From Lacisediminihabitans profunda (lineage in GTDB: Bacteria; Actinomycetota; Actinomycetes; Actinomycetales; Microbacteriaceae), in the NCBI RefSeq assembly GCF_008040105.1, contig NZ_VRMG01000005.1, positions 62,001 through 126,000 of the forward strand: 64,000 nt of DNA. Direction: 5' to 3'. Under the pieces are notes generated by a model, which had not been told where the DNA came from, did no database searches, and was given only the letters and a program-made list of their open reading frames with translations. Positions 1-64,000 of the stretch are shown here, one piece after another (the stretch's first letter is position 1; each line of letters opens with the position of its first letter). Both the position numbers and the translations under genes were made by a program.

Positions 1-347
1 TTAAAGACACGGCAACCTGTCGCACGAGCGATCTCCGCGACAACGGCGACGTTCGCCTCGAACTGGTCGCGTCGGTCCGGTAGTGACACCACCCCTCGCT
101 CTCCGCCGGCCATGTCGCCCGCCCAGAGGTTCATGCCCCTAAGGGCGATGCCCGACTTGCTGATCGCGGATGTCAGCCTCACGAGATCGGCAGCGATGGG
201 TACCGCGTCGGCGAACGGCCACCAGAGCTCGACGGAGTGGAAGCCCGCGCTCGCCGCCGCGGAGAATCGGTCGAGCAGGGGCAATTCGGTGAATAGCAAC
301 GAGACATTTGCCACCAGGTCGAATTCGCCTGCAGGCACGCTGGGCAT
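1..347 (-). CDS. otnI: Hydroxypyruvate / 2-oxotetronate isomerase family protein, partial (N-terminal 115 residues)
   Basis: The gene runs off the left edge of the window. The visible N-terminus has the Hyi/OtnI TIM-barrel pattern: a first strand followed by LLFTELPLLDRFSAAASAGF, then VELWWPF, LRGMNLWAGDMAGGERG and a stretch ending ATGCRVF. In this family the protein isomerises hydroxypyruvate, or 2-oxotetronate to 3-oxotetronate. It is the last visible gene of a minus-strand operon, 3 bases after the stop of the 3-hydroxyacyl-CoA-dehydrogenase-like gene and downstream of denD. DenD and OtnI act in sequence in the known D-erythronate pathway, so OtnI is the preferred reading. A hydroxypyruvate isomerase or another sugar-phosphate isomerase/epimerase remains possible because the catalytic half is outside the window. 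Confidence 0.72.
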   Translation of the reverse strand, partial: MPSVPAGEFDLVANVSLLFTELPLLDRFSAAASAGFHSVELWWPFADAVPIAADLVRLTSAISKSGIALRGMNLWAGDMAGGERGVVSLPDRRDQFEANVAVVAEIARATGCRVF

Positions 348-350
348 CGC

Positions 351-1313
351 TCAGAGCCCTGGTGCGGGCCCGAGGGCCTTCCGAAGCGCCGAGAGCGCTA
401 CGTACGCCCGGTTGCGGTAGTCGACGAGGGCAACCACGTCCTTCGCGTCGATGTCCAGGAACCCGCCGCCCGACTTGATGCCCAGGTGACCGTGCGCGAC
501 CATCGAACTCAACATGGCGGGCGACGCGAGTCGTTCTCCATATTCCGCCTCGAGCGAGGAATAGGACGCATTGTAGACATCCAGGCCAGCCATGTCGGCG
601 ATGGCGAACGGGCCGAAGAGAGCCAACCGGAATCCAAAGGCGTTCGAGACCACCTCATCGACCTCGGATGGGGTAGCGCTGCCCTCCTCGACGATTCGTA
701 CCGCCTCTTTGAAGAGGGCGAACTGCAGCCGGTTCGCGACAAATCCCGGGGTGTCCGCGACGCGCACCGGGGCCTTGCCCGCGCTGCGAATGAATGCCTC
801 AACGGTGTCGACGACGTCCGCGCGGGTCGCCTCAGCCGCGATCAGCTCCACGGCGGGAATGAAGGGAGCCGGGTTCATCCAGTGCACACCGAGGAATCGT
901 TCGGGGTGTCGAACGGATTGCGCGAGTTCCTGGATCGGGATCGCCGAGGTATTGCTACCGATCACGGCTGAGGCGGGCGCCGCTGCGGATATCCGGGATA
1001 AGGCATCCGCCTTAATCTCGCGGCTCTCTGGCACCGCTTCCGTGACGTAATCGGCCTCGGCAACAGCATCTTCGAGGGTGGGCGCGATGCGCAGCCGACT
1101 CCTCAGAACCATCGCTGAACCCTGATCGAGCAGATGGGCGATCTCGAAGGCTTCGGCCTCCTTCACGATCCGCTCGAAGGCGAGCGATGCCGTTTGCTCG
1201 TCAACGTCGCCCAGTGTCACCGTGGAGCCCGCCAGGGCGAGCACCTGCGCGATCCCGCCGCCCATGTAGCCGGACCCGATTGCCGCGACACGACATTGCG
1301 AATTGACCGTCAT
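351..1313 (-). CDS. 3-hydroxyacyl-CoA dehydrogenase-like NAD-dependent oxidoreductase
   Basis: A 320-residue protein. The N-terminal Rossmann domain carries the dinucleotide-binding loop GSGYMG and a D at the end of strand 2 (GDVDE), which points to NAD. The C-terminal helical domain carries NTPGFVAN-like DTPGFVANRLQ and the GIKSGGGFLD terminus seen in HBDH/3HCDH and L-gulonate dehydrogenase proteins. The ATG at 1313 overlaps the denD stop by 4 bases (ATGA), which fixes the start; the longer upstream frame is out-of-gene. The neighbours are sugar-acid enzymes, so the substrate may be a hydroxy acid or its CoA thioester rather than a fatty acyl-CoA. The sequence does not decide this. Confidence 0.85.
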   Translation of the reverse strand: MTVNSQCRVAAIGSGYMGGGIAQVLALAGSTVTLGDVDEQTASLAFERIVKEAEAFEIAHLLDQGSAMVLRSRLRIAPTLEDAVAEADYVTEAVPESREIKADALSRISAAAPASAVIGSNTSAIPIQELAQSVRHPERFLGVHWMNPAPFIPAVELIAAEATRADVVDTVEAFIRSAGKAPVRVADTPGFVANRLQFALFKEAVRIVEEGSATPSEVDEVVSNAFGFRLALFGPFAIADMAGLDVYNASYSSLEAEYGERLASPAMLSSMVAHGHLGIKSGGGFLDIDAKDVVALVDYRNRAYVALSALRKALGPAPGL

Positions 1314-2332
1314 CGCTGGTCCTCGTCTCGTGTGGTTGAGAGCGCGCGTGCGCGGTCGAGGTCGTCGAGGTAGGAGCGAATGACGCTCTCGAAGTCGGGG
1401 TCGGCCTCGAGCCCGAGTGATTTGGCGCGCTCGGAATTGAACTTGGCGGGCCATGAGGTGACGATTTCGGCGATTCGTGCATCGGGGATCCAGTCCACAA
1501 GCGCGGCGACCTCTGGGCCGGCCACTGCGGACAAGGCATCGACGATTCCGCCGACCGTCACGGTCAGCGCTGGCAAGGTGAGGGCGGTCAGTGGACCCCA
1601 CTCCACATCCGTCGCGGTCGCCGCCCGCACAAGGCCCTCAATCGTGCTGGCCGGAGAGAGTACAGCTACCTCGGTCCCGGGCGGTACGGGGCTGACGCTT
1701 CTGACGCCGGCCATGGGCTCTCGAACAATCCCCGAGAGGAACCCGGAAGCCGCCGCGTTCGGGACTCCCGGTCGAACTGTCACTGTCATCAAACGGACGG
1801 TGCGACCCGGAACCAGACCCTGGCGCGCGTAGTCGGCAACGAGCTGCTCGCCGATGAACTTCTGGATTCCGTAACTCGATTGAGGCGTTGGCAATGTCGA
1901 GTCTTCGATCACGTCAGGAAGGGGAAGCAGCGACGTTCGCCCGAAGACGGCAAGTGAGCTGGCGAAGATCAGGCGGGGCGGGCGGGATTGCCTGCGGCAG
2001 GTTTCGAGTAGCTGCAGCGTCGCCGCGAGGTTCACCGTCATTCCGAGGTCGAAGTCTGCCTCAGCAGCGCTCGAGACCACCGCGGCGAGGTGGAAGACCA
2101 GATCGCTGTCGTCGAGCAACCCGGTCGGCAGCAGTTCGGCGAGGTCACCGACGACCGAAGTGACTCGGGAGTCCTCCAAAAGGTCGACCTGCGGGCTCAC
2201 CCGGTCCACCAGCACGATCTCGTCTATTCGGCGGAGTGTTTCTCCCGTCACGGGCAATTCGCCGAGGGAGAGCAAGGAACGTGCCAGACGGTCGCCGAGG
2301 AAGCCGGCACCTCCCGTGATGATGATTCTCAT
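1310..2332 (-). CDS. denD: D-erythronate dehydrogenase (DenD), NAD-dependent epimerase/dehydratase family
   Basis: A 340-residue extended SDR. It starts with IITGGAGFLGDRLARSLL (GxxGxxG cofactor loop) and has the SSLAVFG segment and the YxxxK catalytic pair in SSYGIQKFIGEQLV. The C-terminal part (RPGVPNAAASGFLSGIVREP, then LTLPALTVTVGGIVDAL) is the pattern of the D-erythronate dehydrogenase branch of this superfamily. DenD oxidises D-erythronate at C2 to a 2-oxotetronate, which OtnI isomerises; the isomerase-like gene is two genes downstream. An AAGGA ribosome site lies just before the ATG, 5 bases after the lactonase stop. The assignment rests on family resemblance plus the tetronate genes in the same region. 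Confidence 0.8.
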   Translation of the reverse strand: MRIIITGGAGFLGDRLARSLLSLGELPVTGETLRRIDEIVLVDRVSPQVDLLEDSRVTSVVGDLAELLPTGLLDDSDLVFHLAAVVSSAAEADFDLGMTVNLAATLQLLETCRRQSRPPRLIFASSLAVFGRTSLLPLPDVIEDSTLPTPQSSYGIQKFIGEQLVADYARQGLVPGRTVRLMTVTVRPGVPNAAASGFLSGIVREPMAGVRSVSPVPPGTEVAVLSPASTIEGLVRAATATDVEWGPLTALTLPALTVTVGGIVDALSAVAGPEVAALVDWIPDARIAEIVTSWPAKFNSERAKSLGLEADPDFESVIRSYLDDLDRARALSTTRDEDQR

Positions 2333-2337
2333 GGTCC

Positions 2338-3258
2338 TTACTCTCCCGATCGAATAGTGAGCGGGGCTGCCCCGACCCGAGTTCTGAGCGTTCGTACCGT
2401 GGTCGACATGCAGATGAACAGGGTCCGTCCGTCATCGCCACCCCAGGTGAGGTTGGCGCTGGTCTCGTCCGTCTCGATAATGCCGAGAAGGTCACCGCTT
2501 GGTGCCAGCACCCAGATGCCTCCGCGAGCAGTGCACCAGATATTGCCGAATTCGTCGCATCTCATGCCGTCGGGGTTGCCTCGGCCCGGGATGTCCGTGT
2601 CGCCCATCCCCGCGTGGAACGGTCGACCGGGGGAGAGCCCGCCATCCGGCGCGACGTCGAAGGCGCGCACGCCGTGCAGGTCGTCGATGTAGAGCACGCT
2701 CTCGTCTGGCGAGAAGCACAGCCCGTTCGGCTGGTCGAACTCGTCACGCGCCACCACTAGTCGGGTCTCGCCACCCCCGGGCGGCACCATGAACACTCCC
2801 TGGAATCCGAGCTCAAGCCGTCGGTGGACTCCTACGACGTGGTCCCAGCGGCCGTAATCGGGGTCGGAGAAGTACACAGTCCCATCGGATCGCTCGACGA
2901 CGTCGTTGGGGCTGTTGAGGTAGGTACCCTCGAAATGGAATGCGACCAACTCGCGGTGTCCGTCGCGAAGCTCCCGCACCACGGAGCTGGTCACGTGTTC
3001 GCAGACGAGCAGGCTGCCGTCACGGGCCAGCGTCATCCCGTTGCCGATGCGATTGGGTTTCGCCGTGAGCACGGCAGCATCGGCTTCCGTCCACCGCCAG
3101 CGGGCGTCATTCTGGATGTCGTTGAACTGCAAGGACCGGTCGGCGGAATTCCAGACGGGTCCTTCCACAAACCTGAACCCCGATGCGATGGTGGTGAATT
3201 CCTCCGCGGGGTCGAGGAGCCGCTCGATGGCGGGCGTGCTGTGCGAGATGGTTACCAT
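2338..3258 (-). CDS. SMP-30/gluconolactonase family lactonase
   Basis: A 306-residue six-bladed beta-propeller of the SMP-30/gluconolactonase family. Family motifs are visible: FVEGPVWN near residue 30 (metal-binding Glu), the NSPNDVV segment with the metal-ligand Asn, FSDPDYG, QPNGLCFSPDE and GNPDGMRCDEFGN. These enzymes hydrolyse aldonolactones to aldonic acids. As first gene of the denD operon it would supply erythronate or another sugar acid from its lactone. ATG at 3258 is chosen because GGAGAG lies 9 bases upstream. An in-frame ATG 24 codons earlier lacks such a site and would run into the divergent promoter region. No signal peptide, so cytoplasmic. Confidence 0.85.
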   Translation of the reverse strand: MVTISHSTPAIERLLDPAEEFTTIASGFRFVEGPVWNSADRSLQFNDIQNDARWRWTEADAAVLTAKPNRIGNGMTLARDGSLLVCEHVTSSVVRELRDGHRELVAFHFEGTYLNSPNDVVERSDGTVYFSDPDYGRWDHVVGVHRRLELGFQGVFMVPPGGGETRLVVARDEFDQPNGLCFSPDESVLYIDDLHGVRAFDVAPDGGLSPGRPFHAGMGDTDIPGRGNPDGMRCDEFGNIWCTARGGIWVLAPSGDLLGIIETDETSANLTWGGDDGRTLFICMSTTVRTLRTRVGAAPLTIRSGE

Positions 3259-3294
3259 GCTCGATTGCTCTCCAATATCTCTACGACACCAATT

Positions 3295-3335
3295 ATTCGA
3301 AAGTCGTTGACGATTCGAATCTTTACACATATCGT
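3295..3335 (+). promoter_or_regulatory. Promoter with paired ATTCGAA operator (site 1), divergent intergenic region
   Basis: Two ATTCGAA elements at 3295-3301 and 3313-3319 are 18 bases apart. The sequence TTGACG (3307-3312) is a good -35 box, and TATCGT (3330-3335), 17 bases on, is an acceptable -10 for the FAH gene at 3379. The operator halves flank or overlap the -35 box, so a bound protein would block polymerase. The same arrangement recurs at 6685-6725. The region also separates this gene from the minus-strand lactonase operon, so both directions may be controlled. Confidence 0.6.
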
Positions 3336-3378
3336 CTGATTAGTCATTTTTCTTAGCCAAAGAGGGCAGTGAACAACA

Positions 3379-4221
3379 ATGCGTTTAGCAAACCTTTCGG
3401 GCCGGCTTGTGATCGTCTCCGGGTCGAAGGCCTCGGATGTCGAGGCTCTCAGCATCGGCCGGTTCTCTTCGGATCCGCAAGCAATCTACGGGGAGTGGGA
3501 TGAGTTCACGACGTGGGCGAGGACCGCGGACCTGACCGCGGGCGTCCCCTTTGACCACCATGACCTCCTCGCTCCAGTTCCCCGCCCGCGGCAGATCTTT
3601 GCGGTCGGCCTGAACTATCAGGAGCACGCGTCCGAAGTCGGGCTCGTGGCATCAAAAGTTCCGATCGTCTTCACCAAGTTCGTCTCGTCGATCACCGGAC
3701 CGCGGGCAGACGTCCCCCACCCGGGCGGCGACGTCGACTGGGAGGTGGAGCTCGTGGTGGTGATCGGCAAGACAGCGCGAAACGTGAGCGAGTCGGACGC
3801 CTGGGAGCACGTCGCCGGCCTCACTGTAGGGCAGGACATCTCGGAACGCATCACGCAGCACGAGGGTGCCACCCCCCAGTTCAGCCTCGGCAAGTCGTTT
3901 CCCGGCTTTTCGCCGATGGGACCGTGGCTCGTCACGCCGGACGAGTTCTCCGATCCTCGCGACATAGCCCTCGAGACAATCGTCAACGGTGCCACCCGGC
4001 AGCGCGGCCGAACCTCTGACATGGTGGCATCCGTGGCAACACTCATCACCGCGATGTCCAAGATCCTGGAGCTCCTTCCCGGCGACATCATCTTCACGGG
4101 GACGCCATCGGGAGTCGGCCTGGGGATGAAGCCGCCGCAGTTCCTGTCCGTGGGCGACGAGCTCGTGTCGCGGATCGAGGGCATCGGCGAGATGCGCAAT
4201 CGGATTGTCGCGGTGGCGTGA
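3379..4221 (+). CDS. Fumarylacetoacetate hydrolase (FAH) family protein
   Basis: A 280-residue FAH-fold protein with the usual small N-terminal domain and a C-terminal catalytic domain. It contains the metal-site pattern DWEVELVVVIG, then VGQDISER, SLGKSFPGFSPMGPWLV and the terminal FTGTPSGVGLGMKPP. Family members hydrolyse or decarboxylate beta-diketo or 2-oxo acids (acylpyruvate hydrolase, diketo-deoxy sugar acid hydrolase). First gene of a plus-strand operon reading into the deacetylase-like gene (GTGA overlap), the Ltp-type protein and DUF35. Substrate unknown; the context suggests a C-C or C-O cleaving step in sugar-acid breakdown. Confidence 0.82.
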   Translation: MRLANLSGRLVIVSGSKASDVEALSIGRFSSDPQAIYGEWDEFTTWARTADLTAGVPFDHHDLLAPVPRPRQIFAVGLNYQEHASEVGLVASKVPIVFTKFVSSITGPRADVPHPGGDVDWEVELVVVIGKTARNVSESDAWEHVAGLTVGQDISERITQHEGATPQFSLGKSFPGFSPMGPWLVTPDEFSDPRDIALETIVNGATRQRGRTSDMVASVATLITAMSKILELLPGDIIFTGTPSGVGLGMKPPQFLSVGDELVSRIEGIGEMRNRIVAVA

Positions 4222-4871
4222 CGGTGTCGAGGCGTCTCTCCCTTACATTCGACAACGGGCCGACGCCCGGTGTGACCGAGCACGTGCTGGCCGAGCTCGC
4301 TGCGCGTGCTGTCTTGGCGACCTTTTTCGTTGTGGGTCGAGACCTGGAACGCGACGGCAGCCGAGAGCTGGTGCAGCGTGCGAAGGATGCGGGGCATCGC
4401 ATTGGCAACCACACGATGACGCACAGCATCCAGTTCGGCACGAGCGACGATCCCGGCCTGCCCGATGCGGAGATCACGGCGGCGCAGGTCGTGCTCGGTG
4501 ATCTGGCCGAGGACGATCGCCTGTTCCGGCCATGGGGTGGAGGCGGAGTGCTCGGACCGAACTTATTGAGCCCCGCCGCCGTCGACCTGCTCGAACGCGA
4601 CGGATACACGCTGGTTCTTTGGAACGGTGTTCCTCGTGACTGGGAGGATGCGACCGGCTGGGTCGATCGGGCGCTCGCTGACATCGAGTCCCAGGACTGG
4701 ACGGTGCTCGTGCTCCACGACATCCAGAGCGGGGCAATGGCGCAGTTGGGGCAGTTCCTCGATCGCGTCATCGAATCCGGGGTAGAGATCGTGCAAGACC
4801 TTCCAGACGCCTGCGTGCCAATCCGGCGCGGGAAGCTGGTGGGAAGTCTCGACGACCTCGTCACTCGGTAG
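4218..4871 (+). CDS. Polysaccharide deacetylase (CE4/NodB-like) family protein
   Basis: A 217-residue NodB-homology protein. Motif 1 reads TFDNGP instead of the usual TFDDGP, motif 2 is present as GNHTMTH, and RPWGGGG and LVLHD correspond to the later motifs. CE4 enzymes are metal-dependent de-N- or de-O-acylases. The second Asp of motif 1, normally a metal ligand, is Asn here, so the chemistry or metal site may differ. No signal peptide, so it probably acts on a small intracellular substrate. GTG start overlaps the FAH stop (GTGA), showing translational coupling and suggesting a related step. Confidence 0.75.
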   Translation: MTVSRRLSLTFDNGPTPGVTEHVLAELAARAVLATFFVVGRDLERDGSRELVQRAKDAGHRIGNHTMTHSIQFGTSDDPGLPDAEITAAQVVLGDLAEDDRLFRPWGGGGVLGPNLLSPAAVDLLERDGYTLVLWNGVPRDWEDATGWVDRALADIESQDWTVLVLHDIQSGAMAQLGQFLDRVIESGVEIVQDLPDACVPIRRGKLVGSLDDLVTR

Positions 4872-4894
4872 CGAAACACATGGATACGACCCCC

Positions 4895-4943
4895 CTATAA
4901 CAGCCCCAATAAACAGCCCCACTAGAACAGCCTCTATAAACGG
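4895..4943 (+). repeat. 13-bp tandem repeat, about 3.8 copies
   Basis: Units start at 4895, 4908, 4921 and 4934. The first two end in the same ACAGCCCC, the third in ACAGCCT, and the last is cut short. The array sits in the leader of the Ltp-type gene, between the stop at 4871 and the ribosome site GGACAGGAG (4942-4950). No ATTCGAA element is present here, so this could be a different regulator site or a slippage-prone spacer. Confidence 0.6.
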
Positions 4944-4956
4944 ACAGGAGTAGCTC

Positions 4957-6132
4957 TTGGCAACCAGAGCGATAATCGCAGGGATTGGCGAATCCCCCCT
5001 CGGCAAGGTGCCGGGGATGACCGCCCTCGGCATCATTGTTGATGCCGCGCTGAACGCGATCGAAGACGCGGGACTCACCGTGCAAGACATCGACGGCATC
5101 ATCCTCCACCCCGCCTTTCACGTGTCTCCGCGGTACCACATCATCGTCGCGGAGACCCTCGGCATCTATGTGAAGACGATGGCCGACACAACCATGATGG
5201 GCGGCGCCTCCTATGGAGTCGCCATCGAGCGGGCCAAGCAGGCGGTCGAGAGCGGCCTGTGCAAGAACGTCCTGATCGTGGGTGGCGAGAAGCTCGCGAC
5301 CGGCCACGTGAGCGGGTCGGCGATGATGGCCTCCGTCGGTGCGCACAATCTGGACTACGAGTACCCGTTCGCGGCGACGATCCCGGCCTACTATGGCCTG
5401 CTGGCCCAGCGCTACCTGCACGACTACAACGCCGACGAGAGCGACCTCGCCCAAATAGCCGTCGCGACTCGCAAGCACGCGGCGCGCAACCCGAACGCGA
5501 CGATGCGTGAGCCGATCTCGGTGGACGACGTGCTCAACTCGCCGATCATCTCATCACCGCTTCACCGGCTCGACTGCTCCCTCGTCTCCGACGGCGGTGC
5601 GGCCTACGTCATTTCAGCGGCGGGGACAAGCAAGGACCCGTCACGCGAGGTCGAGGTGCTCGGTATCGGGCAGGCGCAGTCGTATTACCACATGGGTCAG
5701 CTCGCCGAAGGAAAGGGCGATCACGATCTCGTACGCACCGTCGTGGATGTGGCCGGCAAGCGTGCCTTCTCGCAGGCGGGCCTCACGCCGGCCGAGATCA
5801 ACATGGCGAACATCTACGACAGCTTCACTATCACGGTGATCGTGCAGCTCGAAGACCTCGGTTTCTGCGAGCGGGGAACCGCTGGAAAGTTCGCGGCGGA
5901 GGGAAACATCGACCCGGGTGGAAAGCTGCCGGTAAACACCCACGGCGGCCTGCTGAGCAACGCACACCCCGGCGCCTGCGGGGGAATGCTCGGCTTCACC
6001 GAGGCCGTGCGTCAGCTGCGAGGCGAGGCTGGCCTGCGCCAGGTGGCAAAGCATGACAACGCGCTCGTCAGCTCGGCGAGTGCCGTGGCATCCAACTTCT
6101 CTGTCAGCATCCTCGGCGCTCCGATTCAGTAA
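4957..6132 (+). CDS. Ltp/SCP-x type thiolase-fold protein (possible acyl-CoA retro-aldolase)
   Basis: A 391-residue thiolase-fold protein of the lipid-transfer/SCP-x branch. It has LIVGGEK, the NIYDSFTITV segment and the C-terminal NTHGGLLSNAHPGACGG. The position that carries the nucleophilic Cys in true thiolases reads MMGGASYGVA, without Cys. Ltp proteins lacking this Cys, paired with a DUF35 protein, act as retro-aldolases on beta-hydroxyacyl-CoA in steroid side-chain degradation. Here the DUF35 gene follows 11 bases downstream. TTG start at 4957 with GGACAGGAG 6 bases upstream. Role inferred: cleaving a hydroxyacyl-CoA intermediate in this catabolic block. Confidence 0.78.
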   Translation: MATRAIIAGIGESPLGKVPGMTALGIIVDAALNAIEDAGLTVQDIDGIILHPAFHVSPRYHIIVAETLGIYVKTMADTTMMGGASYGVAIERAKQAVESGLCKNVLIVGGEKLATGHVSGSAMMASVGAHNLDYEYPFAATIPAYYGLLAQRYLHDYNADESDLAQIAVATRKHAARNPNATMREPISVDDVLNSPIISSPLHRLDCSLVSDGGAAYVISAAGTSKDPSREVEVLGIGQAQSYYHMGQLAEGKGDHDLVRTVVDVAGKRAFSQAGLTPAEINMANIYDSFTITVIVQLEDLGFCERGTAGKFAAEGNIDPGGKLPVNTHGGLLSNAHPGACGGMLGFTEAVRQLRGEAGLRQVAKHDNALVSSASAVASNFSVSILGAPIQ

Positions 6133-6143
6133 GGGGACATCAC

Positions 6144-6557
6144 ATGCAGCACATCACAAGACCACTTCCCTCCATCACCCAGGACAACGAAGACTTCTGG
6201 AGATCCACGAGGGAGCACGCCGCCAGACTCCAGCGCTGCAATGCGTGCGAGAAGTTCTGGTACTACCCAGGTCCCGTCTGCCACAACTGCGGAGCGCGGA
6301 ACTGGACGTGGACCCTGTTGAGTGGCGTCGGCACCATTTACAGCTACTCGGTGCTTGAGCGCGCGAAAGGCAATCCGTACGAGGAAGACGTGCCGATCAC
6401 CATCGTCCTGGTGCGGCTGGCGGAGGGTCCAGTCGTCATGTCGAACCTCTTCGACTACGAGCCGGGAGAGCTCGCGATCGATGCCGAAGTGATGATCGAT
6501 TATGAGGATGTCAACGACGAAGTCACCCTGATTGTGTTCCGGCCCGCGCGCCGGTAG
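6144..6557 (+). CDS. DUF35 / OB-fold protein with zinc ribbon, partner of Ltp-type protein
   Basis: A 137-residue protein. The N-terminal helix and rubredoxin-like zinc ribbon show Cys pairs in CNAC (about residue 32) and CHNCG (about residue 48), followed by an OB-fold domain (GTIYSYSVLERA, VPITIVLVRL, GELAIDAEVMIDYED). DUF35 proteins form complexes with Ltp or HMG-CoA-synthase-like proteins and help bind the CoA substrate. It is encoded right after the Ltp-type gene, which makes a two-subunit enzyme likely. Confidence 0.82.
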   Translation: MQHITRPLPSITQDNEDFWRSTREHAARLQRCNACEKFWYYPGPVCHNCGARNWTWTLLSGVGTIYSYSVLERAKGNPYEEDVPITIVLVRLAEGPVVMSNLFDYEPGELAIDAEVMIDYEDVNDEVTLIVFRPARR

Positions 6558-6684
6558 GGGGTCTTCGTGCACCATTCGGCGATCGTTTCGACGCTGACCG
6601 GCATCGAGTCGGCCGGGGGATCACGCATGCGCTGGTGGCGTGATGGATCCGATATTGCACCATGTAAAAGCAGAAGAGCAAGAT

Positions 6685-6725
6685 ATTCGAAAAACGTTGA
6701 CGATTCGAAATTCGTCCCGTAACAT
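6685..6725 (+). promoter_or_regulatory. Promoter with paired ATTCGAA operator (site 2)
   Basis: ATTCGAA at 6685-6691 and 6703-6709, again 18 bases apart, with TTGACG (6697-6702) between them and a -10-like TAACAT (6720-6725) after a 17-base spacer. The region from ATTCGAA through the -35 box is almost identical to that at 3295-3320. It would drive the importer operon that starts at 6763. Confidence 0.62.
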
Positions 6726-6762
6726 CCCGAAGTAAGCAGCCCCGAGAACCAGGAAAGCGTCA

Positions 6763-7551
6763 ATGAAGACTAATCAGGACACCGCAGAGCCGATCCTTGC
6801 TGTCGAGAATGTGTCGAAGAGCTATTCGGGCACCGATGAGGCATCCCTCGTTCTTCGCTCCGTCAACCTCACTGTGGCCAAGTCCGAGTTCATCAGCATC
6901 ATCGGGCCGAGCGGGTGCGGCAAGACGACCCTGATGAAGATCTGCGCAGGCCTGCTGTCACAGACCAGCGGCGTCGTGACATTCGCGGGCAAGGCCGGCA
7001 CCCCGCCTCCCCGCAAGATGGGCGTGGTGTTCCAGTCGGCGGCGCTGCTGCCGTGGCGTACGGTCATGGCCAACATCCTGCTGCCCGCAACGATCCAGAA
7101 AGCAAACATGACGAAGGCGAAGGAGCGGGCACGCGAGCTCCTGGACATGCTCAACCTCGTCGGTGTCGAATCCAAGTACCCCTGGGAGCTATCCGGCGGA
7201 ATGCAGCAGAGGGTCTCGATCGCGAGGTCGTTGGTCCTCGAGCCCGAGGTTCTCTTCATGGACGAGCCATTCGGCGCTCTCGACGCGATGACGCGGGAGA
7301 AGCTGAACCTCGACCTCCAGGCCATTCACGCACGCACCGGCGCCACGATCATGTTCGTCACCCACAACATCGCCGAGGCGGTGTTCCTCTCCGATCGGAT
7401 CGTCGCGATGGCGGCCCGCCCCGGCCGCGTCGCAGACGTCATCGATGTCACGCTGGATCGTCCTCGTACACAGGACAGTTACGTCGACGAAGACTTCAGA
7501 GAAATTGAAACCAGAGTGCGTAACTCTTTTGACCGAGCGGCGGCGAGCTGA
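6763..7551 (+). CDS. ABC transporter ATP-binding protein, nitrate/sulfonate/taurine (SsuB/TauB) type
   Basis: A 262-residue ATPase with Walker A GPSGCGKTT, Q-loop FQSAALLPWRT, signature LSGGMQQR, Walker B VLFMDEPFGALD and switch His in FVTHNIAEAVFLSDR. FQSxALLPWRT and the overall length are typical of the SsuB/TauB/NrtD group. It forms an importer with the permease (one base gap) and the lipoprotein downstream. Substrate not deducible from the ATPase; in this block it is probably a sugar acid or its conjugate rather than a sulfonate. Confidence 0.9.
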   Translation: MKTNQDTAEPILAVENVSKSYSGTDEASLVLRSVNLTVAKSEFISIIGPSGCGKTTLMKICAGLLSQTSGVVTFAGKAGTPPPRKMGVVFQSAALLPWRTVMANILLPATIQKANMTKAKERARELLDMLNLVGVESKYPWELSGGMQQRVSIARSLVLEPEVLFMDEPFGALDAMTREKLNLDLQAIHARTGATIMFVTHNIAEAVFLSDRIVAMAARPGRVADVIDVTLDRPRTQDSYVDEDFREIETRVRNSFDRAAAS

Positions 7552-7552
7552 C

Positions 7553-8392
7553 ATGACCACTGACATGAATTCCGTGTTCAACGCGGAGAATCCCATTGCA
7601 CCACCGGCAGGCGACCGGTCGCAAACAAGATCGACTCGACTGGTCAATGCCGGGCTGAGTGTTCTCCTGCTGATTGTCGCCCTGGGGGCGGTTGAGCTTG
7701 TCAGCCGTTCGGGTCTCGTCTCAATCCTCCTCGTGCCACCGCCCAGCGCCATTTTCGCGACGCTCGTGAACGGCATCGCGAGCGGGATCTATTGGGAGCC
7801 ACTCCTCAACTCGCTCTCCGCGGCCTTCGGCGGCTTCCTGATAGCGGCAGTCCTTGGCTTCGCGATTGGCGGCCTCCTCGCCTCGCTGCCACGGTTGGAG
7901 AGGATCGTGTTTCCCTACGTGGTTGCCTTCCAATCCACCCCCATGATCGCCATCGCGCCGCTGATCATCATTTGGGTCGGATTCGGCATCCAGTCGAAGA
8001 TCGTCGTCGTCATGGTGGTCTGCTTCTTCCCGATCCTCGTGAACACGCTTCAGGGCTTGCGGCTCCGCGATCGTGACAGGCAAGAACTGGCCGTGGCCCT
8101 CGGGGCAAATAGGTGGCAAGTCTTCCGCTACATCCGCCTGCCTGGCTCCATGCCCTACGTCTTCGCCGGCCTGCACGTCAGCGCGATCTTCGCGCTCATC
8201 GGAGCGATAGTCGCCGAGTTCGTGGGCGCGCGGGGAGGGCTCGGCACGATGATGAACGAGCAGCGCGCACTGTTCAACGTGCCAGGAGTGTTCGCCATCC
8301 TCATAATCCTGATGGTCCTCGGGCTGACAGTGAATCTGCTCATGAAGGCACTGGAGAAGCGCGTGACCTTCTGGGCGCGGGAGAAGAACTAG
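7553..8392 (+). CDS. ABC transporter permease, SsuC/TauC type
   Basis: A 279-residue inner-membrane permease with about six hydrophobic segments and the BPD-transport EAA-like loop ELAVALGANRWQVFRYIRLPGSMPY. ATG at 7553 is preferred because it directly follows the ATPase stop (7549-7551). The longer frame starting at 7445 lies inside the ATPase gene. One permease gene implies a homodimer, as in SsuABC systems. Confidence 0.9.
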   Translation: MTTDMNSVFNAENPIAPPAGDRSQTRSTRLVNAGLSVLLLIVALGAVELVSRSGLVSILLVPPPSAIFATLVNGIASGIYWEPLLNSLSAAFGGFLIAAVLGFAIGGLLASLPRLERIVFPYVVAFQSTPMIAIAPLIIIWVGFGIQSKIVVVMVVCFFPILVNTLQGLRLRDRDRQELAVALGANRWQVFRYIRLPGSMPYVFAGLHVSAIFALIGAIVAEFVGARGGLGTMMNEQRALFNVPGVFAILIILMVLGLTVNLLMKALEKRVTFWAREKN

Positions 8393-8479
8393 CGGCACTC
8401 GAGCTTGCGAGTCGTGACCTGCACGCGGCGCGCTAAGAAAAAACCGAACACACCAAGAAAACAAAGGAGTTTTACCCGC

Positions 8480-9565
8480 ATGATGAAGAAAATGGTGTTT
8501 CCCCTAGCGGCGCTTGCGACAGTCGCACTGATCCTGTCAGGGTGTTCTTCCGCCACGCCCAAGGCGTCCTCGTCGTCGGGTGGCCTCACTACGGTGAACC
8601 TGACGCTCCCGGCGCCGGCATCACTCGAGTCGGTTGTCTACGACTGTGTGCCCAACATGGAAGGCTTCTTCAAGAAGGAAGGGCTCAAGGTCAATGTAGA
8701 GACGGCGGAGGGCAGCGTTCTTGCTTTGCAATCGCTCGAGACCGGGACCAGCGACGTCGTCGTCGTCGGCACATCGCCCCTCATGGCCGGCATCGGCGCG
8801 GGATCGACCGCGAAGGCATTCGCCTCCGTGGTGACCGGCAGCTACGCCTATCCCGCGGTGCTGCCGAACAGCCCGATCAAGACCTTCCTCGACCTTCAGG
8901 GAAAGACCGTCGGCGTCCCCAGCCTGCAAAGCGGATCCATTCCGTTCACGCGCGGCCTCGTCGCCCTCGCGGGCGGCAACCCGAAGTTGGTCGAATTCCT
9001 TCCGACTGGATTCGGTGCACCGGCACTCGCGGCCCTGAAGAGCGGGCAGATCGACGCGCTCGGCCTCTGGGACACCGCGTACGAGGTCATCAAGGGACTC
9101 GGCCAGCCGCTGAGGTTCATCCAGAACGACCAGTCGAAGAAGCTCGGTTTTCAAGTCGTCTACGCGGCCAAGTCCGCGTGGATCGACAAGAACCCGAAGG
9201 TCGCCCTGGGCATGTCTCGCGCAATGAACAAGGCCTATGTGTTCGCCATCACGAACCCCGAAGCGGCCCTCAAGGACTGCTGGGACGAGTACCCGAACCT
9301 GGTGCCAACCGGCGTCGACCCTGTCAAGGCGAAGGCTGACGGTCTGGCCGCGGTGAAGGCCCGGCTCGCATCGAGTGGTCCCGTCGACGGCGTCTACGGC
9401 ACGTCTACTGCGGACCAGGTGCAGACGTTCTACTCGCTGCAGGTGGCTGCCGGCACGGTGAAGCCGGGCATCACGGTGGGTCAGCTGTGGACAGACAAGT
9501 TTGTCAAAGACGCCAACAAGTTCGACGTCGCCGCCGTCAAGAAGGCTGCTGCCGCCAAGAAGTAA
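8480..9565 (+). CDS. ABC transporter substrate-binding lipoprotein (NMT1/SsuA-like)
   Basis: A 361-residue lipoprotein with a basic N-terminus, hydrophobic segment and lipobox ILSGC. The mature part shows the SsuA/TauA/THI5-like fold: FFKKEGLKVNVETAEG, DVVVVGTSPLMAGI, DLQGKTVGVPSLQSG and DALGLWDTAYEV. AAAGGAG ten bases before the ATG at 8480 supports this start. Anchored outside the membrane, it delivers the solute to the permease just upstream. The family binds sulfonates, nitrate, pyrimidine precursors or aromatic acids; the ligand here is unknown. Confidence 0.88.
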   Translation: MMKKMVFPLAALATVALILSGCSSATPKASSSSGGLTTVNLTLPAPASLESVVYDCVPNMEGFFKKEGLKVNVETAEGSVLALQSLETGTSDVVVVGTSPLMAGIGAGSTAKAFASVVTGSYAYPAVLPNSPIKTFLDLQGKTVGVPSLQSGSIPFTRGLVALAGGNPKLVEFLPTGFGAPALAALKSGQIDALGLWDTAYEVIKGLGQPLRFIQNDQSKKLGFQVVYAAKSAWIDKNPKVALGMSRAMNKAYVFAITNPEAALKDCWDEYPNLVPTGVDPVKAKADGLAAVKARLASSGPVDGVYGTSTADQVQTFYSLQVAAGTVKPGITVGQLWTDKFVKDANKFDVAAVKKAAAAKK

Positions 9566-9591
9566 CGATGAACCTATAGCACCGCATGGGT

Positions 9592-9624
9592 GGCCCGGCA
9601 CGTGAGAAATCACGAGCCGTGGCC
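9592..9624 (+). terminator. Possible hairpin terminator after the importer operon
   Basis: GGCC and GGC-CGTGA pair with TCACG-GCC and GGCC around a GAAA tetraloop (loop at 9606-9609), with one A-A mismatch and a short unpaired stretch. It lies 27 bases after the lipoprotein stop. The following T-run is weak (ATCTTT), so termination is plausible but unproven. Confidence 0.4.
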
Positions 9625-9851
9625 ATCTTTGTGTTGCGGCGAGTAATCGAGCATCGCCGAAGTACCACGCCCCGGCATGGCCGGAGGCCTGCCGTGGCCA
9701 AGCTGGGCAGTGCGGCGACAGTTGTGTGATTGTCGCGGTTCACAGTCCGGGAGACGGATCAGGCGGAGTTTCTGCGGGCTCGGTTGGCGGCAAGCAGTCG
9801 CTCCGGTGTCACCCCCTGGAACGGCGAGCTGTACTGATCCTGGAGGTCCTC

Positions 9852-10054
9852 GTGTCCGACCCTAACGCTGCTCTGACCTCGCGTCACCGGCTGCGTCTCG
9901 CGCGTCTGATCGTCGATGAGAATTGGCCGGTCGCTCTCGCAGCCCCGACGGTTCAATGTTTCGGGCCCGACCGCCCAACGGTGGGCCGAACGCCATGCCT
10001 GGATGGGCGCGGCGGGATGGCCGACCGGTCGGTGCGCCGGCATCGAGACCCACT
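9852..10054 (+). pseudogene. IS481-family transposase remnant (N-terminal fragment, frameshifted)
   Basis: From GTG at 9852 (GGAGG 5 bases upstream) the frame reads VSDPNAALTSRHRLRLARLI, the typical IS481 N-terminal helix-turn-helix lead. A second frame continues with RFNVSGPTAQRWAERH, and a third ends with GMADRSVRRHRDP, matching the conserved MADRSSRPH-type segment. The pieces are collinear but in three frames, so at least two indels occurred, and the DDE catalytic domain is absent. It sits in a 548-base gap between the importer and the acyl-CoA synthetase; I see no clear terminal repeats and nothing else in the gap apart from the hairpin. Confidence 0.7.
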
Positions 10055-10113
10055 ACAACGGCGGGGAGTTGGTGCGGAATTAGCCGGTCAACCAACGTCC
10101 CTGGGCAGTGCAG

Positions 10114-11745
10114 TTAGCCGCCCTGCCCCACGAGGCGGCCGGTCGCGGTCCCGAATCTCGCCGCGAGCTCGCGCTTGAGGATCTTGCCGCTCTCCGTCAT
10201 CGGCCACGTGTCCACCTGGATGATCTCCCGCGGCACCTTGAAACTTGCCATCAGCGAAGCGCAATGTTCGATGATCGCCGCCTCGTCAAAGCGGGCGCCA
10301 CTCATCTGGACGAACGCCACGGGCACTTGCCCGAGCCTCTCATCCGGCTTGCCAACGACTGCGACGTCCGCGACTCCTGGAAACGTTTGGATCACCCGTT
10401 CCACTTCGGCGGCCGACACATTCTCGCCGCCGGGTTTGATCATGTCCTTGACGCGATCCACGAAGTAGAGGTTGCCGCTGCTGTCGAGACGCCCGATGTC
10501 GCCGGTGTGGAAGAAGCCGTCGGCGTCAATGGCCTCCTCGGTGGCTTTCTCGTTGCGGTAGTAGCCGAGCATCACTGACCAGCCGCGAATGATGATCTCT
10601 CCCGTGACGTCCGCTCGATGAGTGGCCCCGCTGTCGGTCTGGATGGCCACCTCTATTCCGGGAATCGCTCGGCCGCAGGAGTGAACCCACACGTCCTCTG
10701 GGTCGTCCAGCGAGTTGATCGTTGTGGTGCCGGCGGTCTCGGTCAGGCCGTAGATGGTCGTCATGACGGCCACACCCATTTCTCGGCTGATGGTGCGGCG
10801 CAACTCGGGGGTTCCCCCGGACCATGCCTTCGTGAGGGTGGCAAAGATCTCGGCGTGGTAGTCGGGGTGAGCGAGTTCCATGGCGTACATCGCCGCCTGT
10901 CCGGTCCGCGCGGTGCACCCATACTTGGGAATGAGTGAGAAAACCGCCTCCGGCGAATAGCGCTCAGGCACGATCATCGTGGGAGATGCGCCCAGGGCCA
11001 TGAGTGTGGTGGCTACCGAACCGCCCACGTGATACATCGGCTGTGTGCTGAAGTAGATGTCGTCGGCATCGATCTGCATGCGCTCGGCGATATACCAGGT
11101 TGCCCCGAGGGTGGCCCGACTATTGAGCAGCGCCCCCTTCGGAAATGCGCTGGTGCCCGACGTGAACTGGAGAAGCACTGGATCGTCTGCGCGACCGATT
11201 ATCGAGGGCGTCTCCGACGCAGCACCGAGCGCCAGCAGCTCCGCCCAAGTGCGACGGCCGGCTCGACCCTGGCTCGCCGCGGCAACCAATTCGACGGCGG
11301 GGGAGTCGAGTGTCACGAGTTCGAGCGGGGGCCCCGGAACAGACCTGGTAACGAGGTCGACGTAGTCGACGTTGTGATACTTCTCTATGAGCACCACGAC
11401 CTTGGGCTGGCAGAGCCCGAGGACGAAGCCGACCTCGTCCTGGCGGTATCTCGTATTCACCGGAACGATGATCGCGCCGAGGTGGCTGCACGCCGTCTGC
11501 AGAATGGGCCACATCGCCGAACCTGGCGCCAGCGCCGCCACGCGGTCTCCCTTGCCCACCCCAAGCGCGGCCAGTCCGGCGGCAACGGCGCGGGACGTCG
11601 TAAGCCAATCCGTGAAAGACAACGCCTGGTGCCATTCCGGACCCTCGAAGTGGAATGCTGGGCGACCGCCGAGGCGGGCTTCGGCGCGTTGGAGGGCCTC
11701 CGCCCAGCTGAATTCGAGGATCTCGGCGAGGTCTGGAGCAGACAT
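10114..11745 (-). CDS. AMP-dependent acyl-CoA synthetase/ligase
   Basis: A 543-residue ANL-superfamily enzyme. It carries the P-loop LLQFTSGTSAFPKGALL, YGLTETAGTT, the hinge region HTGDIGRLDSSGNLYFVDR, GGENVSAAEVE and the catalytic Lys motif SGKILKREL near the C-terminus. It activates a carboxylic acid through an acyl-adenylate and transfers it to CoA. Divergently transcribed from the double CoA-transferase gene. In this block it may create the CoA thioester that the Ltp/DUF35 pair and the 3HCDH-like enzyme could use. Substrate not predictable from sequence. Confidence 0.88.
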   Translation of the reverse strand: MSAPDLAEILEFSWAEALQRAEARLGGRPAFHFEGPEWHQALSFTDWLTTSRAVAAGLAALGVGKGDRVAALAPGSAMWPILQTACSHLGAIIVPVNTRYRQDEVGFVLGLCQPKVVVLIEKYHNVDYVDLVTRSVPGPPLELVTLDSPAVELVAAASQGRAGRRTWAELLALGAASETPSIIGRADDPVLLQFTSGTSAFPKGALLNSRATLGATWYIAERMQIDADDIYFSTQPMYHVGGSVATTLMALGASPTMIVPERYSPEAVFSLIPKYGCTARTGQAAMYAMELAHPDYHAEIFATLTKAWSGGTPELRRTISREMGVAVMTTIYGLTETAGTTTINSLDDPEDVWVHSCGRAIPGIEVAIQTDSGATHRADVTGEIIIRGWSVMLGYYRNEKATEEAIDADGFFHTGDIGRLDSSGNLYFVDRVKDMIKPGGENVSAAEVERVIQTFPGVADVAVVGKPDERLGQVPVAFVQMSGARFDEAAIIEHCASLMASFKVPREIIQVDTWPMTESGKILKRELAARFGTATGRLVGQGG

Positions 11746-11851
11746 GGAGGGCGCCCTTCTTTGGCAAATGCCACAACGCTGTACAGTGCGAGCGCGATTG
11801 GTCGCGCATCTTCAGCGCCATCCTAACGGATGTTTCGCAGAACCAATAGAT

Positions 11852-11858
11852 ATTCGAA
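11852..11858. promoter_or_regulatory. Single ATTCGAA element (site 3) between ligase and CoA-transferase genes
   Basis: One copy of the seven-base element in the divergent intergenic region 11746-11950, about 107 bases upstream of the ligase start and 93 bases upstream of the CoA-transferase start. No second exact copy is visible at the 18-base spacing seen at sites 1 and 2, so it would be a weaker or half site. Confidence 0.4.
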
Positions 11859-11950
11859 GATCTGTCGGTGTGCGCCAAATTTCCCCGTGTTGCGAAAACC
11901 ACTGCTAGCATACGTGCGTATACCCGTCGACGAAGAAGAGGTAATGCGGC

Positions 11951-14239
11951 ATGGCCACGCTAGACAGAATTCGTGTTCTCGATCTGGGGCATTACGTGGC
12001 GGGACCGCTGACGGCGCAACTTCTTGCACAGCAGGGTGCTGAGGTCGTTCGCGTGGACCGCCCGGGCGCGATCGACGGTCTTGCTGACGCGTATCTGCAG
12101 CGCAACAAGCAACGGATCAGTCTGGATCTGAAGAGGCCGGCCGATGTCGAGACCGCTCGGAGTCTGGCAGCTGATTGTGACGTCGTCATCGAGAACTTCC
12201 GACCGGGCGTCCTCGACCGGATTGGACTCTCCGCCGAGGTGCTCATGGCAGAGAATCCCGGACTGATCTACTGCTCGATTCCAGGCTTCGCGGCAGCCGA
12301 TCCACGCTCGCAGGTGCAGGGCTGGGAGGGTGTGATCGACGCGGCGACCGGCAACTGCAGGGTTCGGGTTGGTGAGGCTCCGCCCGACTGGGATTTCACC
12401 AGGCCAACCTTCAGTGCGCTCCCGCTCGCCTCGAACTTCGCGGCGATCCTCTCGGCGACGGCGATCGTCGCGGCCCTGACCGAGCGTGAGGTGACCGGCA
12501 GAGGTGCGCGCCTGGAGGTGCCTCTCTTTGATTCAATGTTCGAGCTAATCGGCGGAGCCGGTGCGTACTCCGCCGAGCGGGGTTTTCAGAGCGAAGCTCC
12601 GCTTATCGCGAATGGCAGCGGAACGTATGAATGCGCCGACGGCACGTTCGTTCAGTTCAACCCGATTGGTGCCACCATGAGATTCCTGATCTGGTTTCTC
12701 GATGCGGCGGGAAAGCAGGACTGGATCGCAGAGGGGCTCGGTCTCGCGTCCTCATACACAGCGGATCCCGAGCTGGCCGCTGCCCTGCGCGTGCGCCTCG
12801 CGGCCCTCTTCCTGACCAGGCCCGCGCAAGAGTGGGAGGAACTCGGGCAGGAGGCCGGAGTCCCGCTCTGCATGGTGAGGTCGTCGCGGGAGTGGATGGA
12901 GAATGACCACGCGCGGGCTTCCGGGCAGGTTGTTGAGGTCACGGACCCTGAGTTCGGACGTACCTGGATGGCGGGGGTGCCCATTCACCTTTCGGAGAGT
13001 CCGTCGGTGGCTCCGACCCCGAGACATGCCGTGGACGCAGACCGGTCGATCGTCCTTGACGCACTCGCGCAGCGCGGTGGTGCTGTGGCGAACTCCGGTC
13101 AGGCTCGCGCCCCCAAGCAGATGAAGGACGTCCGCGTGGTGGACCTCACGCAGATTCTGGCCGGTCCCAGCGCCGGCAGAATGCTCGCGGAGTATGGCGC
13201 AGACGTCATCAAGGTCAACGCGCCACAACGCAACATCGAGGCCCACGGAATAGTCAACCGGGGCAAGCGATCCATCCTCATCGATCTTCAGCGCAGCGAG
13301 GGGCAGGCGTTGCTCTGGGAACTGATTGATCGCGCAGATGTCGTGACCCAGAACTTTCCGCAGGGGACGGCGGAGCGCTATGGCCTCGGGTATCGCCATG
13401 TCCATGCGCGAAGGCCGGACATCGTCTTCGTGTCAGTGAGTTGCTACGGATACGACGGGCCCTGGGCGCAGGGTCGCGGGTACGAGGTGCAGGGGCAGGC
13501 GGTGACCGGCATCATGGAGCGGGCAGGCCGTGGCGGGAAGCCCGCAGTGCTCGGCCCATACAATCCCCTCGATTACGGAACGGGCGCCATGGCCGCGTTT
13601 GCCGCGACTCTGGGCCTGTTTCACAGGGCTCGAACCGGGCAAGGCCAGCATGTTTCAACGTCACTCGCGCAGGTGGGTACCTTCCATCAGGCAACGATGC
13701 TGGTGGGCAATGCCGGCTCGGACGGTGAGGCGGCGGGTCGCGATGCCTTGGGGGCATCGCCCCTTCAGCGTTTCTATCAGGCTTCGGACGGATGGTTCTT
13801 TCTCGGGGCACGCACAGAGCAACTCGAGGCCATAGTTGCCGTCAGTCGAGTGCTGCCAGACGGATCGATCTCGTTCGAAGAGGGGCTCGAAGCCGCTTTT
13901 ATCGCCAAGGATGTCGCGCACTGGGTGCGCAGCCTCCGAGACGGAGGAGTCGGCGCGCACGAAATCGTGCGTTTGCCCGATCTGCTTCTCGATCGCTATG
14001 TCGTCGACTCTGGCCTGCGGGTCGAACAGGTATCGGAGGAGGTGGGGCCAGTGATCATGCCCGGTCCTGCAGTGATCATCGATGGTCGACGGATCAGCGC
14101 CGGCAGACCGGCCAATGCGCCAGGGGCCGACGCGCAATCCGTCTTGGATGAGATTGGGCGAGGCGACGAACTCTCGTCATTGGAGTCGCGCTGGGTCGTG
14201 CAACGCGTCGCGCTCCCGTCAGGATGGCCAAAACCCTAA
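11951..14239 (+). CDS. Tandem (fused) CaiB/BaiF family III CoA-transferase
   Basis: A 762-residue protein with two CaiB/BaiF domains. The first starts at RVLDLGHYVAGPLTAQLL (about residues 7-370) and the second at VRVVDLTQILAGPSAGRMLA (about 390-760). Family III transferases move CoA between acids through an aspartyl-CoA anhydride. In the second domain the catalytic Asp is visible in NPLDYGTGAMAAFA (D541). At the equivalent place in the first domain the sequence is LPLASNFAAILS, with no Asp near residue 161. The fusion therefore seems to have one active and one inactive half, mimicking the intertwined homodimer. GAAGAGG lies upstream of the ATG. Confidence 0.85.
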   Translation: MATLDRIRVLDLGHYVAGPLTAQLLAQQGAEVVRVDRPGAIDGLADAYLQRNKQRISLDLKRPADVETARSLAADCDVVIENFRPGVLDRIGLSAEVLMAENPGLIYCSIPGFAAADPRSQVQGWEGVIDAATGNCRVRVGEAPPDWDFTRPTFSALPLASNFAAILSATAIVAALTEREVTGRGARLEVPLFDSMFELIGGAGAYSAERGFQSEAPLIANGSGTYECADGTFVQFNPIGATMRFLIWFLDAAGKQDWIAEGLGLASSYTADPELAAALRVRLAALFLTRPAQEWEELGQEAGVPLCMVRSSREWMENDHARASGQVVEVTDPEFGRTWMAGVPIHLSESPSVAPTPRHAVDADRSIVLDALAQRGGAVANSGQARAPKQMKDVRVVDLTQILAGPSAGRMLAEYGADVIKVNAPQRNIEAHGIVNRGKRSILIDLQRSEGQALLWELIDRADVVTQNFPQGTAERYGLGYRHVHARRPDIVFVSVSCYGYDGPWAQGRGYEVQGQAVTGIMERAGRGGKPAVLGPYNPLDYGTGAMAAFAATLGLFHRARTGQGQHVSTSLAQVGTFHQATMLVGNAGSDGEAAGRDALGASPLQRFYQASDGWFFLGARTEQLEAIVAVSRVLPDGSISFEEGLEAAFIAKDVAHWVRSLRDGGVGAHEIVRLPDLLLDRYVVDSGLRVEQVSEEVGPVIMPGPAVIIDGRRISAGRPANAPGADAQSVLDEIGRGDELSSLESRWVVQRVALPSGWPKP

Positions 14240-14241
14240 GC

Positions 14242-14271
14242 ATTCGAAATGCACCGCGATATTCTTTGAAT
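14242..14271 (+). promoter_or_regulatory. ATTCGAA operator (site 4) upstream of the GntR gene
   Basis: ATTCGAA at 14242-14248, followed by the imperfect copy ATTCTTTGAAT at 14261-14271, directly after the CoA-transferase stop (14239) and before the GntR ribosome site AGGGGAGGG (14273-14281). Its place is what is expected for autoregulation by the GntR protein. Confidence 0.45.
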
Positions 14272-14289
14272 TAGGGGAGGGTTAAACTG

Positions 14290-15036
14290 ATGCATAAAGA
14301 TCAAAACATGCCGCGCACTGCGTATACGGTGATACCATCAGCTTTCGTGAAGAGCGGGCCGACTAAGAAGACAATGGCGATCGACGTGCGTGATCGCATG
14401 CGATCCGACATTCTCTCTGCGCGCCTCATTCCCGGTCAGCGGCTGATGTTCGCCGATCTGAGCGAGCGCTATGGCGTGAGCGTCGGAGTCACCCGAGAAG
14501 CGCTCACCTGGCTCTCGAGCCAGGGCCTCGTGCAGGCGAATGCCCATCAGGGGTACATTGTGACGCCGCTGTCAATACCGGACCTCACCGAATTGACCGA
14601 GACCCGCATACTCATTGAACCGCTGGTGCTTCGCATGTCGTTCGAGACCGGCGGCATGGACTGGGAGGGTGACGTCATATCGGCTCACCACATCCTGTCT
14701 CGTACGCCGCCGCCTCACGGTCCAAAGGCCCTCGATGAAGATGCACTTGACCAGTGGGCCGAGGTCCACTCTGCTTTCCATGAGGTGCTGTTCGCCGCGT
14801 GCACGAACAAGCGCCTCCTGCGAACGGTGAAGCAACTCGCTGAGGAGGCTGCGATGTATCGACGTTGGTCGGTAGCGCTCGTGTTGAGCAATCCGCAGGC
14901 CGAGAACGAGCATCGTGCACTGCTGGAAGCTGCTCTCGACGGGGACTGGGAACGCGGTGGTGCCGTGTTGAGGACCCACATCGAGCACACTCGCGAGATG
15001 CTCACGAACTACCAGGCAGCTCACCCCGACGAATAG
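14290..15036 (+). CDS. GntR family transcriptional regulator (FCD domain)
   Basis: A 248-residue regulator. Residues about 28-95 form a winged helix-turn-helix (LSERYGVSVGVTREALTWLSSQGLV), and the C-terminal half is an all-helical FCD ligand domain (ETRILIEPLVLRMS, FHEVLFAACTNKRLL, NEHRALLEAALDGDW, H at the end of the metal-site helix). FadR/FCD proteins usually repress acid-sugar catabolic genes and release DNA when they bind a carboxylate. It lies in the middle of the tetronate block, and ATTCGAA elements occur in five intergenic regions here, making it the obvious candidate regulator. Confidence 0.88.
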   Translation: MHKDQNMPRTAYTVIPSAFVKSGPTKKTMAIDVRDRMRSDILSARLIPGQRLMFADLSERYGVSVGVTREALTWLSSQGLVQANAHQGYIVTPLSIPDLTELTETRILIEPLVLRMSFETGGMDWEGDVISAHHILSRTPPPHGPKALDEDALDQWAEVHSAFHEVLFAACTNKRLLRTVKQLAEEAAMYRRWSVALVLSNPQAENEHRALLEAALDGDWERGGAVLRTHIEHTREMLTNYQAAHPDE

Positions 15037-15216
15037 GGCATGTTCCCGGCGGACGGGGCCTGAGCGCCAAAATGCGCGCGGAAGGGCTGTCGGTCAGATC
15101 GCCCACTATCGCCTCGCCTCTGGGCTTCCGATGCCTGACACCGTCGCCGAGGCTTCCCCTGCTCGCGGGGAGCGAGATCCCCGGACATCGATCGGTCTTC
15201 CGGCACTTTCACGCTA

Positions 15217-15248
15217 TCGACAATTTTCGAATATCAAGTTATATTCTT
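15217..15248 (+). promoter_or_regulatory. Promoter with ATTCGAA-like operator (site 5) for the tetronate operon
   Basis: TCGACA (15217-15222) and TATATT (15240-15245), 17 bases apart, make a strong actinobacterial promoter. TTCGAA (15226-15231) lies in the spacer, and a degenerate half (ATTCTT, 15243-15248) overlaps the -10 box. The remaining part of the 325-base gap between the GntR stop and the kinase start shows no gene with a convincing ribosome site. Confidence 0.55.
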
Positions 15249-15361
15249 TTTGGGTCCGCGCATTCGACGGTCCCAGGACTAGTGAGACCGCGTCTGTCAG
15301 CGGCTCACGGCGCCGATACGCACCTCGATTCCGGTGCAACACCCCTGAAGGGCCCTCGAAA

Positions 15362-16762
15362 ATGACTGACTCCGCAGCGGTACGCCAGCAGATCCGCGAC
15401 TGGCGGGAGAGCCGGTCCAGGCGGTTGGTCGTGCTCGACGATGATCCAACAGGTTCGCAGAGTGTGCACGACGTCCAGATAGTCACGGTCGTCTCCGAGG
15501 CGGAAATCACCCGCGCGCTGACCGACCGTGGTTCCACTGCATTTGTCCTCACTAATACGCGGGGCCTGCAGGAAGCCGAGGCCATCGAACTCAACAAGCA
15601 GGTGGTGACGAGCGCTCTTGCCGTCCACGGCGATGGCGTCGACATCATCAGCCGAAGCGATTCGACGCTCCGCGGTCACGTCATTGCGGAGATCGAGGCA
15701 ATCGATGAATGTCGGGCTGGGATTGTCGGTCGCCACGTCGATGGTGTGTTGTTCGCGCCTGCATTTTTTGAGGCGGGGCGGTTCACCGTGGGGGACACTC
15801 ATTACGCAACCGTTGACGGCGTGCCGGTGCCGGTAGGGAAGAGCGAGTTTGCGCGGGACGCAACCTTCGGCTACGCGTCTTCCAACCTGGGGGATTTTCT
15901 GGGGGAGCTGAGTCATGGACGAGTCCCTCCCGAGGACGTTCTGAGTATTTCTCTCGAGACCATCACTGAGGGAGGCCCCGATGCGGTGCGTGACGTGCTG
16001 ATGCGTGCATCAGGGGCGGCATGGATTGTCATCAATGCGACGAGCTACGAGCATTACGAAACCGTGGTGCTGGGGGTGCAGGCGGCGATCGACGCCGGGC
16101 GGACTTTCCTCTTCCGCACCGGCCCGTCATTTGTGCGCGCCCTCGCCGGCCTTGAGCCGAAAGACCCGCTGTCGACAGCCGATTTCCCGCAACTGGGTTC
16201 GACGGACGCTCACGGTCTGATTTTGGTGGGCTCGCACGTGAGCCAGACGAGTCGTCAGGTCGCGGCGGTTCGGCTCTCTGGCGGCCTGGCTGAATTCGAG
16301 TTGAACGTCCCCCTCATCCTCGCGGGCGACAGGTCCTACATTCCCGCCGCCGCCGCGTCGGTCCGGGCGGCTCTCGCCAACCATGACGTGCTCGTGTACA
16401 CGAGTCGAGAAGTCATCGGTGGGGAGAGCGCCGCCGCAAGCCTCGACATCGCGCGAACCGTCTCGAACGCCGTCAGCGAAGTTGTCGCCGGCGCACTAGC
16501 CGCTCGTCCCGCGTGGATCATCGCCAAGGGTGGCATCACCTCCCACGACGTGGCCGTGCGCGGGCTTGGCATGCGGCGCGCACGGGTCCTCGGTCAACTA
16601 CTGCCGGGCCTGGTCTCGGTATTCGAGCCACTGACGGCTTCTCCGGAGGCGAGAGGCGTGCCCTATGTCGTGTTCGCGGGCAACGTGGGAGACGATGACA
16701 CGCTCGCGCATGTTGTCTCTGTTCTCCGCTCGGCTCAGCCGGCGCGGGAGCTCGCACGATGA
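15362..16762 (+). CDS. Four-carbon acid sugar kinase family protein (DUF1537), probably 3-oxotetronate kinase
   Basis: A 466-residue DUF1537 kinase. The N-terminal domain begins with LVVLDDDPTGSQSVHDV and has the IISRSDSTLRGHV segment (conserved K/R-DSTLRG substrate loop). The C-terminal nucleotide domain has GLILVGSHVS, AKGGITSHDV and VPYVVFAGNVGDDDTL. DUF1537 proteins phosphorylate tetronates or oxo-tetronates at O4. It is followed, with an ATGA overlap, by an LtnD-type dehydrogenase, which in the known L-threonate pathway works with the 3-oxotetronate kinase OtnK. Which of the two kinases in this operon takes which acid cannot be read from sequence. ATG at 15362 is chosen because the DUF1537 fold begins there. 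Confidence 0.8.
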   Translation: MTDSAAVRQQIRDWRESRSRRLVVLDDDPTGSQSVHDVQIVTVVSEAEITRALTDRGSTAFVLTNTRGLQEAEAIELNKQVVTSALAVHGDGVDIISRSDSTLRGHVIAEIEAIDECRAGIVGRHVDGVLFAPAFFEAGRFTVGDTHYATVDGVPVPVGKSEFARDATFGYASSNLGDFLGELSHGRVPPEDVLSISLETITEGGPDAVRDVLMRASGAAWIVINATSYEHYETVVLGVQAAIDAGRTFLFRTGPSFVRALAGLEPKDPLSTADFPQLGSTDAHGLILVGSHVSQTSRQVAAVRLSGGLAEFELNVPLILAGDRSYIPAAAASVRAALANHDVLVYTSREVIGGESAAASLDIARTVSNAVSEVVAGALAARPAWIIAKGGITSHDVAVRGLGMRRARVLGQLLPGLVSVFEPLTASPEARGVPYVVFAGNVGDDDTLAHVVSVLRSAQPARELAR

Positions 16763-17631
16763 GCCCCATCGGCTGGATCGGCCTGGGGGCCATGGGCGCT
16801 CCGATGGCCTTGGTCGCAGCGCAGTCACATGATCTCGTGGTGTTCGATGTGGATCAGCGCGCCGTCGCGAGGCTCGCGGGAAACCGAATCACGGCGGCGG
16901 CGTCCGGCCGTGAGGCCGCGTCAAACGCCGACGTGTTGGTCGTGATGGTCGCCACCGAAGCCCAGGTCGAGTCGGTACTCTTTGGAACGCACGGTGCGGT
17001 CGACACGCTTGCTCCCGGTGCGGTGGTGGTCGTCATGGCCACGGTCGGGCCGGCGGCGGTGCAGCGCTGGGCGGAGAACCTTGCGGCGGTGGGGATCTCC
17101 CTCGTCGACGCTCCTGTCTCCGGCGGTGTATCGCGGGCAGAACAGGGAGAACTGCTCATCATGGTGTCGGGATCAGCCTCGAGCGTGCAGAAGGTCTCCC
17201 ATCTGCTGGGGAGCCTCGCGCGGTCAGCCCCCGTCGTCGGAAACCGGCCAGGGGACGGTCAGAAGGTCAAGCTCGTCAATCAGTTGCTCTGTGGAATCCA
17301 CATTGCCGCAGCAGGCGAAGCGCTAGCGTTCGCCGAGTCGCTGGGAATGGACGCGCGCTCGTGCTGGGAGGTGGTCCGCTCCGGCGCCGCTGCGTCGTTC
17401 ATGCTTGACGACCGAGGAGAACGAATGCTCGAGGGGAAGTTCGATGACGTGCGGAGCGCCGTCGACATCTTTGTCAAGGACATGGCGCTTGTGCGTGAAG
17501 CAGCTGCCGACTCGGGCGTCCACACGCCACTGGCGGCAACGGCGGGACAACTGTATGCGCGAGCCGCCGCAGTTGGCCTCGGTCGCAAGGATGACTCCGT
17601 GATCATTCAGCTTCTGCGAGCCGCAGAATGA
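16759..17631 (+). CDS. ltnD: L-threonate dehydrogenase-like beta-hydroxyacid dehydrogenase (LtnD)
   Basis: A 290-residue beta-hydroxyacid dehydrogenase with the NAD(P) loop GLGAMG at the N-terminus, DAPVSGGVSRAEQG (substrate motif), the catalytic Lys in GQKVKLVNQ (K171), KDMALV and the C-terminal GLGRKDDSVII. LtnD oxidises L-threonate at C2 to 2-oxotetronate. It overlaps both kinase genes by 4 bases (ATGA), so the three are coupled. The family also includes tartronate semialdehyde reductases and 3-hydroxyisobutyrate dehydrogenases; the context with DUF1537 and PdxA2 makes L-threonate, or another tetronate, the best guess. Confidence 0.82.
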   Translation: MSPIGWIGLGAMGAPMALVAAQSHDLVVFDVDQRAVARLAGNRITAAASGREAASNADVLVVMVATEAQVESVLFGTHGAVDTLAPGAVVVVMATVGPAAVQRWAENLAAVGISLVDAPVSGGVSRAEQGELLIMVSGSASSVQKVSHLLGSLARSAPVVGNRPGDGQKVKLVNQLLCGIHIAAAGEALAFAESLGMDARSCWEVVRSGAAASFMLDDRGERMLEGKFDDVRSAVDIFVKDMALVREAAADSGVHTPLAATAGQLYARAAAVGLGRKDDSVIIQLLRAAE

Positions 17632-18725
17632 AGACTGGCCCGTCACTGGTCATCATTGCTGATGACCTCTCGGGCGCGGCGGAGACGGCTGGAGCGATCG
17701 CAGCGGCAACTTCGGCGGTGGTCGAACTCCGCATGGAACCCTGGCCCGGACCGCATCCCCAGGTGCTGGTCATCGATACGGATTCGCGGGCGATGCGGCC
17801 TTCGCATGCAGTCCTCGAGTGTGCAAAGGCGCTCGCAAGCATCGATCCGGGCACCATCGTCTACAAGAAGGTCGACTCGCTGCTCCGCGGCAACATTGAC
17901 CTCGAGCTCCGAGCGATGCATGGCCTCGGGTTTGGGCTGATCGCCGCCCTCGCGGTGCCGCGGATCGGACGGACGGTGCGCAGCGGGGTCATGCACGTGG
18001 ACGGTGAGGTTCTTGGTGCCATCGGCGATGTAATAGAACTGCCGTCGATTGTCATCCCGCTGGGCGTGGTGCGATCCGCGCACCTGCGGGCTGCGCTGGT
18101 AAGTGCGCTGGACGCCGGCACTATCGCGATCTGCGACGGCCAGACCCAGTCCGACCTCGACCTCGTGGCATCTGTGCTCGTCGGTCTCGAGCGTCGCGTC
18201 GCCATCGTCGCCGCCGGTGGGTTTGCGCGATCGCTCGCGCCTCTGCTTGCGGTGAGTGAAGGCGTTGCTCGATTCTCGACCGGCGCCGACAGGGTGGTCG
18301 CGGTGGTCGGAACCTTAGCGGCTTCGGCCGCCCTGCAGGTCGACCGGTTAACCGAAGCCGGGACGCGGAGGATAGTGTTGCGGCCGGGTTGCCGGCTCGC
18401 CCTCGACGGATCGGATGCGGTCGTGACATTGTCGGCGGTCGACGAGTGGACCGCCGAATCGTTGAGGGAGGCGTATGCGGCCATCGCCGACGGGATCCGG
18501 GCGCTCGACGGCCGCACTGACCTCGTCCTCACGGGCGGCGACACGGCTCGCCGGATTCTCGATCGTCTCGGTACTCGACGGCTCTATGCGGAGTCGGAGA
18601 TTGAGCATGGTGTCGTGCTCAGCACGACCGACGACGGGGCGGCCGTCGTCACAAAACCGGGAAGTTTCGGGAGCGATGACACGCTTCTCCGAATTCTTGA
18701 CCACCTGAAGGGGAGACGACCATGA
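17628..18725 (+). CDS. dtnK: Four-carbon acid sugar kinase (DUF1537), probably D-threonate kinase
   Basis: A 365-residue DUF1537 protein, shorter than the first kinase. It begins with LVIIADDLSGAAETAGAIA, has the KKVDSLLRGNIDLE loop and ends with LVLTGGDTARRILDRLG and TKPGSFGSDDTLLRIL. It is coupled (ATGA) to ltnD upstream and pdxA2 downstream. In the known D-threonate pathway a DUF1537 kinase makes D-threonate 4-phosphate, which PdxA2 oxidises and decarboxylates to dihydroxyacetone phosphate. The symbol rests on that pairing; an erythronate kinase is the main alternative. Confidence 0.75.
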   Translation: MKTGPSLVIIADDLSGAAETAGAIAAATSAVVELRMEPWPGPHPQVLVIDTDSRAMRPSHAVLECAKALASIDPGTIVYKKVDSLLRGNIDLELRAMHGLGFGLIAALAVPRIGRTVRSGVMHVDGEVLGAIGDVIELPSIVIPLGVVRSAHLRAALVSALDAGTIAICDGQTQSDLDLVASVLVGLERRVAIVAAGGFARSLAPLLAVSEGVARFSTGADRVVAVVGTLAASAALQVDRLTEAGTRRIVLRPGCRLALDGSDAVVTLSAVDEWTAESLREAYAAIADGIRALDGRTDLVLTGGDTARRILDRLGTRRLYAESEIEHGVVLSTTDDGAAVVTKPGSFGSDDTLLRILDHLKGRRP

Positions 18726-19726
18726 CAGCACTTCCAATCATCGCGGTGACGATGGGGGACGGCGCAGGGGTTGGACCCGAGATCTCATTGGCGGCCGCAG
18801 TCGACAATTCGCTGGCGCTGGATGCGGAGATCATCATCGTCGGCGACACTAACCGGCTTCGGCAAGCGGCGCAGATCCTTGGGATCAGCGCGGAGATCGT
18901 CTCGATCGACGGGGTCGACGACTATCGGGCGGGCCGAGTAAACGTGATCGATCTCGGCCTCCTGCCACAGGATCTCCCGTGGGGGCAACTCTCAGCGGTG
19001 GCGGGCGACGCCGCCTTCCACTACGTGCGGGTAGCCTGCGGACTCGCCATGGCCGGCCAGGTTAACGCGATCTGCACAGCACCGCTGAACAAGGAGGCGC
19101 TGCACGCCGCTGGCCACAGGTATCCCGGGCACACCGAGCTGCTCGCTGCGCTTACGAACACCCCAGAGGTGTCAATGCTCCTCTCGACACCCAAGGTGAA
19201 AGTGATCCACGTCACGACGCATCTAGGCCTCATCGACGCCGTAGCGCGCATCGAGCCAGGGTTGGTGGAACGCACCATCCGCCGAGGTTGGTCGGCCATG
19301 CGGGCTTCGGGCGTCGAGCGTCCAAGGATCGGAGTGTGCGCCATCAACCCGCACGCTGGCGAGAATGGACTTTTCGGCTATGGCGAGGAAGCCGAGAAGA
19401 TCGCTCCGGCAATCGAGCTGCTGAAGGCTGAGGGCATGGACGTCCACGGTCCCCTGCCTGCCGACACCGCCTTCTTCCTCGCCGGGCGCGGCGACTACGA
19501 CTTGATCGTTGCCATGTACCACGACCAGGGGCACGGACCGGTGAAGGTGCTCGGGATCGAGGCCGGTACCAATATCACCGTTGGCTTGCCCGTCATTCGC
19601 ACCTCGGTGGACCACGGCACCGCCTTTGACATCGCGGGAACGGGCAGGGTCGACACTCGGAGCATGATCGAAGCACTCCGGCAGGCGATAGACCTGTCGG
19701 GCGTAGTCCGCGAGGGCGATTCCTAG
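18722..19726 (+). CDS. pdxA2: 4-phospho-D-threonate/erythronate 3-dehydrogenase (PdxA2)
   Basis: A 334-residue PdxA-fold dehydrogenase. It opens with IIAVTMGDGAGVGPE, has CTAPLNKEALHAAGHRYPGH with the first metal His, INPHAGENG with the second, and MYHDQGHGPVK with the third. The HDQGHxPVK form marks the PdxA2 branch rather than pyridoxal-biosynthetic PdxA (HDQGLPxLK). PdxA2 oxidises 4-phospho-D-threonate or erythronate at C3 with loss of CO2, giving dihydroxyacetone phosphate. Last gene of the operon, ATGA-coupled to the kinase. Confidence 0.85.
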   Translation: MTALPIIAVTMGDGAGVGPEISLAAAVDNSLALDAEIIIVGDTNRLRQAAQILGISAEIVSIDGVDDYRAGRVNVIDLGLLPQDLPWGQLSAVAGDAAFHYVRVACGLAMAGQVNAICTAPLNKEALHAAGHRYPGHTELLAALTNTPEVSMLLSTPKVKVIHVTTHLGLIDAVARIEPGLVERTIRRGWSAMRASGVERPRIGVCAINPHAGENGLFGYGEEAEKIAPAIELLKAEGMDVHGPLPADTAFFLAGRGDYDLIVAMYHDQGHGPVKVLGIEAGTNITVGLPVIRTSVDHGTAFDIAGTGRVDTRSMIEALRQAIDLSGVVREGDS

Positions 19727-19756
19727 TTTCGGCTCACCCGTGCGCGCCTTCGCCGG

Positions 19757-20098
19757 TCAGGCGAGGGGATCGTACTGGAACTCGCGGAGCTCCTGCGTGC
19801 AGCGGCAGGCGACCGCGATCTTCGCGGCCCACTCGAGGGCCGCCTCGCGCGAGGGAACGTCGATGATGGTGAAGCCGCCGTTGAGCTCCCTCGACTGCGG
19901 GTAGGTTCCCTCGGTGACCGTGCCGTCGCCGGCCACCATGACAGGGGCGACATCCTCGTTCACGCCGCCGCCGAAGATGTAGACACCGGCAGCCCTGGCC
20001 TCGTGGATGACGGCATGGGCGTCCCGGGCCACGTCGGAGATCTCCTCTTCGGAGACATCCATCGCAGCGCTGGGGAACGAGATCAGGTACCGCGTCAT
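19757..20098 (-). CDS. YCII-related (DGPF-domain) protein
   Basis: A 113-residue dimeric alpha-beta barrel protein: MTRYLISFPSAAMD at the start, GGVNEDVAPVMVAGDGTVTEG (the DGPF-type turn) and GGFTIIDVPSREAALEWAAKIA at the end. AAAGGAG lies 9 bases before the ATG at 20098. YCII proteins are often encoded next to ECF sigma factors or act as small catalytic domains; none is adjacent here, so function is unknown. Convergent with pdxA2. Confidence 0.75.
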   Translation of the reverse strand: MTRYLISFPSAAMDVSEEEISDVARDAHAVIHEARAAGVYIFGGGVNEDVAPVMVAGDGTVTEGTYPQSRELNGGFTIIDVPSREAALEWAAKIAVACRCTQELREFQYDPLA

Positions 20099-20385
20099 CT
20101 CACAACTCCTTTGTTCGGGCGGCTTCTGTCGGCGTGGATCGACCAGCTGCCTCCCAGTGTGCTCCGAGAGCGGCCCACCCGGAACCCCACAACCTGGTCG
20201 ACACGCGGGCCGTCGAGGAGAGCCCCGTGACGATCCATGTTCTGCTGTGAGCATATTTCGCCGTCGGGAGACGATCGGAGCCCTACGGTCGAGGTGATGA
20301 GAAGCGGAGAGCGGGCCCACGAGACACGGCGTCCGCGTGTGCGGCTCGTACAATTCCACCGAATCGTGGAGGGAAGGAACACCCG

Positions 20386-21093
20386 ATGGAACTGATCTTC
20401 GTGCACGGAGCCCTGGTGCGTGACGGGCTGTGGTGGTGGGAGCGGACCGCAGACCTGCTCCACGAGCGCACGGGCATCCGCAGCCGAGCGGTTGCGTTGC
20501 CCTCCTGCGGTGAGGCGGCCCCGGAGCAGGTTGCCGGCGGCCTGGCGGCCGACGCGGCGGCGCTCCGGCGTGAACTCGACGACGCGGACTCGGCGATCGT
20601 TGTCGGGCACTCCTATGGCGGCACCGTCATCGCCGAGGCCGGCCATCATCCCGCGGTCGCGCACCTGCTCTACATCTCGTCCTATTTGCCGGACATCGGG
20701 CAATCCCAGGGCGGGATCATGAGCGCCGAGAGCGACCCGGCGTCGATCGGTGACAACGGGGATGGCACCCTTGGCCTGTCCGGATACGACGCGACCTCGT
20801 TCGGGGCTCGCTTCCTTCAGGACGCAGACGTCGCGATCCAGCGTCAGGCGTGGGAGCGTGTCACCGCGCAGGCCCTCGCCGCGTTCATGACTCCCACCAG
20901 CGCCGCGGGCTGGGAGGGGATCGACTCGACCTACATCGTCTGCGGGCAGGACCGCAGTACCTCGGTGGAATTGCAGCGCTTCCACGCTTCCCGAGCGACC
21001 CGCTCCGTGGAGCTGCCGACCGGTCACCACCCCTTCGTCTCTCGGCCCGACCTGGTCGTCGAGCAGGTGCAGGCGCTGTTGCATCGCGCATGA
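20386..21093 (+). CDS. Alpha/beta hydrolase
   Basis: A 235-residue small alpha/beta hydrolase of the AB_hydrolase_6 kind. It has LIFVHGALVRDGLWWW (oxyanion region), the nucleophile elbow VVGHSYGGTVI (Ser about 68), an acidic residue in IVCGQDRSTS and the catalytic His in LPTGHHPFVSRPD. No signal peptide. Esterase or related activity is likely; substrate unknown. The 287 bases upstream, shared with the divergent YCII gene, show no clear operator. Confidence 0.8.
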   Translation: MELIFVHGALVRDGLWWWERTADLLHERTGIRSRAVALPSCGEAAPEQVAGGLAADAAALRRELDDADSAIVVGHSYGGTVIAEAGHHPAVAHLLYISSYLPDIGQSQGGIMSAESDPASIGDNGDGTLGLSGYDATSFGARFLQDADVAIQRQAWERVTAQALAAFMTPTSAAGWEGIDSTYIVCGQDRSTSVELQRFHASRATRSVELPTGHHPFVSRPDLVVEQVQALLHRA

Positions 21094-21220
21094 GTCGATG
21101 GCGCGACCAGCGGCTCGAGCCTGCCGTCGCCACCGCACGGCACCGCGGGCCCTTTGGCCCTCGCGGGGGTGGGTGGCGCGCCCATGATGGAGGCTTCCGC
21201 ACACCGTGGAGGTCCAGACC

Positions 21221-21952
21221 GTGAGTACCGCACGCATCGCTTCGCCCGAGGTCGACTCGCGCTGGCGCCCGGTGGTCAGGCTCGCCGCCGTCTCCGCCGT
21301 GCTCGTGACGGTGCTGATCCCGGTGCAGGCGCTGGTATTCATCCTGATTCCGCCGCCCCAGACCGTGCCCGAGTACTTCGACCTGTTCCAGCGCAACCCC
21401 GTTCTCGGCCTTCTGGACCTTGACCTGCTGCTCACCCTCGACTATCTGGTGATGATCCCCTTCTACCTCGTTCTGTTCGCGTGCTTGGAACGCGTCGCAC
21501 GGGCCTGGGCGACGCTGGCGCTGATTCTGGGGCTGTTCAGTGTGCTGCTTTTTGTCGTCTCGCGCGAGGCGACGTTCTCGATGTGGCTGCTGAGCTCCCA
21601 GCACGCGGCCGCTCACACGGCGGCGGATAAGGCGGCCCTCGTCGGCGCCGGGCAGACGCTGCTCACGCTCTACAACGGCGGCACCTTCGGAATCAGCTAC
21701 GTGCTCGGGGCGATCAGCACCCTCATCTTCTCGGCGGTGATGCGCCGGCATCGTATCTTCGGCCGGCTGCCGGGAATCGTGGGCATCATCACCGGGATCA
21801 CCATGCTCGTGCCGTCGAACGTGGGCGCGGTCGGCCTCGTCATCGCGATGCTCTCGCTGATTCCCACGATGCTCTGGCTGATTCTGCTGAGCCGGGCGCT
21901 CTTCAGGCTCGCCCGCGACTCCGCTGCGAGCGCCGCTAGACCTGAGCGTTGA
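21221..21952 (+). CDS. Integral membrane protein, function unknown (DUF4386-like)
   Basis: A 243-residue protein with about six hydrophobic segments: near residues 20-45, 70-95, 97-115, 150-175, 178-200 and 205-230. I recognise no catalytic motif. GTG at 21221 is chosen because GGAGG lies 8 bases upstream at 21208-21212; an earlier GTG at 21206 overlaps that ribosome site. Its 3' end overlaps the end of the convergent GntR gene by 17 bases. Confidence 0.65.
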   Translation: MSTARIASPEVDSRWRPVVRLAAVSAVLVTVLIPVQALVFILIPPPQTVPEYFDLFQRNPVLGLLDLDLLLTLDYLVMIPFYLVLFACLERVARAWATLALILGLFSVLLFVVSREATFSMWLLSSQHAAAHTAADKAALVGAGQTLLTLYNGGTFGISYVLGAISTLIFSAVMRRHRIFGRLPGIVGIITGITMLVPSNVGAVGLVIAMLSLIPTMLWLILLSRALFRLARDSAASAARPER

Positions 21953-22706
21953 GCGCTTCCACTGCGGGGATGAACCGCATCCGCGAAGACTCGATGTGGC
22001 TGAGCATGAGTTCGCCGGCCGCGGCGCCGTTGCCCCCGGCGATCGCCGCGGCGATCTCGACATGCTCGCTCAACGCCAGCGGGCGCTTGCCGCCCTGGTA
22101 GTACTCCTCGAACATGTTCTGCACGAACTTGCCCTCGCTCGGGGCGTTCGCCTCGATGTTCAGCGTGGCCTTGTAGACCCGGAACAGATGCATGTGGCAG
22201 TGCGTGCGGATGAACGCCTCTTCGACGTAGTGGCTTCCCGATGCGCGCGCGACGAGTGCGTGAAAGCGTGTGTCGTGTTCGACGAACTCCGGATAGGTGG
22301 AGGCCAGCCCGGCGAGGGAGATGCTCTCGGCCCGCGCCAGTTCGGCGTCGAGAGCCTCGACCTGGCGGCGAGTGCTGCGTCGCGACGCCTCGGTGGCGGC
22401 CCACGGCTCGATGAGCGAACGGAACTGGAACAGGTCGTCGAACTGCTGCACGGAGAGCAGGTCGGTGGCCTCGTAGCCGCGAAGCGGGATCTTGGTGACG
22501 AGGCCGTCGGCCTCCAACCGGGCGAGCGCCTCACGCACCGGCGTCTGCGACACCGAGAGGCTGCGGGCGAGCTCATCGATTCCCAGATGCTCACCGGGGG
22601 AGATCTCGTGGTCGAGGATCATCGCGCGGATCGAGTCGTAGGTGCCGTCCGCCAGCACGAGCCGCTGCGGCCCGGCGAGCGGTCGTCTGGCAATATCCCT
22701 GGTCAT
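21936..22706 (-). CDS. GntR family transcriptional regulator (FCD domain) of the fucose cluster
   Basis: A 256-residue FadR-type regulator: wHTH in residues about 20-85 (IDELARSLSVSQTPVREALARLEADGLV is its core), then an FCD helical domain with FRSLIEPWAATEA, FHALVARASGSHYVEEAF and SEHVEIAAAIAGGNGAAAGELMLSHI, whose Asp/His pattern fits metal-assisted carboxylate binding. Coded just downstream of the SDR and on the same strand, it probably controls the adjacent fucose genes in response to a sugar acid. GGGAGGG precedes the start. Confidence 0.87.
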   Translation of the reverse strand: MTRDIARRPLAGPQRLVLADGTYDSIRAMILDHEISPGEHLGIDELARSLSVSQTPVREALARLEADGLVTKIPLRGYEATDLLSVQQFDDLFQFRSLIEPWAATEASRRSTRRQVEALDAELARAESISLAGLASTYPEFVEHDTRFHALVARASGSHYVEEAFIRTHCHMHLFRVYKATLNIEANAPSEGKFVQNMFEEYYQGGKRPLALSEHVEIAAAIAGGNGAAAGELMLSHIESSRMRFIPAVEALNAQV

Positions 22707-22800
22707 CACGCTTCCCTCCCACTTGAGTGCGCGGTCACCGTGAGGCGAGACCCGCGATCATCGTATATCGAAGCTGGCATAGCACTCTCCGCGCCGCGTT

Positions 22801-23574
22801 TCAGCGTGCGGCGACCCGGAGGCCGTCCATCCCTCCATCGACCGCGAGCACCGTTCCGGTGGTGGAACGCTGGCTCGGATCGGCGAGAAAACAGATCGCG
22901 CCGGCCACCTCATCCGCGGTGACGAGCCTGCCGTTCGGCTGGCGTTGTTCGAGTGCGACGCGCTCCGCCGAGGGGTCGGCGGCCTGATCGAGCAGCCGCG
23001 CCACCCACGGAGTATCGGCGGTGCCGGGGTTCACACAGTTGACCCGGATGCCCTCGTGGATGAGGTCGGCGGCCATCGCTCGGGTGAGGGATTGCACGGC
23101 GCCCTTGCTCGCGGAGTAGACGGCGCGGCTACGCAGACCGACGGTCGCGGCGATCGAACAGGTGTTGACGATCGCGGCCGACTCACTCAGGCGCAGGAGG
23201 GGAAGTGCCGCGCGGGAGACACGGGCGATTCCCGTAACGTTGATGTTGAACACGAGTGCCCAGTCCTCGTCGGTCGCCTCCTCAACGGTGCCGATGGCGC
23301 CGATCCCGGCGTTGTTGACGAGGATGTCGAGCACCGGGGAGGCCGAAGCGATCTGGAGGAAGGCGGCGGCCACGGAATCGGCGGACCCCACATCGCAGTG
23401 GATCCACTCGGCTACGCCCTCCATGGCGCCGACGTTGAGATCCAGGCCGATCACCCGCGCTCCGTGGGAGGCGAGGCGGGTTGCGGTGGCGAGACCGATG
23501 CCGGATCCGGCACCCGTGACGACGGCGGTGAGGCCCGTGAGTTCTTCAGCCATTGTGCGGTGTGCTCTCTTCAT
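22801..23574 (-). CDS. Short-chain dehydrogenase/reductase, probably 2-keto-3-deoxy-L-fuconate dehydrogenase
   Basis: A 257-residue classical SDR: cofactor loop VTGAGSGIG, LVNNAGIG, catalytic Ser in NTCSIA and YSASK, then NPGTADTPWV and VDGGM at the end. In non-phosphorylative L-fucose breakdown an SDR oxidises 2-keto-3-deoxy-L-fuconate to the 2,4-diketo acid, which a FAH-family hydrolase cleaves; that hydrolase is at 28254. L-fucose dehydrogenase is the alternative, but an AKR gene in the cluster seems to do that. Start at 23574 or 23553 is uncertain; the first has GGAG 10 bases upstream. Confidence 0.8.
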   Translation of the reverse strand: MKRAHRTMAEELTGLTAVVTGAGSGIGLATATRLASHGARVIGLDLNVGAMEGVAEWIHCDVGSADSVAAAFLQIASASPVLDILVNNAGIGAIGTVEEATDEDWALVFNINVTGIARVSRAALPLLRLSESAAIVNTCSIAATVGLRSRAVYSASKGAVQSLTRAMAADLIHEGIRVNCVNPGTADTPWVARLLDQAADPSAERVALEQRQPNGRLVTADEVAGAICFLADPSQRSTTGTVLAVDGGMDGLRVAAR

Positions 23575-23642
23575 CGAGGAGTTTCTCCCTCCCCGGATGC
23601 CTCGCGACAGAGTCCCGAGGCTCGAAGATGGGCCATGAAAAA

Positions 23643-23678
23643 ATACTATATAGGATTCTGCGAAATCATGTAGCATGA
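23643..23678. promoter_or_regulatory. Two adjacent inverted repeats in the divergent SDR / importer intergenic region
   Basis: The first dyad, 23643-23656, has the perfect core CTATATAG and outer AT/AT matches. The second, 23666-23678, is TCATG-TAG-CATGA. Both lie between the minus-strand SDR and the plus-strand binding-protein gene and are the natural candidates for the operator of the GntR protein at 21936. The AT-rich core may also contain a -10 box. Confidence 0.45.
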
Positions 23679-23736
23679 CTTCCACCGGAGCGAAGATGCT
23701 TTCTTTCGTTCCCTCACGGCATGAAAGGAAGCACCA

Positions 23737-25023
23737 ATGAAACGACTAGCAGTGGCGCTCGTTGCGGTAGTGGCGGTAGGGGTGGCCCTCACGGGATGCT
23801 CGTCCGGAGCCCCGTCCTCGAGCGGCAAGCCCTCCATCCTGATCTGGGCGGACACGCCCCGGATTCCTCAGGCGACGGAGTACCAGAAGGAGATGAAGGG
23901 CAAGGTCGACGTCAAGATCGAGACCATCGCCCAGGCCGACGCGCAGACCAAGATCTCGCTGGCCAACCGCGCGAAGAAGGGGTGGCCGGACATCATCTTC
24001 GGCGCGCCAGCCGATACCGCTCAGTTCAAGGATCCATCCAATGGCTACGCCGCCGACCTGACCAAGCTCGTGTCGAAGAAGATCTTCGATGGCTTCGGGG
24101 AGGGCAACAGCGACTGCCTGTACGACGGCAAGTACTACTGCCTGAAGAACGACCTCGCCAACACCGTGCTCTGGTACAACACCAAGATCTTCGCGCAGTT
24201 GGGACTCACCGTCCCGACGACCATGCAGGAGTTCGCTGACACCGCGATGAAGCTCAAGGGCACCGGCTTCTCGGCCGGCGCGTACGGCGACCAGCTGTAC
24301 TACGCAGCATTCCTGCAGTCGAGCGAATGTCCCCTCGCCGACCTGACTGCCGCGAACACCGTGCGCATCGCCCCCGGTGACTCCAAGTGCACTCGAGTGG
24401 CCAAAACAATCCAGCCGCTGCTCGACGCCGGCGTCATCGACAAGCGGTCCCCGTTCGATGCCGGCTTCATCAAAGATGTCGCAGCGCAGGATAAGGTCGC
24501 CATGACCATCGGCCCGTCGTGGTGGGGTGACTTCGTGATCAGGCCTCAGGCATCGTGGAACGTGCCCGCCGGTGAGATCGCCGCCGCCAACATGCCCGCC
24601 TGGGGCACCGGCAAGGACAACAAGTCGGGCGCGTACGGCGGTGGCGTCTTCACCGTCTCGTCGCACTCGAAGTTCCCGCAGGCCGCCGCTGATGCTGCAG
24701 TCTGGATGACAACCTCCAACTGGATGGCAACCGCGGCGACCACACCGACGTTCCCGGCCTACGGTCCGGCGAACAAGCTGTGGGAGGCGCGCATCTCGAA
24801 GGACGCCTACTATGCGAACAACGTGTACACGGCCATGGCGGCAGGCGCGAACAACATCTCGCAGGTCGACCGACCAGTTCGGTTCCCGTTCAACGCTCAG
24901 TTCGGCGCCACCCTGTCGGCGGACATCAACAACGGGAAGTCGCTGAGCGTCGCGCTCGATGACTACGCGAAGTCGATCCAGGGGCTCGCTCCGCAGTCCG
25001 GCTACAAGGTAGTAACCAAGTAA
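23737..25023 (+). CDS. Sugar ABC transporter substrate-binding lipoprotein (family 1)
   Basis: A 428-residue lipoprotein with a signal segment ending in lipobox ALTGC. The mature part has the CUT1 binding-protein pattern: ILIWADTPRIPQA, GWPDIIFGAP, NDLANTVLWYNTKIFAQLGL, MTIGPSWWGDF and GAYGGGVFTVSSHSKFPQAA. GAAAGGAAG precedes the ATG. First gene of the plus-strand fucose operon, followed by two permeases; L-fucose or a fucose-containing oligosaccharide is the expected ligand. Only the context supports the ligand. Confidence 0.88.
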   Translation: MKRLAVALVAVVAVGVALTGCSSGAPSSSGKPSILIWADTPRIPQATEYQKEMKGKVDVKIETIAQADAQTKISLANRAKKGWPDIIFGAPADTAQFKDPSNGYAADLTKLVSKKIFDGFGEGNSDCLYDGKYYCLKNDLANTVLWYNTKIFAQLGLTVPTTMQEFADTAMKLKGTGFSAGAYGDQLYYAAFLQSSECPLADLTAANTVRIAPGDSKCTRVAKTIQPLLDAGVIDKRSPFDAGFIKDVAAQDKVAMTIGPSWWGDFVIRPQASWNVPAGEIAAANMPAWGTGKDNKSGAYGGGVFTVSSHSKFPQAAADAAVWMTTSNWMATAATTPTFPAYGPANKLWEARISKDAYYANNVYTAMAAGANNISQVDRPVRFPFNAQFGATLSADINNGKSLSVALDDYAKSIQGLAPQSGYKVVTK

Positions 25024-25035
25024 CACCGTCCCTTG

Positions 25036-25068
25036 CGGTGCCGGGAGACCGACGGTCTCCCGGCACCG
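25036..25068 (+). terminator. Perfect 15-bp stem hairpin between binding protein and permease genes
   Basis: Positions 25036-25050 are exactly complementary to 25054-25068 with a GAC loop. There is no T-run afterwards. It is more likely a partial terminator or a 3' mRNA stabiliser that keeps the binding protein more abundant than the membrane subunits than a full stop, because the permease ribosome site follows at once. Confidence 0.65.
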
Positions 25069-25093
25069 TGACGTCCCGAACGAAAGGAACGCG

Positions 25094-25990
25094 ATGGCGC
25101 GCTCACGATCCAGCCGACGCAGTCTGCTAGCGGGCAGCATCATGTTCGCGCCTTACCTGATCCTGCTGCTCCTGTTCGGCATCTGGCCGATCATCCAGGC
25201 CACCATCACCTCGATCGGGCCGAGCATTGTTAACCCGGCGGGCGGACTGCAGAACTTCGCCGACGTCGTGGCGGACGTGCGCTTCTTGCCCGCACTGATG
25301 AACGTCGTGGTCTTCCTGCTGCTGTACGTGCCGATCATGATCATCGTGGTGTCGGTCATGTCTCTTCTCCTGGACACCGTCCAGGGCAGGTGGAACCTCC
25401 CCCTGCGCCTGACCTATATCGTGCCGGCCTCGATGACCGGGGCCACCGCTGTACTCATCTGGTACTTCATGTTGGAGCCCTCCCTGAGCCCATACCAGAG
25501 CGCATTACACGCCCTGGGGATCACCCAGGGCAACCAGATCTGGCGTCAGGGCGGACTCGCCTGGATCTTCGTGGCGATGGCTTTCTTCGTCGGCGCGGGC
25601 AACTGGATCGTCGTGCAGTACGGATCCTTGCAGTCCATCTCCGAAGACGTCCTCGAGGCAGCACGGATCGATGGAGCGAACGCCTGGCAGATCGGCTGGC
25701 GGATCAAGCTCCCGCTCATCCGCAAGTACCTCGTGTACATGGGCATCCTGGTGTTCGCCGCCGGCCTGCAGGTCTTCGTCGAGCCGCAACTGATCTCCGG
25801 CTCGGTCTACACCGGGATCGCGAAGGACTGGTCACTCAACCAGCTGAGCTATGACCTTGCCTTCCAAAGCAACAACCTGGCGGGCTCGGCGGCGCTGTCG
25901 CTGATGCTGCTGGTGGTCTGCATCATCGCGGCGATCGTCGTGATCTTCCGAACCGACTTCTTCGAGGGCACTGGGGTGGGCAAGAAATGA
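25094..25990 (+). CDS. Sugar ABC transporter permease (MalF/UgpA type)
   Basis: A 298-residue permease with about six membrane segments (the first near residues 14-36: MFAPYLILLLLFGIWPII) and the EAA loop EAARIDGANAWQIGWRIKLP. It pairs with the permease at 25987, whose ATG overlaps its stop (ATGA). No ATPase gene is in the operon, as is common for CUT1 importers of actinobacteria that share one MsiK-type ATPase. Confidence 0.9.
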   Translation: MARSRSSRRSLLAGSIMFAPYLILLLLFGIWPIIQATITSIGPSIVNPAGGLQNFADVVADVRFLPALMNVVVFLLLYVPIMIIVVSVMSLLLDTVQGRWNLPLRLTYIVPASMTGATAVLIWYFMLEPSLSPYQSALHALGITQGNQIWRQGGLAWIFVAMAFFVGAGNWIVVQYGSLQSISEDVLEAARIDGANAWQIGWRIKLPLIRKYLVYMGILVFAAGLQVFVEPQLISGSVYTGIAKDWSLNQLSYDLAFQSNNLAGSAALSLMLLVVCIIAAIVVIFRTDFFEGTGVGKK

Positions 25991-26916
25991 CAACAGAATC
26001 GATCGTCCTTCCCGGACGCGGTGAGGGAATAGTTCGCACCCGCGGCCTGGGAGCTGTCACCGGCCGGGTCGTGGTGTGGATCGTGCTTGCGGTCTTCGGC
26101 ATCCTCAGCATTATTCCGATGATCTGGCTGATCCTCGCGCCGTCGAAGACGGGCCAACAGTTGAATGACAACCCGCCGTTCTCGTTCGGCAGCTTCGAAC
26201 AGTACGGGGCCACCTGGAACAACCTGCTCAGCCAGAACGACGGGATCATCCTGAAATGGATGGCGAACTCGGTCACCTACACGGCGTCGATCGTGGTCAT
26301 CTCGTGTGTCACGGCGGTGCTGGCCGGCTACGCGCTGGCGGCCACCACCCTGCCGTTCAAGAGGGTGCTGCTGATCATCACCCTGATCGCGATGATCATC
26401 CCGCCGGTCGCCCTCGTGGTGCCGCTGTTCGTCGAGATCTCCGCGATCGGGCTGTACGACAACCCGGTGTCGGTGATCCTGACGAGCTCGTTCTATCCGT
26501 TCGGGGTCTTCCTCGCCTACATCTACTTCTCCACGTCGATCCCCACCGAGCTGTATGAAGCCGCCAAGGTCGACGGAGCGGGCGAGTTCACCACCTTCTT
26601 CAGGATCGCGTTGCCGCTCTCCAAGGGGTTGTTCGGCATGCTGGCGTTCTTCAGCTTCAGCGCCGCCTGGGTGAACTACTTCCTGCCCTACGTGCTGTTG
26701 CAGTCGCAGGAGAATTTCAACCTGTCCGTCGGCCTCGGGTTCCTGTTCACCTCCAGTCCGGCCCTGAACCCGTTGAACGGCGCGCAACAGAGCCTCATCG
26801 GCCGCCCGGAGATCGCGTTGGCCAGCCTGTTCCTCGCCATCCCGATATTGATCGTCTTCATCGCGTCCTCACGCCTGCTCGTTCGCGGCGTGCTTGCCGG
26901 CGCGGTGAAGAGCTAA
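25987..26916 (+). CDS. Sugar ABC transporter permease (MalG/UgpE type)
   Basis: A 309-residue permease, first membrane segment near residues 22-48, EAA loop EAAKVDGAGEFTTFFRIALPLSKG, and a hydrophobic C-terminus ending GVLAGAVKS, typical for MalG-like subunits. Forms the heterodimeric channel with the permease encoded just upstream. AAGGAG at 26915-26920 overlaps its 3' end and serves the next gene. Confidence 0.9.
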   Translation: MTTESIVLPGRGEGIVRTRGLGAVTGRVVVWIVLAVFGILSIIPMIWLILAPSKTGQQLNDNPPFSFGSFEQYGATWNNLLSQNDGIILKWMANSVTYTASIVVISCVTAVLAGYALAATTLPFKRVLLIITLIAMIIPPVALVVPLFVEISAIGLYDNPVSVILTSSFYPFGVFLAYIYFSTSIPTELYEAAKVDGAGEFTTFFRIALPLSKGLFGMLAFFSFSAAWVNYFLPYVLLQSQENFNLSVGLGFLFTSSPALNPLNGAQQSLIGRPEIALASLFLAIPILIVFIASSRLLVRGVLAGAVKS

Positions 26917-26931
26917 GGAGTATTGCCACAG

Positions 26932-28254
26932 ATGAGCACCGTCACCAGCATCCGCACCGTCGATATCAGGTTCCCCACCTCGATCTTCCTGGACGGGTCG
27001 GATGCCATGAATCCGGATCCCGACTATTCGGCCGCCTACCTGGTGGTCGAGACCGACTCCGACGATGGCCTGGCGGGCGCGGGGTTCGTCTTCACCATCG
27101 GGCGAGGCAACGACATCCAGTCCAACGCGATCGACGTGCTCGCCCAACGGTTCATCGGGCGCGATGTCGAGGAGCTCCTCGGCAACATGGGGGCGACGTG
27201 GAAGGAGATGCTCCACGACTCGCAGCTGCGCTGGCTCGGGCCCGAGAAGGGCGTCATCCACATGGCCATCGGTGCGGTCATCAATGCGTTCTGGGACCTG
27301 CGGGCGAAGCGTGCCGGGCTCCCGCTCTGGCAGCATCTCGCCACGCTTTCTCCCGAGGAGATCGTCGACCTCATCGACCTGCGGTACCTGAGCGACGCCC
27401 TCACCCGGGAGGAGGCCCTCGAGATCCTCCGTGCCGGAAAGGTGGGCGCCGAGGAGAGGATCGCCGAGCTCCTCGAGAGGGGATACCCGGCATACACGAC
27501 CGGTCCGGGCTGGCTCGGCTACAGCGACGAGAAGCTCGAGCGCCTGGCCCGCGAGGCCGTCGCCGACGGGTTCACCCAGATCAAGCTCAAGGTGGGCGCC
27601 GATATCGACGACGACAAACGTCGCCTGGCGATCGCCCGCGCCGCCGTCGGCCCCGACTTCCGCATCGCCGTCGACGCCAACCAGCGCTGGGACGTGGACG
27701 AGGCCGTGGAGTGGATGAGTCAGCTCGCCGAGTTCGACCTGGCCTGGATCGAGGAGCCGACGAGCCCGGACGACGTGCTCGGGCACGCCGAGATCGCCCG
27801 CAGGCTCGCCCCGATGCCGGTGGCCACCGGCGAGCACGTGCAGAACCGGATCATCTTCAAGCAGATGCTGCAGGCCGGGTCGCTCGAGGTGCTCCAGATG
27901 GACGCCTGCCGGGTGGGCGGGATCAACGAGAACATCTCCATCCTGCTGCTGGCGGCCAAGTTCGGCATCCCGGTGATTCCGCACGCCGGGGGCGTCGGGC
28001 TGTGCGAGACCGTGCAGCACCTCTCCATGTTCGACTTCGTGGCGGTCTCGAGCACCATGGACGGGCGCATGATCGAATTCGCCGACCATCTGCACGAGCA
28101 CTTCGTGACCCCGGCGTCGATCGTGGGCGGCCGCTACCAGACGCCCACCGCGCCGGGTTCCGGGGCCGAGGTCCTGCCGGCATCCATCGACGAGTGGATC
28201 TTCCCGCACGGCTCCGGCTGGATCGAGATCGAGGCCAGCGGAGGAACGCGCTGA
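26932..28254 (+). CDS. L-fuconate dehydratase (enolase superfamily)
   Basis: A 440-residue enolase-superfamily protein of the FUCD/ENOSF1 type. Visible catalytic residues are K218 and K220 in IKLKVG, metal ligands D248 (VDANQ), E274 (IEEPTSPDD) and E301 (ATGEHVQN), and H351 in [10 protein letters not shown]. It dehydrates L-fuconate to 2-keto-3-deoxy-L-fuconate. ATG at 26932 with AAGGAG 11 bases upstream is preferred over a TTG at 26923, only two bases from that site. It follows the importer genes and overlaps the hydrolase gene by one base, so uptake and catabolism are in one transcript. Confidence 0.88.
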
Positions 28255-29126
28255 TGCTCAGGTTCATGCGGCTGGGCGCTGTGGGTTCCGAGCGTCCCGC
28301 GGCTCTCGACGACGATGGCGTGCTGTGGGACCTCTCGGGGCTCGCCGTCGACATCGACGGCGACTTCCTCTCCTCCGGGGGCTTGGATGCCGCGGCCGCG
28401 GCCGTGGCGGCGGGTGGGCTGCCCGTGATGGACGATCCCGCCGACGGCTCGGGGCTGCGCGTCGGATCCCCGATCGCCCGACCGCAGGCCGTGATCTGCG
28501 TGGGGATGAACTACGCGGCCCATGCGGCGGAATCCGGGTCGGAGCCTCCCACGCGCACCGTCATCTTCTTCAAGCATCCGAACACCGTCGTCGGGCCATT
28601 CGACGAGGTGCTGATCCCGCCGGGGTCGGCGAAGACCGACTGGGAGGTGGAACTCGCGGTGGTGATCGGCACGCGCGCACGCTACCTCGGGTCTCCGGCC
28701 GAGGCACTGGCCCACATCGCGGGCTTCGCGGTCTCGAACGACGTCTCCGAGCGTGAGTACCAGATCGAGATCTCGGGCGGTCAGTGGAGCAAGGGAAAGA
28801 GCAGCGAGACGTTCAACCCGCTTGGACCGTGGCTGGTGCGGCCGTCCGACATCGGCGACGGCTCCGCCCTGCGCCTGCGCTCGTTGGTGAACGGCGATCC
28901 GCGCCAGGACTCGTCAACCTCCGACCTGATCTTCGATGTCGCCCAGGTGGTCTTCGAGCTCAGCCAATACATGGTGCTCGAGCCGGGCGACGTGATCAAC
29001 ACCGGCACTCCCCAGGGGGTCGCGCTCAGCGGTCGATTCCCCTACCTCCGCCCGGGGGACGTGGTCGAGTGCGAGGTCGAGGGTCTCGGTCGCCAGCGCC
29101 AGGTGGTCGGCCAGGGACGATCGTGA
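28254..29126 (+). CDS. FAH-family 2,4-diketo-3-deoxy-L-fuconate hydrolase
   Basis: A 290-residue FAH-family enzyme: VICVGMNYAAHAAES, metal site DWEVELAVVIG, VSNDVSERE, GKSSETFNPLGPWLV and INTGTPQGVALS. This set, with the short Arg-rich N-terminal domain, matches ureidoglycolate lyase / diketo-deoxy-fuconate hydrolases. It would cut 2,4-diketo-3-deoxy-L-fuconate into pyruvate and L-lactate. Start overlaps the dehydratase stop (TGATG). Confidence 0.83.
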   Translation: MLRFMRLGAVGSERPAALDDDGVLWDLSGLAVDIDGDFLSSGGLDAAAAAVAAGGLPVMDDPADGSGLRVGSPIARPQAVICVGMNYAAHAAESGSEPPTRTVIFFKHPNTVVGPFDEVLIPPGSAKTDWEVELAVVIGTRARYLGSPAEALAHIAGFAVSNDVSEREYQIEISGGQWSKGKSSETFNPLGPWLVRPSDIGDGSALRLRSLVNGDPRQDSSTSDLIFDVAQVVFELSQYMVLEPGDVINTGTPQGVALSGRFPYLRPGDVVECEVEGLGRQRQVVGQGRS

Positions 29127-30124
29127 GCGGTCGGGCGCTGGGTCGCGCCGGGCTCGAGGTCGGGCCGTACGCGTTCGGGGTCGCCCCTCTCGCGAACCTC
29201 GGTCACGAGGTCACCGAAGAGGATGCGGCCAGTGCGCTCGAGGCGGCCTGGTCTGCCGGGGTGCGCTACTTCGACACCGCACCGCACTACGGTCTCGGGC
29301 TGGGAGAGCGCCGGCTCGGCGCGTTCCTCGCCACGAAGCCGCGGAATGAGTTCGTCCTCTCCACCAAGGTCGGCCGCGTGCTCGTCGACAACCCGCTCGG
29401 GGTGCAGCCGGACGACGAGGGTTTCGACGTGCGCTCGCCGCTGGCGCGCCGCCGAGACTACAGCGCGGATGGTGTGCGACGTTCCCTCGACGACAGTCTC
29501 GAACGGATGGGACTGGATCGAATCGACGCCGTGTTCGTGCACGACCCGGACGAATTCTTCCGCGAGGCATTGGAAGGGGCGTTCCCCGCCCTCGACCAGT
29601 TGCGCCGCGAGGGTGTGATCGCCTCCTACGGCGCGGGCATGAACCAGTCCGCGATGCTCGCCGACTTCGTTCTCAACACCGACCTGGACGTGGTGATGTG
29701 CGCGGGCCGGTACACCCTGCTCGAACAGGGTGCCCTCGACGACCTGTTGCCGGCGGCCTCCGCCCGAGGGGTCTCGGTGGTGGCTGCGGCGGTGTTCAAT
29801 TCCGGCCTGCTGGCCCGGGACCGCCCGGCGCCCGGCAGCACCTATGACTATGCCCCCGCGTCGGTCGAGCTGCTCGCCCGGGTGGGCGCGATCGCCGACG
29901 TCTGCGAGGCCAACGGCGTCTCGTTGCCGGCGGCCGCCCTGCAGTTTACTCTCGGACATCCCGCGGTCGCGACCGTGTGCACCGGCGCACGCTCGGCCGA
30001 GCAAGTGCGCCGCAACGCCGGCCTGTTCGACCTGACCATCCCCGATTCGCTCTGGGCAGACCTCGCTTCGGCCGGCCTGCTCCGGGCGGACGCGCCACTC
30101 CCCACGAAAGAGGAAACACCATGA
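29123..30124 (+). CDS. Aldo/keto reductase, probably L-fucose 1-dehydrogenase
   Basis: A 333-residue AKR. The catalytic tetrad is visible as Asp and Tyr in FDTAPHYGLG, Lys in LSTKVGR and His in FVHDPDEF. The pattern PHYGLGLGERRLG and the GTG-started N-terminus ALGRAGLEVGPYAFG fit the D-threo-aldose / L-fucose 1-dehydrogenase branch. It would oxidise L-fucose to L-fucono-lactone. GTG at 29123 overlaps the previous stop (GTGA). Confidence 0.83.
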   Translation: MSGRALGRAGLEVGPYAFGVAPLANLGHEVTEEDAASALEAAWSAGVRYFDTAPHYGLGLGERRLGAFLATKPRNEFVLSTKVGRVLVDNPLGVQPDDEGFDVRSPLARRRDYSADGVRRSLDDSLERMGLDRIDAVFVHDPDEFFREALEGAFPALDQLRREGVIASYGAGMNQSAMLADFVLNTDLDVVMCAGRYTLLEQGALDDLLPAASARGVSVVAAAVFNSGLLARDRPAPGSTYDYAPASVELLARVGAIADVCEANGVSLPAAALQFTLGHPAVATVCTGARSAEQVRRNAGLFDLTIPDSLWADLASAGLLRADAPLPTKEETP

Positions 30125-31206
30125 TCATCACCGCCGTCGACGTCGTTCGGGTGGCCGTTCCCGCCCACGAGCCTCCCTTCGTCTGGCGCGCCGGTCTGCC
30201 CGGTTCCGAGCCGGCGGCGGATGGCGCGTGGCTGGTGATCCGCACCGACACGGGTGTCTCGGGCCTGGCCTTCGCCCTGCGCGGTGCGATGCTGCAGGAT
30301 GTCGTCGACCGCCGCATCCGGGCGGAGCTGGTGGGCCGGGATCCGATCGCCCGCGAGCTGCTCTGGGATCGCATCTGGGAGCTCGACCGGATCGACCGCT
30401 TTCCGGTCTTCGTGCAGGGCATCGTGGACGTGGCGCTCTGGGACCTTGCGGGCAAGGCCGTCGGGTTGCCCGTGTACCAACTGCTTGGCTCGTACCGGGA
30501 GTCGCTGCCCGCCTATGCGTCAACGGTCACCTTCGGCTCGATCGAGGAGTACCTCGACGTCGCCGACCAGTGCCTCGAGCTCGGCTTCCCCGCGATCAAG
30601 CTCCACGCCTGGGGCGACGCCCGCAAGGATGCCCGGCTCTCCGAGGCGCTGCGCGAGCACGTCGGCCCGGATGTTCCCCTCATGTTCGACGGATCGGCGG
30701 GCTTCGACCTGCTCGACGCGACCTATCTCGGCAAGGCGCTGAGCGACGCGGACTACCTCTGGTACGAGGAGCCGATGCGCGAGTTCAGCGTGACGGCCTA
30801 CAAGTGGCTGGCCGAGCGAGTGGATGTCCCGCTCATCGTCGCGGAGGTCGCGGAGGGTTCGCACATGAAGACCGCGGACTTCATCGCGGCGGGCTGCGCG
30901 GCCGCCGTGCGCACGAGCACCGGGCTGCGGGGCGGCTTCACCGGCGCGATGCGCACCGCCCATCTGGCCGATGCCTTCCTGCTGCGCGCCGAGGTGCACG
31001 GGCCGGGGGAGACCAGTCGGCACCTCTGCATGTCGATCAGCAACACCACGTACTACGAGTCGCTCATCGTGTCGAACCCGGTGCGCCGGCCCGCCGAGGT
31101 GGATGCCTCGGGCAACGTCCATGCTCCGACGCTTCCCGGCGTCGGTTTCGAGGAGGCCTGGGGCGACGGGGTGCCCGCACCGCTCGCCGCGGCGCTCGCC
31201 GACTGA
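30121..31206 (+). CDS. Enolase superfamily (mandelate racemase subgroup) sugar-acid dehydratase, substrate unknown
   Basis: A 361-residue enolase-superfamily protein. Catalytic KxH in AIKLHAWG, metal ligands in MFDGSAG, YEEPMREF and AEVAEGSH, and a His in RAEVHGPGET. The Lys-x-His and His-Asp arrangement is that of the mandelate racemase subgroup (acid-sugar dehydratases). AGAGGAAA lies before the ATG at 30121, which overlaps the AKR stop. It could broaden the pathway to a second deoxysugar acid; it does not look like a second copy of the FUCD gene. Confidence 0.8.
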   Translation: MIITAVDVVRVAVPAHEPPFVWRAGLPGSEPAADGAWLVIRTDTGVSGLAFALRGAMLQDVVDRRIRAELVGRDPIARELLWDRIWELDRIDRFPVFVQGIVDVALWDLAGKAVGLPVYQLLGSYRESLPAYASTVTFGSIEEYLDVADQCLELGFPAIKLHAWGDARKDARLSEALREHVGPDVPLMFDGSAGFDLLDATYLGKALSDADYLWYEEPMREFSVTAYKWLAERVDVPLIVAEVAEGSHMKTADFIAAGCAAAVRTSTGLRGGFTGAMRTAHLADAFLLRAEVHGPGETSRHLCMSISNTTYYESLIVSNPVRRPAEVDASGNVHAPTLPGVGFEEAWGDGVPAPLAAALAD

Positions 31207-31237
31207 CCGGGCCCACCGCCGCACGACAGGAGGATCG

Positions 31238-32341
31238 ATGAGGATCACCGAGATAGAGATCAGGGCCTGCAGCCCAGGCAACGTGGGTGACGCGGTGGAC
31301 GGCGCCCGGCTCAGCGGGGGAACGGCCCCGGAGGTCGTGGTGATCTCGATGAAGACCGACGAGGGAATCACCGGCGTCTCGTTCGGTTCCGGCGGGCTCG
31401 ACGCGCGGGTCACGGCCCGGGCGTTCGCGCAGGTGCGGCCGTTCTTCCTCGGCCGCGACCCGATGGCCCGCGAGCAGAACGCGACCGAGTTCCGCTGGTT
31501 CGACCGACGCTGGAACCACTCCCCCATCTATGCCTACGGGCCGTTCGACATCGCCTCCTGGGACATCGCGGGGCTTCGCGCCGGGCTCCCGATCCACCAG
31601 CTCATCGGCACGGCCGCGGAGCGTCGTGCCGTCTACGTCAGTTCGATGTTCCTCGACACGCCAGAGCAGTACGCGGCGCAGGCGCTGGAGGTGAAGGCCA
31701 GGGGCTTCCGCGGCTACAAGGTGCATCCTCCCGGCCCGGCGGCGGTCGACCTCGAGGTGTACGCCGCCGTGCGGGAGGCGGTCGGCAGCGAATTCGCCCT
31801 GATGGCCGACCCGGTCGCAACCCACAGCTACGAGGAGGCGCTGCGGGTGGGGCGAGTCCTCGAATCCCTCGGCTACCTGTGGTTCGAGGAACCCGTGTAC
31901 GACTATGACGTGCAGTCGCTCATCAAGCTGACGAACAAGCTGGACATCCCGATCGCCGGCACCGAGACCATCGCCGGGGGGAGCCACCTCACCGCACAGT
32001 TCATCGCGAGCGGCGCGGTGGACATCGTGCGCACGGATCCATCCTGGCGCGGCGGCATCACCTCGTCGCTCAAGACGGCGCACACCGCTGAGGCGTTCGG
32101 CCTGACCTGTGAGCTGCACACCGCGCTGTACCACCCGCTCGAGCTCGCCAATCTGCACACCTCGCTGGCGATATCCAACACGGGCTGGTTCGAGCTGCTG
32201 TACCCGACAGAGGACTTCGACTTCGGCCTCGCCGAGCCCCTCGACATCAGGGACGGTTACGCCTACGCGCCAGACGCCGCGGGTCTGGGAGCAGTGTACG
32301 ACTGGGACGCGATCGACGACGCGACCGTGGAATTGGTCTGA
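31238..32341 (+). CDS. Enolase superfamily (mandelate racemase subgroup) protein, substrate unknown
   Basis: A 367-residue enolase-superfamily protein with KVH in GYKVHPPGP, metal residues in MADPVATHSY, FEEPVYDYD and GTETIAGGSH, and a His in ELHTALYHP. It is the third such enzyme in the operon and clearly different from the other two. AGGAGG before the ATG at 31238. In MR-subgroup proteins this pattern gives dehydration or epimerisation of an acid sugar. The specific substrate cannot be named. Confidence 0.8.
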   Translation: MRITEIEIRACSPGNVGDAVDGARLSGGTAPEVVVISMKTDEGITGVSFGSGGLDARVTARAFAQVRPFFLGRDPMAREQNATEFRWFDRRWNHSPIYAYGPFDIASWDIAGLRAGLPIHQLIGTAAERRAVYVSSMFLDTPEQYAAQALEVKARGFRGYKVHPPGPAAVDLEVYAAVREAVGSEFALMADPVATHSYEEALRVGRVLESLGYLWFEEPVYDYDVQSLIKLTNKLDIPIAGTETIAGGSHLTAQFIASGAVDIVRTDPSWRGGITSSLKTAHTAEAFGLTCELHTALYHPLELANLHTSLAISNTGWFELLYPTEDFDFGLAEPLDIRDGYAYAPDAAGLGAVYDWDAIDDATVELV

Positions 32342-32362
32342 CCTCAGAGGATAGGGAATCGC

Positions 32363-32686
32363 ATGAAACGCATCGCATCGGTGATCGGGCTGCCGCCCGA
32401 GAGCGTCGAACGCTACGAGAGCCTGCACGCCGCCGTCTGGCCGGCCGTGCTGGCTCGACTCTCGGCCAGCAACATCGTGAACTACTCGATCTACCGGTAC
32501 GGCGAACTGCTGTTCTCGTACCTGGAGTACGTGGGGGAGGACTTCGACGCGGACATGGCGGCGATGGCCGCCGACCCGGCCACCCAGGAGTGGTGGGCGG
32601 TCTGCATGCCGCTCCAGCGTCCCGTCGACGACCGGGCCGAAGGAGAGTGGTGGAAAGAGATTCCCGAACTGTTCCACCTTCACTGA
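32363..32686 (+). CDS. L-rhamnose/L-fucose mutarotase (RhaM family, DUF718)
   Basis: A 107-residue protein of the RhaM dimeric alpha-beta-barrel fold: YESLHAAVWPAVLARL near residue 17 (His and Trp of the active site), NYSIYRYGELLFSYLEY, and DPATQEWWAVCMPLQ with the double Trp. It interconverts anomers of 6-deoxyhexoses, giving the anomer needed by the aldose dehydrogenase. This supports a deoxyhexose (L-fucose) as the substrate of the operon. Confidence 0.87.
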   Translation: MKRIASVIGLPPESVERYESLHAAVWPAVLARLSASNIVNYSIYRYGELLFSYLEYVGEDFDADMAAMAADPATQEWWAVCMPLQRPVDDRAEGEWWKEIPELFHLH

Positions 32687-33342
32687 TGGCGGCCTTCGAG
32701 CCGGCACCGGGAGACGAGCGACTCAGCACGGCGATGCTGAGCGACTCCCTCGACGAGTGTGGGCTGCGCTCCCAGGTGCTCCAGGGACGCCTCGCGCCGG
32801 TGGTTGCCGGGTCCCGCGCGTTCGGGCGTGCCGCGACGGCGAGGTTCGCGCCTGGCGAGCATGATGAGCCGGAGGATCCATACGGCGCCGCGATCGACTT
32901 CATCGCCGGTCTCGGTCGCGGCGAGCTCGTCGTGTTCGCGACGGCCGAGAGCGACGCCTCCGCTTTCTGGGGCGAGCTGTTCAGCGCGGCGGCGATCGGC
33001 GCGGGCGTCGTGGGGGTGCTGACCGACGGCAATCTGCGGGACACCGAGCGGATCGCGGCGCTCCAATTCCCGGCCTTCTCCAGGTCCCGGCGACCGATCG
33101 ACTATCGCCGACGCATGGCCATGGTGGAGTCGCGCACGACCGTGACGATCGGGGGAGTGCGCATCGCGGACGGCGATCTCGTGATGGCGGACGACGATGG
33201 CGCGGTGGTGATCCCTCGCGAGCGGGAGTTCGAGGTGCTCGCCGCGGCGAGGCTGAGGGCCTCGAAGGAGTCGACGGTGCTGGCCGAGCTGCTGGCGGGG
33301 GAGTCCCTGCGCGCGGTCTGGGATCGGCACCGGATCCTGTGA
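32686..33342 (+). CDS. RraA-like / HMG aldolase family protein
   Basis: A 218-residue RraA/MenG-fold protein. It has the conserved VGVLTDGNLRDTERI (the family G-x-x-RD motif) and the C-terminal DLVMADDDGAVVIPRE. Members include 4-hydroxy-4-methyl-2-oxoglutarate aldolase and oxaloacetate decarboxylase and often accompany sugar-acid clusters. A pyruvate-releasing aldolase role is plausible here. The ATG overlaps the RhaM stop by one base. Last gene of the first fucose transcript. Confidence 0.8.
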   Translation: MAAFEPAPGDERLSTAMLSDSLDECGLRSQVLQGRLAPVVAGSRAFGRAATARFAPGEHDEPEDPYGAAIDFIAGLGRGELVVFATAESDASAFWGELFSAAAIGAGVVGVLTDGNLRDTERIAALQFPAFSRSRRPIDYRRRMAMVESRTTVTIGGVRIADGDLVMADDDGAVVIPREREFEVLAAARLRASKESTVLAELLAGESLRAVWDRHRIL

Positions 33343-33356
33343 ACCTCGCCGGGCGC

Positions 33357-33386
33357 TTGACGTGATAAATCGATTTACCATAGGGT
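33357..33386 (+). promoter_or_regulatory. Promoter with a 12-bp perfect palindrome (LacI-type operator)
   Basis: TTGACG (33357-33362) as -35 box and TAGGGT (33381-33386) as a weak -10, 18 bases apart, with TAAATCGATTTA (33366-33377) in the spacer. Central CG palindromes of this kind are typical LacI-family operators. The LacI-family gene at 38705, after the operon, is the likely partner. Confidence 0.6.
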
Positions 33387-33401
33387 GGGAAACATGACAG
33401 C

Positions 33402-34553
33402 GTGGACAGCATGACAGCGGAGTCGAGCGCCCCAGTCGTGCTCAGGGGCATGACCTGGGATCACCCGCGCGGTGTCGATGGCCTCCGCGAGGCAGACCCG
33501 CTCCTCATCGCCCGACACAGCGTCACCATCGAGTGGGAGGCTCGTTCCCTTCTCGCCTTCGGTGACCAGCACGTGGCCGACTTCGCCGCCGACTTCGACA
33601 TCCTGGTCATCGATCACCCGCACGTGCCCGACGCCGTCGAGGCCGGGGCACTGCTGCCCCTGGACGGCATCGCGGGCCTGGCCGATTTGGCGAAAGAGAG
33701 CGTGGGGCAATCGCACGACTCCTACCGCTATCGGGGCAGCCAGTGGGCACTGGGCGTGGATGCCGCGGCTCAGGTGAGCGCGTTCCGTCCCGACCGTGCA
33801 GACGGCGCCCCCGTCTTCTGGAGTGACGCCCTCGAACTCGCCGGCACCGGCGCGGTGCTCTGGCCGTACAAGCCGGTCGACGCCTTCAGCACCTTCGCGA
33901 CGCTGTTGGCCCAGCGCGGCGCACCGCTCGCCCGGAGCGGTCGATTCCTGGACCGCGCCGTCGCCGGCGAGGTTCTGGAATTCATGATCCGACTCGCGGA
34001 TGCCGTTCCCGCCTGGTGTGCGGACGCGAACCCCATCGACGTGGCCGAGGCCCTCGTCGCCGATAACGACTACAGCGTGGGGGTCGCGCTGTTCGGCTAC
34101 ACCAACTATTCCCGCGCGGGGTTCCGGCCGCGCCCGCTCGCCTACGACGACATCCCCTCGTTCGACGGCAGGGCGGGCGGGTCGACGCTCGGCGGCGCCG
34201 GGGTGGCGGTGTCGGCATCCACCCGGCATCCGGAGCTGGCGATCGCCGCGGCGGCGATGCTCGCCGGGGCCGAGGCACAGATCGGCCCGTACACCGCCGG
34301 CGGCGGCCAGCCGGGAAACCTGCGAGCCTGGCGCAGTGACCGGGCGAACGAGACGACCCGCGGCTTCTTCCGCAACACCCTGCGCACCCTCGAACGAGCC
34401 TGGGTGCGCCCGCGCGTGCTCGGCTGGCCCGACCTGCAACTCGCACTCTCGCACCTGGTTCGGGACGCGGTCGTGGCGCGGCGGTTCGACGAGACCACGC
34501 TCGACCGGATCGAGCGACTGCCCGCCGCCCACCTCACCGAGGAGATCGAGTGA
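33402..34553 (+). CDS. Solute-binding-protein-like protein lacking a signal peptide
   Basis: A 383-residue protein that looks like a family 1 extracellular binding protein: VLRGMTWDHPRGVDGL, DFDILVIDHPHV, ALLPLDGIAGL, YRGSQWALGVDAA, and an ASTRHPELAIAAAAMLAGAEAQ segment. But the N-terminus is polar, with no hydrophobic segment or lipobox, and no permease gene is in this operon. It begins a six-gene set of translationally coupled enzymes, so it may be a cytoplasmic binding or scaffold protein. GTG at 33402 is used because an ATG at 33394 is out of frame and meets a stop at once. Function unknown. Confidence 0.75.
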   Translation: MDSMTAESSAPVVLRGMTWDHPRGVDGLREADPLLIARHSVTIEWEARSLLAFGDQHVADFAADFDILVIDHPHVPDAVEAGALLPLDGIAGLADLAKESVGQSHDSYRYRGSQWALGVDAAAQVSAFRPDRADGAPVFWSDALELAGTGAVLWPYKPVDAFSTFATLLAQRGAPLARSGRFLDRAVAGEVLEFMIRLADAVPAWCADANPIDVAEALVADNDYSVGVALFGYTNYSRAGFRPRPLAYDDIPSFDGRAGGSTLGGAGVAVSASTRHPELAIAAAAMLAGAEAQIGPYTAGGGQPGNLRAWRSDRANETTRGFFRNTLRTLERAWVRPRVLGWPDLQLALSHLVRDAVVARRFDETTLDRIERLPAAHLTEEIE

Positions 34554-34999
34554 CCTATTTCGAAGAGTACGAGCTGGGGTCGACCCGGCAGAGCCACGGT
34601 CGCACGGTGACCGAGGCCGACATCGTGCTGCACGCCGGGCAGACCGGGGACTTCTATCCGCACCACATGGACGCGGAGTTCGCGAAGACGCTCCCCGGGG
34701 GCCAGCGCATGGCGCACGGCACGCTGATCCTGTCGATGTCGGTCGGCATGCTCGCCGGCGAGGTGAACGACCAGGCGATGAGCTACGGCTACGACCGCGT
34801 TCGCTTCATCCGCCCGGTGCACATCGGCGACACGATCACCTCTCGCAGCGAGATCGTGGCGCTGCGCGACCACGCCAAACGACCGGAGTCCCTCGGCCTC
34901 GCCGAGGAGAAGGTCGAAGTGCTCAACCAGCGCGGCGAGGTCGTCATCGCGTTCGTGCACCTGTACCTCGTCAACCGTCGACCGCGGAGCCTCTCATGA
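34550..34999 (+). CDS. MaoC-like (R)-hydratase, hot-dog fold
   Basis: A 149-residue single hot-dog protein. The hydratase motif reads GDFYPHHMDAEFA, with catalytic Asp and His in place, followed by GGQRMAHGTLIL and the C-terminal VEVLNQRGEVV. MaoC proteins hydrate enoyl-CoA or dehydrate 3-hydroxyacyl-CoA. GTG start overlaps the preceding stop (GTGA). A second MaoC-like gene, apparently without the catalytic His, is at 37046, so the two may form a hetero-oligomer. Confidence 0.85.
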   Translation: MTYFEEYELGSTRQSHGRTVTEADIVLHAGQTGDFYPHHMDAEFAKTLPGGQRMAHGTLILSMSVGMLAGEVNDQAMSYGYDRVRFIRPVHIGDTITSRSEIVALRDHAKRPESLGLAEEKVEVLNQRGEVVIAFVHLYLVNRRPRSLS

Positions 35000-35871
35000 C
35001 CGATCTCTACCAGCCGGCCCAGATGATCGACACCCATCAGCACCTGTGGAAGCCCTCCGAACGGCGATACGAATGGCTGGACGCCGTCGGGGCGCCCCTC
35101 AACGCGGACTTCGGCCCGGAGGACGTCGAGACGGATGTCGCGGCCGCCGGCATCACCGGGACCGTGCTCGTTCAGGCCGCCGACAGCTACGAGGACACGT
35201 TCTACATGCTCTCCGTCGCCTCCCGGGTGCCCGTCGTGCGCGGAGTGGTCGGGTGGGTGCCGCTCGACCGAGCCGCCGAGGCCGCGGCGGCACTGGACGC
35301 CTACGCGACGACGGTGGTGCGCGGCATCCGCGTACTCAATCACACCTACCCGGACCCGAGGTGGCTGTTGAGGGAGGACGTGACGGCCGGGGTCGAGCTG
35401 CTCGCCCCCCGCGGGCTGCCCCTCGACGTGGTCAGCATCGTGCCCGAGCACCTCGCCATGCTCGTGGAGCTCGCGGCGAGGCATCCCGACCTCACGATCG
35501 TGCTCGATCACCTCGCCAAGCCGGACATCGCCGGGCGAGGGTGGGAACCGTGGGCCTCACTGATCGCCGCGGTCGCCGCCCAGCCCAACGTGAGCGTCAA
35601 GATCTCCGGTCTCAATACCGCCTCCGGACCCGAGTGGACCTGGCGGGACTGGTTGCCGTACGTCGATCACGTCGTCGAGCAGTTCGGCTCCGACCGGGTG
35701 ATGCTCGGAAGCGACTGGCCGGTCTCGACCCTGGCCGGCGACTTCCGCGGCGTGTGGCTGGCCCAACGCCAGGTCATCGCCCACCTCGACACGGCCCAGC
35801 AGGACGACATCCTGTACCGCACCGCGCTCCGCACCTACTCGCTCGCCCTCTCCGGAACGGACCTCCCATGA
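34996..35871 (+). CDS. Amidohydrolase-family L-fuconolactonase (COG3618 type)
   Basis: A 291-residue TIM-barrel amidohydrolase. It opens with [10 protein letters not shown] (metal His pair at 14 and 16), has LDHLAKPDI and ends with [11 protein letters not shown]. This is the pattern of fuconolactonase / dicarboxylate-lactone hydrolases. It would open L-fucono-1,5-lactone made by the AKR. Coupled by ATGA to the MaoC gene before and the CoA-transferase gene after, which places the lactonase in the second operon rather than the first. Confidence 0.82.
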
Positions 35872-37049
35872 CCACACCGTTGCCCCTCGACGGCATGCTC
35901 GTTCTCGACTTCAGCCAGTTCCTGGCCGGGCCGATGGCGGCCATGCGTCTCGGCGACCTCGGGGCCAGGGTGATCAAGGTCGAGCGGCCGCAGGGCGGCG
36001 ACATCGGGCGGCGGCTCGCCTTCGCGGGAGTCGTGGAGGACGGCGACACCCTGTCGTTCCACATCACGAACCGCAACAAGGAGAGCTACGCGGCCGACCT
36101 CAAGAACGAGGCCGACCGCGACGGTCTCCGCGCCCTCGTCGCCAGGGCCGACGTGATCGTGCAGAACTTCCGGCCGGGCATCATGGAGCGGCTCGGCTTC
36201 GGCTACGACGCCGTCTCGGCCATCAACCCCGGAATCATCTATGCGAGCGTAAGCGGCTACGGCACCGAGGGACCGTGGAAAGATCGGCCGGGGCAAGACC
36301 TCCTCGCCCAGTCGTTGTCCGGACTGCCGTGGCTGAACGGCAGCTCCGACGACCCGCCCGTGCCGGTGGGGATCGCCCTCGCCGATGTCATCGCCTCGAT
36401 CCATCTGGCCAGCGGGATCACCGCCGCCTTGCTGCGCCGGGAGCGCACGGGACTCGGCGGCCGGGTCGACACCAGCCTGCTCGAATCGATGCTCGACCTG
36501 CAGTTCGAGCTGATCAGCGCCCACCTCGGCGACCCCTCGATCACCGTCAAGCGCGGCGCGCGCAACACCGCGCACGCCTTTCTCCAGGCGCCGTACGGGG
36601 TCTATCCCACCTCGGACGGCTACCTCGCGATCGCGATGACCCCGGTGCCGGCTCTCGGGGCCCTCATCGGGCTGGCGACGCTCGAGCAGTATGTCGACCC
36701 CGACACCTGGTGGACCGAGCAGACCGCGATCACGCGCGCGCTCGCGGATCACCTCGCGACCCGGTCCACCGAGCATTGGCTGGAGATCCTCGATGCGGCG
36801 GATGTCTGGTGCGCGCCGGTGCTCACCCTTCCGGAGCTCGTCGCCCACGACGGATTCCGCGCGCTCGACATGGCGCAGCAGATCGAAAGACCGGATGCCG
36901 ACGGCGGCCCGCCGGTCGCCATCCAGACCACCCGCTCCCCCGTGCGCTACGACGGCCGGGTGCTCAAGAACGACAGGGGCGCCCCGCGACTCGGGGAGCA
37001 CACCGACGCTATCCGGGCCGAGTTCGCCGACGAGGAGGCAGCAGTATGA
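35868..37049 (+). CDS. CaiB/BaiF family III CoA-transferase
   Basis: A 393-residue single-domain family III CoA-transferase: [51 protein letters not shown], and the catalytic Asp region [18 protein letters not shown]. It would give a CoA thioester for the MaoC proteins. ATG at 35868 overlaps the lactonase stop. Acid substrate not known. Confidence 0.87.
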
Positions 37050-37576
37050 GGAATCCCAACTCCGACCCGGTCGCCCGCCACGCGGTGCCGGTCTGGAACC
37101 AGGACGTGAAACTCTACGAGGACTACGAGGTGGGGGAGGTGGACCGCTCCATCCGCCGCACCATCTCCGAGGGGGAGGTGATGATGTTCAGCAGCATGCT
37201 GGTCGACCTCCACCCCTATGTCGCCGACGAGATCTTCGCCCGCGACGAGGGGCTCTTCGGCAGACGCATCGTGCCGGGCGCGCTCGTGTTCGGCTACGGA
37301 ATGGGCCTGATGGCGCACAACAACGTCAACACCTTCAGTTATGGCTACGACCGGCTGCGGTTCATCAAACCGCTGTTCATCGGCGACACCATCTATACGA
37401 TGCGCACCCTGCTGAGGAAGGAGCCGAAGTACGACGAGATGGGCCTGTTCACCGTGTCGTACGAGGTGTTCCGTGCCGACGACGAGCAGATCGTGCTCTA
37501 CTGCGAGCACCTGCAGACCGTGAAATACCGGGATCCGGCGGCCGCGAGGGCCCAGTCCACCCAGGCGTCATCGTGA
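37046..37576 (+). CDS. MaoC-like hot-dog protein, catalytic His apparently replaced
   Basis: A 176-residue hot-dog protein. Where active MaoC proteins have the pattern D-x-N-P-x-H-x-D, this one reads [13 protein letters not shown], with Val in the His place. [15 protein letters not shown] and [21 protein letters not shown] are the usual later segments. GAGGAGG lies 8 bases upstream of the ATG at 37046, which overlaps the CoA-transferase stop. It may be a structural partner of the active MaoC at 34550, or a thioesterase-like relative. Confidence 0.8.
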
Positions 37577-38655
37577 TCGACCTGTTCGCCGACGTCTCCG
37601 ACTACTGCCGGCTCGTAATCCCCGAGGCGCACAAGCGACCCATCGCCATCATCGGCGCCGGGGGAATCGTCGACGGCGCGCACCTGCCGGCCTACCGCCT
37701 CGCGGGTCTGGAGGTCGTCGGGATCACGGACATCGATCCGGAGCGGGCCAGGGACGTGGCCGCCCGCCACGGCATTCCCCGCGTCTACGAGAGCCTGGCC
37801 GAGTTGCTCGCCGACGACCGGGTCGAGGTGGTCGACATCGCGGTTCCCGTCACCCACCAGCCGCCCATCTTCCGTGCCGCGGTCGCCGCCGGAAAGCACA
37901 TCCTGGCCCAGAAGCCCTTCACCGACAACCCGCAGACCGCGCGCGAACTCGCGGCGCTCGCGGCCCAGGCGGGCGTGGTCGCCGCGGTGAACCAGCAGAT
38001 GCGGTTCGACGAGGGAATCGCCGCGGCCCACCGGATGGTGGAGGCCGGCTGGCTCGGCACCGTCACGTCGTTCGCGCTCACCGTCAACGTCTTCACCGAC
38101 TGGTCGCAGTGGGAGTGGGCGAAGGCCATGGAACGCCTCGAGATCATGGTGCACTCGATCCACTACCACGATGCCGTGCGCTGGTTCATGGGCGAGCCGT
38201 CGTCGGTCTACGCCGTCGCCGGTCGAACGCCCGGCCAGTACCCGGTCGGCGAGACCCGCACGACGAGCAGTTACACGTTCCCCGACGGAAGCTCCGCCCT
38301 GGTCTCGGCCAACCACATGAACCTCGGCGGCGACAACTCCGCGGAGTTTCGGATCGAGGGGACCGGGGGCGCCATCCGCGGCACCCTCGGGCTCATGTAC
38401 GACTACCCGAACGGACGCCCTGACACCCTGGAGGTGACCAGCACCGTGCTGCCGACCGACGGGTGGGTGCCGTATCCGGTGACCCAGCGCTGGTTTCCGC
38501 ACGCCTTCATCGGGTCGATGGGGTCGGTGCTCGAGGCGATCGCCACCGGTTCGACACCGCGCAGCACGGTCGGCGACAACGTGAAGACGATCGAGCTCGT
38601 GGACGCCCTCTACCGCTCGATGGGCGCCAACGAGGTCGTGCACTTCGACCGCTGA
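37573..38655 (+). CDS. Gfo/Idh/MocA family oxidoreductase
   Basis: A 360-residue oxidoreductase with the N-terminal Rossmann loop [16 protein letters not shown] (GxGxxx), [18 protein letters not shown] and a C-terminal alpha-beta domain ([14 protein letters not shown] with the active-site His). The usual EKP motif reads QKPFTDN, retaining the Lys. Members oxidise or epimerise sugars or sugar-CoA-like alcohols with NAD(P). GTG at 37573 overlaps the MaoC stop. Last gene of the operon. Confidence 0.83.
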
Positions 38656-38704
38656 AGGGCGCGATTTCGCGCTCGGGCGGCATTCGTAGTAGACAGGCGG
38701 AGTC

Positions 38705-39718
38705 ATGGTCAAGCTCAGCGATGTCGCCGCGCTCGCCGGGGTCTCCCCGGCGGCGGTGTCGAGGGTACTCTCGGGCGACACGACGCTCCGGGTCTCGGAG
38801 GGCACGCGGCAACGGGTGATGGCCGCCGCGCAGCAGCTGGACTACGTGCCGAACCACGCCGCCCGCTCCCTGCGCACCTCCCGGACGAGCACCATCGCTC
38901 TCGTGGTGCCGGATGTCACCAGCGCCGTCTTCGCGGAACTCGCGAGAGGGGCGGAGGACGAGGCCGGAGCCCGTGGGCTCGCGATCGTGCTCGGTCGCGC
39001 CGAACGCCTGCACGACGACAGGGACTGGCTGCGCCGGTTGGTGGGGGAGGGCCGCATCGATGGAGTGATCCTGCAACTGCCCGACGGAACGCCGCCGGCC
39101 GATCTGGAGTCGCTCGTCGTGCAGGACACCCCGATAGTCGTGATCAACTCGGTGGACGACGGGCCCCTCAGCACCATCGTGCTCGATGACGCGGCCGGGA
39201 TCCGCCTGGCGATGGATCACCTCCGCCGGCTCGGTCACACCGACATCGGATTCATCGGCGGTCTGCTCGGCAGCGCGACCGGCGCCCGGCGCGAGGCCGC
39301 CTTCCGCGCGGCGATGGCAGAGGCTGGGTTGTCGCCGGAGGAGGCGTGGATGACCCGGCTCGGCTACGCGGGGACCGACGGGCGCGCCGCCGCCGTTCGG
39401 CTTCTCGAGAGCGCCACGCTGCCGACCGCCCTCGTGGTCGCGAACCTCAACGCGGCCCTCGGGGTGCTGGCCGAGATCCACGACCGTGACCTGCGGGTGC
39501 CGGGGGACATCTCGATCGTGGCCATGCACGACGTCTGGTACGCGGATGCCACCTGGCCGCCCATCACGACGGTGCGCATGCCGCTGAGCGAACTGGGCGC
39601 GGCGGCCGTCGTCGCGCTCGCGGACAGCGGCTCCGGCGTGATCCACACCGTGCTCGACTCGCCGGCACCGCAACTCGTGGTGCGCCGATCGACGGCGGCC
39701 CCGCGCGCCGGCGGCTAG
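38705..39718 (+). CDS. LacI family transcriptional regulator
   Basis: A 337-residue regulator. The N-terminal HTH reads LSDVAALAGVSPAAVSRVLSG followed by YVPNHAARSLR (hinge), and the rest is the periplasmic-binding-like ligand domain (STIALVVPDV, VDGVILQLP, LGHTDIGFIGG, DISIVAMHDV). It lies 49 bases after the second fucose operon, GGCGGAG before the ATG. The palindrome at 33366-33377 upstream of that operon is a probable target. Confidence 0.88.
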   Translation: MVKLSDVAALAGVSPAAVSRVLSGDTTLRVSEGTRQRVMAAAQQLDYVPNHAARSLRTSRTSTIALVVPDVTSAVFAELARGAEDEAGARGLAIVLGRAERLHDDRDWLRRLVGEGRIDGVILQLPDGTPPADLESLVVQDTPIVVINSVDDGPLSTIVLDDAAGIRLAMDHLRRLGHTDIGFIGGLLGSATGARREAAFRAAMAEAGLSPEEAWMTRLGYAGTDGRAAAVRLLESATLPTALVVANLNAALGVLAEIHDRDLRVPGDISIVAMHDVWYADATWPPITTVRMPLSELGAAAVVALADSGSGVIHTVLDSPAPQLVVRRSTAAPRAGG

Positions 39719-39785
39719 ACCAGAGTCGGCCACTCACCGGGGCGAACCAGTTCGAGATTTTCAGCAATTTTTGAGCCTGCAGCCC

Positions 39786-39844
39786 TTGAATTCGGGCTCG
39801 AACGACTGGTAAAAAATTGGTGAATTGAGTCACTCGGACTCACG
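39786..39844 (+). promoter_or_regulatory. hsp20 promoter with HAIR-like HspR operator
   Basis: TTGAAT (39786-39791) and TAAAAA (39810-39815) make a plausible promoter. Just downstream, ATTGAGT (39824-39830) and ACTCACG (39838-39844) are separated by seven bases, which matches the HspR inverted repeat CTTGAGT-N7-ACTCAAG except for the outer bases. HspR binding would repress the small heat-shock gene until stress. Confidence 0.65.
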
Positions 39845-39868
39845 TTTCTAGAAAGGGGAATCCTCATC

Positions 39869-40300
39869 ATGGCTATGTCTTTTGATCCTTTCAACGAACT
39901 GGATCGCCTCGCTTCGGCTCTCTTTCAGTCGAACCGAGGACAGCGGCTCATGCCCGTAGACCTCTACCAGGACGGCGGACAGTACATCCTCAACGCCGAC
40001 CTCCCGGGGGTCGACCCGGGGTCCGTCGATGTCGACGTCGACGGCCAGCTGCTCACCATCCGGGCGCAGCGAACCGAACCGACATCGGACGACGCGAAGT
40101 TCCTCGCCCGGGAACGGCCGTACGGAGCGTACTGGCGGCAGTTCACCCTGGGGGAGGGCATCGATGTCGAGCGGATCAGCGCCCACTACGACAACGGCGT
40201 GCTCAGCGTGGTGATCCCGGTCAGCGAGACGGCGAAGCCGAGGAAGATCGAGGTTAGCTCCCGGGCGAACGCGCGCGAGCAGATGACGATCTCGTCCTGA
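39869..40300 (+). CDS. Hsp20 family small heat-shock protein
   Basis: A 143-residue alpha-crystallin domain protein: NELDRLASALFQ at the N-terminus, YILNADLPGVDPGSVDVDVD, YGAYWRQFTLGEGID, YDNGVLSVVIPV near residue 120 (the conserved GVL turn) and an I-x-V tail. It is an ATP-independent holdase. Length and composition are ordinary for actinobacterial Hsp18-20. AAAGGGG before the ATG. A HAIR-like operator precedes it. Confidence 0.9.
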   Translation: MAMSFDPFNELDRLASALFQSNRGQRLMPVDLYQDGGQYILNADLPGVDPGSVDVDVDGQLLTIRAQRTEPTSDDAKFLARERPYGAYWRQFTLGEGIDVERISAHYDNGVLSVVIPVSETAKPRKIEVSSRANAREQMTISS

Positions 40301-40315
40301 CGCCGCCGGCCGCAC

Positions 40316-40363
40316 ATTCACGGAGGCGAAAATTCACAGAGAGGAAGATTCACAGAGGCGAGG
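40316..40363 (+). repeat. 16-bp imperfect tandem repeat, three copies
   Basis: Units start at 40316, 40332 and 40348, each beginning ATTCAC and containing GAGG or GAGAGG-like purine tracts. They fill the gap between hsp20 and the small gene at 40373, whose ribosome site GGGGAGG overlaps the end of the third unit. They may give several ribosome-site-like sequences in series. Confidence 0.6.
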
Positions 40364-40372
40364 GGAGGCGAC

Positions 40373-40630
40373 ATGACAATTGCGACTATCGCGATGCCGC
40401 CGGTGGATGAGGAGCGGGTACTGGCCTGGACAGAAGACCAGGACCTGGTCGATCGCGTGTTCCTCGAACTCGTGCGCACGATCCGACCCCCAGTAGTGAG
40501 CACCGACACGCTCGCCCTCCCTCCTCTCCAGGATTCGGTGAGGCGCCCCGACCGACCCCAACGAGCGTCGGTTTCCGGCTCCGAGCGTGATTGTCGGGCC
40601 TGGCAGCGATCGCCCCCGGCTCGGGGCTGA
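40373..40630 (+). CDS. Small hypothetical protein downstream of hsp20
   Basis: An 85-residue reading frame beginning MTIATIAMPPVDEERVLAWT, with an acidic, helix-prone first half (EDQDLVDRVFLELVRTI) and a basic Arg/Pro-rich tail. GGGGAGGCG lies a few bases before the ATG. I recognise no family. It may be co-transcribed with hsp20. The second half may be coincidental coding, so a shorter or frame-shortened gene is possible. Confidence 0.45.
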   Translation: MTIATIAMPPVDEERVLAWTEDQDLVDRVFLELVRTIRPPVVSTDTLALPPLQDSVRRPDRPQRASVSGSERDCRAWQRSPPARG

Positions 40631-40763
40631 TTCGCGAGAAGCCCTGCGCCGGTGTGTGTCCCGCGCCGGTCTCGGCCGATTCAGAGCCCGCTCTTAGGCT
40701 GCGGTTGCACGATGGAGTTTTCCGGTGCAGAGTCGCCTCGGCCACCGAGGCGAGGAGCCTGAG

Positions 40764-41591
40764 ATGAAGAGACCGTCAGACGCAAGCCGGCGGGATGGCG
40801 TGCCGGACCGGGGCACCCTGGGCAACGGGATGCCGTACCTCCGCGCCGGGGCGGGCGGCCGTCTCGTGTTCCTTCCCGGGATCGCGGGAGGCGCCCGCCC
40901 GGCCACCGCCCTGGATCGGCGCGTGCAGGGCGGCCAAATCAGCCTGTTGGCCCGTCATCACGAGGTGTGGTGGATCGGTCACCGCCCGGGGCTGCCGCCG
41001 GACTTCGACATGGCCTCGGTGGCGGGAGAGTACGCGGACACCCTTCGGCACCTATTCGGCGATCCCGTCGACGTCATCGGCGTTTCCACCGGCGGCAGCA
41101 TTGCGCTGCAGTTGGCGGCGGACCATCCGGACGTGGTGAACCGCCTGGTGGTGGTGTCGTCCGCCTACCGCCTCGGCCCGAGCGGTCGCCTCGCCCAGCA
41201 GCGCACGGGCGCCCTGCTCCGTGCGGGCCGGCCGCAACGAGCCGCCGCCGAACTCATGTCGCGGCTCGGCAGGAACGCCGTGGAGCGCAACGCGATGACC
41301 GTGGCGGGCCTGATGCTCGGGCCGATCGTCGTCGGCAACGACGACCCCGACCTCTTGGTGCTGCTCGACGCCGAAGACGGGTTCGACCTGCACGGCCGCC
41401 TCCCCGAGATCACGGCGCCGACGCTGGTTCTCGGCGGTGACTCCGACGGATTCTACCCCGAGAGCCTCTTTCGGGAGACCGCCCTCCGCATCCAATCTGC
41501 ACGCCTCGTGCTGTACCGGGGGGTCGGGCACATGACGACCCAGGGCAACCATCGGCTCGCCGCCGACGTGCGTGCCTTCCTCGAGGATTAG
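40764..41591 (+). CDS. Alpha/beta hydrolase
   Basis: A 275-residue alpha/beta hydrolase: LVFLPGIAGGARPAT (oxyanion region), nucleophile elbow GVSTGGSIALQLA (Ser about 107), VVVSSAYRLGP, acidic residue in LVLGGDSDGFYP and His in YRGVGHMTTQG. GAGGAG 6 bases before the ATG at 40764 decides the start over an earlier GTG. Substrate unknown; no signal peptide. Confidence 0.8.
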   Translation: MKRPSDASRRDGVPDRGTLGNGMPYLRAGAGGRLVFLPGIAGGARPATALDRRVQGGQISLLARHHEVWWIGHRPGLPPDFDMASVAGEYADTLRHLFGDPVDVIGVSTGGSIALQLAADHPDVVNRLVVVSSAYRLGPSGRLAQQRTGALLRAGRPQRAAAELMSRLGRNAVERNAMTVAGLMLGPIVVGNDDPDLLVLLDAEDGFDLHGRLPEITAPTLVLGGDSDGFYPESLFRETALRIQSARLVLYRGVGHMTTQGNHRLAADVRAFLED

Positions 41592-41670
41592 GCGATCCCT
41601 GCGCGACGACCAGAGTCAGCGCACCGGTGCCCAGGATCGCCACCCGAGATGGCGCCTCCATACTGGAGGA

Positions 41671-43065
41671 GTGCTCGAAACCGTCGGAGTGATCCGTGGG
41701 GCGCTCCGCGCTCGCGGCGTGCCGCTCGGGTTCGTCGTTGCGCTCACGGCGCTCTACTCGACCATCGCGGTGCGGCTGCACCTGAGGGTGCACACCGGAG
41801 GCTACGACCTCGGAATCTTCGAGCAGGCGATCCGCGACTACGCGGCGCTTCGACCGCCCATCGTGGAGCTCAAGGGACCCGGATTCAACCTGCTGGGCGA
41901 CCATTTCCATCCGATCCTCGTGCTCATCGCGCCGTTCTATGCGGTGTTCCCGACGCCGATCACGCTCCTCGTGGCGCAGGCCTTCCTCTTCGCGCTCGCC
42001 GCCTGGCCACTCGTGTCCTGGGCCCAGCGCGCCCTCGGCACCCGCGTCGCCGTCGCGGTCGGCTGCGTGTACGGCCTGTCCTTCGGGATCGCCTCGGCCG
42101 TGGGATTCGACTTTCACGAGATCGCCTTCGCCGTGCCCCTTCTGGCGTTCTCGTTGAGCGCCCTCGGGCAGGGGCGGCTCACGGCGGCCTCCGCGTGGGC
42201 GCTGCCCCTGCTCCTGGTGAAGGAGGACCTGGGCGTCACCGCGGTCGCCGGAATCGGAGTCCTGATCGCGTGGCGGGGCGCGCGCCGACTCGGCATCGTC
42301 ACGGCCGTGATCGGGATCGCCGCCTCGGCCATCGAGATGACCGTGCTGCTGCCCCTCGTCAACTCCGCGGGGAGCTACGACTACTGGAGCAAGTTCGCGG
42401 GTGGTCGCCCGATCCTCGAGGTGGCGTTGACCTCCGTGGATGAGAAGCTCGGCACGCTCCTCCTCACGCTGGCGATCACGGGATTCGCCGCCGTGTGTTC
42501 CCCCATCGTGCTCGTGGCCCTGCCGACCCTGCTCTGGCGATTCGTGGGCGACGACCCCAACTATTGGGGAACGCGGTATCACTACAGCGCGGTGCTCATG
42601 CCGATCGTCGTCGCCGCGATGATCGAGGCGCTCGCGCGCTGGAAGCGGTCCGATTCCCGCCGCGCCAGGAGGGGTATCCGCGTCACGGTCGTCGCGGCCG
42701 TCGCCATCACCCTGGTCACGATCCCGAACTACTCGCTGGAACGGCTCATCGAGCCGACCCTGTGGCAGCCGAATCCGCGCGCCGGCGCGATCCACGCCGC
42801 CCTGGCGAAGATACCGGATGGCGCGACAGTGTCAGCGTCGGACGACCTGGTTCCGCAACTGACCTCGCGCGCCACCGTGACTCTCTTCGGTCTGGCACCC
42901 CTCAACGCGATTCGACCGGAGTGGATCGTGGTGGACCCGTACTCCAGCAGGCATTTTCAGGTGCATCGGGGGCAGGAGCAGCGCGACCTCGCCGAGGCGC
43001 AGACCCACGGCTATCGGGTGACCTTCCATCGTGATGGGATAACGCTTCTGCGCCGCTCGCCCTAG
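41671..43065 (+). CDS. DUF2079 family polytopic membrane protein
   Basis: A 464-residue membrane protein with about nine to ten hydrophobic segments and the DUF2079 landmarks: GGYDLGIFEQAI near residue 40, GDHFHPILVLIAPFY, FDFHEIAFAVPLLAF, KEDLGVTAVAG and YHYSAVLMPIVVAAM. The family resembles membrane glycosyltransferases of the GT-C type, with acidic residues in the first loop, but its reaction is not established. Start is uncertain (GTG at 41671 or 41689); GGAGGA is immediately upstream of the first, closer than usual. Confidence 0.78.
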   Translation: MLETVGVIRGALRARGVPLGFVVALTALYSTIAVRLHLRVHTGGYDLGIFEQAIRDYAALRPPIVELKGPGFNLLGDHFHPILVLIAPFYAVFPTPITLLVAQAFLFALAAWPLVSWAQRALGTRVAVAVGCVYGLSFGIASAVGFDFHEIAFAVPLLAFSLSALGQGRLTAASAWALPLLLVKEDLGVTAVAGIGVLIAWRGARRLGIVTAVIGIAASAIEMTVLLPLVNSAGSYDYWSKFAGGRPILEVALTSVDEKLGTLLLTLAITGFAAVCSPIVLVALPTLLWRFVGDDPNYWGTRYHYSAVLMPIVVAAMIEALARWKRSDSRRARRGIRVTVVAAVAITLVTIPNYSLERLIEPTLWQPNPRAGAIHAALAKIPDGATVSASDDLVPQLTSRATVTLFGLAPLNAIRPEWIVVDPYSSRHFQVHRGQEQRDLAEAQTHGYRVTFHRDGITLLRRSP

Positions 43066-43147
43066 GCCTCGGGCGGGCCGCCCCCTCGGCGCATTCGAGC
43101 GCTGCCGACCCCTTTTCGCGAGGCGAAAGGTGTACTAGCGTCGAAGT

Positions 43148-43803
43148 GTGCCCAGGTATCGCGGGGCGGATGACGCCGAACTGTTTTTCGAAGACAGGGG
43201 AGTCGGGCCGCCCATCGTGGTGGTGGCTGGGGGCGGTCCCCGTCACCCCGACTACCTCGAAGACCTCGCCGGGCTGGGCGACCACTACCGACTGATCGTC
43301 CCGCACCTTCGAGGAGTCGGGCGCACCCCCGCGACCGATGGCAATCTGGGGTCCTGGTGGCACGAATCGGCGGACATCGAGTGTCTGCGCGAGCACCTCG
43401 GGCTGGATCGCGTCACCATCGTCGCTCACTCTTCCGGCCGAGCGATCAGGCGAGTCTCGAGGCCTGGACCGACGCGACGGCGCCGGTGGGGTACGCGGCG
43501 TGGGGCGAGCGGCAGCAGCTCCACTCGCGGGTGGGGTCAGTGAACTATCGGGTCAACCGAACCTACTTCAGTGTTGCCCCGCCCGTCGATCTCGCGGAGC
43601 GGCTGACCCGGGTCGAGGCGCCGGTCCTGGTGATCGCGGGGGCGGAGGACGCAGTCACGGGCGCGGCCCCCGCCGTGGCGATGGCGCAGCTGTTTCCCCG
43701 CGGCGCCGCCACGGTTCTCGACGGCTCGGGCCATTACCCGTGGGTGGACCAGCCGCGCGCGTTCCTGGCCGCGGCCCGCGAATTTCTCGACCGGCCGGAG
43801 TGA
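43148..43803 (+). pseudogene. Alpha/beta hydrolase pseudogene (internal deletion and frameshift)
   Basis: From GTG at 43148 the frame reads RYRGADDAELFFEDRGVG, then IVVVAGGGPRHPDYLEDL and the nucleophile elbow VTIVAHSSG. Right after the elbow, near 43437, it loses the family pattern. The rest of the hydrolase continues in the +2 frame as SDQASLEAWTDATAPVGYAA, then APVLVIAGAEDAVTG and SGHYPWVDQPRAF (acid and His motifs), ending at 43803. The region between elbow and cap is shorter than in intact relatives, so a deletion probably caused the shift. Confidence 0.7.
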
Positions 43804-43822
43804 GGCGCGACCGAGGCGGTCG

Positions 43823-44866
43823 TCACGGAGCGTGCGGTGGGGTGCCCGTGCTGGCCCGCAGCACCAGCCGCACCGGAACGATGGATCGCACGGGCACGAT
43901 CGGGGCATGCTCGATCTCCTCGAGGAGGATCTCGATGCTGCGCTGTCCCACGAGGTCGAAGTCCTGGTGCACCGTGGTGAGCGGTGGCCAGAACGAGTCG
44001 GATTCGGCCATGTCGTCGAACCCCACGATGCTCACGTCCTGGGGTATCCGCCTGCCGCTCTCGTGCAGGGCGCTCATGATGCCGAGCGCCATTGCGTCGT
44101 TGGCGGCGAACACCGCGGTGATCTCCGGCCTGTGAGCGATCTCCAGCCCCAACGCGTGACCGGATGCCGCGGTCCAGTCGCCGCGGAAGAGGGGAGGCAC
44201 CGCCCTGCCGTGGGCCTGGAGGGTGTCGCGCCACGATTCGTGGCGGCGGCTTGCGGGGTATGAGCCCTCCGGCCCGGCGACGTGCCAGACCGTGTCGTGG
44301 CCCAGGTCCAGCAGGTGCTGCGTCGCCAGCCGCGCGCCCTCGGTCTGGTCGTTGTCGACGACGGGGTAGTCGGCGCGGGCCCCCGAGTCGACGACGACCA
44401 CCGGCAGGCCCGGCGGCAACTCCACCTCGGAATTGTCGACGAGGTGCGCCTCGATCAGCAGGATGATGCCGTCGACGGCCTGCTCGACCAGGTTCGTGAA
44501 GGCTGAACTCACCGCCTCCTGGGTCGGATCCCGCACCGGCACGAGCGTGATGGAGTACCCGGCCGCGGCGGCGGCCACCGTGATGCCGTCGAGCGTTCGC
44601 ATGTTGCCGTAGGTGGACAGGGTGAACATGGTGATGCCGATGTTGCGGAAGCGGCCAGATCGAAGCGCACGGGCGGCCTTGTTCGGGCGGTAGCCGAGCA
44701 CCTGCATGGCCTGAAGGACGCGATCGCGAGTGGCCGGCTCCACGTTGGTGAGCCCGTTCGCCACCCGGGAGACGGTCTGGGTCGACACCCCGGCGCGCTC
44801 GGCGACGTCCGCCATCGACGGGCCGCGGGCGGGGCGGGGTGCTCGCGGAGGAATTGTCTCGGTCAT
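43823..44866 (-). CDS. LacI family transcriptional regulator of the beta-galactoside module
   Basis: A 347-residue LacI protein. HTH: MADVAERAGVSTQTVSRVAN, hinge YRPNKAARALR; ligand domain: NIGITMFTLSTYGN, VDGIILLIEA, LGHDTVWHVAGPEGSYPAS, FAANDAMALGIMSALHE and DVSIVGFDDM. It is divergent from an importer and GH35 gene set, and two near-identical palindromes lie in the shared 97-base gap, so it very likely represses that operon and itself. Confidence 0.88.
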   Translation of the reverse strand: MTETIPPRAPRPARGPSMADVAERAGVSTQTVSRVANGLTNVEPATRDRVLQAMQVLGYRPNKAARALRSGRFRNIGITMFTLSTYGNMRTLDGITVAAAAAGYSITLVPVRDPTQEAVSSAFTNLVEQAVDGIILLIEAHLVDNSEVELPPGLPVVVVDSGARADYPVVDNDQTEGARLATQHLLDLGHDTVWHVAGPEGSYPASRRHESWRDTLQAHGRAVPPLFRGDWTAASGHALGLEIAHRPEITAVFAANDAMALGIMSALHESGRRIPQDVSIVGFDDMAESDSFWPPLTTVHQDFDLVGQRSIEILLEEIEHAPIVPVRSIVPVRLVLRASTGTPPHAP

Positions 44867-44885
44867 GGTGGCTTCATCCTAGGGC

Positions 44886-44940
44886 TTGCATGTTTACGTC
44901 AACATGCTAGTCTGACCCTGCGGATGTTGACGTAAACATC
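44886..44940 (+). promoter_or_regulatory. Promoter with two LacI-type operators
   Basis: Dyads at 44889-44906 and 44923-44940 share the core TGTT(T/G)ACGT(C/A)AACA and are 34 bases apart centre to centre. TTGCAT (44886-44891) and TAGTCT (44908-44913) form a candidate promoter around the first operator, with the second operator just downstream of the start site. Paired operators of this shape fit dimer pairs of the LacI protein at 43823. Confidence 0.65.
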
Positions 44941-44963
44941 CGAGTGTTCGACGGGAAGAAAAC

Positions 44964-45884
44964 ATGACATCGACGTCCATAGTCCGGCTGGCCCAGCGGG
45001 CCACACCGGCGCGGCGAAACCGCCGCGACTGGCGCGGCTGGGCCTTCGTGGCACCGTTCATGCTGGTGTTCCTTGCGATGATCATCGCTCCGGTGGTCTA
45101 CGCGATCGGCCTCAGCCTGTTTCGCGAGCAGCTCTTCGGCGGCACCGTCTTCGTGGGGCTCAACAACTACCTCGCCGTCTTCCAGGATGCCAAGTTCTGG
45201 CAGGCGCTCGGCCGGGTCACCCTCTTCCTCGTCGTGCAGGTGCCCATCATGTTGGCCCTGTCGCTCACGGCGGCGCTCGCGCTGGACAGCGCCCGGCTGC
45301 ACGGGGCGGCCTTCTTCCGCATCGCCATCTTCCTTCCCTATGCGGTGCCCGGAGTGGTCGCGGCACTGATCTGGGGCTTCATCTACGGCGATCAGTTCGG
45401 CCTGACCGCGGGGATCAACGATCTTCTCGGCGCCCATGTGCTCGAGCCGTTCAGCGCGCAGGCGATTCTCGGGTCGATCGGCAACATCGTCACCTGGGAG
45501 TTCATGGGCTACAACATGCTCATCTTCTACGCGGCGCTGCGCGTGGTGCCCTCCGACATCTACGAAGCGGCGGAGATCGACGGCGCGGGCGCGATGCGCA
45601 CGGTCTTCAGCATCAAGATCCCCGCGTTGCGCGGCGCGATCGTGATCGCGACGATCTTCTCGATCATCGGCAGCTTCCAGCTCTTCAACGAACCCAACCT
45701 GTTGAAGATCCTCAGCCCCAACGTGATCACGAGCTACTTCACCCCGAACATGTACGCCTACAACCTGTCGTTCGCCGGGCAGCAGTTCAATTACGCGGCC
45801 ACGGTGGCCATCGTGATGGGCGTGATCACCGCGGTCATCGCCTACGTCGTGCAGCTGCGCGGCTCCCGGCAGGAGAGCATCTGA
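44964..45884 (+). CDS. Sugar ABC transporter permease (MalF type)
   Basis: A 306-residue permease with a basic N-terminus, first membrane segment near residues 27-50 (WAFVAPFMLVFLAMIIAPVV) and EAA loop EAAEIDGAGAMRTVFSIKIP. First gene of the beta-galactoside operon; the following permease starts within its stop codon (TGATG). ATPase not encoded nearby. Confidence 0.9.
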   Translation: MTSTSIVRLAQRATPARRNRRDWRGWAFVAPFMLVFLAMIIAPVVYAIGLSLFREQLFGGTVFVGLNNYLAVFQDAKFWQALGRVTLFLVVQVPIMLALSLTAALALDSARLHGAAFFRIAIFLPYAVPGVVAALIWGFIYGDQFGLTAGINDLLGAHVLEPFSAQAILGSIGNIVTWEFMGYNMLIFYAALRVVPSDIYEAAEIDGAGAMRTVFSIKIPALRGAIVIATIFSIIGSFQLFNEPNLLKILSPNVITSYFTPNMYAYNLSFAGQQFNYAATVAIVMGVITAVIAYVVQLRGSRQESI

Positions 45885-46792
45885 TGGCCGTCACCGCACT
45901 CGCCCGTTCGCCGCGCGCCCAGCTCAGGGCGGCACGCAAGCGCGATCCTCGCCAGCGACGGTCGGTGGTGCTCACGATCGTGATGGCACTTTTCGTGCTG
46001 TACTCCGTGGTCCCGCTGCTCTGGCTGATCATCAACGCCACCAAGAGCCAGCCCGACCTGTACTCCACGTTCGGGCTGTGGTTCGGCAAAGACTTCACCC
46101 TCTTCCAGAACATCGTCGACACGCTCACCTACCGCGACGGCATCTTCGTGAAGTGGTTCGGCAACACCCTCCTCTACGTGGTGGTCGGAGCCGGCGGGGC
46201 GACCCTGCTCGCGACGGTTGCCGGCTACGGGCTTGCCAAGTTCACGTTCCCGGGCAAGCGTGCCGTCTTCGCGGTGATCCTCGGCGCCATCGCCGTGCCG
46301 GGTACCGCTCTGGCGGTGCCCACCTTCCTCATGTTCAGCCAGGTCGGGCTCACCAACACGCCGTGGGCGATCATCCTGCCCTCGCTGATCAGCCCGTTCG
46401 GCCTCTATCTGATCTGGACCTACACGATCGATGCGGTGCCGACCGAACTGCTCGAGGCGGCACGGATGGACGGGTCCGGTGAGTTCCGCACCTTCTTCAC
46501 GATCTCGCTTCGGCTGCTGGCGCCCGGGGTCGTGACGGTGCTGCTCTTCGCCATCGTCGCAACCTGGAACAACTACTTCCTGCCGTTGATCATGCTGAGC
46601 GACCCCACCTGGTACCCGCTCACCGTCGGCCTCAGCCAGTGGAGCGCCCAGGCCACCGGGGTCGCGGCGCAGCCGATCTACAACCTGGTGATCACCGGCT
46701 CGCTGATCACCATCATCCCGATCGTCGCCGTCTTCCTCCTGCTGCAGCGCTACTGGCAGTCGGGGCTGGCCGCGGGAAGCGTCAAGCAGTAA
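45884..46792 (+). CDS. Sugar ABC transporter permease (MalG type)
   Basis: A 302-residue permease with six hydrophobic segments and EAA loop EAARMDGSGEFRTFFTISL, ending GLAAGSVKQ, as in MalG-like subunits. It pairs with the upstream permease. In this operon the membrane subunits precede the binding protein, opposite to the other CUT1 sets of the window. Confidence 0.9.
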   Translation: MAVTALARSPRAQLRAARKRDPRQRRSVVLTIVMALFVLYSVVPLLWLIINATKSQPDLYSTFGLWFGKDFTLFQNIVDTLTYRDGIFVKWFGNTLLYVVVGAGGATLLATVAGYGLAKFTFPGKRAVFAVILGAIAVPGTALAVPTFLMFSQVGLTNTPWAIILPSLISPFGLYLIWTYTIDAVPTELLEAARMDGSGEFRTFFTISLRLLAPGVVTVLLFAIVATWNNYFLPLIMLSDPTWYPLTVGLSQWSAQATGVAAQPIYNLVITGSLITIIPIVAVFLLLQRYWQSGLAAGSVKQ

Positions 46793-46873
46793 CGGGAGAC
46801 CGCTGCTCGATTGTGCACCACTCCTCCCAGGGCGTCCTGCCCATCCTCATCCCGAAGAAGTGAAAGGAACACC

Positions 46874-48223
46874 ATGAAGATCACGTCACGCACAGTGTCG
46901 TTGTCGCGTCGAATCGCCGCGATTGTGGTCGCCAGCGCCCTCATCGGCACGGCCCTGGCCGGCTGCGCGAGCACCTCGTCCGGCACGCCAGCCGGCTCTA
47001 CCGATGTCGCCGCCGCCCTCAAGAAGGGCGGAACCATCACCTACTGGTCGTGGACCCCGTCCGCCGAAGCGCAGGTCGCGGCGTTCGAGAAGGCGTACCC
47101 CAAGGTGCACGTCAAGCTCGTCAACGCCGGTACGAACACCACCGAGTACACGAAGTTGCAGAACGCGATCAAGGCCGGCTCCGGCGCACCCGACGTCGCC
47201 CAGGTGGAGTACTACGCGATCCCGCAGTTCGCCCTGAGCAAGTCCCTCGTCGACCTCACGGCCTACGGCTTCGACTCCCTGAAGAGCGCATACACGCCGG
47301 GCCCGTGGAGCTCCGTCAACGTGGGCGGCGGACTCTACGGCCTGCCGCAGGACTCCGGCCCCATGGCCCTGTTCTACAACAAGACGGTCTTCGACAAGTA
47401 CGGCCTGACAGTTCCCACCACCTGGGACGAGTACATCGCCGACGCCAAGAAGCTGCATGCGGCCAACCCCGAGGCCTACATCACGAGCGACTCCGGCGAC
47501 TCGGGATTCACCACCAGCATGATCTGGCAGGCCGGCGGCCGTCCGTTCACCTCCAACGGCTCCAAGGTGAGCATCAACCTCCAGGACGAGGGCAGCAAGA
47601 AATGGGCCTCAACCTGGAACGAGCTGGTCGACAACAAGCTCCTCTCTCCCGTTCCCGGCTGGAGCGATGACTGGTTCAAGTCCCTGGGCAACGGAAATGT
47701 CGCCTCCCTCATCACCGGCGCGTGGATGCCCGGTGTGCTCGAGTCCTCGGTGAAGGACGGTTCTGGCCAGTGGCGCGTCGCCCCCACGCCGACCTATGAC
47801 GGAAAGCCGGCGAACTCCGAGAACGGCGGAGGCGGACAGGTTGTGCTCAAGCAGAGCAAGAACCCTGCCCTCGCCGCGGGCTTCCTGAAGTGGCTGAACA
47901 ACAGCCCGGGGAGCATCAAGGTGTTCCTCGCCTCCGGCGGTTTCCCCTCGACGACCAGCGAGCTGAACTCTGAGGCCTTCCTCGCCGACGCCCCGGATTA
48001 CTTCGGCGGCCAGAAGATCAACGAGGTGCTCGTGCAGGGAGCGAAGGACGTCTCCACGGGATGGTCCTACCTTCCGTACCAGGTCTATGCGAACAGCATC
48101 TACGGTGACACCGTCGGCCAGTCCTACGTGTCAGCGGGCGACCTGAACGCCGGACTGAGCGCCTGGCAGAAGTCGCTCGCCGACTACGGCAACCAGCAGG
48201 GCTTCACCGTCACCACGAAGTAG
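46874..48223 (+). CDS. Sugar ABC transporter substrate-binding lipoprotein
   Basis: A 449-residue lipoprotein with signal and lipobox ALAGC. Mature part: ITYWSWTPSAEAQVAAFEKA, APDVAQVEYYAIPQF, LYGLPQDSGPMALFYN, LITGAWMPGVL and a hydrophobic KNPALAAGFLKWL. GAAAGGAAC precedes the ATG. Its place between the permeases and a GH35 gene suggests beta-galactosides as ligand. Confidence 0.87.
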   Translation: MKITSRTVSLSRRIAAIVVASALIGTALAGCASTSSGTPAGSTDVAAALKKGGTITYWSWTPSAEAQVAAFEKAYPKVHVKLVNAGTNTTEYTKLQNAIKAGSGAPDVAQVEYYAIPQFALSKSLVDLTAYGFDSLKSAYTPGPWSSVNVGGGLYGLPQDSGPMALFYNKTVFDKYGLTVPTTWDEYIADAKKLHAANPEAYITSDSGDSGFTTSMIWQAGGRPFTSNGSKVSINLQDEGSKKWASTWNELVDNKLLSPVPGWSDDWFKSLGNGNVASLITGAWMPGVLESSVKDGSGQWRVAPTPTYDGKPANSENGGGGQVVLKQSKNPALAAGFLKWLNNSPGSIKVFLASGGFPSTTSELNSEAFLADAPDYFGGQKINEVLVQGAKDVSTGWSYLPYQVYANSIYGDTVGQSYVSAGDLNAGLSAWQKSLADYGNQQGFTVTTK

Positions 48224-48237
48224 CACCGCCTCGGTGT

Positions 48238-48271
48238 GCGGCCGGCGGACCCAGCAGGTTCCGTCGGCCGC
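48238..48271 (+). terminator. GC-rich hairpin between binding protein and GH35 genes
   Basis: 48238-48251 pairs with 48257-48271 through GCGGCCG and CGGA/TCCG blocks with one mismatch and one bulge, loop of about five bases. No T-run. It resembles the hairpin at 25036 in placement, and may limit read-through or stabilise the upstream message. Confidence 0.45.
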
Positions 48272-48313
48272 TCGCCGCGCCCCCGACCACCTCACCCCTA
48301 AGGACCGCGACGC

Positions 48314-50074
48314 ATGGACAGATTCGAGATCGAGGACGATGACTTCGTCCTGAACGGCGAACCGTTCAGAATCCTCTCCGGTGCGATCCACTACTTCCGT
48401 GTGCACCCCGACCAGTGGGCGGACCGAATCCACAAGGCGAGGCTCATGGGCCTCAACACCATCGAGACCTATGTGTCCTGGAACTTCCACGCCGAGACGC
48501 CGGACTCGTGGACCCAGTCCGGGCGCGCCGATCTCGACCGGTTCCTGCGCCTCATCCAGGCCGAGGGGATGTACGCCATCGTTCGGCCCGGCCCCTACAT
48601 CTGCGCGGAGTGGGACAACGGCGGACTGCCCGCGTGGCTCTTCGCGAACCCGACCGTGGGTATCCGCCGCGACGAGCCGCAGTTCATCGCGGCGGTGACG
48701 ACCTACCTCAACCGGGTGCTCGGCATCGTCGCGCCCCTGCAGATCGGCAACGGCGGGCCGGTGATCCTCGTGCAGGTCGAGAACGAGTACGGCGCGTACG
48801 GCGACGACGCGTCCTACCTGCGAAAGCTCACCGACATCACCCGCTCGGCGGGCATCACCGTTCCATTGACCACGGTCGACCAGCCACAGGACGACATGCT
48901 TGCCAATGGGTCGCTTCCCGAGCTGCTCAAGACCGGCTCGTTCGGATCCCGCGCCGTGGAGCGACTGGAGACCCTTCGGAAGAACCAGCCGACCGGTCCG
49001 CTCATGTGTTCCGAGTTCTGGGACGGCTGGTTCGACCACTGGGGTGCGCATCATCACACCACCTCGGCCGGGGAATCGGCGGCGGAACTGGACGCCTTGC
49101 TCTCCGCCGGCGCATCCGTGAACATTTACATGTTCCATGGCGGCACCAACTTCGGGTTCACCAACGGTGCGAACGACAAGGGCGTGTACCAGCCGATCGT
49201 CACCAGCTACGACTACGACGCGCCCCTCGACGAAGCGGGCCAGCCCACCGCCAAGTACTGGGCCTTCAGGGAGGTGCTCGCCAGGCACTCGAGTCTGCCC
49301 GCCGAACTGCCCGCCGCCCGCGTTCCCGCGCCGGACTTCTCGGTTCCCCTCGACCGGGCGGTGAGCCTCTTCTCCGTCGCGGACCGCCTCGGCTCCTGGT
49401 CGTGGTCCGATGGGTTGCCGTCGATGGACGAACTTGGCCAGTACAGCGGATTCGCCCTCTACTCCCACGAGATCGACCTCGACCGCGTCGCGGTGCTCGA
49501 GATCGGTGAAGTGCGGGACCGGGCGTACGTCTTCGTCAACGACTCGCCCATCGGGGTGCTGGCCCGCGATCATCACGATCGCAGCATCAGCGTGCCGGCC
49601 GGGCGCGGCACCCTCTCCCTGCTCGTGGAAGACCAGGGACGGGTCGACTACGGCGACCGAATCGGCGAGCCGAAGGGGCTGATCGGACCGACAGTCCTCG
49701 ACGGCGTCCGGCTCCAGCGGTGGGGCGTTCTTCCTCTCGACCTGCGGTCGCTCGCCCCGGTGGACGCCGCCCTGGATGCCGGCGCCGACCATCCGCGTTC
49801 CCTCAGCGGGCCCGTGTTCGCGCGCGGCCACTTCTCGCTCGCCGCCGTGCAGGACCTGTTCCTCGACACCTCGTCGTGGGGCAAGGGAGTGGTCTGGATC
49901 AACGGTTTCTGCCTCGGCCGGTACTGGTCGCGCGGTCCGCAACGCACCCTCTACGTACCGGCCCCGGTGCTGAACCGCGACCGGAACGAGATGGTCGTGC
50001 TCGAGCTCGAATCCGCGGCCTGTGCGGAGGCACGATTCGTCACGGAGGCGAATCTGGGGCACACCGAATTCTGA
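48314..50074 (+). CDS. Beta-galactosidase, glycoside hydrolase family 35
   Basis: A 586-residue GH35 enzyme. The N-terminal TIM barrel has GEPFRILSGAIHYFRVHP, LNTIETYVSWNFH and RPGPYICAEWDNGGLPAWL. The acid/base is in QVENEYG (E158) and the nucleophile in CSEFWDGWFDHWG (E234). MFHGGTNFGFTNGAN follows, then the C-terminal jelly-roll domains (YVFVNDSPIGVL; VWINGFCLGRYWSRGPQRTLY). No signal peptide, so imported disaccharides are cut in the cytoplasm. The length is normal for the family. Confidence 0.92.
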   Translation: MDRFEIEDDDFVLNGEPFRILSGAIHYFRVHPDQWADRIHKARLMGLNTIETYVSWNFHAETPDSWTQSGRADLDRFLRLIQAEGMYAIVRPGPYICAEWDNGGLPAWLFANPTVGIRRDEPQFIAAVTTYLNRVLGIVAPLQIGNGGPVILVQVENEYGAYGDDASYLRKLTDITRSAGITVPLTTVDQPQDDMLANGSLPELLKTGSFGSRAVERLETLRKNQPTGPLMCSEFWDGWFDHWGAHHHTTSAGESAAELDALLSAGASVNIYMFHGGTNFGFTNGANDKGVYQPIVTSYDYDAPLDEAGQPTAKYWAFREVLARHSSLPAELPAARVPAPDFSVPLDRAVSLFSVADRLGSWSWSDGLPSMDELGQYSGFALYSHEIDLDRVAVLEIGEVRDRAYVFVNDSPIGVLARDHHDRSISVPAGRGTLSLLVEDQGRVDYGDRIGEPKGLIGPTVLDGVRLQRWGVLPLDLRSLAPVDAALDAGADHPRSLSGPVFARGHFSLAAVQDLFLDTSSWGKGVVWINGFCLGRYWSRGPQRTLYVPAPVLNRDRNEMVVLELESAACAEARFVTEANLGHTEF

Positions 50075-50169
50075 GGGTGGGTTCGGGTGCTGTCGAATCA
50101 GGTTTTGCCCAGTGCACCGATCTAGAATCGGTCGTGCTGAGGAAGTAACCCGGACGACAAGAGGAAGCC

Positions 50170-50781
50170 ATGACCAACCTGCGACGAGTTGCTGCCATTG
50201 CCGGAGCAGCGGCCATTCTCATGGCCATGGTGGGATGCAGCGCCGGAGTGCGGGCGCACGCGGTGGCAGTCGTGTCGCCCACCCCGATGACCACACCGAC
50301 ACCGATGGCTGTCACACCGACGCCCGTCGCGGCCCCGTCGCCCCCGCCGGTCCCCGTCTCGGCCGCCTGCGCCGGAACACCCGCCGGCACCAAGCACATC
50401 TACGTGAGCATCGCCCAGCAGCACCTGTGGGCGTGCGACGGGGTGACGCTGCTCACGGAATCCGCCGTCACCACTGGCGCATCGGCGCTGAAGAATGTGC
50501 ACGACGCGACCCCCACCGGCACCTTCCACATCATCAACAAGGTGCGCAACACCGTGCTCGCCGGCCACGACGTCAACGGTTCCTGGAACGACCACGTCGC
50601 CTACTGGATGCCGTTCTCCGGCGGCGACGGATTCCACGACTCGCCCTGGCAGACGTTCCCCCTCGGTAGTCCGCTCTACACGACCCAGGGCTCCCATGGC
50701 TGTGTGCACTTGCCGCTCGACGTGATCGCTTCGCTCTTCGCCTGGACACCCGTGGGAACCGCGGTCACCATCCGCGCCTGA
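50170..50781 (+). CDS. L,D-transpeptidase (YkuD domain) lipoprotein
   Basis: A 203-residue lipoprotein: signal with lipobox MVGC, a Pro/Thr-rich linker (residues about 35-65) and a YkuD domain (KHIYVSIAQQHLWACDG to the C-terminus). The catalytic motif reads QGSHGCVHLP. These enzymes form 3-3 or 4-3 peptidoglycan cross-links. A 96-base gap after the GH35 gene, and its own ribosome site (AAGAGGAAG), make it a separate unit. Confidence 0.85.
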   Translation: MTNLRRVAAIAGAAAILMAMVGCSAGVRAHAVAVVSPTPMTTPTPMAVTPTPVAAPSPPPVPVSAACAGTPAGTKHIYVSIAQQHLWACDGVTLLTESAVTTGASALKNVHDATPTGTFHIINKVRNTVLAGHDVNGSWNDHVAYWMPFSGGDGFHDSPWQTFPLGSPLYTTQGSHGCVHLPLDVIASLFAWTPVGTAVTIRA

Positions 50782-50841
50782 CCCGCGGACCCGCATCGAT
50801 CGACCGGATCGCGGTGGGGATGAATCGCGGCCGTCTCGGCC

Positions 50842-51276
50842 CTACCGAGTGATCGGTTCGAGAAGCACCAGCGGGATCTGCCGCTTCGTCTTCTCCTGGT
50901 AGCCGCCGTAGTTGGCGTACCTCCCGGTGATGATCGGCCAGAGCCGGGCGCGCTCGTCGGCGGTGGCGACCCGCGCAAGCATGGGCACTCGAGGGCGGCC
51001 CTCGACCACGACCTCCACCCGCGGGTTGTCGCGGAGGTTGAGGAACCAGGCCGGATGCCGGTCGTCCCCACCGCGGGACGCCACTACGACGTAGGCATCG
51101 CCCTCCTTCAGCGGAGACGTGAGCATCGTCGCCCGACGCTCGCCGCTTCGGCGTCCGATCGTCGTCAGCTCGATCACGGGCATGTCGGAGATCGTCCAGC
51201 CGACCCGTCCGCGAGTGATCCACTGCAGGAAGCGGTGCGAGGCCTCCATCGCCTTGAGTGAGAGGGTGCTCGGCAT
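50842..51276 (-). CDS. Nitroreductase/deazaflavin-dependent (DDN-type) protein
   Basis: A 144-residue split-barrel protein of the DDN family: VIELTTIGRRSGERRATMLT (cofactor-binding Arg), AYVVVASRGGDDRHPAWFLNL, NPRVEVVV and WPIITGRYANYGGYQEKTKR. Members use F420H2 to reduce quinones or nitro compounds. A partner or target is not shown by the neighbours. The ATG at 51276 begins the family-type helix. Confidence 0.82.
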   Translation of the reverse strand: MPSTLSLKAMEASHRFLQWITRGRVGWTISDMPVIELTTIGRRSGERRATMLTSPLKEGDAYVVVASRGGDDRHPAWFLNLRDNPRVEVVVEGRPRVPMLARVATADERARLWPIITGRYANYGGYQEKTKRQIPLVLLEPITR

Positions 51277-51397
51277 ACTCGGTCAGCCCTCCCGCGAGAG
51301 GCGGGCGGCGGGCGATGAGGTGGCGAGGATGGTCATGGAGGCATCGTACGTCGTGAGGCGGATCACCGCCCGGCCGCGACGCCCAACGCGCTCCGGC

Positions 51398-52402
51398 TCA
51401 GCGTGCGATGGGCGGCCGCGCCACGATCACCACTCCCTCGCCGTCGATCGACATCGCCCCGGCGGCGAAGGGGACGAGCGTCGTGGTTCCCCGGGACAGC
51501 TCCAGCGTGGCTCCGTTCTCGGTCGTCAGCGTCATCGATCCCTCGAGCGCGATGAGCACCGCGAAGCCGGCCGGCAGCGTCTGGGGACGGGAGACGCGGT
51601 CGAGGCGGAAGTAGCCGGCCGAGGCGGCCGGGAGCACCGGCCCGTCCGAGTCGACCTGCCGCACGAGCGAGAGGATCGCGTCGCGCGACCACCCGCTCGT
51701 GTCGACCGCGGAGAGGGCGAGTTCGAAGCCCAGCCCCAAGTGCCCGTCCGCCGCGCCGTCGAGCTCGAAGCCCGTCCACTCGAGCAGGATCGACAGGTCC
51801 TCCGGTTCCTGCACCTCCGCGAGCAGGATGCCCGGGCCGATCGCATGCAGCAGCCCGGGCGGCACGTACACGGTGTCGTTCGGCGCGACGTCGATCGCGT
51901 GCAGCAGGCCGAGCATGCGCTCGGTCTGCTGGCCGTCGACGAGGCCGCGCAACTCGGCGAGGTCGATGGACTCGCGAAGGCCCAGGTGCACCGTGCCCGG
52001 GGAGAGGATGTACCAGGCCTCCGCCTTGCCGTGCGCCGCCGCGAGGTGCTCGGCGGCGAACCCGCCGTCCGGGTGGGCGTGGATGGGAAGCCGCTGCCCG
52101 GCGTCGAGAAGCTTCACCAACAGCATCGTGTCCGCGCCGAAACGCTCGACGTGAGCCGCCCCGAGCCAGCCGAGCGGGTCGCTGGAGACCGCGTCCGCGA
52201 GAAGCTCGCCGTCGGGAAGCCGAGTCTGGCCCACCGGGGCGTGTCCGCGCACGCTCGTCGTGGAGCCCACCCAGTCCTCCGGCGTGAACGGCGCGGCAGG
52301 GGGCCCAGACCGGAAGTCGGAGATGCGGCTCCCACCCCGGTAGAACCGATCCGCTGGCTGGTTGGCGGGCAGGTGGATCGGGTCCGTGCCGTAACGGCTC
52401 AT
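51398..52402 (-). CDS. manA: Mannose-6-phosphate isomerase, class I type
   Basis: A 334-residue cupin isomerase: LLVKLLDAGQRLPIHAHPD with the zinc-binding His pair, HGKAEAWYIL (Glu ligand), and PPGLLHAIG (His). It interconverts mannose 6-phosphate and fructose 6-phosphate in the cytoplasm. Its ATG overlaps the DeoR stop (ATGA), so the regulator and isomerase are coupled. It feeds fructose 6-phosphate toward the kinase and aldolase of the divergent operon. It is somewhat shorter than E. coli ManA, as in many actinobacteria. Confidence 0.82.
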   Translation of the reverse strand: MSRYGTDPIHLPANQPADRFYRGGSRISDFRSGPPAAPFTPEDWVGSTTSVRGHAPVGQTRLPDGELLADAVSSDPLGWLGAAHVERFGADTMLLVKLLDAGQRLPIHAHPDGGFAAEHLAAAHGKAEAWYILSPGTVHLGLRESIDLAELRGLVDGQQTERMLGLLHAIDVAPNDTVYVPPGLLHAIGPGILLAEVQEPEDLSILLEWTGFELDGAADGHLGLGFELALSAVDTSGWSRDAILSLVRQVDSDGPVLPAASAGYFRLDRVSRPQTLPAGFAVLIALEGSMTLTTENGATLELSRGTTTLVPFAAGAMSIDGEGVVIVARPPIAR

Positions 52403-53259
52403 TCCGTTTCCCGGCTGGTGGGGACCAGGACCGTGACGTTGTTCTTTCTCAGGGCGTTGGCCAGGTCCTCCGGGGGAGCGCTGTCCGTGACGAAGTAGTC
52501 CGCTCGGCCGAGCTCCGCGACCTGGGCGAAGAGCTGACGCCCGAACTTGGAGGAGTCCGCGAGAATTGCCACCCGCGAGGCGCGGGAAATCATTTCACTC
52601 ATCATGACGGCCTCGGCCAGGTTGCTCGTCGAATACCCGCTTTCGGCCGAGACAGCCCCCACCGAGATCAGGGCGAGGTCGCATCGCAACTCGAGATCAT
52701 TGCCGCCACCGGCGAACTGGAAACCCACCGGGCCTATCGTGGACTGCCCACTCAGTCGCACGGCGCCCCCGAAGAGATAAAGGTCCCGGCAGACATCGGG
52801 CGAGATCTCCGTGGGGATCCGGAGGTTGTTCGTGGCCACGGTGAGCTCGCGGTGGTTGCGCAGGTGGCGCACAACGGCAAGCGTGGTGGTGCCGGCGTTG
52901 ATCATGATTACGGATCCGTTTTCGACGAGTCCCGCTGCCAGCGCGCCGATCCGCTCTTTCGCGGAGGTCTGGAGTCGCATGCGCACGTCGAGCTTCTTCT
53001 CGATGGACGACATCACCGACGAACTGACCGCGCCACCGTGAGTCCTGATGAGGACGCCGTCGACATCGAGCTGGTCGAGGTCGCGTCGGATGGTGTCGGC
53101 AGACACGCCGAATCGCGCGGCAAGCGCCGCCACCGTGACCTGACCTGCCTCGGCTACATGGGCGGCGAGTTCGGCCTTGCGGCCGGCAGGGAGGCGGGAC
53201 GGCTGGTCATCCCCGTCCGCGGAGGAAAACTGAGAAGAAGTCACGCTGGATTGTAGCAT
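52399..53259 (-). CDS. DeoR family transcriptional regulator
   Basis: A 286-residue DeoR regulator. HTH about residues 35-75: VTVAALAARFGVSADTIRRD with RTHGGAV after it; then the DeoRC sugar-phosphate sensor: GALAAGLVENGSVIMINAGTT, ELTVATNNLRIP, DLYLFGGAVRL, RVAILADSSKFG. It usually responds to a phosphorylated sugar. The start is unclear: ATG at 53259, GTG at 53244 and ATG at 53322 all lack a good ribosome site. The gene is divergent from the sugar operon at 53513. Confidence 0.85.
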   Translation of the reverse strand: MLQSSVTSSQFSSADGDDQPSRLPAGRKAELAAHVAEAGQVTVAALAARFGVSADTIRRDLDQLDVDGVLIRTHGGAVSSSVMSSIEKKLDVRMRLQTSAKERIGALAAGLVENGSVIMINAGTTTLAVVRHLRNHRELTVATNNLRIPTEISPDVCRDLYLFGGAVRLSGQSTIGPVGFQFAGGGNDLELRCDLALISVGAVSAESGYSTSNLAEAVMMSEMISRASRVAILADSSKFGRQLFAQVAELGRADYFVTDSAPPEDLANALRKNNVTVLVPTSRETE

Positions 53260-53480
53260 TTTGTTGCATTTGTGGTCAAGAATCTCCTGAGATTGAACGT
53301 CGGCGATGCGTGTTTCTTGCATGAATACGCAAGCACTATCACTCGCTTGATGGCCTCGAGGGCCGGTTCTCTCGGAATCTGAGGGGATCGCGACTTTATT
53401 TCCTGCGATTCGCCGCTTGACGGCGATTGCCGCGGGCCGCTAGCATCGGGGCAACAAAGCGCAAGAAAGCGCATTGAACA
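53251..53480. promoter_or_regulatory. DeoR operator repeats and divergent promoter
   Basis: Plus strand: TTGACG (53417-53422) and TAGCAT (53441-53446), 18 bases apart, give a strong promoter for the sugar operon. Just after it, GCAACAAAGC (53451), GCAAGAAAGC (53461) and GCATTGAACA (53471) form 10-base direct repeats at the start site. Minus strand: the complement of 53251-53270 shows GCAACAAAAT followed at once by GCTACAATCC, again with a 10-base period, just before or within the DeoR start. Direct repeats of one helical turn are typical DeoR sites. Confidence 0.55.
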
Positions 53481-53512
53481 GCACAAGGCAGCAGCTCCCG
53501 GATTGGAGAACC

Positions 53513-54802
53513 ATGAATAGCAAAGGCGCTACGGTTAAACGCGGAATACTCAGTATTCTCGCCACCGTCTCCGCGATCACCCTCATCACGGCGTGCAGCA
53601 GTGGAGGCGGATCCACTCCCGTCGCCGCAGGGAAGGTGACACTCGAATTCTCCCAGTGGTGGGAGCCCGAACTGCCGGCGGGGGCGCTTCGTTCGGTGAT
53701 GGACGACTTCCAGGCCGCGAATCCGAACATCACGGTCAAGCTGCTCAGCGCACCGTACGCGTCGACGAAGGACCAGACAATTGCCGCCGCCGCATCGGGC
53801 ACCATGTCCGATGTCGTCGGCCTCGACGGCGCATGGGTCAGTGACTTCGCCAAGCAGGGTTCCGTTGCGGACCTCTCCAAACTCATGAAGAGCGCGAAGT
53901 ACGACGAAAGCCAGCTGGCCAGCCAGATCAAGGTCGGCGGCTCCACCTACATGATCCCCGTCGTCAACTTCGTCTACCCCATGTTCACCAACGACGACCT
54001 GCTGGCGAAGGCCGGCATTTCTCAAGCGCCGACGACCAGGACAGAGTTCACCGCCGCCGCCGAGGCGTTGAGCAAACTGGGCGGCAACACCAAGGGATGG
54101 GTCCTTCCGCTCTCGCTGCAGGCACCGAACGGCATTCAGAACGACGTCATGTCGTGGGCGTGGGCCTCGGGCGGAAGCATGCTCAAGGGCGGAAAGCCAG
54201 ACCTCACCAATTCCGCTGTGACCAGCGCGACGAAGTACGTCAAGGAACTCTGGGACAAGGGAGTCGTCTCGCCGGGTGCCCTCACGATGACAGAGCAGGA
54301 CAAGGTCGAGGAGTTCACGAACGGTCGCGTCGGAATGATGATCGACTCCCTCTCGCACATCACCACAATCCGTGAAAAGAACCCGAACCTCAAGTTCAGC
54401 ATCTCCGCCATCCCAGCCACTGATGGCTTCGCGGGCAAGCGCGGTATCCCATACGCCTCCTGGGGCATCGGCATCTCTGACAACAGCAAGCACAAGGCAG
54501 AAGCGTGGAAGCTCGTGCAGTACCTGATGAGCCAGAAGGTCAACTCGAAGCTGTCTACGCTGGCCCACGCGTTCCCCGGCAACACCAAGTCTGAGCCTGA
54601 CTTCACCGGGACGGACCCGCTCTTCAAGACGGCGTTTGACATCTACAAGAGCGGCGCCCCCGTCAACGAGTTCACGGGTCTGCCGGTTGCCGACCAGCTG
54701 ATGCGTGACTTCGATGAACAGTTCCAGGGGGTGCTTACCGGAACGCAGTCCGTGAACGACGCGCTGAAGAAGGCCCAGGCCGCCTGGAAGACGCAGTTCT
54801 AG
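53513..54802 (+). CDS. Sugar ABC transporter substrate-binding lipoprotein
   Basis: A 429-residue lipoprotein with lipobox LITAC after the signal. Mature part: LEFSQWWEPELPAGALRS, MSDVVGLDGAWVSDFAKQG, YMIPVVNFVYPMFTNDDLL, GRVGMMIDSLSHI and GKRGIPYASWGIGIS. TTGGAGAA before the ATG at 53513. First gene of the DeoR-controlled operon. The ligand is not deducible; kinase, aldolase and ManA suggest a hexose or polyol. Confidence 0.87.
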   Translation: MNSKGATVKRGILSILATVSAITLITACSSGGGSTPVAAGKVTLEFSQWWEPELPAGALRSVMDDFQAANPNITVKLLSAPYASTKDQTIAAAASGTMSDVVGLDGAWVSDFAKQGSVADLSKLMKSAKYDESQLASQIKVGGSTYMIPVVNFVYPMFTNDDLLAKAGISQAPTTRTEFTAAAEALSKLGGNTKGWVLPLSLQAPNGIQNDVMSWAWASGGSMLKGGKPDLTNSAVTSATKYVKELWDKGVVSPGALTMTEQDKVEEFTNGRVGMMIDSLSHITTIREKNPNLKFSISAIPATDGFAGKRGIPYASWGIGISDNSKHKAEAWKLVQYLMSQKVNSKLSTLAHAFPGNTKSEPDFTGTDPLFKTAFDIYKSGAPVNEFTGLPVADQLMRDFDEQFQGVLTGTQSVNDALKKAQAAWKTQF

Positions 54803-54881
54803 TCCCGCACATCGCCGTTTCACGCGGCCGCGCCAGTGGATTCCCCCTGGCGCGGCCCGACCGACCTAGGAGGTGAACGTC

Positions 54882-55805
54882 TTGAGTATCAAGATCATCA
54901 ACGCTGATGTGTCGAGGGGCGCGTCAACGAAGTCGTTGGGGAGGAGGCTCGCCCCGTACGGATTCATCTCCCCAACAGCCGCACTGCTTTTCGTCCTCAT
55001 GTTCATCCCGATTGCGATGGTCGTCGGCTACTCGGTGATGGACAACGTCATCGTCAACAAGCACCCGCAGTTCATCGGATTCGACAGCTACATCAAGGTG
55101 CTGACAAACAGCGTGCTGCCGACGGCGGTAATGAACACGGCCGTCTTCACGGTCGTGAGCGTGATCGCCCACCTCGTGCTCGGCCTGCTGTTTGCGATGA
55201 TGCTCAACACGAAGTTGCTCAGCAATGTCACCACCGGGCTCTTTCGGGTCATCTACATTCTCCCGTGGCTGTTCACGGTGGCGATTATCGCCATCCTCTG
55301 GAAGCTGCTGCTCAACCCGAACGGCGTCATCAACTACGCGCTCATCAGCCTCGGACTCACCGACAAGGGCATCGAGTGGCTGTCCAGCCCAGCGACAGCG
55401 CTCATCGCGGTCACCTTCATCAACATCTGGGCGGGCTATCCGTTTTACATGGTGAGCCTGCTCGCCGGTCTGCAGGGAATCCCGAAGGACCTCTACGAGG
55501 CGGCCAAAGTGGACGGCGCAAGTGGCTTCCAGCAGTTTTGGAGCATCACCCTCCCGCAGCTCAAGCCGATCATCATCAGCATGTCGATGCTCGACGTGAT
55601 CTGGACCTCGCAGCAGTTTGCGTTGATCTGGATGACGACGGGAGGCGGTCCCATCAACGTCACCGAAATGCTCAGCACCTTCACCTACAAGCTGGCGTTC
55701 AGCAACTACCAGTTTTCGCAGGCCTCGGCGAGCGCGGTCATGATCCTGGTGCTGTCCACGATTCTTGCCTTCTTTTACGCCCGGTACCAGAAAGCGCGGG
55801 ACTGA
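54882..55805 (+). CDS. Sugar ABC transporter permease (MalF type)
   Basis: A 307-residue permease: first membrane segment TAALLFVLMFIPIAMVVGY near residues 30-50, EAA loop EAAKVDGASGFQQFWSITLP. TTG at 54882 is chosen because the near-perfect ribosome site AGGAGGTGA (54869-54877) lies 7 bases upstream from its core. An earlier in-frame GTG overlaps that site. The partner permease starts two bases after its stop. Confidence 0.88.
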   Translation: MSIKIINADVSRGASTKSLGRRLAPYGFISPTAALLFVLMFIPIAMVVGYSVMDNVIVNKHPQFIGFDSYIKVLTNSVLPTAVMNTAVFTVVSVIAHLVLGLLFAMMLNTKLLSNVTTGLFRVIYILPWLFTVAIIAILWKLLLNPNGVINYALISLGLTDKGIEWLSSPATALIAVTFINIWAGYPFYMVSLLAGLQGIPKDLYEAAKVDGASGFQQFWSITLPQLKPIIISMSMLDVIWTSQQFALIWMTTGGGPINVTEMLSTFTYKLAFSNYQFSQASASAVMILVLSTILAFFYARYQKARD

Positions 55806-55807
55806 CC

Positions 55808-56650
55808 ATGGCGACCAAGCGACGCGGCCACCTCCTCAAGAAGACGGGGCTGCTGGTGGCCCTGTCTGCCGGTGCGATCTTTGCCGGCTTTCCGGTGCTC
55901 TGGATGGCATCCAGCTCGTTCAAGTCGAACACCGAGATCTTCGCCTATCCACCGAAATTGATCACCGAGCACTTCTCCTTCGATGCGTACATCGCGATTC
56001 TCACGGATCCGACCAAGGTGCGCTTCTTCATCAACAGCTATGTGGTTGCGATCTGTGTCACCCTGCTCACGTTGCTCGTTGCGCTGCTCGCCGCCTATGC
56101 CTTCAGCCGCTTCGAGTTCCGGTTCAAGAAGCCGCTGAGCATGCTCATTGTGAGCGTTCAGGCGGTGCCACCCATAACCCTGCTGATCCCGTTCTTCGGA
56201 TTGATGGTGGTGCTCGGCCTCTACAACACGTACCTGGGGCTGATTCTCACCTACATGGTGTTCACGCTGCCCTACGCGATCATCATGATGACCGGGTACT
56301 TCAACACGCTGCCGAAGGAGCTCGACGAAGCTGCTCGAGTGGATGGAGCGAGCTCGATGGGGGCGCTCTGGCGAATCCTCGTGCCGATCTCGGTGCCGGG
56401 GATCGTCTCGGTCGGCATCTACACGTTCATGATCTCGTGGAACGAATTCCTCTTCGCCCTCACGCTCACGCGCACGCCAGACATGCGGACAGTGCCGATC
56501 GGCATCCAGTTGCTCATGGGGCAGAACTCGTACGAGTGGAACCAGATGATGGCGATGAGCATCCTCGGGTGCATCCCCGTGCTGGTTCTCTTCCTCTTCT
56601 TCCAGCGGTTCTTCATCGGCGGCATGACAGCCGGCGCGGTCAAGAACTAG
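55808..56650 (+). CDS. Sugar ABC transporter permease (MalG type)
   Basis: A 280-residue permease with six hydrophobic segments, EAA loop EAARVDGASSMGALWRILVP and the C-terminus GGMTAGAVKN typical of MalG relatives. Encoded between the MalF-type permease and the aldolase gene; no ATPase gene in the operon. Confidence 0.9.
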   Translation: MATKRRGHLLKKTGLLVALSAGAIFAGFPVLWMASSSFKSNTEIFAYPPKLITEHFSFDAYIAILTDPTKVRFFINSYVVAICVTLLTLLVALLAAYAFSRFEFRFKKPLSMLIVSVQAVPPITLLIPFFGLMVVLGLYNTYLGLILTYMVFTLPYAIIMMTGYFNTLPKELDEAARVDGASSMGALWRILVPISVPGIVSVGIYTFMISWNEFLFALTLTRTPDMRTVPIGIQLLMGQNSYEWNQMMAMSILGCIPVLVLFLFFQRFFIGGMTAGAVKN

Positions 56651-56697
56651 AGCAGCGGAACATCGCTTCACAAACCAACCAAAGGAGAAACACCGAA

Positions 56698-57558
56698 ATG
56701 TTAGTGAATGGCAAAGACCTTCTGGCCGTGGCGAACGCGAACGACTTCGCGGTGCCGGCGTTCAACGTCAGCGACCACGCGATGATGACCGGACTCTTCG
56801 AGATCAGTGAGGAGAAGCAGTCCCCGCTGCTGGTCGCGATCCACCCCGATGAGCTCAGCCACATCGGAACGGACATGCTGCCGGCCATCATCGCTCGGGC
56901 GCATCGCTCATCGGTTCCGGTCGCCATCCACCTCGATCACGGCGCCACCTACGAGCAGGTGCTCCAGGCGATCCAGTGTGGCTTCACCTCGGTGATGATC
57001 GACGGCTCGATGCTGCCGTTCGAGGAGAACATCGCTGTCACCAAGCGAGTCGTGGAGACGGCGCACGCCGTCGGTATCTCGGTCGAGGGCGAGTTGGGCA
57101 CGATCGGCAAGCTGGACAACTACGGTGAGGGCGGAGCCGCGGCAATCATCTACACCGATCCCGACGAGGCGGTGAAGTTCGTCGAGGAGACCGGGGTGGA
57201 TAGCCTCGCCATCGCGATCGGCACGAGCCACGGCATCTACCCCTCCACGATGAAGCCGGAGCTGAAGCTCGGGCTACTCAAGCGCATCAAGGAGAAGGTG
57301 AGCATCCCGTTGGTGCTGCACGGCGGATCGAACAACCCGGATGGAGAGATCGCGGAGGCGGTGACGCTGGGCGTGAACAAGATCAACATCTCCAGCGACA
57401 TCAAGGTCGCCTACCACGACAAGATGCGTGCGGTGCTCGCCGACCTGGGCGAGCGGGAACCGAACTCCATCCAGCCGCCCTCCGTCGCGGCGATGAAGGT
57501 GGTCGCCGCTCAGAAGATCGACCTGTTCAACGCCGCGGGAAAAGCAGCGCTGTACTAG
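56698..57558 (+). CDS. Class II ketose-bisphosphate aldolase (fructose/tagatose-bisphosphate type)
   Basis: A 286-residue zinc-dependent aldolase. It starts LVNGKDLLAVANANDFAVPAFN; catalytic Asp and zinc His in HLDHGATYE, SVEGELGTIG with a zinc-binding Glu/His region, AIGTSHGIYP, and HGGSNN with the phosphate loop. Length and segments match the FbaA-like/GatY/KbaY branch. It cleaves a ketose 1,6-bisphosphate to dihydroxyacetone phosphate and glyceraldehyde phosphate. AAAGGAG precedes the ATG. The kinase that follows could make the bisphosphate. Confidence 0.87.
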   Translation: MLVNGKDLLAVANANDFAVPAFNVSDHAMMTGLFEISEEKQSPLLVAIHPDELSHIGTDMLPAIIARAHRSSVPVAIHLDHGATYEQVLQAIQCGFTSVMIDGSMLPFEENIAVTKRVVETAHAVGISVEGELGTIGKLDNYGEGGAAAIIYTDPDEAVKFVEETGVDSLAIAIGTSHGIYPSTMKPELKLGLLKRIKEKVSIPLVLHGGSNNPDGEIAEAVTLGVNKINISSDIKVAYHDKMRAVLADLGEREPNSIQPPSVAAMKVVAAQKIDLFNAAGKAALY

Positions 57559-57574
57559 ACCGATCCCTATCGTT

Positions 57575-58807
57575 ATGTCGATGAACACGAAGTTGGTATT
57601 AGGCCTCGGCGGCACCGTCGATTACGAGATCAGGTGGGACTCCCGCGTGATCGAGGACCTTGTCGGGGAGTACTCGATCGTCGAGTCCGAGTTGGACTCG
57701 TCGATCTCGGTGAAGACTGAGCGAGACCTGGTCGTCTCCCTGCTGGCTTTCGTGCGAGGCGGTGTCGGGGGGGAGCGATTCGTCGCCTCCTCCGACATCG
57801 TGGAGACGTTCGCCTCGCGATTCGACAAGCGCATCACGCTGGGCGGAACCTGCGTGCGGGCGGCGATGGCGATGCAGACTCTGGGCGTCAGCAGCACCGT
57901 TCATCTCGTGAGCATCGACGACAATGTTCGCCGCCTGCTGCCACCGGGGTGTGCGTACATAAGCAGCGCCCAGGGCGACACGACCGACCCGCATCTCATC
58001 GTGCAGTTCAACGAGGGAGCGCGGGTGACCGCCGGCGACATCGATATTCGAGCACCCCATCCGAACCGGGTGATCTTCGCCAACGATCCGCCGAACGGTG
58101 AGTTGGCGCTCAGCGACGACTTGGGCTCTGCCCTGGAGAGCGCAGAGGTGTTCATGCTCTCGGGCTTCAACAGCATCCAGTATCCGGGCCTGCTCAACCA
58201 GCGGCTTCTCGGTGTCCGGCAGCACATGACCCACCTCTCGTCGAGTGCCGTCGTGTTCTACGAAGACGCCGGATTTCATGTGCCGGAGATGAGCCTGCGC
58301 GTTCGCGACGCACTCATCGACGTGATCGACGTCTATAGCCTGAACGAGGACGAGATGCAGGCCTACCTCGGCCGTGGCCTCGATCTTCTCGATGCCCGGG
58401 AAATGGGTCAGGCCCTTCGCGAGCTTCACGCCCTCATCCCGGCGCCGACCCTCGTCGTTCACACTAAGTATTGGTCGCTCGCGCTCGGCGAGCACGCCCA
58501 GAGCTACCGGGCCGCGCTGCAGGGCGGGATAACCATGGCCAGCAGCCGATACCTGCTCGGGGACGAGTTCACCGAGGAGGACTACCGCGAGGTGGGGCTC
58601 AGGCTCCCCGGCGAGCGCGGCGCGGAATTCGCCGCCGCGCTCGAGGGCCGGCTCGGGGACGACGTCAGCTGCGTTCCGGCCCTGGTCCTCACAGCCGAAC
58701 ACCCCACGACGATTGGCCTGGGGGACACATTCGTCGGCGGCTTCATCGCGGCGCTTTCCGATTCGTCTTGTCTGCTGATTTCGAGCCTTGACGAGGAAGC
58801 CGACTGA
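57575..58807 (+). CDS. ADP-dependent phosphofructokinase/glucokinase family sugar kinase
   Basis: A 410-residue ribokinase-fold protein of the ADP_PFK_GK type. It opens LGLGGTVDYEIRW, has LGGTCVRAAMAMQTLG (substrate loop), VIDVYSLNEDEMQAYLG (the NxE/NEDE magnesium-phosphate motif) and the terminal TTIGLGDTFVGGF with the catalytic Asp of GLGD. This family uses ADP rather than ATP in archaea and is uncommon in bacteria. Next to a ketose-bisphosphate aldolase, phosphorylation of a ketose phosphate is the likely task. Start may be 57575 or 57581. Confidence 0.75.
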   Translation: MSMNTKLVLGLGGTVDYEIRWDSRVIEDLVGEYSIVESELDSSISVKTERDLVVSLLAFVRGGVGGERFVASSDIVETFASRFDKRITLGGTCVRAAMAMQTLGVSSTVHLVSIDDNVRRLLPPGCAYISSAQGDTTDPHLIVQFNEGARVTAGDIDIRAPHPNRVIFANDPPNGELALSDDLGSALESAEVFMLSGFNSIQYPGLLNQRLLGVRQHMTHLSSSAVVFYEDAGFHVPEMSLRVRDALIDVIDVYSLNEDEMQAYLGRGLDLLDAREMGQALRELHALIPAPTLVVHTKYWSLALGEHAQSYRAALQGGITMASSRYLLGDEFTEEDYREVGLRLPGERGAEFAAALEGRLGDDVSCVPALVLTAEHPTTIGLGDTFVGGFIAALSDSSCLLISSLDEEAD

Positions 58808-58837
58808 CCCGGTGGGTGAGCCGGGGCTCCCAGCGGC

Positions 58838-59512
58838 TCAGGTCGCCGTGCCCTCGACCCCGGCGACGATGTCCTCGTCGAGTTCCACGGTGAAGCCGGC
58901 GCCGGTCGAGGCACGCAGGTCGTCGACCGAGGTGCCCGGTGCCGCGGCACGCAGCACGAGGCCGTCGGGGGTCACGTCGAAGACCGCGAGATCGCTGATG
59001 ATGCGGTGCACGACCCGACTGCCGGTGAGGGGCAGGTCGCACTCCGCCACGATCTTCGGGCTGCCGTCCTTGGCCACGTGCTCGGTCACCACGACCACGC
59101 GCGGAGTGCCGGCGACGAGATCCATGGCACCGCCCATGCCCTTGACCAGCTTGCCGGGGATGGTCCAGTTGGCGAGGTCCCCGTGGCCGGAGACCTGGAG
59201 GGCCCCGAGGATCGCGATCTGCACGTGACCGCCGCGGATCATCGAGAACGAGGTCGCCGAGTCGAAGTAGCTGCCGCCGGGGAGCAGGGTGACCGTCTGC
59301 TTGCCCGCGTTGATGAGGTCGGCATCCTCCTCGCCCTCGAACGGAAAGGGCCCCATGCCGAGCAGCCCGTTCTCGCTCTGCAGGGTCACCCGCACCCCGT
59401 CGGGGAGGTGGTTCGCCACGAGGGTCGGGATGCCGATCCCCAGGTTCACGTATTCGCCGTCGCGCAGCTCCCGCGCGGCGATGGCGGCCATCTCGTCTCG
59501 AGTCCATGCCAT
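58838..59512 (-). CDS. scoB: 3-oxoacid CoA-transferase subunit B
   Basis: A 224-residue family I CoA-transferase beta subunit: [16 protein letters not shown], the catalytic Glu in [51 protein letters not shown] and [10 protein letters not shown]. It moves CoA from succinyl-CoA to a 3-oxoacid such as acetoacetate or 3-oxoadipate. Paired with the alpha subunit 22 bases upstream. Which 3-oxoacid cannot be read from sequence. Confidence 0.88.
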
Positions 59513-59534
59513 GTTCGTCTCCTCCCGCGGAGTT

Positions 59535-60248
59535 CTAGTCGGCGACCGTCGCGCGGGGGCGCACGGTTCTCTGCTCGATGTCCTTCGTTCGCGGCAGAGA
59601 CTCGACGAGTCGCTGAACGAAGATGCCCGGCGTCACGATCGCGTCGGGATCGAGGTAGTCGGTGTCGAGCACCTGCTCCGCCTCCGCGATCGTGATCCTG
59701 CCGGCGGTGGCGACCACCGGGTTGAAGTTGCGCGCGGTGTGGCGATAGATCAGGTTGCCCTCGCGGTCGGCCTTGAACGCGTGCACGAGGGCGATGTCGG
59801 CGACGATGCCGCGCTCGAGAAGGTAGGTTTCACCGTCGAACTCGGCGAGCGTCTTGCCCTCGGCCACCGGAGTGCCGACCCCGGTCTTCGTGTAGAAGCC
59901 GGCGATGCCCGCCCCGCCCGCCCGCAGTCGTTCGGCGAGCGTGCCCTGCGGCACGAACTCGACCTCGAGTTCGCCGTCCAGGTATTGCCGGGCGAAGAGC
60001 CTGTTCTCGCCGACGTACGAGGCGACGACCTTCTTCACCTGGTGGTTCTCGAGCAGGATTCCGAGGCCCTTGCCATCGACGCCCATGTTGTTGGAGACGA
60101 TGGTGAGGTCGGTGGCGCCCGAGTCGCGCAGGGCCTCGATCAGGTCGGACGGGTTGCCGCTCAGCCCGAAGCCCCCCACCGCGATGGTGGCCCCGTCGTG
60201 CACCGCATCGCGCAGAGCCTCCGCTGCCGATGGCCAGACCTTTGACAT
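59535..60248 (-). CDS. scoA: 3-oxoacid CoA-transferase subunit A
   Basis: A 237-residue alpha subunit: [20 protein letters not shown] (CoA loop), [36 protein letters not shown] and GDTDYL-like [27 protein letters not shown] lies just before the ATG at 60248. First gene of the scoAB operon, divergent from the IclR gene, whose operators fill the intergenic region. Confidence 0.88.
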
Positions 60249-60282
60249 GAACACTCCCTCGTGTGGTTGCCCGGGCCGTTCC

Positions 60283-60416
60283 GACCACAAAGTGGTCAGG
60301 AAATGCCCGAACACCACGCTAGTGTTCCCAATCTGTTTCTGTCAAAGTTGCCGAGCGTTGGCCAAGAATCCGATCACAGCGTGGTCAGGCGAGCTATCGT
60401 TATCCACATAGTGGTC
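60283..60416. promoter_or_regulatory. Divergent scoAB / iclR control region with repeated dyads
   Basis: GACCACAAAGTGGTC (60283-60297), GATCACAGCGTGGTC (60372-60386) and TCCACATAGTGGTC (60403-60416) are three copies of one inverted repeat. A fourth dyad, GAACAC-N7-GTGTTC, is at 60309-60327. On the minus strand TTGACA (60345-60340) and TAGCGT (60321-60316), 18 bases apart, are a candidate scoAB promoter that the fourth dyad overlaps. The third copy ends 17 bases before the IclR start. Confidence 0.62.
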
Positions 60417-60432
60417 AGAAAGGGAGCAGCGG

Positions 60433-61221
60433 ATGGCGGAACCGATCCAGGGCGGGCAGGTGATCTCGCGGGCGAGCAGCATCCTGCGCATCGTGAGCGA
60501 GAACGCCGAGGGGGTGTCGTCGGCTGACGTGGCGAGGCGGGCCGGGCTCACCAGGCCCACGGCCCATCGGCTGCTCTCGTCGCTCGCCGCCGAGGGGCTG
60601 CTCGACCACGACAGCGACCGCGCGCGCTGGCACCTCGGGCCGGAGCTGTACGTTCTCGGTTCCCTTGCCGCCGAACGGTACGACATCACGGATGTCGCCC
60701 GCGACGGCGTGCAGGCCCTCGCGCGGGAGACCGGAGAGAGCGCGTTCCTCTCCGCGCGCCGCGGCAACGAAACAGTGTGCCTGGTGCGCGAGGAGGGCAG
60801 TTTTCCGGTGCGGTCCTTCGTGTTGTACGAGGGCGTGCGGTTTCCCCTCGGTGTCGCATCGGCGGGGCTGGTGATGCTCGCGTTCTCGGCTGACGACGAG
60901 ATCGACCGGTACCTGGCGCGGGTGCCGCTCGAGGCGAACTGGGGACCGCAGCACTCCGGGGAGGCGATCCGACGGCGAATCGCGCTCACCCGCGAGACGG
61001 GCTACGCGGTCAACCCGGGGCTCATCCTCGAGGGGAGCTGGGGCATGGGGGCGGCGATCTTCGACGACCGCGGCCGGCCGGCCTGGGCGCTGAGTATCAC
61101 CGGGATCGAGCCGCGGTTTCGGGCCGAGCGGCAGCCGGAGCTCGGGCGGCTGCTCCTCGAGCAGGCGCACCTGGTGGGGCAGCGGCTCGCGAGCACGCCC
61201 CGGCACGCCTCGCGGGGGTGA
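60433..61221 (+). CDS. IclR family transcriptional regulator
   Basis: A 262-residue IclR protein. wHTH about residues 12-70: VSSADVARRAGLTRPTAHRLL with GLLDHDSDRARWHLG; effector domain: TGESAFLSARRGNETVCL, RFPLGVASAGLVMLAF and GYAVNPGLILEGSWGMGAAI. Divergent from scoAB and probably its pathway-specific regulator, responding to a small organic acid. Confidence 0.88.
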   Translation: MAEPIQGGQVISRASSILRIVSENAEGVSSADVARRAGLTRPTAHRLLSSLAAEGLLDHDSDRARWHLGPELYVLGSLAAERYDITDVARDGVQALARETGESAFLSARRGNETVCLVREEGSFPVRSFVLYEGVRFPLGVASAGLVMLAFSADDEIDRYLARVPLEANWGPQHSGEAIRRRIALTRETGYAVNPGLILEGSWGMGAAIFDDRGRPAWALSITGIEPRFRAERQPELGRLLLEQAHLVGQRLASTPRHASRG

Positions 61222-61235
61222 GCGCAGGCCGCCAA

Positions 61236-61556
61236 TCAGCGCAGTTCCACCGGCACCGTGTGCGGCCGCTCCCAGGTGAGGGTCAGCCCGTCGCGACTCT
61301 CCGGGAGGACGGACCCGGCCACCTCCTTGGTGATGACCGCCCGGATGGTGTCCAGCATGTCTTCGTAGCGGGCCACCGCATCCAGCCGCAGGGTCGTCAC
61401 CTCGTCACGGACGAGCACCCGGCCCACCCCCTGGATCAGGACCATGGTGCGATTCGGGGCGACGGGCACATGCTCGAAGCGGTGGAGCCGCTCCCGCAGG
61501 AGCACGAGCGGCAGGGACGAATCGGTGGGGCGAACGGTCGCCGTGAGTGCGAGCAT
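61236..61556 (-). CDS. Hypothetical protein
   Basis: A 106-residue reading frame starting MLALTATVRPTDSSLPLVLL, with a beta-rich middle (TMVLIQGVGRVLV), a helix (LDAVARYEDMLDTIRAVIT) and a short strand at the end (LTLTWERPHTV). I recognise no family. It is convergent with the IclR gene and has codon use like its neighbours, so it is probably real. Confidence 0.5.
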   Translation of the reverse strand: MLALTATVRPTDSSLPLVLLRERLHRFEHVPVAPNRTMVLIQGVGRVLVRDEVTTLRLDAVARYEDMLDTIRAVITKEVAGSVLPESRDGLTLTWERPHTVPVELR

Positions 61557-61798
61557 GCCGCCAAGCCTGCGCCCGGCGGGTAACGGGAAAATGAATTGTG
61601 GCTGTGCGGGAGGCGTGAATCTCGATTCGGTGGGACTCCCGGTCAGCGGGTCTTCGGCAGGCAGGCCGCGAGCCTCCGTTCGAGCGCCGGTGCCAGGGCG
61701 CGGCTGTGATGCCGCGCACGATAACAGCCCGCGGCAAACAGCGGGGGTCGCCGGGAGGTGGCACGATTAACATCAGACCGCAGGAAAGAAGCATCATC

Positions 61799-62326
61799 GT
61801 GACGCAGCCAGGCAACCGATCAGCCCCGACCCTCCAGCCGGGGGACAGGTTCGTGCACACCGACCCGCTCGACCCACTCGTGGCACCTCTCCTCGAGGAC
61901 CTGGAGCGCGAGTACGACGGACGCTACGGCACGATGTTCGGTGAGCCGGCGGCGGCGGAGATCTCCCGCTACCCCGCCGAGGCCTTCACCGCGCCGGGCG
62001 GCACGTTCGCCCTGTTGTTGCGCGGCGGCGCGGCGATCTCGGGCGGAGCCTTCATGACGATCGACGAGTCGACCGTCGAGGTGAAGCGCATGTGGACCCA
62101 CGTCGACCATCGCGGCCAGGGGCTCGCCAGGCTCGTGCTCGCCGAACTCGAGGCGGAGGCGCGCCGACGCGGTTTCCGCACCGTCGTGCTGAGCACCGGG
62201 CCGCGCCAGCCCGAGGCCGTGCGGCTGTACCTCGCTACCGGCTACACCCCGCTGTTCGACCCCGCCCTCAGCGCGGAGGCGATCGTCATCCACTCCTTCA
62301 CCAAGGACCTGGAGGGGGCAGCATGA
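61799..62326 (+). CDS. GNAT family N-acetyltransferase
   Basis: A 175-residue GNAT protein. The acetyl-CoA loop is in HRGQGLARLVLAELEAEARR (R/Q-x-x-G-x-A form), preceded by VKRMWTHVD and followed by VLSTGPRQPEAVRLYLATGYTP. Target not predictable. GTG at 61799 is used (AGGAAAG about 10 bases upstream). Its stop overlaps the next ATG (ATGA). Confidence 0.8.
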   Translation: MTQPGNRSAPTLQPGDRFVHTDPLDPLVAPLLEDLEREYDGRYGTMFGEPAAAEISRYPAEAFTAPGGTFALLLRGGAAISGGAFMTIDESTVEVKRMWTHVDHRGQGLARLVLAELEAEARRRGFRTVVLSTGPRQPEAVRLYLATGYTPLFDPALSAEAIVIHSFTKDLEGAA

Positions 62327-62676
62327 CCGGCGTCGAGTCGACCGGTATCGACGTGACCGTTCCCCCGAGCGGCACGGGCTGTCTGGAGTGCGATGCCGCC
62401 GGCGGCTGGTGGGTGCACCTGAGGCGGTGCGCGCAATGCGGCCACATCGGATGCTGCGACTCGTCGCCGGCCAAACACGCGACGGCCCACGCGGCGGCGA
62501 CCGGGCATCCCATCATCCAGAGCTTCGAACCCGGGGAGGACTGGTTCTGGGACTACCGAACCTCCGCAATGATCACCGGCCCCGCGCTGGCACCGCCGGC
62601 GCACCGCCCGGTCGAGGAGACCGCTCCCGGCCCGCGCGATCGGGTGCCGGCGAACTGGCGCGACCTGGCGGGCTAG
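62323..62676 (+). CDS. UBP-type zinc finger domain protein
   Basis: A 117-residue protein with a zinc-finger-UBP-like domain: Cys pairs in GCLECDAAG, RRCAQCGHIGCCD and His in KHATAHAAATGHPI. A Trp-rich segment (GEDWFWDYRTS) follows and the C-terminal part is Pro-rich. Small bacterial UBP-finger proteins often sit beside oxidoreductases or acetyltransferases; the role is not known. ATGA-coupled to the GNAT gene. Confidence 0.78.
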   Translation: MTGVESTGIDVTVPPSGTGCLECDAAGGWWVHLRRCAQCGHIGCCDSSPAKHATAHAAATGHPIIQSFEPGEDWFWDYRTSAMITGPALAPPAHRPVEETAPGPRDRVPANWRDLAG

Positions 62677-62705
62677 TCCGGGGAGAAATTCGACCAGAAT
62701 CATCG

Positions 62706-62732
62706 GGTACGGAGCGACTCAGTCGGCGTACC
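62706..62732. promoter_or_regulatory. Inverted repeat before the Met/Cys-rich protein gene
   Basis: GGTACG and CGACT pair with AGTCG and CGTACC around 62720, with unequal internal bulges (3 bases against 1). It lies 30 bases after the UBP-finger stop and 81 bases before the ATG at 62813. It may be a terminator stem or an operator; the sequence does not decide. Confidence 0.35.
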
Positions 62733-62812
62733 ATTTGCTAACAGAGATTCTCTGCCGTCCACGTGAACCGCGCAGCGTGCCGGTCGTCGGTGGGGACGAT
62801 GGGCGGCGAGCA

Positions 62813-63226
62813 ATGAGCATGATGGCCGAAATGATGTCCATGTCGATGAAGGACATGAAGGACGCGCAGAAGATGGACATGGCGGGCATGCAGGCCTGCA
62901 TCGAGGCGTGTTCGGCGTGCGAGCAGGCCTGCACGGTATGCGGGGACGGCATGATGGACATGCCGCGCTGCGCGAGCATGTGCGCGAGCACCGCGGATGT
63001 CTGCAACACGATGATGCGCATGATGATGCGCCCGGCGGGTTATGACATGGCCGCGATGATGTCGATGCTCGAGACCACGATCGCCATGTGCACGGCGTGC
63101 GCGGCCGAGTGCATGACGCACGCGGACATGCGCGAGGAGTGCCGGATGTGCGCTCAGGCCTGCATGGAGTGCCAGAAGGCCTGCGAGGCCATGCTCATGT
63201 CGATGAAGTCGATGCCGATGAGCTGA
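62813..63226 (+). CDS. Met/Cys-rich four-helix-bundle copper-binding-type protein (DUF326/Csp-like)
   Basis: A 137-residue protein in which nearly a third of residues are Met and many Cys lie in CxxxC or CxxC steps: CIEACSACEQACTVCGD, CASMCASTADVC, CTACAAECMTHADM and CRMCAQACMECQKAC. This spacing is that of the four-helix-bundle copper-storage (Csp) and DUF326 proteins. It starts MSMMAEMMSMSMKDMKDA with a Met-rich leader but no signal peptide, so it is cytoplasmic. The ribosome site is weak (GGCGGCGAG). Confidence 0.75.
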   Translation: MSMMAEMMSMSMKDMKDAQKMDMAGMQACIEACSACEQACTVCGDGMMDMPRCASMCASTADVCNTMMRMMMRPAGYDMAAMMSMLETTIAMCTACAAECMTHADMREECRMCAQACMECQKACEAMLMSMKSMPMS

Positions 63227-63236
63227 CGCCTGGGAC

Positions 63237-63581
63237 TCAGGCGGCGAGCTCGCCCTCGACGAGCACGTTGAACCAGCGATCGCCGACCGCGACGACCTTG
63301 TAGACGCCGTGGATGCCGACCGGCTCGCCCACGGCCGCGAGGTTCTCGAGCGCCTCGTGGTGCCAGACGTTCACCGCGCTGCCGTCGAGGAGGTGGAGGC
63401 GCACCCAGCCGTCCCCGATCGGGGTGCCGACCACGGCATCCAGCCACTTGCTCGGCGTCGCCGAGACCACGCGCTGCTGGATGAGGTGCATCGCGTGCCC
63501 CGCCCCGACCTTCTCGCAGCCCATCGCGTGCTCGCTCTGGCAAGCCGAGAGCTGCTGCGCGGGCTGGGGAGAGTGGGACAT
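63237..63581 (-). CDS. Hypothetical protein
   Basis: A 114-residue frame: a polar Cys/His-containing N-terminus, then VVGTPIGDGWVRLHLLDGS, AVNVWHHEALENLAAVGEPV and GDRWFNVLVEGELAA. The second half looks like a small beta barrel. No known family recognised. GAGG lies about 8 bases before the ATG. It is convergent with the Met/Cys-rich gene. Confidence 0.55.
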   Translation of the reverse strand: MSHSPQPAQQLSACQSEHAMGCEKVGAGHAMHLIQQRVVSATPSKWLDAVVGTPIGDGWVRLHLLDGSAVNVWHHEALENLAAVGEPVGIHGVYKVVAVGDRWFNVLVEGELAA

Positions 63582-63762
63582 TCTGGCCTCATCATGGTCG
63601 GAACCGGGCCGAACCGGCTCCGGTCACTTCACGTTAGCGGCGGCCGCGCGAAGAGTCACTCGTGCCCGTAACCCAGCGAAACATTGGTCGAGCGGCCGCC
63701 GCTGACCGCAGCGAGATCCGCCGGATCCTCGCTATCGGGGGCAAGTCGTTGCTACTGTGGTG

Positions 63763-63789
63763 AGTGTTGCCAGTGTTACTGGTGTTACA
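63763..63789 (-). promoter_or_regulatory. Three 9-bp direct repeats (MtrA-box-like) before the NlpC/P60-type gene
   Basis: On the minus strand 63789-63763 reads as three 9-base units starting with GTAACAC, GTAACAC-like and GCAACAC steps (plus-strand units AGTGTTGCC, AGTGTTACT, GGTGTTACA). Direct RTAAC repeats at 9-base spacing are typical of MtrA response-regulator sites before cell-wall hydrolase genes. They sit 33 bases before the start at 63822. Confidence 0.5.
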
Positions 63790-63821
63790 CGCGACCTGGT
63801 CGCATGTCATGTATGGGGATC

Positions 63822-64000
63822 ATGAGCTACGCAAAGCACGCCAGCGCCCTGCCGCGCAGCGCCGACAAGGCCCGACTCCGACTGGTCGCGGGGCTCGTCG
63901 CCTTCGCCCTGCTCGCCGCCGGGTCGGTGGCGTCCGGCCAGGCCGCGTGGGCCGTGACCTACCCCAGCTGGGGAGACGTGCAGGCCGCCCGAGCCAGCGA
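63822..64000 (+). CDS. Secreted NlpC/P60-type cell-wall hydrolase, partial (N-terminal 59 residues)
   Basis: The gene runs off the right edge. Visible: a basic N-terminus with KARLRLVAGLVAFALLAAG, an Ala-rich signal peptide with probable cleavage near AAWA, then VTYPSWGDVQAARAS, the beginning of the coiled-coil region found in NlpC/P60 hydrolases of this group. The catalytic domain is outside the window, so the assignment rests on the signal peptide, that motif and the MtrA-like repeats upstream. GGGGATC before the ATG. Confidence 0.6.
   Translation, partial: MSYAKHASALPRSADKARLRLVAGLVAFALLAAGSVASGQAAWAVTYPSWGDVQAARAS

Follow-up and report, generated by a model that had tools for sequence, protein, structure and literature searches.

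The TTCGAA word as probable operator of a GntR/FCD regulator in a catabolic gene block of Lacisediminihabitans profunda

Introduction

A short word, ATTCGAA, recurs in front of several catabolic genes in a 64,000-nucleotide stretch of the Lacisediminihabitans profunda genome (the window). Does it mark one regulon, and which protein reads it? An initial annotation of the sequence listed nine copies or close variants, and proposed that one GntR/FCD regulator controls lactonase, FAH, importer, CoA enzymes and tetronate kinases as a single pathway. The D-threonate, L-threonate and D-erythronate pathways use DUF1537 kinases. To judge from the sequence, the GntR-type regulator encoded in the block very probably binds the TTCGAA core as a switch.

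Results

The sites and their promoters

A motif search of the window finds exact ATTCGAA at 3295+, 3313+, 6685+, 6703+, 11852+, 14242+ and 15226-, and an eighth, minus-strand match at 3314-3320 overlaps the 3313+ copy. Seven of the nine copies listed initially are exact. The second copies placed at 14261 and 15243 read ATTCTTT, with 2 mismatches in 7, and are not credible. The identical layout described for sites 1 and 2 was confirmed, with copies 18 apart, TTGACG between them, and a 17-nt spacer leading to the -10 box (Table 1). Longest-ORF calling puts 3295, 3313, 3314 and 15226 inside ORFs. Orthologue alignments stop near the lactonase start (3258) and the kinase start (15362) and extend no further upstream. 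Provided that these starts are right, all sites are intergenic, as had been claimed. Site 4 does precede the GntR gene, which is likely to reflect autoregulation, and site 5 does overlap a promoter-like sequence of the tetronate operon, as it falls within the spacer of TCGACA-17-TATATT (from 15217).

Table 1. Genes of the block and operator sites, in window coordinates.
Feature	Position	Strand	Basis or context
D-erythronate dehydrogenase (DenD type)	1310..2332	-	NCBIfam NF043036, 376 bits, above cut-off 325
SMP-30/gluconolactonase-family lactonase	2338..3258	-	Pfam SGL on ORF 2338-3330; start by homology
Site 1, two TTCGAA 18 bp apart	3295..3319	+	Between lactonase (minus) and FAH (plus) genes
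Site 1 promoter	-35 TTGACG 3307-3312; -10 TATCGT 3330-3335	+	-35 between operators
FAH-family hydrolase/lyase	3379..4221	+	Pfam PF01557
Polysaccharide-deacetylase-fold hydrolase	4218..4871	+	Pfam PF01522
SCP2-type thiolase	4957..6132	+	Pfam PF22691
OB-fold/ChsH2-type thiolase partner	6144..6557	+	Pfam PF01796
Site 2, paired layout as site 1	6685..6709	+	Before ABC importer operon
Site 2 promoter	-35 TTGACG 6697-6702; -10 TAACAT 6720-6725	+	
ABC importer	6763..9565	+	ATPase 6763-7551, permease 7445-8392, NMT1/THI5-like binding protein 8405-9565
Acyl-CoA ligase	10114..11745	-	Pfam PF00501
Site 3, single operator	11852..11858	+	Between ligase (minus) and CoA-transferase (plus) genes
Double-domain family III CoA-transferase	11951..14239	+	Pfam PF02515, two stretches
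Site 4, single operator	14242..14248	+	About 40 bp before GntR start
GntR/FCD regulator	14290..15036	+	Pfam GntR and FCD
Site 5, single operator	15226..15232	-	Before tetronate operon
Tetronate operon	15362..19726	+	Four genes
DUF1537-type kinase	15362-16762	+	SBD_N and NBD_C; Pfam run on longer ORF 15131-16762
L-threonate-dehydrogenase-like (LtnD-like)	16759-17631	+	NF043037, 256.7 bits, under cut-off 350
Short DUF1537-type protein	17628-18725	+	SBD_N and NBD_C matched
PdxA-type	18722-19726	+	TIGR00557, 345.2 bits, above cut-off 290.35

The gene block

The operator-bearing promoters belong to an 18-kb block of catabolic genes. A regulon over 3295-15248, as originally drawn, is supported in substance but its span is too small, for the D-erythronate dehydrogenase gene (1310-2332) and the tetronate genes up to 19726 belong to it. 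Some protein models fall short of their cut-offs. The PdxA-type protein scores 328.8 against the D-threonate 4-phosphate dehydrogenase model NF002891 (cut-off 583), and the D-threonate kinase model NF047819 (cut-off 450) gives 48.6 bits for 15362-16762 and 113.7 bits for 17628-18725. NCBIfam and PDB searches of the block proteins did not name the substrate.

Frequency of the motif in the genome

Across the whole window, the 8 ATTCGAA matches compare with a shuffle mean of 4.36 (sd 2.36), and 10 of 100 shuffles reach 8. This count alone is not significant and was rejected as proof; the genome holds 234 copies in 4,016,580 bases. All 8 matches are confined to the 12 kb from 3295 to 15232. In the 484-kb part of the same contig that includes the window, 18 copies outside the block set an expectation of 0.46 per 11,954 bases, and the probability of 7 or more in such a length is about 5e-7, by a test chosen post hoc.

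The paired arrangement is more specific. Genome-wide searches for ATTCGAA-N8-16-TTCGAA, for ATTCGAA pairs around TTGACG (4.0 Mb) and for TTGACNWTTCGAA each return sites 1 and 2 only. The looser TTCGAA-N11-13-TTCGAA occurs 3 times, twice in the block and once off it at C150:403062. The motif was to count against the regulon if equally common in unrelated promoters; the ATTCGAA pair of this genome is not, since it is found only within the block. A PWM was built from 17 sites of relatives and scanned over 483,538 positions; its training sites were selected for TTCGAA. The scanned 484 kb contains 74 TTCGAA words. The window copies take ranks 1-5, with site 5 the best match, and the other two copies rank 9 and 16.

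Conservation in related genomes

Orthologous clusters of Naasia, Nakamurella, a "Chloroflexi" MAG and the relative G110 carry TTCGAA at matching promoters, and the arrangement operator-TTGAC-operator-17/18 nt-(-10) is common to ten promoters of five genomes. The place and layout of site 1 are common to Naasia, Nakamurella and G110. TTCGAA precedes the GntR gene itself in 4 of 5 clusters, and such copies lie at L068 9955, L066 9957 and L053 6018.

Naasia is fully syntenic and keeps four of the five sites at the same promoters. Site 3 is found at L068 7648 and site 5 as TCGACA-17-TAGATT from L068 10766; site 2 is not conserved, the OB-ABC gap there holding no TTCGAA. The Naasia SGL/FAH pair is the sole TTCGAA-N11-13-TTCGAA in the 3.4-Mb chromosome, and was anticipated before the search, an expectation that went unrecorded. 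All four TTCGAA pairs of Nakamurella (4.9 Mb) lie within 46 kb around the GntR gene; one of them, at 696495, has no TTGACG, and a called ORF overlaps it. No TTCGAA lies within 300 bp of the Nakamurella GntR gene itself, which follows the FAH and deacetylase genes. Both pairs of the MAG are inside its cluster, and all three pairs of G110 are on the two cluster contigs.

Nine searched genomes have a regulator of 42-45% identity: a pair lies within 2 kb of GntR in 3 (one genus) and 11 kb away in 1, and none is near in 5. TTCGAA-N9-15-TTCGAA of some kind occurs in 178 of 299 family genomes. TTGACNWTTCGAA is matched in 59 of 398, and the matches in G000 and G110 were examined further; the reversed control, too, has hits in several genomes.

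The regulator and its recognition helix

The protein of 14290-15036 has a GntR winged-helix domain (PF00392, 41 bits, cut-off 27) and a C-terminal FCD domain (PF07729, 66 bits, cut-off 24.3), and its recognition helix is SVGVTREAL. Two traits that are typical of the FadR/FCD subfamily, though they do not strictly define it, are absent, the proposed operator TTCGAA being without GT/AC boxes and the helix without Arg. The nearest NCBIfam model is CsiR (NF008576); by this test the protein is not a CsiR, its 117 bits lying under the curated cut-off of 218.

Helices were surveyed in 53 GntR rows (16, 13 and 24), with two rows each for L101, L010 and L056. Excluded were loci of the own genome (L001-L004, L034, L077-L096), duplicates of longer loci (L005-L009, short loci L040-L052, L069-L076), matches starting past residue 60 and loci where nothing matched at 1e-5. 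Of the 16 regulators with an S[VA]GV helix, 15 have TTCGAA within 300 bp upstream of the GntR gene or the linked FAH gene; of the 13 other homologues of at least 33% identity, 1 does (Fisher 3e-6, a value that overstates certainty because the relatives are not independent, several being in one genus). Homologues below 33% have it in 4 of 24. L098, whose TTCGAA overlaps the predicted GntR start, was scored as a miss. In L102, TTCGAA is accompanied by another helix, SIGA. That a regulator becomes a TTCGAA reader simply by losing the helix Arg was rejected: 12 of the 13 other homologues of at least 33% lack Arg and 11 of these 12 lack TTCGAA, so that the loss is an insufficient explanation. In the 24 rows under 33%, this position is Arg in 18 and Ala or Pro in 6.

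Discussion

The explanation that best accounts for the whole, and which we hold with high confidence, is that TTCGAA is the operator of the GntR/FCD protein 14290-15036, acting by repression and effector release on one catabolic programme. The operator would be TTCGAA, mostly WTTCGAAW, with looser A/T-rich flanks, and a GntR/FCD dimer would sit on this palindrome. Two dimers with centres 18 bp apart would flank the -35 TTGACG of sites 1 and 2, the second in the -35/-10 spacer, and at site 5 a single operator would lie inside the promoter spacer. RNA polymerase would be excluded until a small-molecule effector, most likely a pathway acid, occupies the FCD domain, and the GntR gene would repress itself via site 4. 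The programme may run from import through lactone opening and CoA-dependent cleavage to D-erythronate/threonate breakdown. Control of lactonase, FAH, importer, CoA enzymes and tetronate kinases by one such regulator, as first proposed, is supported by the confinement of the paired site to the block, the conserved operators and the way the motif tracks one helix clade; the protein presumably binds there and represses.

Is the block one pathway? The initial proposal of a single pathway gains from the mixing of "CoA" and "tetronate" genes under the same operator across genomes; one pathway is likely, though the pathway itself is something we infer. It is also possible, if rather unlikely, that a real GntR-bound operator couples two separate pathways, CoA/thiolase and tetronate, with a common inducer or repressor and no linear route. 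The importer family varies in keeping with this: the window and Naasia have the NMT1 type, and G110, the MAG and Nakamurella the branched-chain type. In the 20.7-kb MAG locus, moreover, neither tetronate kinases nor PdxA, LtnD-like or DenD genes are matched at E 1e-8. Nevertheless, in Nakamurella one paired operator heads a co-directional minus-strand run of thiolase, OB, ligase, 3HCDH, tetronate kinase, LtnD-like and DenD genes. In G110 the LtnD-like gene ends the FAH operon and a kinase follows GntR, and in the window DenD stands behind the lactonase at site 1.

Alternatively, though improbably, TTCGAA could be read by another regulator that acts on the block as well. LexA is an example, since passages of PMC2248561 describe an actinobacterial LexA motif made up of TCGAAC words, and the tie of GntR to TTCGAA DNA is indirect. 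However, none of the 7 window copies contains TCGAAC on either strand, and a LexA/SOS box was rejected for this lack of half-sites; the motif also tracks one helix type among the GntR genes of several genera, and in four of the five clusters it stands before the GntR gene itself. That an A/T-rich promoter word was picked post hoc by chance would fit the window count, which is within the shuffle range, and the many copies elsewhere in the genome. Nevertheless, position, spacing and promoter geometry are conserved in five genomes, one of which bore out a prior expectation, and chance is thus very unlikely indeed.

The operator proposed for the GntR/FCD protein departs from the known pattern. Suvorova et al. 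(2015, PMC4494728), in the parts on the FadR/FCD subfamily, give its operators as TKGT/ACMA, split subfamilies by C-terminal domain and list exceptions to the consensus. The likeness lies in the winged helix with FCD domain, the local catabolic regulon, the palindromic A/T-rich operators and, for some divergons with the regulator gene, double sites at near-constant distance. The TTCGAA operator differs in having no GT/AC boxes, and Val or Ala occupies the helix position of FadR Arg-45, a residue that Table 1 of Suvorova et al. lists as contacting G. BioR (TTATMKATAA) and NanR (TGGTATAW repeats) are exceptions listed there within the FadR subfamily, precedents with other sequences. In the open-access literature, covered mostly by title and start of abstract, no TTCGAA operator of a GntR protein was found, and a report elsewhere is possible; the TTCGAA passages seen in PMC5083789 and PMC13274462 are primers.

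The DenD, LtnD-like, DUF1537-type kinase and PdxA-type genes resemble the tetronate pathways, yet here a GntR-linked operator joins them to lactonase, FAH, thiolase, ligase and CoA-transferase genes. VdtR of Brucella is, according to the abstract of PMC10580937, a DeoR-family regulator of erythronate use.

A wider reading, on which we are evenly divided, is that a clade of FCD-type GntR proteins switched DNA recognition, its S-[VA]-G-V helix, which replaces the one with Arg, reading TTCGAA and not GT/AC. In the best-kept sub-clade, two operators 18 bp apart around the -35 box would control a pathway not yet described, with lactonase, FAH and thiolase yielding a four-carbon sugar acid for DenD, DUF1537-type kinase and PdxA-type steps. 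The regulon connects CoA-thioester chemistry with the breakdown of tetronates, and this narrows the range of candidate substrates. The motif also provides a testable operator for a group of FCD regulators whose genes are linked to FAH genes across many actinobacterial-type genomes. The helices form a natural series, S[VA]GV with TTCGAA and others without, for how GntR proteins choose DNA.

Clustering and layout of the proposed operators

The number of ATTCGAA matches in the window is unexceptional (8 against a shuffle mean of 4.36, with 10 of 100 shuffles reaching 8), and the whole 4.0-Mb genome holds 234. What is exceptional is their clustering and layout. All 8 fall inside 12 kb. The remainder of a 484-kb stretch of this contig has 18, and at that density 0.46 would be expected in the 12 kb. 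A crude gene caller placed 5 of these 18 between genes in that stretch; it takes the longest ORFs, and four of the cluster matches were therefore marked as coding, with gene starts falling downstream of all four in orthologue alignments. The initial annotation had listed further copies at 14261 and 15243; its copies at the positions tabulated here stand, and those two were rejected as operators, the sequence at both being ATTCTTT.

Features of the block in window coordinates; gene products are from Pfam/NCBIfam searches
Feature	Position	Remark
D-erythronate dehydrogenase	1310–2332	above curated cut-off
Site 1	3295, 3313	overlapping reverse match at 3313
Site 2	6685, 6703
SGL lactonase; FAH; polysaccharide-deacetylase-fold hydrolase	2338–3258; 3379–4221; 4218–4871
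SCP2-type thiolase; OB-fold partner; NMT1-type ABC importer	4957–6132; 6144–6557; 6763–9565
Acyl-CoA ligase; double family III CoA-transferase	10114–11745; 11951–14239
Site 3	11852	between ligase and CoA-transferase genes
Site 4	14242	between CoA-transferase stop (14239) and GntR start (14290)
GntR/FCD regulator	14290–15036
Site 5	15226	minus strand; single operator inside spacer of TCGACA-17-TATATT
Two DUF1537-type proteins	second, 17628–18725	second, 365 aa only
Protein closest to L-threonate dehydrogenase; PdxA-type dehydrogenase
Second GntR-family gene	21936–22709	past tetronate operon

At sites 1 and 2, two operators enclose TTGACG, and a −10 box (TATCGT or TAACAT) lies 17 nt past it. ATTCGAA-N8-16-TTCGAA occurs genome-wide only at these two sites, as does TTGACNWTTCGAA; the looser TTCGAA-N11-13-TTCGAA adds one pair, outside the block. 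A symmetrised matrix from 17 sites in five loci of relatives was scanned over the window and 420 kb of own-genome DNA. Window positions 15226, 3314, 6686, 11853 and 3296 took ranks 1–5, with 6704 at 9 and 14243 at 16. All training sites had been selected for TTCGAA, so that the core is built in and the proper basis of comparison is the total of 74 TTCGAA words across the 484 kb; the informative part is the flanks. Within the own-genome DNA scanned, the best off-block match (16.89 bits, rank 6) is L093 7136, an own-genome locus near C117:453136.

Conservation in relatives

Orthologous regulators were found in a scan of genome contigs in Naasia aerilata, a MAG filed as Chloroflexi and Nakamurella endophytica (81%, 76% and 62% identity, as best segments), and a family search added that of a further relative, G110 (59%), in which two stops inside the match sit upstream of the start codon and the frame itself is open. 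The MAG locus (DAHXON010000006.1) has the same operator layout, which would reflect mis-binning or transfer.

Naasia has the full set of 16 genes, DenD through PdxA, in the same order. TTCGAA stands in the promoters of ligase/CoA-transferase, of GntR and of the tetronate genes, the last of these, at the counterpart of site 5, reading TCGACA-17-TAGATT; none precedes the ABC operon in the fetched locus. That locus ended inside FAH, so a pair between SGL and FAH was expected just past its edge, an expectation that went unrecorded. A pattern search of the 3.4-Mb record gave exactly one pair, 1256658–1256681, and the fetched stretch places it between SGL and FAH. The Naasia matches (NZ_AP027731.1) to GntR, CoA-transferase, ligase, LtnD-like, SGL and DenD each fall into two pieces that abut or overlap, the pattern expected of frameshifts or sequencing indels.

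Nakamurella (4.9 Mb) has four pairs, all in the neighbourhood of GntR (681 kb). Those at 650.5, 664.3 and 679.5 kb enclose TTGACG; the one at 696.5 kb lacks it and overlaps a called ORF. Behind the 650.5-kb pair, on the minus strand, follows a run of genes for thiolase (85%), OB, ligase, 3-hydroxyacyl-CoA dehydrogenase, tetronate kinase, LtnD-like and DenD. Both MAG pairs precede FAH and thiolase, and all three G110 pairs lie on its two cluster contigs. The pair geometry is shared by ten promoters in five genomes (window 2, Naasia 1, Nakamurella 3, MAG 2, G110 2), among them L053 5246, with an operator distance of 19 bp and a poor −10 (CACACT). Three genomes carry a branched-chain-type importer instead of the NMT1 type, and TTCGAA lies next to the gene for its binding protein. 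In G110 two further TTCGAA (L097 13295 and 13383), one preceded by TTGACA, lie between such a gene and a second SGL gene. Elsewhere, in one genus with regulators of 42–43% identity, 18-bp TTCGAA pairs (L057 7376, L058 11144, L061 12077) enclose TTGTAG or TTGTAC, not TTGACG.

The regulator and its recognition helix

Among 53 GntR rows from fetched loci, TTCGAA was sought within 300 bp upstream of GntR. It was found in 11 of 16 with an S[VA]GV helix, which in the window regulator reads SVGVTREAL (1.98 expected), in 1 of 13 other homologues of at least 33% identity and in 3 of 24 below 33%. Upstream of linked FAH genes the counts were 12/14, 1/6 and 1/1, the last gene belonging to an S[VA]GV locus. 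With both promoters combined, 15/16 stand against 1/13 (Fisher 3e-6, inflated by relatedness within genera). What TTCGAA tracks is the complete S[VA]GV pattern, or else the clade.

Operators of the FadR type commonly read TKGT/ACMA, and Arg-45 of FadR contacts G, according to PMC4494728. The TTCGAA clade has Val or Ala at that position, aligned through the numbering in that paper and the shared helix pattern rather than a structure. Rows below 33% identity have Arg there in 18 of 24 cases; 12 of the 13 closer homologues, which mostly lack TTCGAA, are non-Arg, and the loss of Arg is therefore wider than the TTCGAA clade. For this reason the reading that the S[VA]GV clade switched its recognition from a GT/AC operator to TTCGAA, controlling an undescribed pathway from lactonase, FAH and thiolase to a four-carbon sugar acid, stands as evenly balanced rather than slightly favoured.

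Regulation of the block

The initial annotation had proposed that repeated ATTCGAA marks one GntR-controlled regulon across the tetronate/CoA block, forming a single pathway. That TTCGAA is the operator and GntR the controlling protein is very probable from these comparisons; a single pathway for the whole regulon is likely but less so, as the most economical reading of how the genes mix across genomes. The D-erythronate dehydrogenase gene, outside the span first proposed, strengthens the tetronate link, and no substrate follows from the sequence of the block. The block would be a local GntR/FCD regulon whose operator and recognition helix lie outside the family's published common consensus.

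Repression is most likely, with GntR dimers on TTCGAA covering the −35/spacer region and paired operators making the repression tighter. The centres of a pair lie 18 bp (~1.7 turns) apart, and the two dimers would therefore sit on different helix faces. An acidic metabolite of the pathway would release the repressor, as the FCD family suggests.

The models closest to the second GntR-family gene are phosphonate-type and NanR, both below cut-offs, and the window-wide search found no exact ATTCGAA near it. The second DUF1537-type protein aligns only with the opening portion of SBD_N and the closing portion of NBD_C; its Naasia homologue (47% over 372 columns) is similarly placed, and both genera retain this shortened kinase-like protein.
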